Below are positions 1 to 42,911 of a DNA stretch of 42,911 bases, piece by piece; positions within the stretch are counted from its first letter, which is position 1; every line of letters starts with the position of its first letter. The stretch spans positions 1 to 42,911 of the forward strand of contig JALHNZ010000021.1 of NCBI GenBank assembly GCA_022843265.1. The letters run 5' to 3'. Under the pieces are notes generated by a model. That model worked only from the letters and a program-made list of their open reading frames with translations. It did not search any database and had not been told where the DNA came from. This stretch comes from Gemmatimonadaceae bacterium (lineage in GTDB: Bacteria > Gemmatimonadota > Gemmatimonadetes > Gemmatimonadales > Gemmatimonadaceae). The translations under genes and the position numbers were made by a program.

Positions 1-764
1 AGGGTTGCCAAGCGCAACGTGCGACGAAGCGGCCGGGTTGGCAGAGAGCGAAGCGGCAGTGCGTCGGCGGCCAGCAACGCGCGGTCTGATACCGTGGCGA
101 GCGCGGGAATCAGCGTCGCGAAAGCGCCGCTCTCGCGCCACAGCTTGAGCGCGGCGCTTGGCCGCTCGACCTGTTCCATGGTCTTCTCGAGCTCCTGCTT
201 GACCCGCTCCGCGGAGAGGCGACCGAGATGCGGCGCCGACGAACGGATCGCACTCCAGGTCGCCGGTTCGATGGCAAAATGGAATCGTGCGGCGAAACGG
301 ATGGCACGCAATGCTCGCAGACGGTCTTCCGCGAAGCGTTGCTCGGGATCACCAACCGCCCGCACCAGCCCACGTTCCAGATCATCACGACCGCCAAAGG
401 GGTCCTCAAGTCGTCGCGCGATGGGATCCCAGGCCATCGCGTTAATCGTGAAGTCCCGACGCGCAAGGTCATCGACCAGCGACACGCCGAACTCCACCTC
501 GGCGTGTCGGCCGTCCGTTTTCATGTCGCGCCGAAAGGTGGTCACCTCGTGCATGTGGCCGAGGCTATCGATGACGCCGACGGTCCCAAAGCGCAGACCG
601 ATCGGCACGGTACGGCGAAAGAGTCGCTGTACAATGTCTGGCGTAGCCGCTGTGGCGAGGTCCCAATCCAGGTGGGAAATTCCGAGCAGGGCATCTCGCA
701 CTGCGCCGCCCACGCACCACGTCTCATAGCCCGCATTGACGAGGGTGCGGGCGAGCTCGAGCAC
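1..764 (-). CDS. cca: CCA tRNA nucleotidyltransferase / poly(A) polymerase family, partial (C-terminus beyond window)
   Basis: The frame stays open to base 1, so the gene is cut by the window edge and only about 255 residues from the N-terminus are present. It encodes the class II nucleotidyltransferase head that adds or repairs CCA at tRNA 3' ends. Visible motifs, numbered from the GTG at 764, are GGAVRD (19-24), the catalytic metal pair DWD (D33, D35) and RRDFTINAMA (102-111). These are the standard order and spacing for the family. After them comes the helical neck region. The start is uncertain. The frame opens after an in-frame stop inside the 3' end of the upstream SDR gene, and no ATG exists. 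GTG at 764 is the first conventional start, but a CTG at 804-806 has a GGGAG six bases upstream and would overlap the SDR stop. CCA-adding versus A-adding specificity cannot be told from this part. Confidence 0.9.
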   Translation of the reverse strand, partial: MLELARTLVNAGYETWCVGGAVRDALLGISHLDWDLATAATPDIVQRLFRRTVPIGLRFGTVGVIDSLGHMHEVTTFRRDMKTDGRHAEVEFGVSLVDDLARRDFTINAMAWDPIARRLEDPFGGRDDLERGLVRAVGDPEQRFAEDRLRALRAIRFAARFHFAIEPATWSAIRSSAPHLGRLSAERVKQELEKTMEQVERPSAALKLWRESGAFATLIPALATVSDRALLAADALPLRSLPTRPLRRTLRLAT

Positions 765-796
765 CGGGGTCGGCGGCTCGAGCCGCGCATCGCGGT

Positions 797-1573
797 CTAT
801 CCGCAGAGAACGCTCCCACCGTTCACGTTCAAGACTTCACCCGTGACATGGCGCGCCAGGTCGCTGCAGAGAAACGCAATCGGGCCCGCAATGTCGGCGG
901 GCGCCGCGACGCGTCCGAGCGGAATCGCGGCTTCGATGCGGGCGCGGCCGGCGCCGGAGAACGGCTTGGTCACGGCGTCGGTGTCAACCCAGCCAGGCGC
1001 AACGGTGTTCACCGTAATGCCGCGAGGCGCAAGCTCCACGGCCAGCGATTTCACAAACGAGATCATCGCGCCTTTCGTGGCCGCATAGTCTGCGTGGAAG
1101 GCTTCACCGCGTTGGCCGGCGGTGCTGGAGACGAGAACGATGCGTCCCCCGTTGCTCATGGCGCGTGCGGCAGCGGCGCACCCCCAGAAGATGCCATCGA
1201 GGTTGAGCGACATCGTCGCGCGCCAACGCTCGTCGTCGAGGTCGGTCACGGGAACGGGCGAATCGGGCCAAACGCCGGAGTTTCCCACATAGATATCCAC
1301 ACCGCCGAGATTTTCGACAGCAGCAGCGACGAGCTCAATGTTGCCTATTTTTGTGGATAAGTCAGCCTTTTGTGGAAAAGCTTTGACTCCGTACGCTTCA
1401 CAGTCACGAACCACCGCCTCGGCTTCCGCAGCTTTCGAGTTGTATGCCACGATGACGCTGGCTCCGGCCGAGGCGAGTAACCTGGCGGTGGCGGCGCCGA
1501 TGCCGCGCGAGGCGCCAGTCACGATAGCGCGCTTGTTCAAGAGGTTGATCAGACTGCCGGAAGCTTGAGACAT
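797..1573 (-). CDS. Short-chain dehydrogenase/reductase (FabG-like SDR)
   Basis: This is a classical SDR of 258 residues, the usual length, and is a cytosolic NAD(P)(H)-dependent oxidoreductase. The cofactor motif TGASRGIG is at 19-26. The catalytic tetrad can be read as N124, S150, Y163 and K167, with YAATK at 163-167. The family's NNAG stretch appears as VGNSGV, a mild departure. The C-terminal SDLARHVTGEVLNVNGG segment is typical of FabG-like members, including 3-oxoacyl-ACP reductases. The ATG at 1573 is the natural start. The gene lies 64 bases downstream of gmhA, and its 3' end carries the possible start of cca. Nearby envelope-sugar genes make sugar or fatty-acyl reduction possible, but the substrate cannot be assigned from sequence, so no gene symbol is given. 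Confidence 0.9.
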   Translation of the reverse strand: MSQASGSLINLLNKRAIVTGASRGIGAATARLLASAGASVIVAYNSKAAEAEAVVRDCEAYGVKAFPQKADLSTKIGNIELVAAAVENLGGVDIYVGNSGVWPDSPVPVTDLDDERWRATMSLNLDGIFWGCAAAARAMSNGGRIVLVSSTAGQRGEAFHADYAATKGAMISFVKSLAVELAPRGITVNTVAPGWVDTDAVTKPFSGAGRARIEAAIPLGRVAAPADIAGPIAFLCSDLARHVTGEVLNVNGGSVLCG

Positions 1574-1637
1574 TACTTGATGTGAGAGGCGTTATACCTA
1601 TTATTTGCGTAGCTTACAGATTTCAAGCAGAACCTGA

Positions 1638-2201
1638 CTAAATATGCCCCTCGATACTTTCGCAAATCAGGTGTTGGATGCACAGATGCACCTCCTGCGC
1701 CCGATCGGTGCGATCGGTGGGCACGATCAATGTGAGATCACTCAGATTCTTCAGCTGTCCACCATCTTTAGCGGTCAGCGAGAGCACCTTCATGCCGATT
1801 CTGGAGGCTGCCTTCGCGGCCTCGAGTACATTCCCGGAGTTCCCTGATGTGGAATGAATAATCAACAAATCCTGCGGCTTTCCGAGCGCCTCAACCTGTC
1901 GTGAAAAAATGTGATCGAAACCCAGATCGTTGCCCGCGGCGGTCAGCAGCGAGGTGTCCGTGGTGAGCGCAATCGCGGCGTAGGCTCGGCGGTTTTTCAT
2001 GTACCGTACCACATACTCCGTGGCCATGTGCTGAGCGTCGGCCGCGGAGCCACCATTGCCACAAAAGAGCAGTGTACCACCCGCCTGGAGGGTCGTGCGA
2101 ACCAGCGCGGCGGCTTCGGTGATCTGCGCCCCGAGCTGCTCCGCGGTACGCTGAGCCGTGTCGGAAAGCTCTAGCAAGGCAGACGTAATGGACAATGTCA
2201 T
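1638..2201 (-). CDS. gmhA: Phosphoheptose isomerase (sedoheptulose-7-phosphate isomerase), SIS domain
   Basis: The protein has 187 residues, as expected for GmhA. It converts sedoheptulose 7-phosphate to D-glycero-D-manno-heptose 7-phosphate, the first committed step to the heptose of LPS inner core. The SIS domain shows GNGGSAADAQHMATE (48-62) and STSGNS (117-122). The zinc ligands of GmhA proteins are all present at matching spacing: H58, E62, Q169 and H177. This separates it from general SIS sugar isomerases. The start is the ATG at 2201. It lies downstream of a CpsB-type PHP phosphatase gene, across a 98-base gap that contains a hairpin, and upstream of an SDR gene. The enzyme is cytosolic and supports the view of an LPS-making cell. 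Confidence 0.92.
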   Translation of the reverse strand: MTLSITSALLELSDTAQRTAEQLGAQITEAAALVRTTLQAGGTLLFCGNGGSAADAQHMATEYVVRYMKNRRAYAAIALTTDTSLLTAAGNDLGFDHIFSRQVEALGKPQDLLIIHSTSGNSGNVLEAAKAASRIGMKVLSLTAKDGGQLKNLSDLTLIVPTDRTDRAQEVHLCIQHLICESIEGHI

Positions 2202-2267
2202 GGATTGCTGCTGAATGGTGAACCACTGTTGCTGCCCGAGCTGGCGCAGACCACCTCATTGCCGGGC

Positions 2268-2295
2268 GTACGGACTCCGTGCCGCGAGTCCGCAC
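2268..2295 (-). terminator. Hairpin just after the PHP phosphatase gene
   Basis: CGGACTC at 2271-2277 pairs perfectly with GAGTCCG at 2286-2292 around an 8-base loop, and two of three flanking positions can extend the stem. It sits 5-30 bases past the stop of the minus-strand PHP gene. There is no T-tract, so it may be a weak terminator, an RNA-stability element, or chance. Confidence 0.35.
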
Positions 2296-2299
2296 CCAG

Positions 2300-3043
2300 C
2301 TACCGACCGAACATTCGCCGCAAACGCCGCAGCGCGCCACCCGTTGCCAGCGGCGGCACCGGCATCGGATCTTCGTCAGCCAACACCAGCTCCGCATTCG
2401 TATGCGTGAGCAGCGATATGTGCTCTCCGCTGGCGCCATTGCTCGCAAGCCAGTCGCGTCCGGACGCCAACGAGCGGGCGTCTCCGTGATTATCCGAGGC
2501 AAGGATATCGACGAGCCCGGCCGCCAGCAGGTCGCGGGCGAGCTCGCTCGGTGCTCCTCGCCCGAGCATCACTTTTACGTCGGTCTGAATCACCACCCCG
2601 AGTTTTCGGAACTCTCGAACCATCGCCACCGTGCATCCGTAGTACCGCTCGGGATGCGCCAGAATGGGTGTCCGGCCAGAGCGTGCAATGCGCCGAAGCT
2701 CCTGCACCGCCCCTCGCGGAATACCGCCAATACTGAACTCGACCAATAGCGCGCGCGATTCGCCCAATGTGAGCGACAGGTCGGTGAGGTCTGTGCCAGG
2801 CTGATCTAGCATGATTTCCCAGCCTAAACGGAGCTCTGGCGCCGCTGCACCAGCCGCCGCACGAAGCTCCGAGAGAATCTCGAGGTGCCGCTGAACCGGC
2901 GCGCTGGCCGCTTGCGACGCGTTGAGATGCGGCGTGCACACCACGACCGACACGCCCTCCTGCGCGAACCGCTCAAGCACCGGCACACTCACCTCGACCG
3001 AGGGTGAGCCGTCGTCAACGCCGGGCAGCAGGTGCGTGTGCAA
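2300..3043 (-). CDS. CpsB/YwqE-type PHP-domain tyrosine-protein phosphatase
   Basis: This PHP-superfamily metallophosphatase resembles CpsB, YwqE and Wzb-like PHP enzymes, which dephosphorylate tyrosine kinases that control polysaccharide export. Metal-binding motifs are visible in order: HTHLLPGVDDGS at the N-terminus, CTPHLN, HPERY, and ASDNHG near the C-terminus. The length of about 250 residues fits. The start is unusual. The coordinates use TTG at 3043, but the codons just upstream read CTG-ATC-GAC-TTG-CAC, which would give the family's normal MIDxHxH opening if CTG at 3052 initiates. No ATG, GTG or other TTG lies between TTG 3043 and the in-frame stop at 3089-3091. The reading frame overlaps or abuts the stop of the upstream unknown gene (3049), so coupling is likely. 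No partner tyrosine kinase is in the window. Confidence 0.85.
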   Translation of the reverse strand: MHTHLLPGVDDGSPSVEVSVPVLERFAQEGVSVVVCTPHLNASQAASAPVQRHLEILSELRAAAGAAAPELRLGWEIMLDQPGTDLTDLSLTLGESRALLVEFSIGGIPRGAVQELRRIARSGRTPILAHPERYYGCTVAMVREFRKLGVVIQTDVKVMLGRGAPSELARDLLAAGLVDILASDNHGDARSLASGRDWLASNGASGEHISLLTHTNAELVLADEDPMPVPPLATGGALRRLRRMFGR

Positions 3044-3048
3044 GTCGA

Positions 3049-3387
3049 TCAGGACGCCTCCGGGATCTCCGCAATGCGTGTCATGGCATCATTCGCGAGC
3101 CGCTCCAACATCGCGGGGGAGTCCGAGGCAGCTTCGAAAGCATACGTGACAAGCGCGTCCACGGCGAGCAGATCAAGCGCTGAGCCGCGGTCCGTTGCTT
3201 TGGACGACAACATGGCCGCGAGCTGCGTTTCGCCCGCGGCGAGGCAACTTTCCGCCGCTTCCTGCAACGGGCGACCCGCGTGCGGCGCCAACAACTCGCG
3301 CAGGCGAGCCATGAGCGCCGGCGGCGGGGCCGGCTCCACCTCGTTGAGCCAGTCGGCCACCGTGCGAGAGGCGTTCGACACACTCAT
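3049..3387 (-). CDS. Uncharacterised 112-residue protein between alaS and the PHP phosphatase
   Basis: I do not recognise this family. From the ATG at 3387 it encodes 112 residues, predicted to be mostly alpha-helical and rich in Ala, Leu and Glu. There is no signal peptide, membrane segment, cysteine pair motif or obvious nucleotide-binding site. The frame extends upstream into the end of alaS, but the ATG four bases beyond the alaS stop, with AGAGG next to it, is the sensible start. It lies tightly between alaS (gap of 4) and the PHP phosphatase (start overlapping or a few bases beyond its stop), so it is probably co-transcribed with both. The codon pattern, with GC-rich third positions, supports it being real. 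A small helical adaptor is possible, but nothing in the sequence shows this. Confidence 0.65.
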   Translation of the reverse strand: MSVSNASRTVADWLNEVEPAPPPALMARLRELLAPHAGRPLQEAAESCLAAGETQLAAMLSSKATDRGSALDLLAVDALVTYAFEAASDSPAMLERLANDAMTRIAEIPEAS

Positions 3388-3391
3388 CCTC

Positions 3392-6169
3392 TTACGCGCC
3401 TGCCGCCGCAGCAACCACGGCATCCGCCGCAGCCAGCGCTTCGTCAATACGCGAACTGTCTGGCAGTCCGGCCTGCGCCATGTGCGGCTTGCCGCCACCA
3501 CGACCGCCAACAATCACGGCGATATCACGCACAATGGCATCGGCACGCAGACCGCGCTCCCGCAGGTCGTCGGTGATCACCGTGAGCAGCGCTCCTTTGC
3601 CATCACCGAAGTCCGCCGCGAGTACGGCAATGCCACTGCCCATGGATTCGCGCATGGTGTCTCCAAGCGCCTGCAGCAACTTCACGTCCGTCGCTGGCAC
3701 ACGTGCGGCGATCAGGCTGACGCCATGCACATCTTTGCGTGAGGCCAGCAACGCCGCCGTCGCATCGGACGCCGCGCCACCACTCTTGATGGCTTCATCA
3801 AGTTTCTTCTCGAGCGAACGGCGGTCTTCAATCAGCGCTTCAACCTTCTTCTCGAGGGTTTCGAGCAGCGCCGTTCCCCCACCGAGTTGCACCTTGAGTC
3901 GCTGACCAATCGATGTAAGACTCGCATCACGTTCGCTCAGCAGCGCAAACGCCCGGCGCCCGGTGACGGCTTCAATTCGACGTACTCCAGCCGCCACGCC
4001 ACCTTCACTGACAACACGAAAGAGGCCGATTTCCGCCGTGTTGCGCACGTGTGTGCCGCCGCAGAGTTCCGTGCTGAGTCCTGGAATGTTGACCACGCGC
4101 ACCACGTCACCGTACTTCTCGCCGAAGAGCGCCATGGCACCGGCCGCTACCGCGTCGGCGTACGTGCGTTCGGTGATGTCGACCGCGGCGGCATGCCAGA
4201 TGCCTTCGTTGACCTGACGTTCAATCGACACCAGCTGTTCTACGGTAAGCGGACCGTGATGTGTGAAGTCAAAACGCAAACGCTCGGGTGCAACCAATGA
4301 GCCGGCCTGATGCACATGCTCGCCCAACTGCTCACGCAGCGCAGCGTGCAGCAAATGCGTCGCGGTGTGATTGCGTTCGATGTCGCGTCGGCGATCGGCA
4401 GGCACACGCGCGGTGACTGGTCCAAACGCAACCGTGCCCGTCGCCGTACCGATAGCCGCGATCCGACCATCTGCCTTTTTCACGTCGACCACATCAACAC
4501 GCCAACCATCGCCCACGATTTCACCATGGTCGGACACCTGTCCGCCCGACTCCGCATAAAATGGCGACTCCCGCAGCATGACTGCGACACGACCATCATC
4601 AAGCGTACGAACCGCGGTGACTTCTGTCTCCGCCTCCATACGCCCGTAGCCAACAAAGGCGCCCAGGGACCGATCGTCGGCGGCGCGCTTCCACGCCGCG
4701 GGATCTGCAAAATCGTCTGCGCTGACGGAGAGTCCGCGCGACTTGCGATCGTCCTGCGACTGCTTGCGCTGCGCGCCGAGTGCGGCTTCAAAGCCGGCGA
4801 AGTCTACGAGATAGCCGCGTTCGCGGGCCATCAATTCCGTGAGGTCCACCGGGAACCCGTACGTGTCGTACAAACGAAATACATCTTCGCCGGCGATCGT
4901 CCCCCGCACCGCACTTGAACCTTGCGTGCTGCCCGTTGGCGCGAGCTGTTCAAACCGCTCCATGCCGCCGTCAATCGTTGCAAGGAAACGCTCCTCTTCC
5001 GCACGCGTCGTGGCCAGCAAATGCGAGCGACGCGACATCAGATCCGGATAGATGTCTTTCATGCTGTCGATCACGACATCAACCACATGCACGAGCGTTG
5101 GCTCGCGGCGACCAAGCAACCACGCGTGACGTACGGCGCGGCGCAAAATGCGGCGCAGTACATACCCACGGCCTTCATTGCTCGGGAACACGCCGTCGGC
5201 CAGCAGGAACGCCACCGCACGTGCGTGGTCAGCGATCACGCGATACGAGGCGGAATCCACCACGCGTCCATCTGGCGTGTGCGCGGCCCCGTCGCCTGAC
5301 CCCGGACGCCATGGATACGAAATGCCGACAATCTCTTCGACCTTGGCGATGTACGGCGCAAACAGGTCGGTGTGAAAATTGTTGGTGACACCCTGCTTGA
5401 CCGCCGCAATGCGCTCGAGGCCAGCGCCCGTATCAACACTCGGCTTCGGCAGCGGCACCAGCGTACCATCGGCCTGTCGATCGAACTGCATGAACACAAG
5501 GTTCCAAATCTCCAGGAAGCGGCCGGCTTCTGCGCCGTCCACAAAATCATCCTGCGAGAAATCCGTCACATGGCTGTCGGTCCACGCACCGGTCGCGCCT
5601 TGCGGCACGGCCCAATCTTTTGCCACGGCCGCGAGATCCACATAAATCTCGGAGCACGGGCCACACGGACCGGTGTCGGCCATCTGCCAGAAGTTGTCCT
5701 TGTGGCCAAGACCGTAAATACGATTCGCCGGCAGCCCGGAAATTTCACGCCATAGCTCGCGTGCTTCGTCGTCTTCGTAGAAGACCGTCACACGCAAATG
5801 TTCCGGAGAGAGCTGCAACTCTTCCGTGACAAACTGCCACGCGAAACGAATCGCATCGCGCTTGAAGTAGTCACCGAACGAAAAGTTGCCAAGCATTTCA
5901 AACAGCGTGTGATGGCGCGCGGTGTGGCCAACCTGTTCAAGGTCGTTGTGTTTACCACCGGCACGCACGCACTTCTGCGACGTGGTGACGCGCCGTCCAA
6001 ACTCGGGGTCCTCGAGGCCGAGGAACACCTTTTTGAACGGCACCATGCCGGCGTTCGTGAACAACAACGTGGGGTCGTCACTGGGGACGAGGGAGGCCGA
6101 CGGTCGGATGACGTGGCCATGGCGTTCAAAGAACGCGAGGAATCGGGAGCGGATTTCGGCAGCAAGCAT
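3392..6169 (-). CDS. alaS: Alanyl-tRNA synthetase
   Basis: At 925 residues this is slightly longer than E. coli AlaS (876) but has the complete domain order. The N-terminal class II catalytic core includes TSQKCVRAGGKHNDLE and the FEMLGNFSFGDYFK stretch. Next come the tRNA-recognition helices and the editing domain with HTATH (H601 and H605) and CGGTH (C703 and H707) as zinc or editing residues. Last is the C-Ala region with GGRGGGKPHMAQAG near residue 900. It charges tRNA-Ala and hydrolyses mischarged Ser- or Gly-tRNA-Ala in the cytosol. It starts at ATG 6169, 36 bases after recX, giving the common recA-recX-alaS order. The stop is TAA at 3392-3394. Confidence 0.98.
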   Translation of the reverse strand: MLAAEIRSRFLAFFERHGHVIRPSASLVPSDDPTLLFTNAGMVPFKKVFLGLEDPEFGRRVTTSQKCVRAGGKHNDLEQVGHTARHHTLFEMLGNFSFGDYFKRDAIRFAWQFVTEELQLSPEHLRVTVFYEDDEARELWREISGLPANRIYGLGHKDNFWQMADTGPCGPCSEIYVDLAAVAKDWAVPQGATGAWTDSHVTDFSQDDFVDGAEAGRFLEIWNLVFMQFDRQADGTLVPLPKPSVDTGAGLERIAAVKQGVTNNFHTDLFAPYIAKVEEIVGISYPWRPGSGDGAAHTPDGRVVDSASYRVIADHARAVAFLLADGVFPSNEGRGYVLRRILRRAVRHAWLLGRREPTLVHVVDVVIDSMKDIYPDLMSRRSHLLATTRAEEERFLATIDGGMERFEQLAPTGSTQGSSAVRGTIAGEDVFRLYDTYGFPVDLTELMARERGYLVDFAGFEAALGAQRKQSQDDRKSRGLSVSADDFADPAAWKRAADDRSLGAFVGYGRMEAETEVTAVRTLDDGRVAVMLRESPFYAESGGQVSDHGEIVGDGWRVDVVDVKKADGRIAAIGTATGTVAFGPVTARVPADRRRDIERNHTATHLLHAALREQLGEHVHQAGSLVAPERLRFDFTHHGPLTVEQLVSIERQVNEGIWHAAAVDITERTYADAVAAGAMALFGEKYGDVVRVVNIPGLSTELCGGTHVRNTAEIGLFRVVSEGGVAAGVRRIEAVTGRRAFALLSERDASLTSIGQRLKVQLGGGTALLETLEKKVEALIEDRRSLEKKLDEAIKSGGAASDATAALLASRKDVHGVSLIAARVPATDVKLLQALGDTMRESMGSGIAVLAADFGDGKGALLTVITDDLRERGLRADAIVRDIAVIVGGRGGGKPHMAQAGLPDSSRIDEALAAADAVVAAAAGA

Positions 6170-6205
6170 AAGCGGTCAAATATATGCCCGACCGGCCGTG
6201 CTGTG

Positions 6206-6973
6206 TTACTCGTACCCGCGTCTTTCGCGTGGAATGAGTTCGCGCACGATCTGCGAAACATCGTACCCCGAAAAGCCGCGTCGCAGCAGGAATCCCATGA
6301 GGCGACGACGCTGTACGTCGGGCGCCAGTGCACGCAACGACTTCAGTCGCTTCTCGCCGGCGGCACGACAGAGCGCGACGTCATCGACGGCTTCTTCGGC
6401 CGCGACACTCTGGATCGCCGCGTCAACGATCGCACGGGCCACACCCTTTCGCGCCAACGACTGGCGAATGCGCCCGGCTCCTTCACCACGACGGAAGCGG
6501 GACGCCGCCTCGGCACGCGCCACGGCTTCGTCATCGAGTAGTCCGAGTGTTTCGAGGCGCTCCAGCGCCTTCTGCACAACGGCGCTGTCGGGCTGCGTCA
6601 GGCTCAGGCGGCGCTCCAGTTCGCGTCGTGTGCGACGAGCGCGGGCCAGCATGCCGAGCGCGCGATCAAAGGCGCTGACGAACGCGTGTGAGGCTTCCAG
6701 CAGCGCCACGGCGGGTGTCTCCAGTGTGACGCCCTCGCGCAGTGCGCCGGCCGCGGTGATCGCGTCGGCGTCCACCAGCCAGATGCGGCCGTCTGCCATG
6801 CGAACACGGTAGCGACCCGGCTTGCGCGGGTGCTCCGCCACTCTGGCGATCTCACCGGGAGTACCGGGCAGCAAAAGAGCCGAGGGGCTACTCACGATGA
6901 GCCGTGGTGATCCGGGCACCACTTCACACCGCGAGCGACCCCTCGGCCCTCGCTGCTTCCACGAGTCGCGCAT
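6206..6973 (-). CDS. recX: RecX, regulator of RecA filaments
   Basis: The protein has 255 residues from ATG 6973. The C-terminal about 170 residues show the repeating three-helix modules of RecX: RRTRRELERRL, LERLETLGLLDDEAVARA, GRIRQSLARKGV and LMGFLLRRGFSGYDVSQIV. RecX binds RecA filaments and modulates their extension and recombinase activity. An extra N-terminal segment of about 80 residues looks like a small beta-rich domain (GRYRVRMADGRIWLVDADAI) and is seen in some longer RecX proteins. The frame is open further upstream, into the end of recA, but ATG 6973 leaves a natural 19-base gap. The position between recA and alaS strongly supports the call. Confidence 0.9.
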   Translation of the reverse strand: MRDSWKQRGPRGRSRCEVVPGSPRLIVSSPSALLLPGTPGEIARVAEHPRKPGRYRVRMADGRIWLVDADAITAAGALREGVTLETPAVALLEASHAFVSAFDRALGMLARARRTRRELERRLSLTQPDSAVVQKALERLETLGLLDDEAVARAEAASRFRRGEGAGRIRQSLARKGVARAIVDAAIQSVAAEEAVDDVALCRAAGEKRLKSLRALAPDVQRRRLMGFLLRRGFSGYDVSQIVRELIPRERRGYE

Positions 6974-6992
6974 CAGGCGCGACGACTCGCTC

Positions 6993-8039
6993 TTACTCTT
7001 CCACCTCAGGAGCCGGCGGCTCTTCTGGTGCACCGGCCTTCACGCCGAGTAACACTTTGACCTTTTCTTCGATTTCGGCCATGAGCACCGGATTGTCCTT
7101 GAGGAACAACTTGGCGTTCTCGCGACCCTGCCCAATCCGCTGCGTGCCGTAGCTGTACCACGCACCGGACTTTTCAATAATGCCCGCTTCCGCACCGATG
7201 TCGACCAGCAACGAGGTGTGCGAAATACCTTCGGCGTACATGATGTCGAACTCAGCCTGCTTGAACGGCGGCGCCACCTTGTTCTTGACCACTTTGACGC
7301 GGACGTGCGATCCCACCACCTCGTCCTTGTCCTTGACCGGACCGATACGCCGAATGTCGAGACGCACGGACGAATAAAACTTGAGCGCCTTGCCGCCGGT
7401 GGTGGTCTCGGGGCTACCGAACATCACGCCGATCTTGTCGCGCAGCTGATTGATGAACACGACGGACGTCTTCGAGCGAGCGATGGCGCCGGTGAGCTTA
7501 CGAAGCGCCTGACTCATGAGGCGCGCCTGCAGGCCCATCTGCATGTCGCCCATGTCGCCTTCGATTTCCGCCTTAGGCACAAGGGCCGCGACCGAGTCGA
7601 TGATGATGACGTCAACCGCTCCCGAGCGTACAAGCACTTCGCAAATTTCAAGCGCCTGCTCGCCGGTGTCCGGCTGCGAGATCAGCAAGTTCTCAATGTC
7701 CACGCCCAACTTTTTCGCGTACTCGGTGTCGAGCGCGTGTTCCGCATCGATGAACGCGGCCACACCGCCCGCCTTCTGCGCGTTGGCGACTACGTGCAAG
7801 CAGAGCGTTGTTTTGCCGCTTGATTCCGGGCCGTAGATTTCGGTGACGCGGCCACGCGGAATCCCGCCAATGCCGATCGCCGCGTCAAGGTTGATGGCGC
7901 CGGTGGGAATGCACTCCACTCGAACTTTCGAGTCGGTGCCCAGTCGCATGATCGATCCTTTGCCATGCGACTTCTCGATCTGCGAAATTGCGAGCGCCAG
8001 GGCTTTGCGCTTGTCGTCGTTCGATGTGGAGACGGCCAT
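6993..8039 (-). CDS. recA: Recombinase RecA
   Basis: The protein has 348 residues from the ATG at 8039, the typical RecA length. It is the DNA-dependent ATPase for homologous recombination and, in organisms with LexA, SOS induction. Walker A GPESSGKT is at 70-77. [21 protein letters not shown] follows as Walker B and loop L1, then [22 protein letters not shown] as loop L2. The acidic C-terminal tail [10 protein letters not shown] is also typical. The frame stays open upstream, but the [17 protein letters not shown] beginning fixes the start, with GGTGGA a few bases before it. It heads the recA-recX pair. A 25-bp inverted repeat and a plausible promoter lie 100-150 bases upstream. Confidence 0.98.
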
Positions 8040-8117
8040 TATTCCACCCGTGTTGATGGTAAGGTGCCACGCCCTGGCAAAGCGGAATCTACCGCGCACC
8101 AGAACTCGGCCAAGACC

Positions 8118-8168
8118 CGAACAAAGTACGAAAGAGTGTGCTCGTGGACAACCCCCAAGGTTATCCAC
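8118..8168 (-). promoter_or_regulatory. Putative recA promoter with a 25-bp imperfect inverted repeat
   Basis: On the minus strand GTGGATAACC (8168-8159) and GGTTGTCCAC (8153-8144) form an inverted repeat with one mismatch and a 5-base spacer. TTGTCC within the second arm can serve as a -35 element, with TACTTT 17 bases downstream as a weak -10, about 85 bases before the recA start. The first arm contains the perfect DnaA-box 9-mer TTATCCACA on the plus strand (8161-8169). Overlap of a dyad with a promoter suggests an operator, possibly for an SOS repressor. It does not match the E. coli or Gram-positive LexA boxes. It could also be a terminator hairpin for yraN, whose stop is 19 bases upstream. 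Confidence 0.4.
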
Positions 8169-8187
8169 AATATTCGGTTATTCTGAC

Positions 8188-8559
8188 CTACCCGGACCGC
8201 AAGGAGAACGCGTCGGGCACATGACGTACCCGAACATTATCCGAATCTAACAGCACACCCACCACATCAAAGCGGTAAATGGTGCCTGGCGTACCGTGCC
8301 GGTCAACCCAGACCTGGGCCGACTTGGAGAGCTCGCGCTGCTTCCGTGCATGCACAGCTTCTACCGGCGAACCAAAACACTCGCCGCGACGTGCTTTCAC
8401 TTCCACGAACGCAATCGTGTGTTCGCGTTGCATGATCAAGTCGACGTCCCGATGTCCGCTACGATAGCGATGCGCCAAGAGCTGCCATCCATCGCGCAGC
8501 ATCCAGCGCGCCGCAATGCGCTCCCCAAGGAGCCCGAGTGCCTGCCGTGCTTTTGTCAT
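8188..8559 (-). CDS. yraN: YraN/UPF0102 family nuclease-fold protein
   Basis: The protein has 123 residues, the usual size for UPF0102 (YraN). The family has a restriction-endonuclease-like fold but no firmly established role. Recognised features are the N-terminal GERIAARWMLRDGWQLLAHRYRS region, the GHRDVDLI segment with the acidic residue, and FVEVKAR, which supplies the E-x-K of the nuclease-like core. The YRFDVVGV segment near the C-terminus is also typical. The start is ATG 8559. It is the first gene on the minus strand here, divergent from the penicillin-acylase gene and upstream of recA by about 150 bases. A DNA-processing role is only inferred from fold. Confidence 0.88.
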   Translation of the reverse strand: MTKARQALGLLGERIAARWMLRDGWQLLAHRYRSGHRDVDLIMQREHTIAFVEVKARRGECFGSPVEAVHARKQRELSKSAQVWVDRHGTPGTIYRFDVVGVLLDSDNVRVRHVPDAFSLRSG

Positions 8560-8746
8560 GGCCCGATCCTAACAGCATCTTGTGCTGATGCTCGCACCAT
8601 TCGATCGCACCACGGATCACAAGCCCGCAGGCGACGTGATCAGCGCGCGCGCATTGCCGCGCCGAGTGACGTACGCCACGTTTGTCAGCAGTTTGGCGAG
8701 CCTATGTCGGCGGCTTGCTTCCCTCCTCCATCTCGAACGCAACTCC
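8560..8746. other. Divergent intergenic region between yraN and the penicillin-acylase gene
   Basis: This 187-base spacer must hold promoters in both directions. I see a short inverted repeat AGCATC/GATGCT (8574-8579 and 8587-8592), but no convincing -35/-10 pair and no clear Shine-Dalgarno before ATG 8747. The downstream frame is open from 8582, so part of this region would be coding if an earlier start is used. Confidence 0.4.
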
Positions 8747-11242
8747 ATGGCCCGATCGCGTGTCGGTACGGTCTCTGCGCTTGTAGTGCTTGGCGTCGTT
8801 GGATACGTAGGCGCCCGCCCCGTTGGTCCCCTGCCTCCGCTCGGCGCACTGCTCGATCCCGCGAACGGACTGTTCGCCGCAGTGCAAACGGCGGAACTTC
8901 CGAGCACAGCCAGCGCTACGGTTCCCGGCGTCATTGCGCCGGTGAACGTGACGTATGACGACCGCGGCGTTCCCCACATCTTTGCGTCCAACTCGCGCGA
9001 CGCGTATCAGGCGCTCGGTTATGTGGTCGCGCGCGATCGACTGTTTCAGATCGAGCTGCAAACGCGCGCCGGCGGGGGCACGTTGACCGAGCTGGTTGGC
9101 GACCGCGCGTTGCCACTCGACCAGGCGACGCGAGCCCTCGGCATGCCCCGCGCCGCGGAACAACGCATTGCGCAAGCAGACACAACAACGGCCTCGTGGC
9201 AAATGATGCGCGCCTACGCGGACGGTATCAACGCGTGGATCGCGCAACTCTCGCGCCGCGATCTGCCACTCGAGTACAAGTTGCTCGGCCGAGAGCCTCG
9301 TCTCTTCAGCGCGCTGGATGTGATGCACCTGCTGAACCGCATGGGCTACACGCTTGCATCGTCCGAAGATGAACTGCGCCACGTGCGCGCGGCGGCTCGT
9401 GTGGGGCGCGCCGCAGCCGATGCGCTGTTTCCGGTGCACGCGCCAATCGTTGAGCCGATTCAACCCAACGGGCAGGTCACGCCGCGAGTGGACGCCGTGG
9501 CGCTCGCAGCCCCCGGAGCGCCCGACTCCCTCGCACTCGCGCTCGTGCGGCAGCTCGGCAATGTGGACACACGTGTCGCACTCGGTTTGCCTGCAAGAAC
9601 GCCCGATGCCGTCGGGAGCAACAACTGGGCGGTGTCGCCATCTCGATCGGCCAGCGGTCATGCGCTGCTGGCGGGCGACCCGCACCTTGAGCTCACCATG
9701 CCGTCCATCTGGTACGAGGCGCACCTCGTCGTGGCTGATTCCCTCGATGTGTACGGCGTCACGATTCCCGGACTGCCCGGCATTGTGATCGGCTTCAATC
9801 GCGATGTCGCCTGGACGTTTACAAACGTTGGTGCAGACGTCATGGATTTCTATCTCGAAACCGTCGACGAGCCGAACAATCCCACACGTTATCAGCTCGA
9901 TGGTGAATGGCAGCCGCTCGAGCGTCGCGTGGAGCGCTATCTGAATGGCGACGGTGCGCTGATTCGTGAAGACACGCTGCGCTACACACACCGTGGACCG
10001 CTGCGCCGCGTGAACGAACGCTGGATTTCGCATCGATGGACGGTGCTCGAGGGTCCCGCGCGCGAGCTCGAAGCGTTCGACCGGGCGGCGCGCGCCACCA
10101 CGGCACAAGCATTGCTCGACGAGCTCGCGCAGTGGTTCCGCGTGCCTGCGCAAAACATGTTGGTGGCGGATCGCAGCGGAACGATCGGCATTCGTTCAAC
10201 CGGTCGTTATCCCATACGTCCTGACACTGGCCGAGGCGATGTGCTGCGCGACGGCAGTAGCCGACGCAGCGACTGGATTGGCGACTGGAGTGTGGCGGAG
10301 TATCCGCAATCGTTTTCACCGGCGCAGGGATTCCTCGCGTCGGCCAATCAGGAACCACTCGATCCACGCGCGCAGCCGCGTTATCTCGGTTCAGACTGGG
10401 AACGACCATGGCGCGCGATTCGCATTAACGAACTGCTGCGTGCCAACAGTAAGGTCACGCCTGATGACATGCGCGCCTATCAGACGGAACCACTGAGCGC
10501 GCGCGCCGATGCATTCGTACCGGTGTTCGTGCAAGTCGCGCGTGACGGTCCGCCGCGACCATCGCTCGTACGTGCGGGGCAACTGTTGGCCGCCTGGGAT
10601 CGTCGATATACGACCGACAATACGGCGGCGCTGCTCTTCGAAGCTGCCATGTCGGCGCTGTCAAATGAGTTATACGATGAGTTGCTCGACACGGAAGGCG
10701 ACGAGGCGACTGCGGGGCCGAGACCATCCGACATGATGACGGCCATGCTGCTGAATGAACCCACAAGCATGTGGTGGGACCTGCGTCGCACCACGGAAGT
10801 TGAAACGCGCGACGCGGTCATGGCCGACGCGCTGGAAAGCGCGTACGACGAGTTGGTGGAGCAGTTCGGCGCGCCAGAATCGGAAGCGTGGCGCTGGTCA
10901 AATCATCGCACGGCCAACATCAATCATCTGCTGCGAATGCCCACGATGAGCCGACTCAATATTCCCATGCAAGGTGGCAGTGGCACGCTGAATCCATCCA
11001 CTGGGGCCGGCACGCATGGTGCCAGCTGGCGCATGGTGGTTGAACTCGGGCCAGAGATCAGTGCGCAAGCGATTTATCCTGGCGGTCAATCAGGGCATCC
11101 GGCGAGCGAGCGCTACGATGATCGACTCGCCGCGTGGACCGCGGGACGACTCGACACACTCCGGGTACCGCGCACCGCGAACGAGCTCACCGGCGCACGT
11201 GTGCGCTCGACGCTTCGACTTTCGCCTGCGGGGACGCCGTGA
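8747..11242 (+). CDS. Penicillin acylase family Ntn hydrolase (S45)
   Basis: This is a large amidase precursor of about 831 residues, as expected for the S45 family (penicillin G acylase, AHL acylase and relatives). These precursors self-cleave into alpha and beta chains and hydrolyse amide-linked acyl groups outside the cytoplasm. An N-terminal hydrophobic segment after MARSRVG acts as signal or anchor. The alpha region shows VTYDDRGVPHIFA and ALGYVVARDRLFQIE. The nucleophile is Ser291 in GSNNWAVSP, which would become the beta-chain N-terminus, followed by LLAGDPHLELTMPSIWYEAHL. PIQGGSGTLN-like text (IPMQGGSGTLNPSTG) lies near the C-terminus. ATG 8747 is chosen because the hydrophobic leader directly follows it. 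The frame is open back to GTG 8582. The stop overlaps the next gene's ATG (TGATG), so translation is probably coupled. The substrate (penicillin, N-acyl homoserine lactone or another amide) cannot be told. Confidence 0.92.
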   Translation: MARSRVGTVSALVVLGVVGYVGARPVGPLPPLGALLDPANGLFAAVQTAELPSTASATVPGVIAPVNVTYDDRGVPHIFASNSRDAYQALGYVVARDRLFQIELQTRAGGGTLTELVGDRALPLDQATRALGMPRAAEQRIAQADTTTASWQMMRAYADGINAWIAQLSRRDLPLEYKLLGREPRLFSALDVMHLLNRMGYTLASSEDELRHVRAAARVGRAAADALFPVHAPIVEPIQPNGQVTPRVDAVALAAPGAPDSLALALVRQLGNVDTRVALGLPARTPDAVGSNNWAVSPSRSASGHALLAGDPHLELTMPSIWYEAHLVVADSLDVYGVTIPGLPGIVIGFNRDVAWTFTNVGADVMDFYLETVDEPNNPTRYQLDGEWQPLERRVERYLNGDGALIREDTLRYTHRGPLRRVNERWISHRWTVLEGPARELEAFDRAARATTAQALLDELAQWFRVPAQNMLVADRSGTIGIRSTGRYPIRPDTGRGDVLRDGSSRRSDWIGDWSVAEYPQSFSPAQGFLASANQEPLDPRAQPRYLGSDWERPWRAIRINELLRANSKVTPDDMRAYQTEPLSARADAFVPVFVQVARDGPPRPSLVRAGQLLAAWDRRYTTDNTAALLFEAAMSALSNELYDELLDTEGDEATAGPRPSDMMTAMLLNEPTSMWWDLRRTTEVETRDAVMADALESAYDELVEQFGAPESEAWRWSNHRTANINHLLRMPTMSRLNIPMQGGSGTLNPSTGAGTHGASWRMVVELGPEISAQAIYPGGQSGHPASERYDDRLAAWTAGRLDTLRVPRTANELTGARVRSTLRLSPAGTP

Positions 11243-11565
11243 TGCTGATCATTCGTGCGATTCTGGTGGGCGCCGTCGTTGCGGTTGCGACGTGGTTCCT
11301 TGGCTGGTGGTCGGTTCCGCTCACCGGCGCCGTGTACGCGCTGTTTCGACGCGGCCAGGACCACGCGGTATTGGAAGCGGCAATTGGTGCCATGCTCGCG
11401 TGGGGCGCACTGCTCGCGTGGCAAACGACCAACCCTGCATACGGTCGACTGCGCGACGCGATCAGCGGCGTCTTTCCAGTGCCGGCGTTGGTGCTGATGA
11501 TTGTTGCCGTGCTCTTCGCCGGACTACTCGCCGGTTCGGCGGCGCGCCTCACCCACGAGTCCTGA
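11242..11565 (+). CDS. Small multi-pass membrane protein coupled to the acylase
   Basis: This is a 107-residue hydrophobic protein of unrecognised family. Three or four membrane segments are apparent, roughly at residues 2-20, 22-36, 45-62 and 78-100. There are short loops (RRGQDH and QTTNPAYGRLRD) between them. The ATG at 11242 shares one base with the acylase stop codon (TGATG), so it is very probably translated by re-initiation from that gene and may act with it, for example as a membrane partner. This is inference only. Its last 17 bases overlap the 3' end of the convergent glycerophosphodiesterase gene. No catalytic motif was seen. Confidence 0.75.
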   Translation: MLIIRAILVGAVVAVATWFLGWWSVPLTGAVYALFRRGQDHAVLEAAIGAMLAWGALLAWQTTNPAYGRLRDAISGVFPVPALVLMIVAVLFAGLLAGSAARLTHES

Positions 11566-12343
11566 TCGCGAGGGGAGCGCGCGCGGAGAGGATCAGTGCA
11601 GGGTCGTCGCTGATGATGCCGTTCACACCGTCGTTCCAGAATCTGCGCGCATCTTCTGCGCTGTTCACAGTCCAGACATGCGTCACGCCACCGCGACGGT
11701 GCATCAGCCGCGCAATGCGCGCGACGGGCACCGGAATTCCGTTGTGCACCGGCGGAATACAGGCGGCCACGAACGCAGCATCCGGTCCGCGCAGCCCGAG
11801 AAACGCGGCGGGTAGCAGTCGCACAAGATCTGCAGTGCACGCGCCCAGCGCAATCGGACCGCCATTGAGCGGACGAACACTCGCGGCGTCGAATCCCGCC
11901 ACAATCACGCGTCGCTCGGCGGCGTGACGTGCAATCGCTGCGCGCACGGCAGGCGTGGCGTTCGGCGTTTTGATCTCAATGATTAACGGGAGCGTTGGGA
12001 ACTCGCCCAGCACGGCGTCGAGTGTTGGAATGCGGATTCCCAGATCGCGCCAGGGATACGACGCACCGCCGTCCGTCGTGAAGCGGTAGCCCGCATCCAG
12101 TATTTCGAGCTCGGCGCGAGAGCGCGCAGCGAGCGGACCGGTACCGTTGGTGGTTCGATCAAGCGTAGAGTCGTGATGTACGCAGGCAACGCCATCACGC
12201 GAAATGTGCACGTCGAACTCCAGTGCATCGACACCAAGTGCGACGGCTTCGCGCATGGATTCAAGCGTGTTCTCCGGCGAATGCGCACGATTACCGCGAT
12301 GACCAATGACCGGGTGCGCCGCGGGATCTAGCAGGATGTTCAT
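11549..12343 (-). CDS. Glycerophosphodiester phosphodiesterase
   Basis: The protein has 264 residues of the GDPD TIM-barrel family (GlpQ and UgpQ relatives). These enzymes hydrolyse deacylated phospholipids such as glycerophosphocholine to glycerol 3-phosphate and an alcohol. Catalytic and metal residues can be read as H15-R16 in IGHRGN, E24-N25 in SPENT, E42 and D44 in EFDVHIS, and H57 in VHHDSTLDRTTNGTG. LIIEIKTP provides the next conserved acidic pair, and VWTVNSAEDARRFWNDGVNGIISDDP ends the barrel. No signal peptide is seen, so a cytosolic UgpQ-like enzyme is more likely than periplasmic GlpQ. The start is ATG 12343. It is convergent with the upstream plus-strand membrane gene, overlapping by 17 bases. 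Confidence 0.92.
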   Translation of the reverse strand: MNILLDPAAHPVIGHRGNRAHSPENTLESMREAVALGVDALEFDVHISRDGVACVHHDSTLDRTTNGTGPLAARSRAELEILDAGYRFTTDGGASYPWRDLGIRIPTLDAVLGEFPTLPLIIEIKTPNATPAVRAAIARHAAERRVIVAGFDAASVRPLNGGPIALGACTADLVRLLPAAFLGLRGPDAAFVAACIPPVHNGIPVPVARIARLMHRRGGVTHVWTVNSAEDARRFWNDGVNGIISDDPALILSARAPLAIRTRG

Positions 12344-12376
12344 GATGCGTACAAAACTAGCGACCTGAATAGCAGC

Positions 12377-12410
12377 GCGGGGCGGCGTCTGTGGAAAGAC
12401 ACCGCCCCGC
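12377..12410 (-). terminator. Strong GC-rich hairpin after the TonB-dependent receptor gene
   Basis: GCGGGGCGGCGTCT (12377-12390) pairs with AGACACCGCCCCGC (12397-12410) over 14 positions with one mismatch, around a 6-base loop. It lies about 45 bases beyond the receptor stop and ahead of the glycerophosphodiesterase start. No T-tract follows on the minus strand, so factor-assisted termination or 3'-end protection is as likely as simple intrinsic termination. Confidence 0.65.
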
Positions 12411-12454
12411 GTGTGCCGCGCACTCTACAGCGCGCACGGCATGTGCTCAGTGGA

Positions 12455-15418
12455 TCAGAACGAATACTGCAAACGCGTCATCACTAGTCGGCCCGTCTGC
12501 GGCACACCGGGGAACGTGTTGATGCGATTGTCGAAAATGTTCTGACCATTCACTGACCAGCGCAGCTCCTGCGCCCCAACAGCGAAGCGCTTGGAGAACT
12601 GCAGATCGAGTGTGAAGAACTCCGGGACGTTGCTGTAGCAGTACGTGCCCGCGGGGCGCGGGTTGCAGCGGTTAAATCCACCCACTGCGTTGGCCACGGC
12701 GCCAGGATTACCAGCGGGAATCGGGAAGGCGGTGTTCGTGGCATACACGCCGGAGTTTACCGGATACGACTCGGAGTACCGCGCGCGTGTTTCGAGCGTG
12801 TAAGCACGCTCCGCGTCTTCAAAACGAACGCCGAGCGTACCGCGCGAACGTGGTGAGTTCGCCATGAGCGGCGCGCCATTTCCGCCCGGGATCTGGTCAA
12901 ACACGTTCTTGTTCATGAAGCTGTACGTGCCTTCAAACGACACGCGCTGACTCGCCGAGAAGCTCGCCGCGAGGTCAAGTCCACTCACCCAGATGTCTTT
13001 GTTGATCGACTGGTACGTGGCATAAACCGCGTTCGGGGCAATGTTCGCGCCATCGAATGTCACCGTGCCAAGCGGCGCCGGCGCAAGCGTTGGCGCGAGC
13101 GCTCCGCCGAGGTTCGCGCCAAGTCCAGCGGCGAGCGCCGCCGCGTTTGCCGCCGGAAAACCTTGCGACTGCAGGAAGCCCTGGATGTACGCGGCGATTT
13201 CGGATGTCATGTAGGTCTGCAGGTTCGCAGCGCTCTGGAAGAAGACACTCGGCGTTGCCAATCCAGCCGGCGTGCCTACATCACCCCGCTGCTGGCGCCA
13301 GAAGGACACATCAAGCGTTGCGCGGTTACCAATCACACCCTTGTAGCCAACTTCGTAGGTGTTGTTGTACGAGGCCTCGAGCGGCGCAATGTCCACCACG
13401 TTGGCCGGTGTGAGACTCCCGGGCGTCCCGAGGAAAGCGACCCGAGTCCCCACCTGTGCGTCAGTCGGCGTCCGGGTGCCAAGGTGCGTGACAATACCCT
13501 GACCCATTGCCGTGCCCAGCGCCTGCGCCTGCGCTGCCGGCAAGCCGGCGAGCTGCTGCAAGGCACCGATGATTCCGGGCGTGATGCTGTTGCGGATGTT
13601 GGTACCGTTTGCGGCCAGCAGCGGACCAAAGGCTCGTGATGCACTCGCATTGCCGTAATCGTTCAGACCAGGAAGCGCGGACCTCATGCACAGGTCGCCA
13701 AAGGCGCCGTTGCAGCCGCGACGGAACGACCACCCTTCCTTGGGCCGATTGCCGAAGGCGCGCACGTCATAACCGGAACCGCCGATGTTCGGCGCCTGAA
13801 TCAGATCGAGGAAAAATGAAAAGTTTGCCGGCGTGCTGAACGCGCGATTGTACGTGGCACGAATGTTCTGATTCTCAGTCGGCTTGAAGGTCAACGCCAC
13901 GCGCGGCGAGAGGAACGTACCGTCAATCACGGTATTTCCGTCTACCCGCAGCGCCGTCAGCAACTCAAAACGATTGCTGGGCCGCGTTGTGGACTGAAGG
14001 TACACGCCGTACTCATCGACATTGTCGATGTCCTCGTTCTGACCATTGATCGTGCCGCCCGTTTCCGGGCGCGTGGCGATATAGTCGACGCCGTATGTGA
14101 ACGTCTGCTTGTTGCTGGCCATGTCAAACCCGTGCTGCACCTGCAGCGCGGCGACGCTTGACTTGTCCACGATGGGCTGGCCCGAGCGCAGCAGGTACGT
14201 ACCATCCGTCGAGTTCGCGTCTTCGTTGCCGGCGTTGCTGTTGTTGATGAACGCCTGCGCAAACAACCGATTCCAGCGGAAGCGCTGCTGCAGATTCATG
14301 TACGTCCAGCCCTTGATCTGCGACGTACCGTTCGCGCCTGTGAGTTCGAGGCCCGACCCAACTTTCGTGTAGCCAACCGTGCTGATGAGCTCCATGCCGT
14401 CGCGCGGACGGATGTCCATGCGCGCTTCACCCGTGTACTTCTCGAGCGCAAAGTCGCGCTGGTTTGGCTGACCACGACGGCTGGCCGGTGCAAAGTTGCC
14501 GAACACATTCGGTTCAGCCGGATCAGCGTACTCCCAGTCGTTGCCGCGCATCAGTTCGCCGGAGAGCTTGTAGGCAAACTTCTCGCCGGTTGCGCCGGCA
14601 TGACGAAGGCCAGCGCGAATGATCGAACGCTCACCACCGTCGATGCTTACCGTGGTTCCCTGCGACGTGAACGGGGACTTGGTGATCACGTGCAGCACAC
14701 CGTTGGCCGAGTTCGGTCCGTACAATGCGGACGCCGGTCCGAGCAGCACTTCCATCCGCTCGATGTCTTCATTCGTGCCGGTAAAGAGAAACGGCACGTT
14801 GACGCGCAGGGACGGCACACCCGCGAACCGATAGTCCTGCAGCATCAGCATACTGCCAGAAAACGCGTTGTTGAATCCGCGGGCCACGATATTGGACTGT
14901 GCGATACCACCCTGTTGCACATCCACACCGGCCACCGCCTTCAGGTTTTCCGATACGGTGACGGCCGGACGCTCGGCAATACGTTCACTCGACACGACCG
15001 AAATCTGCGCGGGCGCATCGAGCACTTTTTCCGGCTGATTTCGCGTGCCGGTTACGGCCACGGCGTTCAGCGTGCTGGTTGCTTCCTCGAGGGCGGCGTT
15101 CACCGTGGCGGTTCCGTTGGCAGTGACCACCACGTTCGGTGTGCGGCGTTCCGAAAATCCGATGCGACGGACAATCACCGTATACGTGCCCGCGGGCACA
15201 TTGACGATGCGGAACGTACCGTCTTCACCAGAGACCGTACCGAGGTTGATACCCGCCACCTGCACTTGCGCCGCGGCCACCGGCGTTCCCTTGGCCGCGT
15301 CGGTCACGCGTCCGGTAATCGTGCCATTCTGGGCCAGGAGCGGCGTTGCCGATACGGCCAGTACGCCAACGAGTGCGGCAAGTCTCGCAGCGAATCGACG
15401 AACAACGGAAAGGGACAT
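12455..15418 (-). CDS. TonB-dependent receptor with N-terminal carboxypeptidase-regulatory-like domain
   Basis: This is an outer-membrane active transporter of about 987 residues. A signal peptide (positive RRFAAR, then a hydrophobic run to ATPLLAQ) precedes a carboxypeptidase-regulatory-like beta-sandwich (about residues 30-115, GTITGRVTD to VNAALEE). Next come the plug domain (about 120-250, with VTGTR, IVARGFNNAFSG and GPASALYGPNSANGVLHVITK) and a large barrel ending in the terminal phenylalanine of LVMTRLQYSF. This is the layout of Bacteroidetes- and Gemmatimonadota-style receptors. It is longer than BtuB-like proteins. The start is ATG 15418, with GAGGTG six bases upstream; the GTG just before it is less likely. 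It is probably a single-gene unit: a hairpin follows it, and a structured leader precedes it. The ligand is unknown, and no TonB, ExbB or binding-protein gene lies beside it. Confidence 0.93.
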   Translation of the reverse strand: MSLSVVRRFAARLAALVGVLAVSATPLLAQNGTITGRVTDAAKGTPVAAAQVQVAGINLGTVSGEDGTFRIVNVPAGTYTVIVRRIGFSERRTPNVVVTANGTATVNAALEEATSTLNAVAVTGTRNQPEKVLDAPAQISVVSSERIAERPAVTVSENLKAVAGVDVQQGGIAQSNIVARGFNNAFSGSMLMLQDYRFAGVPSLRVNVPFLFTGTNEDIERMEVLLGPASALYGPNSANGVLHVITKSPFTSQGTTVSIDGGERSIIRAGLRHAGATGEKFAYKLSGELMRGNDWEYADPAEPNVFGNFAPASRRGQPNQRDFALEKYTGEARMDIRPRDGMELISTVGYTKVGSGLELTGANGTSQIKGWTYMNLQQRFRWNRLFAQAFINNSNAGNEDANSTDGTYLLRSGQPIVDKSSVAALQVQHGFDMASNKQTFTYGVDYIATRPETGGTINGQNEDIDNVDEYGVYLQSTTRPSNRFELLTALRVDGNTVIDGTFLSPRVALTFKPTENQNIRATYNRAFSTPANFSFFLDLIQAPNIGGSGYDVRAFGNRPKEGWSFRRGCNGAFGDLCMRSALPGLNDYGNASASRAFGPLLAANGTNIRNSITPGIIGALQQLAGLPAAQAQALGTAMGQGIVTHLGTRTPTDAQVGTRVAFLGTPGSLTPANVVDIAPLEASYNNTYEVGYKGVIGNRATLDVSFWRQQRGDVGTPAGLATPSVFFQSAANLQTYMTSEIAAYIQGFLQSQGFPAANAAALAAGLGANLGGALAPTLAPAPLGTVTFDGANIAPNAVYATYQSINKDIWVSGLDLAASFSASQRVSFEGTYSFMNKNVFDQIPGGNGAPLMANSPRSRGTLGVRFEDAERAYTLETRARYSESYPVNSGVYATNTAFPIPAGNPGAVANAVGGFNRCNPRPAGTYCYSNVPEFFTLDLQFSKRFAVGAQELRWSVNGQNIFDNRINTFPGVPQTGRLVMTRLQYSF

Positions 15419-15458
15419 CACTCACCTCAAAGGGGGATTGTCACCACGGGAACGCGAA

Positions 15459-15529
15459 TCACTTGCGGCCGTTACGGGGCAAGCAGGGCGGGCATCTCAG
15501 CCTGCGCCCAGGCGACGGCGCCCGGAGTG
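15459..15529 (-). promoter_or_regulatory. Candidate TPP-riboswitch-like leader of the TonB-dependent receptor
   Basis: On the minus strand the leader reads ACTCCGGGCGCC (15528-15517), then a P3-like hairpin, then GGCTGAGATGCCC (15502-15490). This matches the 5' half of the THI-box consensus (ACTCGGGGTGCC ... GGCTGAGAT.ACCC), with a compensatory P2 change from GGGT/ACCC to GGGC/GCCC. A GTAAC loop and GCAAGTGA follow in the place of the conserved GTAAT and GCGNAGGGA, but the CCTGATC part is poorly kept. The element ends about 27 bases before the ribosome binding site, suitable for translational control. The weak 3' half keeps the confidence low. Confidence 0.3.
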
Positions 15530-15610
15530 CAGAGAGATCAGTGGCCCAACAATCGCGGGTACGCCCGAGTTCGTCAATACGTTGCGCGACGGTTTCCCAA
15601 CTGATACGCG

Positions 15611-17935
15611 TCAGCCTTGCCGGCCGCAAATACGGTCCAAATCCGCCAGTCCCACCAAAACCTCGCGCGGTTTCGACGCGCCCTCCGACACCGATAGCAC
15701 GCCGGCGGCCTCAAGCTGATCAATCATGCGTGCGGCTCGACCGTACCCCACCTTCATTTTGCGCTGCAACAGCGACGTGGATCCCTGTCGCTGATGGATT
15801 ACAATCTCGGCCGCCTCGCGGAATCGCGCATCGCGATCCCCATCGGTGTCATCATCGTCGGACTCGTCGTCATCTTTGGCATCAAGCGCTCGCACCGTCT
15901 CCAGAATGTCCGGTTCGGCAAACGCCACTCCGGCCGCAGTCGCGGCGCGTTTGTCCCGTTCCGATGTGTACCACGAGAGCAGTTGTTCGGTCTCTTCGCT
16001 CGACAGGTAGGCACCCTGCAACCGTGCGGGCTCCGACTTGCCAGGCGGAATGAACAGCATGTCGCCATTGCCCAGCAGCGCTTCCGCGCCGGCGCCGTCA
16101 ATGATGGTGCGACTATCCACCTGCGACGCCACGCGAAACGCGATGCGGCACGGAAAGTTTGCCTTGATCAATCCCGTAATCACGTTCACGCTGGGACGCT
16201 GCGTGGCGAGAATCAGGTGAATCCCAATGGCGCGCGCTTTCTGCGCCAGCATCGCAATCGGCGTTTCCACTTCGCCCTGCACCGTCATCATGAGATCGGC
16301 CATTTCGTCGATCACCACCACGATGTACGGCAGCGGTCCACCCGTATATGTGCGATCCTCAAACGCCACGTCGGGTGACTTGGGAAAGCGCAACGCCGGC
16401 CCCTGTCCCACTTCATGCGCCGAGGCGCGTTTGTTGAACTCCTGCAGATTGCGGCACGCATTCGCTTCGAGCAGCCGATAGCGTTCCTGCATTTCGAGTA
16501 CCGCCCACTTGAGCACAGCGGCCGCGTCACGGTTGTCCGTAATGACCTTGTGCCGCAAATGCGGGAGCGTGTTGTACACGCTGAGCTCCACCATTTTCGG
16601 ATCAACCATCAGGAAGCGCAGCGTGCGCGGCGTATGCCGATACACGAGGCTGGTGATGATCGTGTTCACGCAAACGGATTTGCCGCTGCCCGTAGCGCCG
16701 GCGATCAGCAGGTGCGGCATTTTCGCGAGGTCGGCAATCACGGCACGACCTTCCAGATCCTTGCCCAACGCCACAGGGAGCGCGGCGCGCGCCAGCTGGA
16801 ACTCGCGCGATTCAATCACCTCACGCAGGTACACGGTTTCCGGTGTGGGATTCGGCACCTCAACACCAACCGCGCCGCGCCCTGGAATCGGCGCCACAAT
16901 GCGAATGCTTGGCGCGCGCATCGCGAGCGCGAGATCGTCGGCCAGCGCGGCGATCTGACGCACTTTCACACCCGCCGCCGGCTCAATCTCGAACTGCGTG
17001 ACCGTGGGACCACTCGTGCGACCAACCAACTCGCCGTCCACTTTGAACGTGCGAAGCGTAGCCATGAGCTTCTCGCCGGCCTGATCGAGCGCTTCGCGCC
17101 CCGCGTCCTCGCGCCGCGGCGGCGGAGCACTCAGGAGCGAGGTTGAGGGCAACTCATCATCGCCCGCGGCTGCCGCACGAGCTTCGTGATCGAGTACGGA
17201 CTCCACGCCGAACAAATCACCGCTCACGCCGTCGGCACGCGTGGGTTTGCGCGACTTTTTGCTATTGTCGCGCGACGACGTGGTGGCCAACTCGGCCATC
17301 GGCTGCGCCATTTCCCGTGCAACTACCGGATCGATTGCGGGCAACTCTTCGGGCTCAGGCGCAAGTCGCTCCGCGAGTGTTTGGCGCGCGGTAGCCGCAG
17401 CTGCACGCACCGCGCCGCCTGCGGGCGGTGCCATGACCACACGCAGCGGATTCCAGCGAATGGTGAACACGGTGAGCGCGCTCGCGCCGAGCAACCATAT
17501 GATCCATGCACCAGCGGCGCCGAGAAACTTGCGCAGATAGTGCGCGACAAAACTTCCCCAAAGTCCGCTAGTGCTGCTGCCGTCCGGTTCACCGCCTCGT
17601 ACCAGCGCGATCGCTACGGGCACGAGCAACACGGCGCCCGCCGCCAGCATGGCCGCGCGCGTGGCATCATGCGTGGATGTATCGCCGAAGCGTCCAACCA
17701 GTCGGAGGGCCACGAGCGCACTCGCGCCGGCGATCAGCAGCGCGCCTGGAATTCCAACGGCGCCCACCAGCACGCACCGCACAAACGTGCCAACCGGCCC
17801 GAACAATCCGGTCGCATCGAAACACACGCCACCTGCCGGCACACGCTGCAACAACAGCGCTCCAACAAGGAACACTGCGAAAAGCGCCAGCCCGATGGAC
17901 GCAAACTCACGCCGGAGAGAGGATCCGCTCACGAG
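15611..17935 (-). CDS. ftsK: DNA translocase FtsK/SpoIIIE
   Basis: This is a hexameric ATP-driven DNA pump for chromosome segregation at the septum, of 774 residues from GTG 17935. About four membrane segments occupy the first 160 residues, followed by a charged linker to about 280. The alpha/beta motor follows, with Walker A GATGSGKS (about 412-419), DPKMVELSVYNTLPHL and PYIVVVIDEMADLMMT. The C-terminal gamma winged helix (STSLLQRKMKVGYGRAARMIDQLEAAGV) is the KOPS-reading module. The frame opens earlier at TTG 17962, but GTG 17935 has AGG six bases upstream and gives a natural N-terminus. Either start overlaps the comB 3' end (stop at 17907), so coupling is likely. It is the last gene of the accC-comB-ftsK run. 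Its stop is about 190 bases upstream of the TonB-receptor gene. Confidence 0.95.
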   Translation of the reverse strand, partial: LVSGSSLRREFASIGLALFAVFLVGALLLQRVPAGGVCFDATGLFGPVGTFVRCVLVGAVGIPGALLIAGASALVALRLVGRFGDTSTHDATRAAMLAAGAVLLVPVAIALVRGGEPDGSSTSGLWGSFVAHYLRKFLGAAGAWIIWLLGASALTVFTIRWNPLRVVMAPPAGGAVRAAAATARQTLAERLAPEPEELPAIDPVVAREMAQPMAELATTSSRDNSKKSRKPTRADGVSGDLFGVESVLDHEARAAAAGDDELPSTSLLSAPPPRREDAGREALDQAGEKLMATLRTFKVDGELVGRTSGPTVTQFEIEPAAGVKVRQIAALADDLALAMRAPSIRIVAPIPGRGAVGVEVPNPTPETVYLREVIESREFQLARAALPVALGKDLEGRAVIADLAKMPHLLIAGATGSGKSVCVNTIITSLVYRHTPRTLRFLMVDPKMVELSVYNTLPHLRHKVITDNRDAAAVLKWAVLEMQERYRLLEANACRNLQEFNKRASAHEVGQGPALRFPKSPDVAFEDRTYTGGPLPYIVVVIDEMADLMMTVQGEVETPIAMLAQKARAIGIHLILATQRPSVNVITGLIKANFPCRIAFRVASQVDSRTIIDGAGAEALLGNGDMLFIPPGKSEPARLQGAYLSSEETEQLLSWYTSERDKRAATAAGVAFAEPDILETVRALDAKDDDESDDDDTDGDRDARFREAAEIVIHQRQGSTSLLQRKMKVGYGRAARMIDQLEAAGVLSVSEGASKPREVLVGLADLDRICGRQG

Positions 17936-18653
17936 TGACCTGGCGGTCAGAGTAGGTGGCAACCAGAGAAATGGAATCGCGCATCAGACAGTATCGCACA
18001 TCGTCCGCGAATCCGGAGGTGGCGAGCGTGCGCGCATGCGTCGCATCGTGTGCGAGCTTGTCCGGCGATGTGGCGTAGCGACGTCCGAGCTGTCGCACGA
18101 CGAGCGCCGCGTCGCCGTATACCACGCCGCGCCGCGACCGCGCGAATTCGTTGAGCAACACGCCGGCGCACGCCGCGTCTTCCAGCGCAAAGTGGCGGTC
18201 CTGGCCGGCGCAGATCACCAGCACATCCGTCGACGCGATGGCAAGCCGCGAAAGCGCGTGCACCGTTGCCGTCAGATTCACAAACGCGGCCACCAGTACC
18301 GCGCGCGCGCCATGCGCCGCGACGAGCGCACGGGTGCCATTGGTCGTGGTCATGATTACCGTGCGATCGCCTACCGCATCCCGACTCATCGACTGCGGAG
18401 AGTTGCCCAGATCAAATCCTTCGATGGGACGCGAGTGACGCTCCCCCGCCAGACACACATCGCGCCGATCGTGGCGCTGCGCCGCGGCCATCACATCGGC
18501 GACCTCCGCGCACGGCACCACTGCCCGTGCGCCATTCGCGAGTGCGTGTACCATCACTGTGGTGGCGCGCAGCACATCAATCACCACCACGACGCGCCCT
18601 GCAACGTCGGACGGCGCCGGCAGACCCTCGCCGAGCAGCACGTCCGCACGCAT
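17907..18653 (-). CDS. comB: 2-phosphosulfolactate phosphatase family (ComB-like)
   Basis: The protein has 248 residues and matches the ComB family, described in methanogens as the phosphatase that turns 2-phosphosulfolactate into sulfolactate during coenzyme M synthesis. Conserved blocks are VVIDVLRATTVM, LAGERHSRPIEGFDLGNSPQ, TTTNGTRAL, and VICAGQDRHFALEDAACAG. Many bacteria that do not make coenzyme M carry homologues, so the real substrate here is open. The ATG at 18653 shares a base with the accC stop (TGATG); a GTG three bases earlier is also possible, with AAGGAG upstream. The 3' end overlaps the start of ftsK. No comA or comC partner is present. The family call is sure, but the reaction in this organism is not. 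Confidence 0.85.
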   Translation of the reverse strand: MRADVLLGEGLPAPSDVAGRVVVVIDVLRATTVMVHALANGARAVVPCAEVADVMAAAQRHDRRDVCLAGERHSRPIEGFDLGNSPQSMSRDAVGDRTVIMTTTNGTRALVAAHGARAVLVAAFVNLTATVHALSRLAIASTDVLVICAGQDRHFALEDAACAGVLLNEFARSRRGVVYGDAALVVRQLGRRYATSPDKLAHDATHARTLATSGFADDVRYCLMRDSISLVATYSDRQVTRERILSPA

Positions 18654-20011
18654 CACCCCGGCTCCTTCATCAACTCCGCGCCTTCGAACTCAAGGAACTT
18701 GGTGTGAATGTCGCCACGCATGAAGTTCGGGTGCTGCATGACGCGCGCGAGAAACGGAATGGTGGTGGTCACACCTTCGACCACAAAACTTTCGAGCGCA
18801 ATCTGCATGCGACGAATCGCTTCCGGACGATCACGACCCTGCACAATCAACTTGGCCAGCAGCGAATCGTAGAAGGGGGGCACCGTGTAACCTGCATACA
18901 CGTGCGTATCCACGCGCACGCCCGGTCCACCCGGCGGATGGAACGTGTGAATCAACCCAGGCGACGGCTGGAAATTGCGCGACGGGTCTTCAGCATTCAC
19001 ACGACACTCAATCACGTGTCCGCGAAATGCGGGTAAGGTCTTGACGGTGAGTTCTTCTCCCGCCGCCACTCGAATCTGTTCTTTCACGAGATCCACGCCG
19101 GTGAGCATTTCCGTAACCGGATGCTCCACCTGAATGCGCGTGTTCATTTCCATGAAATAAAACGAGCCGTCGGTATCAAGCAGCATTTCCACCGTACCGG
19201 CACCAACGTAGTTGATGGCCTGCGCACCGCGCACGGCGGCTTCACCCATGCGCTCGCGCAACTCCGGTGTCATGACCGGGCACGGCGCTTCTTCAATCAA
19301 CTTCTGGTGACGACGCTGCACTGAGCAGTCGCGTTCACCGAGGTGAATCACGTGCCCCTTGGAGTCGCCCATCACCTGAAACTCGACGTGCCGGGGACGC
19401 TCGAGAAACTTCTCGACGTACACATCGCCGTTTCCGAACGCGCTCAATGCTTCGCTGCGCGCCAGCTGAAACGAGCGCGCAAAATCGTCGGCATCACGCG
19501 CCACGCGCATGCCCTTGCCGCCACCACCGGCCGCAGCTTTGATGATCACCGGGAACCCGATGTCGCGCGCAAAACCGAGCGCCTCATCCACGTCTTCGAC
19601 AGGCCCGGGCGTACCAGGCACAATCGGCACGCCCACGGCGGCCATCGCGCGGCGCGCCGACGCCTTGTCGCCCATCACGCGAATCTGTTCCGGCGTGGGG
19701 CCGATGAACGTGATGCCCGACGCGGCGCACGTCTCCGCGAACTCGGCGTTTTCCGCGAGGAAACCGTACCCCGGGTGAATGGCGTCGGCGCCGGTAATTT
19801 CGGCGGCGGCGATCAGTCGGGGAATGCGCAGATAGGAGTCGCGGCTCGGGGCCGGACCAATGCAGACATCATCGTCGGCAAAGCGCACGTGCAACGATTC
19901 GCGATCGGCTTCGGAGTACACGGCGACAGTTTGCACGCCGAGCTCACGACACGCCCGAATCACACGAAGGGCGATCTCGCCGCGATTGGCAATCAGGACC
20001 TTTTTGAACAT
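18653..20011 (-). CDS. accC: Acetyl-CoA carboxylase biotin carboxylase subunit
   Basis: The protein has 452 residues from ATG 20011, the normal AccC length. It carboxylates the biotin of AccB using ATP and bicarbonate, the first half-reaction of malonyl-CoA formation. The N-terminus [24 protein letters not shown] is diagnostic. The ATP-grasp domain shows [32 protein letters not shown] and [37 protein letters not shown] follows in the C-terminal domain. Its carrier gene accB lies upstream but is separated from it by pilT and a 190-base gap. The frame opens at TTG 20023, but the ATG matches family starts. The stop overlaps comB. AccA and AccD are not in the window. Confidence 0.97.
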
Positions 20012-20212
20012 GACGGTTTGCAAGAGGCCATCGCGCCGCGACGACGGATGTCAGTCCGGCGGCAATCCGACCACACGAACCTCAGCCGCGTGAAAACGAC
20101 CGGATCGGATCACGCCGAAGAGTGGCGATGAGAATCATTTCCCGCCAGTGATGCGCGCGAATCCGGGCCCATCCTGACTGTCCGTCCGCGTGAACCCAGC
20201 GGACGGGGCCGC
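20012..20212 (-). terminator. pilT-accC intergenic region with a hairpin at 20182-20206
   Basis: This spacer separates pilT from accC. CCGTCCGC (20182-20189) pairs perfectly with GCGGACGG (20199-20206) around a 9-base loop, starting 7 bases after the pilT stop. No T-tract follows, so it is only a possible terminator. The rest probably carries a promoter for accC-comB-ftsK, but no clear -35/-10 pair was seen. Confidence 0.4.
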
Positions 20213-21379
20213 TTACATCGCGCCAGAGCCGGGCTTGAAGCCGTCGAAGGACTGGTCGCTGGCGCCGTCGACACCCTGAATCTTGAGCGCAAACTCACTC
20301 GGGCTTGACGCGTAGAACAGCGCGTTCTCGTACGAGATCATTCCCTTGCTGTACCACGTCATGAGCGACTGGTCAAACGTCTGCATGCCGTACGCCACGC
20401 TGCCCTCACGAATGAGGTCAGGAATGTTCAGCGTGGCCTTGAGGTCGCGGATCTGCTCGCGCACGGCGCCGGTATTGACCAGCACTTCGCACGCCGGTAC
20501 ACGACCCGGCTGGTCGGCACGGGGCACCAGACGCAGCGAGACAACGGCCTCGAGCGCGTTGGCGAGTGCAAACCGCACTTCATTCTGCTGGTGCGGCGGG
20601 TAAAACGACAGAATGCGGTTGATCGTGAGCGTGGCGTCGGTGGTGTGCAACGTTGAGAACACGAGATGACCCGTGCCGGCCGCCTTGAGCGCGACATCGA
20701 GCGTCTCGAGATCTCGGATTTCACCGATCATCACCACGTCGGGATCCTGACGTAACACGCGACGCAATGCCTGCGCGAACGTGGCCGTGTCGGTGCCCAC
20801 CTCACGCTGATTGATGTGGCTCTTCACATCGCGGTGCACAAACTCGATCGGGTCTTCGATCGTGATGATGTTTGCCGAGCGGCGCTCATTGATGTGATGC
20901 ACCATCGCAGCCAACGCCGTGCTTTTGCCCGAACCGGTCACGCCGGTCACGAGCACGAGCCCACGCGGCTTGAGCGCGATCTGCTCCAGCACGGGTGGCA
21001 GGTTGAGCTCACGAATGGAATTCGCCGCGTGCGCAATGGCGCGCATGGCAAACGCCACCGTGCCCTTTTGCTGGTAGACGTTTACGCGGAAACGGCCAAT
21101 GCCCGGCACGTTGATCGCGAAGTCGGCCTCGCGCATTTCCACGAATTCCCGCAGCTGCGCGGGTGGCAGCAGATGCTCCGCCAAGGTGCGCAGCTCTTCC
21201 GGACGCAGCGGTGCCATGGGCAACGCGATCAGATCGCCGTGCAACCGCAGCGTAGGCGGACGTCCGACTTTCAAATGCAAGTCGGACGCGCCTTCGGTGA
21301 CCATGCGCTGCAAAGCGGCCTTCAGATCGAGGCTCGCCGGCGCTGATGTGCTGTGTTGTGCGCCGGAGACCATCGTCAT
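20213..21379 (-). CDS. pilT: Type IV pilus retraction ATPase PilT
   Basis: The protein has 388 residues and is a PilT/PilU-type secretion ATPase that depolymerises type IV pili from the inner-membrane base. The N-terminal PAS-like domain carries EGASDLHLKVGRPPTLRLHG. Walker A GVTGSGKST is at 146-154. The ASP-box region is NIITIEDPIEFVH, Walker B is DPDVVMIGEIRD, and the His box is FSTLHTTDA. The C-terminal PilT signature is LIREGSVAYGMQTFDQSL. The family's AIREGK reads LIREGS here, so PilU-like or divergent PilT function is possible. It starts at ATG 21379, 10 bases after accB, and is therefore probably expressed from the accB promoter. No pilB, pilC or pilin genes are in the window. Confidence 0.93.
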   Translation of the reverse strand: MTMVSGAQHSTSAPASLDLKAALQRMVTEGASDLHLKVGRPPTLRLHGDLIALPMAPLRPEELRTLAEHLLPPAQLREFVEMREADFAINVPGIGRFRVNVYQQKGTVAFAMRAIAHAANSIRELNLPPVLEQIALKPRGLVLVTGVTGSGKSTALAAMVHHINERRSANIITIEDPIEFVHRDVKSHINQREVGTDTATFAQALRRVLRQDPDVVMIGEIRDLETLDVALKAAGTGHLVFSTLHTTDATLTINRILSFYPPHQQNEVRFALANALEAVVSLRLVPRADQPGRVPACEVLVNTGAVREQIRDLKATLNIPDLIREGSVAYGMQTFDQSLMTWYSKGMISYENALFYASSPSEFALKIQGVDGASDQSFDGFKPGSGAM

Positions 21380-21389
21380 GGGAAGTTTC

Positions 21390-21884
21390 TCAGCCGTTCG
21401 GGTCGATGCGGAAGAGCACTTGTCCGTATTCCACCGGCTGCGAATCGTTGATGTTGATTTCGCGGACTATGCCGTCGACTTCGGACTCAAGCTCGTTCAT
21501 GATTTTCATCGCTTCGATAATGCAGACTACCTGCCCCTTGGCGATCCGATCCCCAACGACCACGTAGGCCTTGGCACTCGGTTCGGGAGACGCGTAGTAC
21601 GTGCCCACCATCGGCGACTTGATTTCAAGGAGGGTCGTGCGCGGCGCCTCGACCGGTGGCGTCGGCACGCGTGCCCCCTCGTCCGCAGGACGCGCGGGCG
21701 CGGCCGGAGGCAACACGGCCGCGGGTGCACTGGCCGGCGCGGCCATTTGTATGGTGCCGCCTCTCTGAGGCGGGCTCTTCGAGATGCGGAGCTTCATCCC
21801 CTTGTCGGATGAAATTTCGATCGAGTCCACGGAGGACTGGTCGAGCATCTCGATCACCTTCTTCACATAGCGCAGATCAATCAT
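21390..21884 (-). CDS. accB: Biotin carboxyl carrier protein of acetyl-CoA carboxylase
   Basis: The protein has 164 residues and carries the biotin of acetyl-CoA carboxylase between AccC and the carboxyltransferase. The N-terminal helix region MIDLRYVKKVIEMLDQSSVDSIEI is typical of AccB, followed by an Ala/Pro-rich hinge (about 48-82) and the C-terminal biotinyl domain. The modified lysine is K127 in EAMKIMNE. Before it, IKSPMVGTYY is the standard first strand. It starts at ATG 21884, 70 bases after the M24 peptidase gene. The accC gene does not follow directly, as it does in most bacteria. Instead pilT begins 10 bases later. Confidence 0.97.
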   Translation of the reverse strand: MIDLRYVKKVIEMLDQSSVDSIEISSDKGMKLRISKSPPQRGGTIQMAAPASAPAAVLPPAAPARPADEGARVPTPPVEAPRTTLLEIKSPMVGTYYASPEPSAKAYVVVGDRIAKGQVVCIIEAMKIMNELESEVDGIVREININDSQPVEYGQVLFRIDPNG

Positions 21885-21954
21885 GTCTGGCGGTCTCTAC
21901 GACGCAGTCGGGCGAGGGACGCGCGGCACCGACGTGCCGCCACCACCCCGCGAG

Positions 21955-23040
21955 TTACGCGATCTCCAGCAAGTTGCGATGGAATCCCGTGAGCACAACC
22001 GCCCCCTGCTCCGTGAGCAGGACGTTGTCCTCAATCCGAATGCCACCCCATCCTGCCCGATAGATCCCGGGTTCAATGGTTACTACAGCCCCCAAGGGGA
22101 GCACAGCTTCCGCAGTTTTGGCGAGCCGGGGGGCCTCATGGACTTCAAGACCGATCCCGTGCCCCAGGCTATGACCAAAGGCTTCACCAAACCCGCGCGC
22201 GTGAATGTACTCGCGCGCGACCGCATCGGCATCCATCCCCTTCATTCCGGGGCGAACAGCGGCGGACGCCCGCGCATTGGCTTCACGGACCACTTCATAA
22301 ACATCCAGCTGCTCGGCTGACGCCGTTCCGAGTACGACGGTCCGAGTGATATCCGAGCAGTAGCCATCCGCAACGGCGCCAAAGTCGAGCAGGACAAAGT
22401 CGCCCGGGGCCAGCTCGCGACTCCCGGCACGCGCGTGCGGTAATGCCGAGTTTGGACCCGACGCCACAATTGACGCAAACGGATAGTCCTCGCTCCCCGC
22501 GTCTCGCAGCGCCTTCTCCAGTATGCCGGCGACGCCCGTTTCGGTCAGCCCGGGGCGGAGTTGCCCGAGCGTCACGGCAAGCGCCGATTCAGCCATCGCG
22601 ATCGCCCGCCGAATCGCGGCGACCTCGGTTTCGTCTTTTGATTCGCGGAGCGTCTCGATCAGGTCCGCAGTGGGCCGCCATTGCCAGCGGCCCTGCTCGA
22701 GCAGCCGCTGAAAATCGCGGTGCACCAGATGTGTGGAGTCAAATCCCACGCGCTGCACCGACGGCATCGCGCCCAGGACCTCCCAGAGCTCCGTCCACAG
22801 GCTTTCGGCCACCACCACAATACGAACGCCACTCGACACCTCAGACTCGACTTGGGTGGCGTAGCGGAAGTCCGTGAGCAGCACAACCTCCAGCGCGGTG
22901 ACCACGAGCAGTGCGCTGCTGCCGGAGAATCCGGTGAGCCATCGGACGTTTGCCAGATGGGAGACCAGCAGCGCGTCCAGATCCTGGGCCGCCAGCACGT
23001 CGCGCACAGCGCTCACACGGGCACGTCGAGGGTCAGTCAT
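21955..23040 (-). CDS. M24B Xaa-Pro peptidase (aminopeptidase P / prolidase-like)
   Basis: The protein has 361 residues of the pita-bread metallopeptidase family, cutting peptides next to proline. An N-terminal creatinase-like domain (about 1-125, with LVSHLANVRWLTGFSGSSALLVV) precedes the catalytic domain. The five metal ligands are in VLLDFGAV, CSDITRTV, GHGIGLEVHE, VVTIEPGIY and RIEDNV. It is cytosolic with no signal peptide. The start is ATG 23040, 9 bases after aroQ, and it is followed by accB. The order aroQ-M24 peptidase-accB-accC is widespread in bacteria, often beside efp, so this fits a conserved core cluster. Aminopeptidase P and prolidase cannot be separated with confidence. Confidence 0.92.
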   Translation of the reverse strand: MTDPRRARVSAVRDVLAAQDLDALLVSHLANVRWLTGFSGSSALLVVTALEVVLLTDFRYATQVESEVSSGVRIVVVAESLWTELWEVLGAMPSVQRVGFDSTHLVHRDFQRLLEQGRWQWRPTADLIETLRESKDETEVAAIRRAIAMAESALAVTLGQLRPGLTETGVAGILEKALRDAGSEDYPFASIVASGPNSALPHARAGSRELAPGDFVLLDFGAVADGYCSDITRTVVLGTASAEQLDVYEVVREANARASAAVRPGMKGMDADAVAREYIHARGFGEAFGHSLGHGIGLEVHEAPRLAKTAEAVLPLGAVVTIEPGIYRAGWGGIRIEDNVLLTEQGAVVLTGFHRNLLEIA

Positions 23041-23049
23041 GAGCCGCGC

Positions 23050-23487
23050 TCAGGCGGCGCGCAAACGCGCAACCAGGCCGCGCAGCGCCAACCCGTATCC
23101 GGCCGCGCCAAGTCCGGTGATCATGCCAACCGCCGCCGACGCGAGCATCGAGTGACGACGCTCTGGTTCGCGGGCGTAGATGTTGCTCAGGTGCACCTCA
23201 ACAAACGGGATCGCGATACCGCTCAGGGCGTCGCGCAGGGCCAGGCTCGTGTGCGTATAGGCTCCCGCATTCACAAGAATGCCCTGCACGGAGTGTTGCC
23301 ACCCGTGCAGGACATCAATGAGTTCCCCTTCGCCGTTTTTTTGCACCGACACCAACTCAACATCTATTTCGCGTGCAATGGCCTGCAACTCGGCGTCGAT
23401 CTGCGCGAGTGTTGTGGTACCGTAGACTGTGGGCTCGCGCGTGCCGAGCAGATTCAGATTCGGGCCATTCAGAACACCAATACGCAC
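23050..23487 (-). CDS. aroQ: Type II 3-dehydroquinate dehydratase
   Basis: The protein has 145 residues, the usual length for the dodecameric type II enzyme that dehydrates 3-dehydroquinate to 3-dehydroshikimate in the shikimate pathway. Key parts are VLNGPNLNLLGTREPTVYG, containing the catalytic Arg and Tyr of the flexible lid, then LVNAGAYTHTSLALRDAL with the catalytic His. VEVHLSNIYAREPERRHS and GLGAAGYGLAL follow. The common SNHEGELID stretch reads KNGEGELID, a tolerated variation. The start is GTG 23487, 7 bases after the stop of the TPR gene and 9 bases before the M24 peptidase, so co-transcription is near certain. Confidence 0.96.
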   Translation of the reverse strand: MRIGVLNGPNLNLLGTREPTVYGTTTLAQIDAELQAIAREIDVELVSVQKNGEGELIDVLHGWQHSVQGILVNAGAYTHTSLALRDALSGIAIPFVEVHLSNIYAREPERRHSMLASAAVGMITGLGAAGYGLALRGLVARLRAA

Positions 23488-23494
23488 ACCAGAC

Positions 23495-25957
23495 TCACGA
23501 GTTGGAAAGCCCCTTCAGCCAGCTGGCAAACTGAGCCAAGTCTTCACCGGCCGACGGCTGCGGAGCAGACGTCGGGTTGCCAGCGTCGGAACCTATCACA
23601 GCACCGCCCCTCTCCGCACCCTCTGGTGTTTCGCGCGCGGTGGAGGGGGCGCTGGCCGGATCTGGAAAGAACCGATCGAACGAGAACGATGACGCGGACG
23701 ACGACGCCTCCATGACAGGTGCAGCGCTCATCGGCGCACGCTCACGCTCCGCCTCGGAGGCCGGCGAGAACAACGACGGACCCGGCTGCATTGCATCCTG
23801 ATTGCCGAACGCCTGCGCGAGGGAGCGCGCCGCCATGTCGTCGCTGATCACGGGCATTTCGCCGAAGAGACTGGCGAGGCCGTCGGCGGGCGTTGGTGCG
23901 GACACGGTGACCGCACCGTACGCGGGCGTGCGGCGTACGACGCGAACCGACGCGAGTGCAGCAAAAAACTGTCGCGCAGTGGGTCGTGACATCGGCGCCA
24001 CCAGCGGTACCTGCATCGGTGTCGCGCTTGCGATGGGCGTGGCGCTCGCGATGGGCGTGGCGCTCGAGATGGGTGTGGCGCTTGCGATCGGCGTCACCCC
24101 ATACAACGGTGTGGGCTGCGCCGGTTCCTGCTCAAGCACAGCCTGCGGCGCGCGCTCTTCCGCCAGCGTCGCACGCAGTTCGGCCAGACGACTGGTCAGC
24201 ACCTCGTCGTAGGGTCGGCGACTGACCAGCTCCTCATAGACGCTGACCGCGCGATCGACAAAGCCCTGCGCTACGAGCAACTCCGCCATGGTCTCCGTCA
24301 CGAACGCCGGATTGCTGTCGCTCTCGACCGATTCGACGTCCGACATGTCGTCGCCTTCGTGTTCGTCTTCGGCCACGGCACTCCACGGCGCTTCGGCGCT
24401 CCACAGCGGCGGATCCTCGTCGATCAACGCGACCGCCTCGTACTCCGCCGTCGTAATGCGTTCCGCCACGTCGACATCGTCCGCTTCGTCCGGCCCGACG
24501 TCCGCCAGCGCGACCGGTGCCAACTCCGCTTCGATTTCCGGTACGATTTCCGCTTCGATCGCCGCTGCGAACTCCGAGGCAATCTCCGGTTCGATCTCGG
24601 ATTCAATCTCCGGCTCGATCACCGGTTCGATCACCGGTTCGAGCACCGGTTCGACCACTTCACGGCCGAACGCCTCATCGACGACCGCGCTGTCGATCGG
24701 CGTCCGTGCCCGTGCGGGGGTGAACGCGCGGCTGCTCAAGACGGCCGTGTCGGGCCACTCCTGGGCCACCAGTCCTTCCTCGAACGCATCAGCATCGTCG
24801 AGTGCCGGCGCCGCAGGTGCGGGCGCCGCAGGTGCGGGCGCCGAATCATCTTCGGAGAAGCTGTGCACCTCGATCAGCGCGTCCTGCGAATCCAGCACAC
24901 CAAACGATCCCGCGCTCGACGTCGTGAGGTGATGACTCTCATCATCATGTACTTCGAATGGATCATTCGACGCGAATGCATCGAGGGCAACCGCGAGCGG
25001 ATCAGCGTTCGGTGCGGCCGTCTCACCATCTGCTTCGAGCGGCGTCTCGAGGAAATCCGGAATCTCCAGCGCGACGTCATCATGATCATTGGCATCAGTG
25101 AAGCCGTTCGCATGATCGCTGGCGAAATCGCCGTGGAAATCCGCCGCTGCATCTTCACGCGTATCGCCCGCGTCGGCGAGCAATGCGTCAGCGAGCAGCG
25201 CGTCGTCGAACGCGATCGGCGCTTCCGTGATCGACAGGTCTGCAATCGGCGCCTCGGCAATAGGCGCCTCAGCGAGCAGCGCGTCGTCGAACGCGATGGG
25301 TTCATCGGCGGCCGCATCAGCGACCGGCACTTCGCCCATGGAATCCAGATCCAGCAAGTCCGGCGCTGGCGGCGGTGTCGGGGGCGTGGACGCGACGATC
25401 TGTGAACCGAGTGGCGTCAAAAATGACGGCGTGTGCCACTGCGGTGAGTCAGCCGAGTCGAAGGGATCCTCGACGGCAGGCGCGGGCGCGAGCGGCGGCG
25501 AATAGTCGGTGGGCGCGTTCGGCGAACCGAATGGCGACTGTGACGCGCCGGGCGTCATGCGCTGCGACAACGACGCGAGCAACGACGCGATATCATCATT
25601 GCGCGGATCGGCGTCGAGCACGCGCTCGTACCAGCGTTTGGCGGACAATGCATCGCCCCGTGAACGCGCGATGTCGCCCAGATGCCGCAGGGCGATGAGA
25701 TTCTCCGGATCAAGCTCGAGCGCCGACTCGAAAACCGTCTGCGCCTCCGCCAGCTCCCCGTGCTCGAAGAGCGCCTGACCGAACACAATGTGTCCGCTCA
25801 TGTGCCCGGGCTGTTTGGGCAGATGCTCCCGACAAAGCGCAATGGCCTGGTCGAGATCTCCTGCTTTTCGGTACTCGTTGGCGAGCGGCGCAAAATAGCG
25901 ACGCGGGTTTTCGTCAAATTTGCTGCGGAGCTCGTCAATCCGGGCGCTCGTGCTCAT
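23495..25957 (-). CDS. TPR protein with a long acidic, repeat-bearing linker
   Basis: The protein has about 820 residues and its function is not recognised. Residues 1 to about 135 form TPR units (RYFAPLANEYRKAGDLDQAIALCREHL, HIVFGQALFEHGELAEAQTVFESALELDP, IALRHLGDIARSRGDALSAKRWYERVL). A very acidic, Ala/Pro/Asp/Glu-rich linker follows for some 400 residues, with IEPE-type and APAAPA repeats. A further helical unit (FVTETMAELLVAQGFVDRAVSVYEELVSRRP) is followed by an ATPI-repeat segment and a C-terminal motif ending in EDLAQFASWLKGLSNS. The start is ATG 25957; TTG 25972 is less likely. No signal peptide is present. It heads the aroQ-M24-accB-pilT run, 7 bases before aroQ, and is divergent from ppiD. 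A scaffold role, perhaps with pili, is only a guess. Confidence 0.85.
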   Translation of the reverse strand: MSTSARIDELRSKFDENPRRYFAPLANEYRKAGDLDQAIALCREHLPKQPGHMSGHIVFGQALFEHGELAEAQTVFESALELDPENLIALRHLGDIARSRGDALSAKRWYERVLDADPRNDDIASLLASLSQRMTPGASQSPFGSPNAPTDYSPPLAPAPAVEDPFDSADSPQWHTPSFLTPLGSQIVASTPPTPPPAPDLLDLDSMGEVPVADAAADEPIAFDDALLAEAPIAEAPIADLSITEAPIAFDDALLADALLADAGDTREDAAADFHGDFASDHANGFTDANDHDDVALEIPDFLETPLEADGETAAPNADPLAVALDAFASNDPFEVHDDESHHLTTSSAGSFGVLDSQDALIEVHSFSEDDSAPAPAAPAPAAPALDDADAFEEGLVAQEWPDTAVLSSRAFTPARARTPIDSAVVDEAFGREVVEPVLEPVIEPVIEPEIESEIEPEIASEFAAAIEAEIVPEIEAELAPVALADVGPDEADDVDVAERITTAEYEAVALIDEDPPLWSAEAPWSAVAEDEHEGDDMSDVESVESDSNPAFVTETMAELLVAQGFVDRAVSVYEELVSRRPYDEVLTSRLAELRATLAEERAPQAVLEQEPAQPTPLYGVTPIASATPISSATPIASATPIASATPMQVPLVAPMSRPTARQFFAALASVRVVRRTPAYGAVTVSAPTPADGLASLFGEMPVISDDMAARSLAQAFGNQDAMQPGPSLFSPASEAERERAPMSAAPVMEASSSASSFSFDRFFPDPASAPSTARETPEGAERGGAVIGSDAGNPTSAPQPSAGEDLAQFASWLKGLSNS
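24013..24097. repeat. 18-bp tandem repeat inside the TPR gene
   Basis: About four and a half copies of an 18-base unit (CGATGGGCGTGGCGCTCG and close variants). Two adjacent copies at 24031-24048 and 24049-24066 are identical. The unit is in frame and encodes a six-residue ATPIAS-type repeat on the minus strand. Confidence 0.85.
24584..24655. repeat. 12-bp tandem repeat inside the TPR gene
   Basis: Six in-frame 12-base units based on CACCGGTTCGAT, the last three nearly identical. They encode IEPE/VIEP-type acidic tetrapeptides on the minus strand. Confidence 0.8.
24807..24842. repeat. 15-bp tandem repeat inside the TPR gene
   Basis: Two identical copies of GGCGCCGCAGGTGCG (24807-24821 and 24822-24836) plus a 6-base partial third. 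They encode the APAAPAPAAPA stretch of the linker. Confidence 0.75.
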
Positions 25958-26194
25958 CCGGTCTATCCCCAATGCGTTGTGGTCCCGGCGCGGTCCATCC
26001 GCTCAACGTATGGCGCCACTTCGGGAAGTCAAATGTAGACGGATGTAGAAGTGTTGACGTCACTTGCCTTTACACTCTCGCGTCCCCTACTTTTCCCAGC
26101 TTGTCCCCGACGTGCGCTACGCCTCGAAACCCGAAGCGTCAGCTGCGCGGATCGGGCGTGTTACCAACCTCCCCGTTCGAAGGAGTCCCGCCCC
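25958..26194. promoter_or_regulatory. Divergent promoter region between the TPR gene and ppiD
   Basis: About 235 bases separate the two divergent start codons, so both promoters must lie here. A TTGACG occurs at 26054-26059 on the plus strand, but no good -10 is found at normal spacing. AGGAG at 26181-26185 is the ribosome binding site for ppiD. No RNA gene or repeat was seen. Confidence 0.45.
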
Positions 26195-28027
26195 GTGCTG
26201 CAATCCATGCGGAGCGCTGCGAAATACGTTTGGATCGTGCTCATCATCGCGTTTGTTGGTGGCTTTTTGCTGGTCGACAGCTCTGGCTTGCTCGGACGCG
26301 CACCGGTCACAACCAACACCGTGGTGGCCAACGTTAATGGTGAGGACATCCTCTACCTGAACTGGGAACAGGCCGTTCAGAATCTTGAGCAGCAAGAAGC
26401 CCAGCGCCTCGGTCGTGGCATCACGCTCGACGAGCGCCGCACGCTCGAAGACCGTGCGTTCGACGAACTCGTCAACGACGTCCTACTCCGTCAGGAGTAC
26501 GAGCGGCGGGGCATCTCGGTCACAGATGCGGAGATCATGGACGCGGCCCGACAGAGCCCGCCCCCGGGCGTCGAGCAGAACCCGGATTTCCAGACCGACG
26601 GTCAGTTTGACATCACCAAGTATCAGCGATTCCTCGCCAGCCCGATCGCACGGCAGCAGGGATTGCTCGTTGGCCTTGAGAACTTCTATCGCTCGGAAAT
26701 CCCGCGTCAAAAATTGTTTGATCAGGTGTCATCCGACGTGTGGGTTTCAGAAGCGCGACTGTGGCAGATCTATAAAGACCGCAATGACTCGGCGAAAGTG
26801 AGCTTCGTGGCCTTCCGTGCCGACGCAGATTCCATGAGCAAAGTTGACGTCAGCGACGCCGACGTCTCAAAGTTCTACAACGATAACAAGAAGTTGTTTG
26901 AGCGTCCGGCGCGCGCCGTTCTCTCTCTGATGAACATCGAACGCGCGATCACCGCGGTAGATTCGCAGTCTGCGCGCGCACGCATCGACGCGTTGCGTGC
27001 GGAGATTGTCGGCGGTGCTGATTTCGCATCCGTTGCCATGCGTGAATCCGTTGACACGTCGAGCGCGGTAAACGGTGGATCGCTCGGTGAGAGCACACGT
27101 GGTCGTTATGTCGAACCCTTTGAAACGGCCGCGTATGCGTTGAGTGTTGGAGAGCTCTCGCAGCCTGTGCAAACGCCGTTCGGTTGGCATCTCATTCGCG
27201 TTGACAGCAAGCGCGGCGATACGCTCAATCTGCGTCACTTGCTCATCGCGATCACGCAGAGTGATTCGACGGCGTCGGCCACAGATCGCCTGGCCGATCG
27301 TGTATCAAACATTGCCGCCGGCGTAACGGAGTCGGCGCTGTTCGACAGCGCGGCCACCGAACTTGGTCTGCCGGTATCGCAGGTCGTGGCCACCGAAAAC
27401 GAGCCGCTCAACTTTGCCGGTCGGTATGTGCCAGGCATGAGCGCCTGGGCGTTCAGTGGCACGCAGATCGGTGAATCCAGTGATCTGCAAGACGCGCCGG
27501 AAGCCTACTACATCGGACGTCTCGACTCACTCCGCGCTGGCGGCGTTGCGCCGCTGGACGATGTGAAGGATGACATTCGCCGCCGTCTTGAGCGTCAGAA
27601 GCGCGTGGACGCCCTTGTTCCCAAGGCACAGGCCCTGGCGTCGGCGGCCCGTTCCTCGACGCTTCCGACCGCCGCAGCCGCGCAAGGTTTGACGGTTGAG
27701 CAGACTGACCGTTTTGGTCGCTCTTCGTTGGTACCGGGACTCGGCCAGTTCACCGCTGCCGTTGGCGCCGCGTTCGGTCTCAAGATGGGCGAAGTCAGCC
27801 AGCCGGTGAAAACGCAGGACGGTGTATTTGTTGTGCAGCTCGACGAGTTTGCACCCGCAGACAGCGCCGACTTTGCTCTGATCAGCCCGGTGTTCCGTAT
27901 GCAGACCGTGCAGTCGCTCAAGCAGGAGCGCGTGCAGCAATATCTGCTGGGCATGCGTGAAAACGCGAAGATCAAAGACGATCGCAAGAAGATTCAGGCG
28001 AACCTGCGTCGACAGGTTCCGCTCTGA
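26195..28027 (+). CDS. PpiD/SurA-like membrane-anchored peptidyl-prolyl isomerase
   Basis: The protein has 610 residues and resembles PpiD, a periplasmic chaperone fixed to the inner membrane that helps newly exported proteins fold. One membrane segment (about 11-27, YVWIVLIIAFVGGFLLV) is followed by a SurA_N-like helical domain (VVANVNGEDILYLNWEQAVQ to about 230). A parvulin-type rotamase unit follows, with GGADFASVAMRESVDTSSAVNGGSLGES and PVQTPFGWHLIRVDS. A second, degenerate parvulin-like unit lies nearer the C-terminus (FGRSSLVPGLGQ, VSQPVKTQDGVFVVQLDE). The start is GTG 26195, because AGGAG lies 9 bases before it. ATG 26207 is four codons later and has no site at good distance. It is the only plus-strand gene in this part and ends at a strong terminator. 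Confidence 0.9.
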   Translation: MLQSMRSAAKYVWIVLIIAFVGGFLLVDSSGLLGRAPVTTNTVVANVNGEDILYLNWEQAVQNLEQQEAQRLGRGITLDERRTLEDRAFDELVNDVLLRQEYERRGISVTDAEIMDAARQSPPPGVEQNPDFQTDGQFDITKYQRFLASPIARQQGLLVGLENFYRSEIPRQKLFDQVSSDVWVSEARLWQIYKDRNDSAKVSFVAFRADADSMSKVDVSDADVSKFYNDNKKLFERPARAVLSLMNIERAITAVDSQSARARIDALRAEIVGGADFASVAMRESVDTSSAVNGGSLGESTRGRYVEPFETAAYALSVGELSQPVQTPFGWHLIRVDSKRGDTLNLRHLLIAITQSDSTASATDRLADRVSNIAAGVTESALFDSAATELGLPVSQVVATENEPLNFAGRYVPGMSAWAFSGTQIGESSDLQDAPEAYYIGRLDSLRAGGVAPLDDVKDDIRRRLERQKRVDALVPKAQALASAARSSTLPTAAAAQGLTVEQTDRFGRSSLVPGLGQFTAAVGAAFGLKMGEVSQPVKTQDGVFVVQLDEFAPADSADFALISPVFRMQTVQSLKQERVQQYLLGMRENAKIKDDRKKIQANLRRQVPL

Positions 28028-28047
28028 TCACCCAGTGAGACACAAGT

Positions 28048-28086
28048 AAAACGCCCCCGACATCGCAACGATGTCGGGGGCGTTTT
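28048..28086. terminator. Bidirectional intrinsic terminator between ppiD and tatA
   Basis: AAAACGCCCCCGACATCG (28048-28065) pairs perfectly over 18 bases with CGATGTCGGGGGCGTTTT (28069-28086), with a CAA loop. T-rich ends occur on both strands. It is 20 bases past the ppiD stop and 21 bases past the tatA stop, so it serves both converging units. Confidence 0.93.
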
Positions 28087-28107
28087 CTTGCGCTGGTGGA
28101 GCGAACG

Positions 28108-28365
28108 TCAGTTCAACAAGCGCTTGGGCTCTGGACGCTCTTCTTCCGGCGTGACCGTTGCGGTGGGCTGAGGCGCGCCGACCGCACGATCGGAACGCGG
28201 TGGCTCGGTGATGGCCTTCTGGGCGTCGTTCAAGTTACGCTTGAACTCGGTAATACCCTTGCCAAATGATCCTGCGATTTCCGGGATCCGCTTTGCTCCG
28301 AAGAGCAGCAGCACCACCACCAGAATGATCAGGATCTCGGTGAATCCCATATTGCCGAAGTTCAT
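28108..28365 (-). CDS. tatA: Sec-independent protein translocase TatA/TatE
   Basis: The protein has 85 residues, with one membrane helix (about 9-21, [13 protein letters not shown]), the FG hinge and the [24 protein letters not shown] amphipathic helix typical of TatA. A Pro/Glu-rich variable tail follows. Many copies of TatA form the pore that moves folded proteins across the inner membrane with TatC. The residue before the membrane helix and the FGAKRIPE motif fit TatA rather than TatB. The start is ATG 28365 with AGGAG 5 bases ahead; the stop of the preceding gene lies inside this site. It closes the operon, before the shared terminator. The partner tatC is about 13 kb away in the window (41578-42363). 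Confidence 0.93.
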
Positions 28366-28373
28366 TGTTACTC

Positions 28374-28652
28374 CTAGAACAGGGAGCGTGCGATGAGGTA
28401 CGCGATGAGGACGCCCACCAAGCTCAGCAACGAAACATCGAGCGCAACTGGGCCGAGCGCAAACTTCAATATAATCAGATCAATGGGCAACGGTCCAACC
28501 GAAGGTTGAACCCCCGCCGTCAAAAACTCCTTCACAGCCCCGGCTGGCAGGAACCGGCGCGCGAGCTGCGCCATCAACCCACCGGCAACAAACCCGGAGC
28601 TGAGCACCAGCAGATGAAACACCGGACGGTGTTTCGAGGGTCCTTTCGCCAT
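28374..28652 (-). CDS. Small membrane protein, DUF4321-like
   Basis: The protein has 92 residues with two membrane segments, at about 12-30 ([19 protein letters not shown]) and about 66-90 ([23 protein letters not shown]). Between them lies a short extracytoplasmic loop containing [25 protein letters not shown]. The pattern of FLTxGVxPSxGPxxxDL followed by a membrane segment matches my recollection of DUF4321, a family of unknown function. The ATG at 28652 shares a base with the stop of the polyprenyl synthase gene (TGATG), and GTG 28655 is an alternative start. tatA follows 8 bases later. Its role is unknown. Position suggests an inner-membrane function. Confidence 0.8.
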
Positions 28653-29656
28653 CACCAGCGCCTGTCCACGGCGTAACCAATCGCATCAAGCAACACGGCA
28701 CGCGCTGGACTGTCAGGTACGCCAGACAGCGCCTCTTCGGATTCCTGCGCGAACTGATCCGCTCGCCGGCGCGCGTATTCAAGCCCGCCCGACTCCCGCA
28801 CCATATTGATGACCTCGTTCACCGAATCCTCGTCGGGCTGCGGCGTGGCAAACAGCGCTTCGACGCGCCCACGTTCCGCCGGAGACATCTGACGAAGGGC
28901 CGCGATCAGCGGCAGCGTCACCTTGTGCTCCCGCAAATCGAGCCCGCTCGGCTTGCCGGTCATCTCTGACGTCTCGGTGTAGTCGAGCAAATCATCGGCG
29001 ACTTGAAATGCCATACCGAGCCGCTCACCGTAGCGTGCAAGGGCATCGTGATGCGCTTCAGCACCACACAGTGCACCCACAGAACACGCCGCCACAAACA
29101 GCGCCGCCGTTTTCGATTTGATCAGCCGCTCGTAATCGACTTCCGTAAACGCGAGCGCATCGAACGCCGCCAGCTGACGCATTTCTCCGAGCGTCATGGC
29201 GTCTGATGCATTCGAGACCGCGCGCATGATTTCAATGTCACCGAGCTTGACTAACTCACGCATGACGCGCGAGTAGAGAAAATCGCCCATGATCACGGAG
29301 ATCTGATGACTGAACAGCGCGTTCACCGTTGGCATACCGCGTCGCAGCACGGAATGATCAACTGCGTCATCGTGAATGAGCGTGGCGAGATGCAACAGCT
29401 CGACAACGGCAGCACAGGTGATCGCACGCGGTTGCATACGATCTTCCACAGCTGCTGAAAGAAGTGTGAGTGTGGGACGCAGAAGTTTTCCCTTCATGCT
29501 CAGCAGATGGTCGCCCACCTCCTGCACCAAGGGTACGTCGGCAGTGACGATGCGCCGGATTTCTCCAGGCACCGCCTCGAGCTCCCCGCGAACGGGGGCT
29601 TGGATGTCGCGAAGAGCAGCGGCCAGTGCTGACGGGGTGCGCGCGGATACAGTCAT
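28652..29656 (-). CDS. All-trans polyprenyl diphosphate synthase
   Basis: The protein has 334 residues of the class I trans-prenyltransferase family and extends an allylic diphosphate with isopentenyl units to make the side chain of menaquinone or ubiquinone. The first aspartate-rich motif is DDAVD (96-100) in LATLIHDDAVDH, and the second is DDLLD (221-225) in FQVADDLLDY. KGKLLRPTL binds diphosphate. The residues four and five places before the first motif are small (T92, A91) and not aromatic, which fits a long-chain product such as octaprenyl or heptaprenyl; exact length is not shown. The start is ATG 29656, overlapping the stop of the long TPR gene by four bases (ATGA). The next gene overlaps its stop. 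Confidence 0.93.
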   Translation of the reverse strand: MTVSARTPSALAAALRDIQAPVRGELEAVPGEIRRIVTADVPLVQEVGDHLLSMKGKLLRPTLTLLSAAVEDRMQPRAITCAAVVELLHLATLIHDDAVDHSVLRRGMPTVNALFSHQISVIMGDFLYSRVMRELVKLGDIEIMRAVSNASDAMTLGEMRQLAAFDALAFTEVDYERLIKSKTAALFVAACSVGALCGAEAHHDALARYGERLGMAFQVADDLLDYTETSEMTGKPSGLDLREHKVTLPLIAALRQMSPAERGRVEALFATPQPDEDSVNEVINMVRESGGLEYARRRADQFAQESEEALSGVPDSPARAVLLDAIGYAVDRRW

Positions 29657-32600
29657 CGCGCGCCCCGATCAAGGGCGGCCAGGCGGTCGGCGACGTCTCG
29701 GAAGTTTATGTCGGTTGCGTACACGCGTTGAAAATAGCTCCGTGCCTCGTCTCGGCGCTGCAGGGCCTCACACGCATATCCCAACAAGTAGAGCACACCT
29801 ACCCGTTGATCGTCGTTCAGCCCGGGTTCATGCAACGCCCGAGATAGAACGGTTACGGCCACCGGAAGGCTCCCTTTTTCGATAAAACACTGGCCGAGCG
29901 CTTCGTACGCGGGCAGACGATGCGTTGGACTGCGCAACGCGCGCTGGAATTCCGCAACGGCATCGTCGAGCAAACCCATTTCCTTGTAGGCCACGCCGAG
30001 GTCGTAATGGCTTTCATAATCTTCGTCGCCAAGGCTCCGCGCGACGCCCTCGCGAAAGTTTTGTAGCAGTCGATCAAAATCGGCGTCTTCGTCACCCGTT
30101 ACCGTGGGCTCCTTCACGCGCATGCGTGTGTCCCGAGTGGCATCCCCATCGGAGAGCCAGTCGGTCAGGCTGACGTAGCCGTCATCCTGCTGCTTGACGG
30201 GGGGATTAGGCGACGGCGGCGGCGGTGCGGCGTCACCGAGTGCGGCCCGCGCGCGATCGTCCCATGGATCAAGTTCGAGCACGCGCGCGTAGACCGGCTC
30301 GGCGCGCTGCGCGTGGCCCGTGCGAACGAGCGCGTCGGCCAAATCGAGATAGCTCTCGCGCAGACGCTCGGGGTCGGCCAGGCGCGCGGCCAACTCAACG
30401 CGCTTGTGATGATATGTGACCACATCTGGCGAGACGCGTACCATCTCATCACTGACTTTGGCGGCGTCGCTGAGCGCGCCCTCAACCTCGAGGCCGAGTA
30501 CCGTCGCAGCGAGCTCATCCATACCAGCTTCGAGCTGTCCGGCTTCGAGCAGTGCTTCGGCGAGGCGACGGCGACGCGCCCAATCACCAGGGTGGCGTTC
30601 GACCTCTTCGCGCAGCCGAGTGCAGCGATCGAGCGCGAGGTTGATCGAGGTGGCTGGTGTGCGCGGTGTAAGAATCGCGTCCAGGTCGACGAGGTCGTCG
30701 TCGAATGTTGCGTCGGGCGCCGTGTGTACCGCCGCATCCATTGGCGTGTCCACCGACGCATTTGCCGACGCGTCCAGCGACATATCCGGCGACGCAACCC
30801 CCGTCACATCCCCCGTCACATCCCCCGTCACATCCCCCGTCACATCCAGCGACGCATACGGGGTGTCATCCGGGGAGGCAACCAGCGGCTCATCAACCGT
30901 CTCGGCAAGCATGGCCTCAGGCGTCGCCACCGACACGGCTTCGCTGCGCTCCACGTCCTGTTCCGCAGCGTCGTCTAGCTCGAAATCCACCAGCTCGGTC
31001 ACGGGCGCAGCTGCCGCCGGTGGTGTGAGCAAGGCATCGGGATACACAATCGGCGGGAGCTCGCCCGGCAGAATGAAGTCGTGCGGATTGAGCCGCTCGC
31101 GAGGCGCATTCAAGAGCACGGGCGGGGCATGCTCGAGATCCGGACGATCGTCCTCGCTCAGCATGTCGTCCATGGGCTCGACGTCGATATACTCGAGCGT
31201 GCCCGCCGGCGTGTCGCGCTCAACGTCGAGGAACTCCAACGGCGCCACCGGCGTCTCAAGGCGCGCGACCAGCGGCGTCACCGGTGTGTCGAACCCCGTC
31301 AGCGGCTCGCTGTCCGGCTCCAGGCCCTCGACGCTATCGATGGTTCCCAAGGGCTCGAACTCATCCGGTTCGCCCAGCTCGCCCAGCTCCCCGATTGACT
31401 CGACGGCGTCGAGATCGAACGCCGCGAACGCATCAGCAGGCTCGTTCTCCTCAGGGGGTTCGATACGCTGCGATTCGTCGAACGCAATAAATGGCAGCTC
31501 TACCGGCTCTGTCGGCGTTAGCGTTGGCGTTGGCTCGATGAACGCCACGTCTTCGCTGGACGGGAGTTCTTCCACCGACTCACCCGTCTCGTCTTGAGCG
31601 ATCCAGCTAATATCTGACGTGAGATCTGACGTGAGATCTGACGTGAGATCATCCGACGTAACATCCTCAAAAACAACGCTTTCGAGCATCTCACTCGGCG
31701 CGCCTTCTGCCGGAATGTCACGCGAATCCTCGGTCACCTCCGCAACATCCGACTCCTGAGAGAACGTCGCGAGATCGGCCAGCATCGCCGCGTCGTCGGC
31801 CGCCATTTCCTCGTCGTACGTCTCAAGTGACAACAGGTCGACGTCGAATCCGCCGCCCGCTGAGACAGGATCCGGCGCCGACTCCAGCTCGCCCGCTGTG
31901 TCGAATGCTGCCGCGTGCTCCGCTGATTCAGACAGCAGCAGTTCGCCATGGGCACCTTCGGCGTGTTCTGCCTCCAGAAGCACGTCGTCAGACACGAGCC
32001 CGTCGAGCGCCTCCGACTCGACAGCAACCGCGTCGACCGGCGCAAAACCCAACGCGTCGGTCAGTCCACTCGGCGCCACAAGTGAGTCGGTGGCACCGAG
32101 ATCGCCTGCATCTGGCAACAGCGACGGCACGTCCAGGTCGGCCGCAGCAACCTCGGTGTGCGTGCTCTCGAGCCCATCAAGATGCCAATCGTCGTCGGCC
32201 GCCTCTCCGAGGTCGGTCGGATCGAAAATCAGCAGATCGTCGAGCGAGTTCGTCCGGGCGGGCTTTTCTTGAGGCGCCGGAGTCGCAGGCGCAACGAACG
32301 GTTCAAACGCGGGCTCGCCAAGCGGCGGAGTCAGAGACGCTTTCGAATCGTAGTCGATGTCGAGAAACACCAGGCTGGCGGCCGGCTTGGACTCAGCCGC
32401 CGCCGACGATTCTGCCGCAGTCGGCAACTCGATGCCAACGTGCACCGCGTGCTCTTCCACGAGGCGACGCACCTCCTCCAGCTCGGGCATAAGGCCAGCC
32501 ACTTCGGCGAGCGAGCGCATCGCTTCGTCGGTTCGGCCTTCCTGCCGCATGCGGGTCGCATACTCAAGGAAGTTCCGCGTGGCATCACCGCGCATGCCCT

Positions 32601-32928
32601 TCCGCGCGCAGACACGTCCAAGCGTGAGATACACCGCGGCGCGGCCTGGCGCGTGGCGCAGGATTTTGTTGCACAGCGCGATCGCGTTGTTGAACAACCC
32701 AACGGCTGAGTAGTGCTCGACGGCTCGCTCGTACGAGGCGACGGCCTCAGGCACGCGGCCCAATCGCAGCGCGAGGTCGCCCACTTTGTTGAGCACCGTG
32801 ACATCGACTTCGGCTCCTTCGGCATCGCCCACTTCGATGGCGCGCACGTAGCTCGCAATGGCCTTGTCGAACTGCTTCTGCAACTCGAACTCAGCCGCCT
32901 TTTTCTTGTGCTTTGCGGCGTTCGACAT
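29653..32928 (-). CDS. Large TPR protein with acidic, repeat-bearing middle
   Basis: The protein has 1091 residues and its function is not recognised. The N-terminal about 160 residues are TPR-like (KKKAAEFELQKQFDKAIASYVRAIEVG, AVASYERAVEHYSAVGLFNNAIALCNKIL, YLTLGRVCARKG). A very acidic middle of about 600 residues contains SDLT and DVTG tetrapeptide repeats. The C-terminal about 320 residues form more TPRs, including DFDRLLQNFREGVARSLGDEDYESHYDLGVAYKEMGLLDDAVAEFQRAL, a text I associate with TPR proteins of Myxococcota and related groups. No signal peptide is present, so it is probably cytoplasmic. The start is ATG 32928. The gene leads the polyprenyl synthase-DUF4321-tatA run with a 4-base overlap. 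The layout echoes the 820-residue TPR protein at 23495-25957. A scaffolding role is inferred only from TPRs. Confidence 0.85.
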   Translation of the reverse strand: MSNAAKHKKKAAEFELQKQFDKAIASYVRAIEVGDAEGAEVDVTVLNKVGDLALRLGRVPEAVASYERAVEHYSAVGLFNNAIALCNKILRHAPGRAAVYLTLGRVCARKGMRGDATRNFLEYATRMRQEGRTDEAMRSLAEVAGLMPELEEVRRLVEEHAVHVGIELPTAAESSAAAESKPAASLVFLDIDYDSKASLTPPLGEPAFEPFVAPATPAPQEKPARTNSLDDLLIFDPTDLGEAADDDWHLDGLESTHTEVAAADLDVPSLLPDAGDLGATDSLVAPSGLTDALGFAPVDAVAVESEALDGLVSDDVLLEAEHAEGAHGELLLSESAEHAAAFDTAGELESAPDPVSAGGGFDVDLLSLETYDEEMAADDAAMLADLATFSQESDVAEVTEDSRDIPAEGAPSEMLESVVFEDVTSDDLTSDLTSDLTSDISWIAQDETGESVEELPSSEDVAFIEPTPTLTPTEPVELPFIAFDESQRIEPPEENEPADAFAAFDLDAVESIGELGELGEPDEFEPLGTIDSVEGLEPDSEPLTGFDTPVTPLVARLETPVAPLEFLDVERDTPAGTLEYIDVEPMDDMLSEDDRPDLEHAPPVLLNAPRERLNPHDFILPGELPPIVYPDALLTPPAAAAPVTELVDFELDDAAEQDVERSEAVSVATPEAMLAETVDEPLVASPDDTPYASLDVTGDVTGDVTGDVTGVASPDMSLDASANASVDTPMDAAVHTAPDATFDDDLVDLDAILTPRTPATSINLALDRCTRLREEVERHPGDWARRRRLAEALLEAGQLEAGMDELAATVLGLEVEGALSDAAKVSDEMVRVSPDVVTYHHKRVELAARLADPERLRESYLDLADALVRTGHAQRAEPVYARVLELDPWDDRARAALGDAAPPPPSPNPPVKQQDDGYVSLTDWLSDGDATRDTRMRVKEPTVTGDEDADFDRLLQNFREGVARSLGDEDYESHYDLGVAYKEMGLLDDAVAEFQRALRSPTHRLPAYEALGQCFIEKGSLPVAVTVLSRALHEPGLNDDQRVGVLYLLGYACEALQRRDEARSYFQRVYATDINFRDVADRLAALDRGAR
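30799..30846. repeat. 12-bp tandem repeat, four perfect copies, inside the large TPR gene
   Basis: Four identical copies of CCCCGTCACATC, in frame, encoding DVTG four times on the minus strand. Identity at silent positions points to recent expansion. Confidence 0.92.
31616..31651. repeat. 12-bp tandem repeat, three copies, inside the large TPR gene
   Basis: GACGTGAGATCT occurs three times in a row, with the last base of the third copy changed. It is in frame and encodes SDLT repeats on the minus strand. Confidence 0.88.
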
Positions 32929-33031
32929 CGGCGCGAGGCGGGCTCCCGTTGGGGTCGCGATATTGGGGACTCGTCCGGCGGACGACGGCTATGGTCGAGC
33001 GAGGGTCGAACGATCGTCAACCTACGCACAC

Positions 33032-34288
33032 TCATGACGAGTGACAAGCGCGGCCGCGACTCCATGCTACCCGACAAAGACGCTCGCCGAACCAGTAAGG
33101 CAACTCGCGATAATCGTCGGCAGAATGCACGGCGATGTCGGCCGAAAACCCCTCCGCCAGTTGACCGGTCTGTGCGGCAAGTCCAAGCGCCGCGGCACCG
33201 TTCACCGTGGCCGCGACCCATGCTTCCGCGGCCGACATGCGGAGCTCACTCACCGCCAGCGTCAGTAACATCGGAAAGCTTGTCAGCGGAGACGTGCCCG
33301 GATTGAAGTCGGTGGCAAGCGCAACCGCAGCGCCGGCTTCAATCAGGCGACGAGCCGGCGCTTGTCGGCCGGTGCCAAGGAACAACATCGTCGAGGGCAA
33401 CAACGTGGCCACCGTTCGACTGGCGGCGAGTGCGGCAATACCGCTATCAGAAATGGCCGCGAGATGGTCGGCCGACGTGACGCCGAGTTCCGCGCCGAGC
33501 ACGGCGGCGCCACCATCGTGCAGTTCGTCGGCGTGCATCTTGAGCGCCAGTCCTGACGCGCGTGCACCCAACAAGATGCGGCGCGATTCTTCCGTGGTAA
33601 ACACACCGGGTTCCGCAAAAATATCTGCAAATACAGCGAGCCCCTCACGCGCCACGGCGGGATGCAGCTCCTCTTCCAATGCGACGATCCAGGCCAGTCG
33701 ACCGTCTGGTGCATCACGATACTCAAGCGGGACCTCGTGTGCTCCGAGACATGTGGGCACGATGCGCATCGACACTGTGTCCTGCAGCTGACGCACCACG
33801 CGCAGGGTACGCAGCTCATCGTGTACTGTGAGCCCATACCCGGACTTGATTTCGATTGTTGTCACGCCGCCTGCTGCAAGTCGCGCAATGCGAGGCACGG
33901 CGAGCGCATAGAGTGCGTCGTTGGAGGTCGCGCGCAAATCGCGCACCGACGAATGGATGCCACCGCCACGACGCGCGATTTCGAGATACGGCACGCCAGT
34001 CGCGCGCAACTCATGCTCGGCAAATCGCGCCGCACCAAACACGGCGTGCGTGTGTGAGTCCACGAATCCCGGCGCCAACAACCCGCGATCACAGTCCACT
34101 TCATGTGCATTCGGGAACGCGGCGCGAAGGGCAGCGTCCGTGTCGACTTTCACAATCATTTCGCCCTGCACTGCCACGCCGCAGCCCGTGCGAATGCCCG
34201 CGTCGTTCATGGCGGCACCGCGCCGCGCATCGGCCGCTCCCGCGCACGTCACCGTTTGCGCCGCGTTCACGAACAGGGTCGTGTTCAC
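33032..34288 (-). CDS. hutI: Imidazolonepropionase
   Basis: The protein has 418 residues of the amidohydrolase superfamily. It opens the ring of 4-imidazolone-5-propionate to N-formimino-L-glutamate, the third step of histidine degradation. The first metal pair is H79-x-H81 in VDSHTHAVFG. Other conserved blocks are RRGGGIHSSVRDLRATS, EIKSGYGLT, LGAHEVPLEYR, MHADELHDGGAA, TSADHL and ATDFNPGTSP. The start is GTG 34288. It lies 16 bases after the radical SAM gene and is the last hut gene of the run. The next minus-strand gene starts about 100 bases later. No enzyme for formiminoglutamate (HutG or HutF) follows in the window. Confidence 0.96.
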   Translation of the reverse strand: MNTTLFVNAAQTVTCAGAADARRGAAMNDAGIRTGCGVAVQGEMIVKVDTDAALRAAFPNAHEVDCDRGLLAPGFVDSHTHAVFGAARFAEHELRATGVPYLEIARRGGGIHSSVRDLRATSNDALYALAVPRIARLAAGGVTTIEIKSGYGLTVHDELRTLRVVRQLQDTVSMRIVPTCLGAHEVPLEYRDAPDGRLAWIVALEEELHPAVAREGLAVFADIFAEPGVFTTEESRRILLGARASGLALKMHADELHDGGAAVLGAELGVTSADHLAAISDSGIAALAASRTVATLLPSTMLFLGTGRQAPARRLIEAGAAVALATDFNPGTSPLTSFPMLLTLAVSELRMSAAEAWVAATVNGAAALGLAAQTGQLAEGFSADIAVHSADDYRELPYWFGERLCRVAWSRGRACHSS

Positions 34289-34304
34289 AACACGATCCGC
34301 CGCA

Positions 34305-35291
34305 TCACGTGATTTTCGGCGACGCCATCACATCAAGCACACGGGATAGCCGCATTGGTGCCTGCGCCTCGCCGCGACACGCGTAAAAACAATCGTCGCA
34401 CTTGATCGCCGCGTATGGTGTCCACTGCTTCCAGTCGACATCGGGCGGAAAATCCGGGCACCGTCGCACCTTGCCCTGCGGATCCACGTGCACGGTCGTG
34501 GTGCCGCTCGGACAGGGCGCCGTCATCAGCCCCTTCACCCAGCGGGGAATCTCCGACAGGTAATGATCGGAGTTCGTAATCACGCCGCGATTCTTGCGCT
34601 TGTACTCCAGCAGTTGATCAATCACCGACTCCAGCGCGCGTACATGTTGATCACGCAGCAGGTGATTTTCATTGCCATTCTTGGCGTCGGTGTACACGGA
34701 AAAATTGACGCCAGCTCCCATGCTCGCCGCTTTGTGCACCAGCGGCAACATCTGATCGAGGTTGTCGTGCTTGAGCACCGTGTTGAAACGCACACTGCCA
34801 ATGCCGGCCGCTTTCATGCGCGGCACCGTATCCATGATCTTCGCGGTCAAACCCGGAATGCCGCGCGCATCATCATGGCGCCCATCGAGGTAATCGAGCG
34901 AAATATTGAACTGGTCGAGTCCCGCATCCCACAGCGATTTCGCCCGATCCAGTGTGAGCATGCCGCCGTGCGTGATCATGGCCAGGTACGAAAACGTCGT
35001 GGCGTCACGCACTGCCGTCACGATGTCTTCGAGGTCACGTCGAAGCGTGGGCTCGCCACCCGTGAAGGTGATCATCATGGGATTGAAGCGACGCGCAATA
35101 TCCGTGAACTCTTTCAGCTCATCCGCTTTGGCCGACGCCGGCGTCTTCCAATAATCGCAGAACCCGCATCGCGCGTTGCAGCGCATGGTGACTTCGAGAT
35201 TGAGCAAAACGGGACGCTGACGCACGCGTAGCCAGGCGTACTTGCCCATGAAGAGCGGCACGTGCCACGGCTTGTAGCGCGAACTTAGCAT
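34305..35291 (-). CDS. Radical SAM protein with SPASM/twitch-like C-terminal cysteines, inside the hut operon
   Basis: The protein has 328 residues. The radical SAM cluster site is C38-x3-C42-x2-C45 in MRCNARCGFCDYW, and TGGEP (77-81) contributes to SAM binding. FNISLDYLDG is the typical beta-strand six region. The C-terminal part has five more cysteines, C260, C278, C298, C301 and C305 (APCPSG, RRCPDF, KCDDCFYACRGE), arranged like a SPASM or twitch auxiliary-cluster domain. The N-terminus (YKPWHVPLFMGKYAWLRVRQRPVLLNLEVT) has no signal or membrane segment. I cannot assign a reaction: peptide maturases, mycofactocin/PQQ-type enzymes and cofactor enzymes share this form. The gene is 10 bases after hutU and 16 bases before hutI, so it must be in the same transcript. 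No small precursor-peptide gene was seen next to it. Confidence 0.9.
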   Translation of the reverse strand: MLSSRYKPWHVPLFMGKYAWLRVRQRPVLLNLEVTMRCNARCGFCDYWKTPASAKADELKEFTDIARRFNPMMITFTGGEPTLRRDLEDIVTAVRDATTFSYLAMITHGGMLTLDRAKSLWDAGLDQFNISLDYLDGRHDDARGIPGLTAKIMDTVPRMKAAGIGSVRFNTVLKHDNLDQMLPLVHKAASMGAGVNFSVYTDAKNGNENHLLRDQHVRALESVIDQLLEYKRKNRGVITNSDHYLSEIPRWVKGLMTAPCPSGTTTVHVDPQGKVRRCPDFPPDVDWKQWTPYAAIKCDDCFYACRGEAQAPMRLSRVLDVMASPKIT

Positions 35292-35301
35292 GGAGGTCCG
35301 T

Positions 35302-36975
35302 TCACTTGATCAGGGGAAGGTGCAGCCCCGAACGGCGGGCCGTATCGCGCGCCGTTTCGTATCCCGCCTCAGCGTGTCTCGCCACACCGATGCCGGGATC
35401 GTTCGTGAGTACGCGTTCAATGCGTCGCGCCGCCTCCTCCGTTCCATCTGCAACGATCACCTGCCCCGCGTGCAGCGAGTTGCCAATGCCAACACCACCG
35501 CCGTGGTGAAAGGACACCCACGACGCGCCACTCGCCACGTTCAGCATCGCATTCAGGATCGCCCAATCGGCAATCGCATCGGATCCGTCTTTCATGGCTT
35601 CCGTTTCGCGAAACGGCGAGGCCACGCTCCCGGTGTCGAGATGATCACGACCAATCACGATCGGCGCTGACACCTCGCCGCTGGCAACAAGCTGGTTAAT
35701 GGCCAACCCAAACTGTGCACGAGCACCCTGTCCAAGCCAGCAGATGCGCGCCGGAAGTCCCTGGAACTGAATGCGCTCACGGGCAAGGGTAATCCAGCGA
35801 GCAAGCTGCATGTCATGCGGGAACATGTCGAGTAGCAGCGCATCGGTGCGGTAGATGTCCGCGGGATCACCAGACAGCGCCACCCATCGAAACGGTCCTT
35901 TGCCTTCGCAAAACAACGGCCGCACGTATTCCGGCACGAAGCCCGGGATGCGGAATGCATCATCGAGACCCGCGTCGAACGCCACCGTGCGAATGTTGTT
36001 GCCGTAGTCGAACGCAACGGCGCCGCGGTCCTGCATGGTTCGCATGGCACGCACGTGCGCAACCACAGAATCGCGGGCCAGTGCGACGTACTCGTCAGGA
36101 TCCCGGGCGCGCAAGTCGGCGGCGTCATCGAGCGAATACCCACGCGGTACGTAGCCCACGAGCATATCGTGCGCGCTCGTTTGATCCGTCACCACATCCG
36201 GCGTGATACCACGCGCAACAAGGGCGGGAAGCACGTCAGCCGCGTTACCGAGCAAGCCGATCGATAGACCAACGCCCTGCGCGCGCGCTTCGCTGAGCTG
36301 CGCGAGTGCATCATCGAGATCAGTGGCCATGCGGTCGCAGTAACCAGTCTCGAGCCGCTTCTGAATGCGCGATGCGTCTACCTCAACCGCGAGCACTGCC
36401 GCGCCGTGCATCGTGGCTGCGAGCGGCTGCGCGCCACCCATGCCGCCGAGTCCGGCCGTGACCACAAGACGACCAGCGAGCGTGCCACCAAAGTGCCGTG
36501 TGGCAACGGCACCAAACGTCTCGTAGGTGCCCTGCACGATGCCTTGCGAGCCAATGTAGATCCACGAGCCTGCCGTCATCTGGCCGTACATCGTGAGTCC
36601 CAACTTTTCGAGTCGACGGAACTCATCCCAGTTGGCCCAGCGTCCAACCAGATTGCCATTCGCGATCAGTACGCGCGGCGCATCGGTGTGCGTGCGAAAG
36701 ACAGCCACCGGCTTGCCGCTTTGCACCAGCATGGTTTCATCGTCCGCCAGCGTGTGCAGCGTGTGCACAATCGCGTCAAAACATTCCCAGTCACGCGCCG
36801 CCTTTCCGGTGCCACCATACACCACCAGATCATCCGGACGCTCGGCCACATCCGGATCGAGATTGTTCATGAGCATGCGCAGCGCTGCTTCCTGCAACCA
36901 GCCGCGGCAGCTCAGTTGATTCCCGCGCGCTGCTCGAACGGGCCTTGCACCCACCGGCATCGACATCGTTGTCAT
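35302..36975 (-). CDS. hutU: Urocanate hydratase
   Basis: The protein has 557 residues, the normal size. It hydrates urocanate to 4-imidazolone-5-propionate using tightly bound NAD+ as electrophile. The start region [29 protein letters not shown] and the [19 protein letters not shown] block are diagnostic. The NAD-binding glycine-rich stretch is [52 protein letters not shown] and [20 protein letters not shown] follow in family order. It is cytosolic. ATG 36975 overlaps the hutH stop by four bases (ATGA), so the two are translationally coupled. The radical SAM gene follows 10 bases after its stop. Confidence 0.98.
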
Positions 36976-38504
36976 ACGGACCCTCCCAGTAGCGCGTCTG
37001 GATCAAACATTCCGTCGGCGAGCGCGGACGCAAGGGCCAGCAGATCTGGTGACGGTGGACGGTCACCTGTGCGGGGCGGCACGAGCGCGCGAACCCGAGC
37101 GTGGGCGGCTTCAAGTGCGGGTGAGCTGGTGAGCGGTCGGCGACAGTCGATCGCATCGGCCGCACAGAGTAGCTCCACCGCCAACACGTGACGCAGTCCC
37201 GCCACGCTTTGCCTCAGTTTGAGTGCCGCGCCCATGGCCATTGGCACCACGTCTTCCTTGTTGCCGTCGGTCGGAATGGAATCCACGCTCGCTGGTGACG
37301 CGAGGCGTTTCATATCGCTCGTGATCGCCGCGGCCGTAACCTGCGCCATCATCAGCCCGGACTCGAGGCCAGGCTTCTGTGCAAGAAACGGCGGCAACCC
37401 TTGATTGAAATCCGGATGCACTAGTCGATCCGTTCTGCGCTCGCTAATGACCGCAAGATTGGCGCACACGACGGCGAGAAAATCGGCCGCCATACCAACG
37501 GCCTGCCCGTGGAAGTTACCGCCGCTCAACAGCTCGCCCGATTCCATCACCAATGGATTATCAGTGGCCGCGTTCAGCTCGCGCTCAATGACGCCCATGG
37601 TGAACTCCAGCGCGTCGAACGCGGGACCATGCACCTGCGGCATGCAACGCAGTGCGTACGCGTCCTGCACGCGCGGATCACCGGCGCGATGCGATTCGCG
37701 CAGCGCGCTTCCCGCCAACAGCGCGCGAAGCAGCGCCGCGGATCGCAGCTGACCACGCTGTCCGCGCGCGATCTGGATGCGCTCGTCGAACGCATCGGGT
37801 GTACCGAGCAGCGCATCGAGACTCATGGCGCCAATCACATGCGCGGCTCGGCACAGTTGCTGCAACTCCAGCGCGGCAATCGCTGTCACGGCGGTGTGCG
37901 CCTGCGTGCCATTAATCAGCGCAAGCCCCTCTTTCGCCTGCAACTCAAGTGGCGCCAAGCCCGCCCGCGCAAGAATCGTGGCGCCATCGGCTTCGTCGCC
38001 ATGCAACCGTGCGCGTCCTTCACCAATGAGGACCAACGCCAAATGCGCAAGCGGCGCAAGATCACCACTGGCACCCACACTGCCCTGTTCCGGCACAAGG
38101 GGCACCACACCCGCTTGCAACATGGCGAGCAGCAATTCGACGACTTCAGTTCGCGCGCCCGCGTATCCGGAGGCCAACACGTTTGCGCGCAACAACATCA
38201 TGGCGCGCACTTCTCGCTCCGGCAACGACGCGCCAACGCCGGCGGCGTGGCTTCGTACGAGATTGCGCTGCAGATTCGCCAGATCGCTTAACGGAATGGC
38301 GATCTCTGACAGCTTGCCGAAACCGGTGTTCAATCCGTACACCGCTGCACCGCTCGCCACCGCCCGGTCCACCACGGCACGCGTGCGCTGCATGCGCTCG
38401 CGCGCTGCTGCCTGAAGCACGACGGGCCGCTGTCCGCGAGAAACGGCGTCAAGCACGTCGGCGGTTAGCGTTTGCCCATCCACCTCATAGGCGGCCGTCG
38501 TCAT
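36972..38504 (-). CDS. hutH: Histidine ammonia-lyase
   Basis: The protein has 510 residues, typical of HutH. It removes ammonia from L-histidine to give trans-urocanate. The MIO electrophile forms from A145-S146-G147 in [14 protein letters not shown], and YGLNTGFG (56-63) carries the catalytic Tyr. [32 protein letters not shown] and [20 protein letters not shown] are also family marks, as is [18 protein letters not shown]. The ATG at 38504 shares one base with the lptD stop (TGATG), so histidine degradation is coupled to an outer-membrane assembly gene. The stop overlaps hutU. No HutC repressor or histidine transporter is in the window. Confidence 0.98.
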
Positions 38505-41500
38505 CAGCGCACCGTGCGCCGATCGTAGTTGAACTTGATTTCAGGTGACGCCTTGAGCGCGATAAAGAAGTTGAACGCAAAGTTTCCGTTGGGCACGCGG
38601 GTGAATGAGAACACGGCGTTCCAATCGTGCATCTCGCGCTGTAATCCAAGCTGCAGCGATCCGAAATCACGACGCACCATATCGTACTGGGCGCTCATGG
38701 AGCCACTCCAATTCTGCGTTAACCCGAACGACAGATTGCCGCTGAGATTTTCGCTCGGTGGCTGAATGTAGAGCGGACCGCCGGCCGTGACCTGTCCCTC
38801 GGGCTGAAATCCAACGGGCGGTGAGTTCGTCGCATTCGCCAGACAGTCCTGATACGCGAACGAACCTTCAGGAATACCGCGACAGGCGAGCGCCGGATCG
38901 TATTCAATCTGCGTGCCACCAATAGGCGGACGTTGACGATTCGCGTTGTACGTGAGCGAGAGCTGCCAGCCCGCACCAGATGATGGCAACGACACCGGCG
39001 CTCCGCGCGCGCCTGAACCCGCGGCGCGCAGTCCACCTCCGCCGAACTGCGAGAACTCACTGCGGCGTGAGGTGGTGAGTGAGTCTGCGGCGTCCGGTGA
39101 TTCAATGGCACCACGACGACCGAACAAACGGCCAATGAGTGCTACCAGCCCCGACTGTCCGTCGAGCGAGAAGTTCACACCGAGCGTATTTCGGAACGGT
39201 TTGAACAGCGCGGTATCACTGAGCGGATCACCCTGGAAGAGTTCGTAGCCCATCTGAAAATCGAGATTGGGCAGCAGGTCCGTACGCGCTGAAATGGTAA
39301 AGTTCTGCTCGACCAATCCCGACGACGCTGTGTCAGCACGAATGAAGTCGTACGTAAGCGACGAGAAGTTCAGCGCCAACAAACGAACCTTGCGCCCCTC
39401 AGCCGCGGGACCACGCGGAATTAGCGGCGCGTTGGGATCATCACCAGCGCCCGGCGCTGCAGCCGAGTCTGCGGCCACCTCGCTGCTATCGGTGCCCGCA
39501 CGCGCGGCGACTTCGTCGGCCGACGGCGCGCGCATTTTTGCTTCGAACGTGGTCGCAAACGCCAACGAAATCGCGTTGCGCGGCAGCGAGCCGAGGTACC
39601 CCTGACGCGTACGCCCGGTCGCTTCAAGGAATGCGTCGCTCACGTCGGCCCTCGGCGACACGCTGTACGAAATCTGCGGGCTTACCGAATGACGAATCGC
39701 TTCAACCGGACCGAGTCCGGGAAACAATCCGTATAACACGGGCGCTGCGCTCACTCCGTACTGCGCGCGCTTGCCCTGCTGTACATACCGGCCGCGGCTC
39801 AACTCGGAACGCACGATGAATCCCGCCGACGGATCGGTGTTCACGAACTGCACACTCGGCGACACGTTCCACGAACCCTGCAGGAAGCGCGGCAAGTTGA
39901 AGGACGTATTCCAGTCCACGTTCGTGAAGAATCGCTGCGCAAAGATGCGGGTGAAGACCTTGGACGTATCGTTGACATCACGAACAATCTTTTGTTCGGG
40001 ATAGTCGTCAAAGCGTTCCGTGATGCTGACCGTGTTGTTGACCTGAAAGTCGAAAATCTTGAACGGCGATTCGAACCCAAAGTTGGTATTGCTGCGCGAG
40101 GCGGGGACGCGCGTGCTGTCCAGGCCACCGAGCAGATTCGGGCGGTAGATGTTTCCGAACTGAATTCCCTGGTCGATGTTGTCCGTGCGGGCCTGATTAA
40201 ACCGCAGACTTGGCGTCCACTCAAAACGACCAAACGCGAGTGTCCCGGTGGTCAGGTTGAAGTTCGGCAAATCCGTATCGGTCTGCAGACGTCCCGGATA
40301 CTGCTTGCGCGTGCCACCAACGCTCAGGTTCAGTGGCCCGACTTTTGTCTGGTAGTTCAACTGCGATACAATGGTGGCCAGCGACGCCGTTGGATTGAAC
40401 GTGGTCTGACGCTGCACCGTGGTGCTCTGCACCCAGTTGATGTTGGCGCTGACTCGCGTGGACTTGCTGAAGCTCTGGTTATGGCGCCACGACACCGACG
40501 TGTTGGTCTGCCCCCCGTTTTGCCCCAGATACGAGACGGCGGCCGTACCATCGATAAAACGCGACAGCCACTTGTATCGAAACTCGGTGTTACCACGCAA
40601 CCAGCCGGCGTCAAAACCGCTGCCGCTGCCGCCCGAGCGCCAGTCCATGGAGACTTCAGCGTCGGCGTAGTCATTGATGGCAAAGAACCATCCAACATTT
40701 TCTACGGTGCGCTGATAGTTCGCACTGTTGCGGAACAACTCGGCGACACCAAACCTGGGCGTGAGCAGTCCGCTGCGCCGACCGGAACGAACGTCCTGAA
40801 AAAAGAACGGCAGCCAAAACACCGGGACTTCGCCGATGTAGAGCACACCTGGTCGTGCGACCACCACGTTCTCAGACACGAACTTGATGTCTTTGGCCGT
40901 GAAGTGAAAGTGAGGCTCGGAGAGGTCGCAGTACGTGAAGTCAGCATCGTGGAAAAACAGACGTCGACCGCCCGTGAGCGTGGTGTCACCGAGGATGGTA
41001 CCTGACTCGGCGGTAATAAACAGTCGCTGACCGGACACGACGGATGTCGAGAAGGCGCCGGTGGTGCCCTCCTGTGTTTCCAGATCGTAGCGAATAGATC
41101 CGCGTGCGACAAAATCGTCCGCATCATCGCGCGATGGATCGCGCAGGATCACCGTGTCTCCAGTGGCCACCACAAGTTTGGTGGAGTCGTCGTACACGAT
41201 CGTATCGCCAACGAGAATCGTCTCTCCGCGACGCACCGCCGACGGTTTGCCTCGCATGGTGAGCAACTTGGTGATGGCATCGAACGTGACCTTGTCACCC
41301 TGATACTGCACCGTGCTGTAGCCCGATCTGGCGAGCAACTCTTTCATGATCGAGTCTGGCTCGGCCCATTCCACGAGCAGCTTGTCGCGATTCAGCGGTG
41401 CGGGCTCTGCACCGCCGCGCGTTGCGGGCGGCTGCGCTGGAACACGCGGGATGGGGACCTGCGCCCCTGCCTCAGATGAAGTCACCAAGGGGGCGAGCAA

Positions 41501-41581
41501 CAGTACAGCCAGAACGAAACGAGAAACGTGACTGGCGAGCGCGCGAGCGATGGTGTCGGTGCAACGTGGCAACGCGATCAC
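38504..41581 (-). CDS. lptD: LPS-assembly outer-membrane protein LptD
   Basis: The protein has 1025 residues, longer than E. coli LptD (784). It inserts LPS into the outer leaflet. A signal segment (about 20-40, FVLAVLLLAPLVTSSEAGAQ) leads to a Pro-rich stretch and an OstA/LptA-like beta-jellyroll (about 85-260, with YQGDKVTFDAITKLLTMRG, VGDTIVYDDSTKLVVATGDT and FTYCDLSEPHFHFTAKDI). IGEVPVFWLPFFFQDVRSGRRSGLLTPRFG is the family's transition into the barrel. The barrel occupies the rest and ends in KASPEIKFNYDRRTVR. A low-complexity insert lies near 675-700. Two cysteines (ALACRGIPEGSFAYQDC) may form a loop disulfide, unlike E. coli's pattern. GTG 41581 overlaps the tatC stop (GTGA). LptE is not visible. 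Confidence 0.93.
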   Translation of the reverse strand: MIALPRCTDTIARALASHVSRFVLAVLLLAPLVTSSEAGAQVPIPRVPAQPPATRGGAEPAPLNRDKLLVEWAEPDSIMKELLARSGYSTVQYQGDKVTFDAITKLLTMRGKPSAVRRGETILVGDTIVYDDSTKLVVATGDTVILRDPSRDDADDFVARGSIRYDLETQEGTTGAFSTSVVSGQRLFITAESGTILGDTTLTGGRRLFFHDADFTYCDLSEPHFHFTAKDIKFVSENVVVARPGVLYIGEVPVFWLPFFFQDVRSGRRSGLLTPRFGVAELFRNSANYQRTVENVGWFFAINDYADAEVSMDWRSGGSGSGFDAGWLRGNTEFRYKWLSRFIDGTAAVSYLGQNGGQTNTSVSWRHNQSFSKSTRVSANINWVQSTTVQRQTTFNPTASLATIVSQLNYQTKVGPLNLSVGGTRKQYPGRLQTDTDLPNFNLTTGTLAFGRFEWTPSLRFNQARTDNIDQGIQFGNIYRPNLLGGLDSTRVPASRSNTNFGFESPFKIFDFQVNNTVSITERFDDYPEQKIVRDVNDTSKVFTRIFAQRFFTNVDWNTSFNLPRFLQGSWNVSPSVQFVNTDPSAGFIVRSELSRGRYVQQGKRAQYGVSAAPVLYGLFPGLGPVEAIRHSVSPQISYSVSPRADVSDAFLEATGRTRQGYLGSLPRNAISLAFATTFEAKMRAPSADEVAARAGTDSSEVAADSAAAPGAGDDPNAPLIPRGPAAEGRKVRLLALNFSSLTYDFIRADTASSGLVEQNFTISARTDLLPNLDFQMGYELFQGDPLSDTALFKPFRNTLGVNFSLDGQSGLVALIGRLFGRRGAIESPDAADSLTTSRRSEFSQFGGGGLRAAGSGARGAPVSLPSSGAGWQLSLTYNANRQRPPIGGTQIEYDPALACRGIPEGSFAYQDCLANATNSPPVGFQPEGQVTAGGPLYIQPPSENLSGNLSFGLTQNWSGSMSAQYDMVRRDFGSLQLGLQREMHDWNAVFSFTRVPNGNFAFNFFIALKASPEIKFNYDRRTVR

Positions 41582-42363
41582 GCGATCGCCTCGCTCCCGA
41601 TTTGCTGCGAGCGCAGTTTCTTCCGGTACACAACGCGCGACAGTACGATTCCACCTTCATAGAGAAAGTAGAGCGGAATCGTCATCATGATCAGCGCGGT
41701 GATCGCGTCGCCAGGGGTGATAATCGCAGACAACGCCATGCAGCCAACGAGCGCGTGTCGCCGCCACTTTGCCAGCATGATTGGCGTGACCAGACCGAAC
41801 GCGGTGAGTGCGAGCATCACAATGGGCAGCTCAAAGGCCGCGCCGAATGCAAGGCACATCCCGAACACGAACGCGAAGTAGCGCCGCACTTCCAGCATGG
41901 GCGTGAACGCCTGCGTCTGGAACCCCACCAGAAACTTGAGCGTAACGGGCAGCACCACGTAAAACGCCAGCGCGACACCGGCCACGAACAGCAGTGTTGC
42001 GCCGAACATTACCGGGAGTACCACCCGTTTTTCCGTTTGGTACAACGCCGGCGACATGAACGCCCAGATCTGATAGCATACGACGGGCAGCGCGATGAGG
42101 AATCCAAGCCCGAACGACGCGGACAGCACCACGTTGAACGGATCAGTTGGACTCGTATACACCAGTTGTTCGGTAATGACTGCCTGCAACGGGCGCTGCA
42201 AATAGTTCAGCAAGTCGATCGACTTGGTGGACAACAATACGAACCCCAGCACAAAGCCACCGCCAAGTGCGAGCGCGACTTTAAAGAGACGCCAACGCAG
42301 TTCCTCGAGGTGATCGAGGAACGGCATCTCATCATTCTGAGCTTTCGGTGTGACAGTAGACAC
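41578..42363 (-). CDS. tatC: Sec-independent protein translocase TatC
   Basis: The protein has 261 residues with six membrane helices. It is the core receptor of the Tat system, recognising twin-arginine signal peptides. The N-terminal cytoplasmic motif MPFLDHLEELRWRLFK contains the conserved Glu for signal-peptide binding. FNVVLSASFGLGFLIALPVVCYQIWAFMSPALYQTEKR is the loop and helix region around the first periplasmic cap. FGMCLAFGAAFELPIVMLAL carries the conserved Glu of helix four, and ITPGDAITALIMMTIPLYFLYE ends the protein. The start is GTG 42363; ATG 42327 at MPFLDHLEE is an alternative that leaves the motif intact. It follows the CpoB-like gene by about 30 bases, and lptD overlaps its stop by four bases. 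Confidence 0.96.
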   Translation of the reverse strand: MSTVTPKAQNDEMPFLDHLEELRWRLFKVALALGGGFVLGFVLLSTKSIDLLNYLQRPLQAVITEQLVYTSPTDPFNVVLSASFGLGFLIALPVVCYQIWAFMSPALYQTEKRVVLPVMFGATLLFVAGVALAFYVVLPVTLKFLVGFQTQAFTPMLEVRRYFAFVFGMCLAFGAAFELPIVMLALTAFGLVTPIMLAKWRRHALVGCMALSAIITPGDAITALIMMTIPLYFLYEGGIVLSRVVYRKKLRSQQIGSEAIA

Positions 42364-42392
42364 AGATGGTGCGTGAACTGGTGCGATCTGAC

Positions 42393-42911
42393 TCAGGGAA
42401 TCCCGGCCAGTCGCTCCTTGGCCAGCTCGGCCGTCGGTGAGCTCGGGTAGCGCTTGATCAGCTGCTCGAGAATCGACTTCGCCGTGGCGTTGTCTCCCTG
42501 CGACTGAAAGATCTGCGCGCGCTTGAACATCGCGTCTGGCGCGCGCGATGACTCCGGATACTTCGTCACTACGGCTCCGTACGACGTCTCTGCGGCCACC
42601 AGATTCTTTTCTTCCGCGAAGGACACAGCGATCCAGTACTGCGCCTCAGGTGCAACTTCGGAACCCGGGTAATTCAGCAACAGATCACCGAACGGAATAC
42701 GCGCCGTTGCGTAGCTGAATCGACGCATGTGAGCCATGCCGTCCTCATACAGCTGCGCGGGCCCCGGCATGGCGGGGTTTGGCGGCGTTGCTGTTGCGCC
42801 GGTCCGACCAGAACTCGTTGCCGGTGGGATAGACCCAGGCGGCGTGTCACTCTGCACAGGCGGCGCAATCATGCGACCTGACGATTCGATATCAGCGCGC
42901 AACGATCGAAT
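42393..42911 (-). CDS. CpoB/YbgF-like (Tol-Pal associated) TPR protein, partial
   Basis: Only the C-terminal 170 or so residues are in the window, because the frame is open through base 42911; an internal TTG at 42902 is not the true start. The visible part begins with LRADIESSGR, probably the end of a helical region, then a Pro/Ser/Thr-rich linker. Three TPR-like units follow: AQLYEDGMAHMRRFSYATARIPFGDLLLNYPGSEVAPEAQYWIAVSFAEEKN, LVAAETSYGAVVTKYPESSRAPDAMFKRAQIFQSQGD and TAKSILEQLIKRYPSSPTAELAKERLAGI. This text is close to the YbgF/CpoB C-terminal domain, which links Tol-Pal to cell-wall synthesis at division. A BamD-like lipoprotein is the main alternative. tatC follows 30 bases later. Confidence 0.8.
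   Translation of the reverse strand: MRSLRADIESSGRMIAPPVQSDTPPGSIPPATSSGRTGATATPPNPAMPGPAQLYEDGMAHMRRFSYATARIPFGDLLLNYPGSEVAPEAQYWIAVSFAEEKNLVAAETSYGAVVTKYPESSRAPDAMFKRAQIFQSQGDNATAKSILEQLIKRYPSSPTAELAKERLAGIP

Follow-up and report, generated by a model that had tools for sequence, protein, structure and literature searches.

A near-universal Twitch-type radical SAM gene within the histidine-degradation operon of Gemmatimonadaceae

Gene order at the locus

The window, that is, the whole analysed stretch of 42,911 nucleotides of Gemmatimonadaceae bacterium DNA (GenBank assembly GCA_022843265.1, contig JALHNZ010000021.1), carries on its minus strand four genes in the order hutH, hutU, radical SAM gene and hutI. 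The hut genes encode histidine ammonia-lyase (hutH, 36972..38504; TIGR01225, 627 bits against a cut-off of 539), urocanate hydratase (hutU, 35302..36975; TIGR01228, 949 bits against 375) and imidazolonepropionase (hutI, 33032..34288; TIGR01224, 396 bits against 298), all three above the NCBIfam equivalog cut-offs. The radical SAM gene (34305..35291) encodes a protein of 328 amino acids. The open reading frame coordinates agree with the order and tight packing described in the first-pass annotation: hutU and hutH overlap by 4 bases, hutU is separated from the radical SAM gene by 10 bases, and the latter from hutI by 16 bases. On the upstream side, an lptD-like outer-membrane gene (38504..41581; PF19838) overlaps hutH by one base. 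From the spacing, we infer that the radical SAM gene is co-transcribed with the hut genes.

These genes belong to a conserved block on the minus strand that starts with a tatC-like gene (41578..42363), syntenic in outgroups and in the family, and continues after the hut and radical SAM genes with a gene for a TPR-like protein (29653..32928). The block ends with a polyprenyl-diphosphate-synthase-like gene (PPS, 28652..29656), which also served as a tree marker; the latter two genes are likewise placed by synteny, and the names of all three come from reading the sequence. Elsewhere in the window, the recA, recX and alanyl-tRNA synthetase genes, identified with Pfam, lie together on the minus strand (3395-8168), which is an ordinary arrangement.

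Motifs and predicted structure of the radical SAM protein

The window protein passes the Pfam radical SAM model PF04055 with 77.5 bits against a gathering score of 29.5. Its only cysteines are C38, C42, C45, C260, C278, C298, C301 and C305, all eight of which are invariant in 80 of 80 family sequences, so the C-x3-C-x2-C site and the five C-terminal cysteines noted in the first-pass annotation both stand. The first three (C38-x3-C42-x2-C45, 35157..35180, minus strand) open the subfamily signature CNARCGFCDYWK. The 80 family sequences also keep GGEP, H108, H139-D140, R143, N170, N177, K204-N205-G206, S241, R306 and E308 without exception. The C-terminal region (34377..34514, minus strand) reads C260-x12-G-x4-C278 ... 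C298-x2-C301-x3-C305-R-G-E, and its five cysteines, together with R306 and E308, are kept in distant relatives too.

A SPASM domain is defined by seven cysteines in the pattern CX9-15GX4C-gap-CX2CX5CX3C-gap-C and binds two auxiliary clusters (PMC6231123), whereas the Twitch domain is a truncated SPASM domain with CX9-15GX4C plus a downstream cysteine and a single auxiliary cluster (PMC6231123, PMC9012708). The window protein has five rather than seven C-terminal cysteines, arranged as CX12GX4C...CX2CX3C, and gives no match to the SPASM model PF13186. The Twitch pattern, CX12GX4C followed by CX2C(X3C), is present in all 80 family sequences, and the fold matches those of BtrN, SkfB and MoaA. By its sequence, the C-terminus is a Twitch-type domain with one predicted auxiliary Fe-S cluster and not a full SPASM domain. 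The earlier label "SPASM-like" is better replaced by "Twitch-like".

An AlphaFold2 model of the protein (pLDDT 86.4) has its nearest PDB folds in BlsE (Z 21.6), SkfB (20.2), SuiB (19.0), PqqE (18.7) and MoaA (18.6), and also resembles DesII; a common fold gives no proof of function. The top match, the cytosylglucuronate decarboxylase BlsE (PDB 7vob; 275 residues, 3.2 A), is likewise a single compact radical SAM enzyme and acts on a small molecule. However, it shares only 20% identity with the window protein, which scores 46 bits against a cut-off of 400 with the NCBIfam BlsE model, and no blasticidin-type cluster was seen near the window gene. BtrN, SkfB and MoaA share with it the CX9-15GX4C motif, a downstream cysteine, one auxiliary cluster and a matching fold, but identities in the structural alignments are 17-22%, and the CX2CX3CRGE tail and CDYWK signature of the window protein are distinct from them among the proteins compared here.

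Comparison with radical SAM families, which the first-pass annotation had proposed as a check, matched 62 NCBIfam models, and none of the best 25 (MoaA, PqqE, HpnH, BlsE, PTO1314 and others) scored above its curated cut-off; the named families among these 25 were therefore rejected. The top score, 93 bits for the PTO1314 family radical SAM protein (TIGR03961), is far under the cut-off of 306, and this model is a hypothetical equivalog that gives the window protein no function. The MoaA model reaches 91 bits against a cut-off of 284. For a viperin-like defence role, the prokaryotic viperin (pVip) models gave 47.5 bits, a similarity confined to the radical SAM core and scored against models listed with no cut-off. 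A search of plasmids gave distant matches only, of PqqE, MoaA and MftC type. The protein belongs to an unnamed Twitch radical SAM subfamily that no curated family claims among the best 25 NCBIfam models compared.

The presence of SkfB, SuiB and PqqE among the top structural matches could point to a maturase of ribosomal peptides (RiPPs) whose precursor is encoded elsewhere. No RRE-like N-terminal domain was seen in the protein, and no small precursor open reading frame was recognised beside the gene, in agreement with the first-pass annotation as far as the sequence was read. Near-universal, single-copy vertical inheritance is also unlike that of a RiPP cluster, and such a role is highly improbable. 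The missing RRE domain and precursor, together with conserved polar residues, suggest that the substrate may be a small molecule and not a peptide.

Distribution in the family and linkage with hut genes

Among 395 genomes sampled from the phylum, 140 belong to the family of the window, Gemmatimonadaceae (f1), and 131 of these carry an orthologue at 58-86% identity; the open reading frame is thus not a chance one. The gene is absent from G102; in G031 and G258 a contig ends where it would lie, and G362 is not judgeable. Within the family, the gene is single-copy apart from G281, where it is split, and G177, which is likely contaminated. The extra copies of G177 were rejected as true duplicates: they lie on short contigs (C45 and C46; L178 and L179) with the hutH-radical SAM-TPR order of g23 and probably stem from binning contamination.

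In 110 of 130 relatives, hutU lies within 700 bp of the radical SAM gene, with a median gap of 23 bp; it is found elsewhere in 17 and was not found in three. Three of the 17 (G171, G175 and G248) have the radical SAM gene near a contig end, where linkage is not judgeable; two of the three were read, and both still have hutI next to the gene. As for the three without hutU, the contigs of G376 and G338 stop just past the radical SAM gene, and G228, at 88% completeness, was not counted as evidence. The radical SAM gene was never found off its one chromosomal spot in the family, a point against a stand-alone enzyme.

Genes packed this closely in an operon across most of a family are usually assumed to be functionally connected. 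A role in the pathway itself would have the enzyme modify urocanate, imidazolonepropionate or formiminoglutamate, or repair a hut enzyme, acting in trans where the operon has moved. It would fit the fact that most of the 110 relatives with hutU beside the gene have hutI on its other side, and that hutU is present somewhere in 127 of the 130 genomes, the other three being either incomplete or truncated by the end of a contig. However, hutU is also present in 22 of 24 outgroup genomes of the phylum; because it is so common there, its co-occurrence with the radical SAM gene says little.

Origin of the insertion

In the outgroup families f2 and f9, the block reads tatC-lptD-hutH-hutU-hutI-TPR-PPS, with hutU adjoining hutI and the radical SAM gene absent (hutH is without a match in the two f9 loci, and one f2 locus begins at hutH). 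Thus, the hut cluster is the older element, and the radical SAM gene came in later and separated hutU from hutI. Parsimony on a tree of concatenated markers (PPS/tatC/lptD/p26051) assigns the radical SAM gene two changes, one gain and one loss, and the local hutU/hutI pair six changes; some deep nodes of this tree are weak, and the six hut-less clades persist after collapsing nodes below 0.9. The comparison shows, at the level of gene order, a single entry of the radical SAM gene, dating to the ancestor of the window's family, into a hutH-hutU-hutI operon that already existed. The genome G102 (about 100% complete), which is nested within the family, shows lptD-hutH-hutU-hutI-TPR uninterrupted by the radical SAM gene on a single contig, a gene order that marks a secondary loss.

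The first-pass annotation had suggested inspecting hut loci across Gemmatimonadota for the same order. The order is indeed common within the family, hutU adjoining the gene in the 110 relatives counted above, but the hut blocks of the outgroups are without it. A single insertion whose order was kept in most of the family fits the "stable passenger" that the same annotation had listed among its options.

Loss of hut genes and retention of the radical SAM gene

Six lineages have kept the radical SAM gene at this spot although hutU and hutI, in most cases along with hutH, are no longer there. No hut gene remains there in G243 (g1), in G181, G278 and G068 (g4), in G021, G023, G191 and G300 (g5), in G135 and G393 (g19) or in G244 (g28); in the g23 genomes G200 and G357, hutH is the only one of the three hut genes left. 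In the hut-less genomes of g1, g4, g5, g19 and g28, the radical SAM gene immediately follows lptD and is itself followed by TPR-PPS; the gap to lptD is about 34 bp in G243 (L100) and about 3 bp in G023 (L106).

Three loci of such genomes that hold hut genes elsewhere were read, and all are without the radical SAM gene: a divergent hut operon with hutG and a hutU at about 61% in G243 (L114), a relocated hutH-hutU-hutI beside a hutG-like gene just under the cut-off in G023 (L115), and a divergent hutU with hutI in G244 (L116). The formimidoylglutamase gene hutG in L114 scores 274 bits against 229, and FTCD is present in both the L114 and L115 genomes.

Pairs within the hut-less clades g4, g5 and g19 give dN/dS values of 0.03-0.10 (Nei-Gojobori), and hut-linked pairs 0.03-0.18 by the same method; the number of pairs is small and dS is greater than 1 in several of them, which makes these values rough. 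Comparison of G243 (as L041) with two hut-linked g1 relatives yields 0.08-0.09. The ratios indicate that the radical SAM gene is under purifying selection after hut loss in three hut-less clades.

Formiminotransferase (FTCD, PF07837) is encoded elsewhere in eight of eight genomes tested, including that of the window. Since HutH, HutU and HutI are intact and FTCD is present elsewhere in the genome, no hut step is missing, and the filling of a missing step was rejected as a role for the radical SAM protein. The gene does not always travel with hut: it is absent from the outgroup and G102 hut blocks, and it outlasts local hutU and hutI in six lineages. The proposed action on an intermediate or cofactor of the hut pathway therefore finds no support, the pathway being complete without it. 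Nor does a coupling of histidine supply to a separate radical reaction, given that the gene outlives local hutU/hutI loss and that relocated or replaced hut operons leave it behind. A literature search found no relevant paper on radical SAM genes in hut operons. A role in histidine degradation is very unlikely, although nearly all genomes with the gene still have a hutU with which it might act in trans.

The position directly behind lptD once the hut genes are gone might instead suggest work at the outer membrane with lptD, such as modification of an LPS sugar or lipid, and the sugar-modifying enzymes BlsE, DesII and BtrN are among the matching folds. However, lptD has the same neighbours in outgroups that lack the radical SAM gene, and because the whole region is syntenic, adjacency to lptD is expected once the intervening genes drop out. 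This role is unlikely.

Distant relatives and their neighbourhoods

The nearest relatives found outside the family (L151, L152 and L093) come from a GTDB phylum with two sampled genomes, one of which has two copies. The closest of the distant relatives, L093 and L097, share about 31-36% identity with the window protein. Most of L093/L133, L151/L152 and the planctomycete relatives share a CNxxCxxCDYWK-type motif, CxAG...G...C and a CxxCWxxCR tail. In the stretches read they lie away from hut genes, and the neighbours of distant relatives are oxidases and Tes-like or other radical SAM genes. In one planctomycete (L156), the tetraether lipid synthase gene Tes (7760-9361; 577 bits against a cut-off of 450) adjoins a distant radical SAM relative.

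Gemmatimonadota homologues outside the family share only about 25-31% identity in the phylum sample. In the twelve loci read they represent a different subfamily, which was not considered further: NWGG, RGG or similar residues follow the cluster motif, and the CxxCxxxCR tail is missing. In three f2 genomes (L123, L126 and L128), a related radical SAM gene of CTANCWHCNWGG type lies near pntA/pntB-like transhydrogenase genes and a MoaA-type gene, all named from sequence reading.

These neighbourhoods bear on the possibility of a lipid enzyme of the HpnH or Tes kind, making ether or membrane-spanning lipids. The relatives in the two-genome phylum adjoin an FAD-linked oxidase and a GMC oxidoreductase, and, besides the planctomycete relative next to Tes, another planctomycete relative stands beside a TrsS/Tes-like gene that falls under the cut-off. 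However, all of these relatives are distant and their neighbourhoods vary from one to the next, the window gene has no such neighbours, and the scores with the HpnH and Tes models stay far from their cut-offs. A lipid enzyme is accordingly quite unlikely, and the FAD-linked and GMC oxidoreductases and the Tes gene of one planctomycete provide weak leads to a substrate.

Proposed function

The reading that we favour is a stand-alone Twitch radical SAM enzyme, near-universal in the family, that rides in the hut transcript and probably performs its own chemistry apart from histidine breakdown. The window gene would be expressed in an lptD-hut transcript, with chemistry unrelated to that of the operon. 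As in the superfamily at large, C38, C42 and C45 would hold a [4Fe-4S] cluster and, with GGEP, SAM would be bound and reductively cleaved. The resulting 5'-deoxyadenosyl radical would take hydrogen from a substrate predicted to be small, not peptidic and probably polar, and an auxiliary cluster on C260, C278, C298 and C301, with C305 to spare, may accept the returning electron, following the proposal for BtrN.

More tentatively, the enzymatic function could itself be new, an undescribed reaction near the core metabolism of a whole family that is carried out by an unnamed Twitch subfamily, whose gene has been kept at one spot despite repeated loss of its partners. The guilt-by-association reading is corrected by the departure of hutU and hutI from this spot in six lineages in which the radical SAM gene stayed. 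The analysis also singles out a near-universal, uncharacterised radical SAM enzyme of a whole soil-bacterial family that lends itself to a search for its function.
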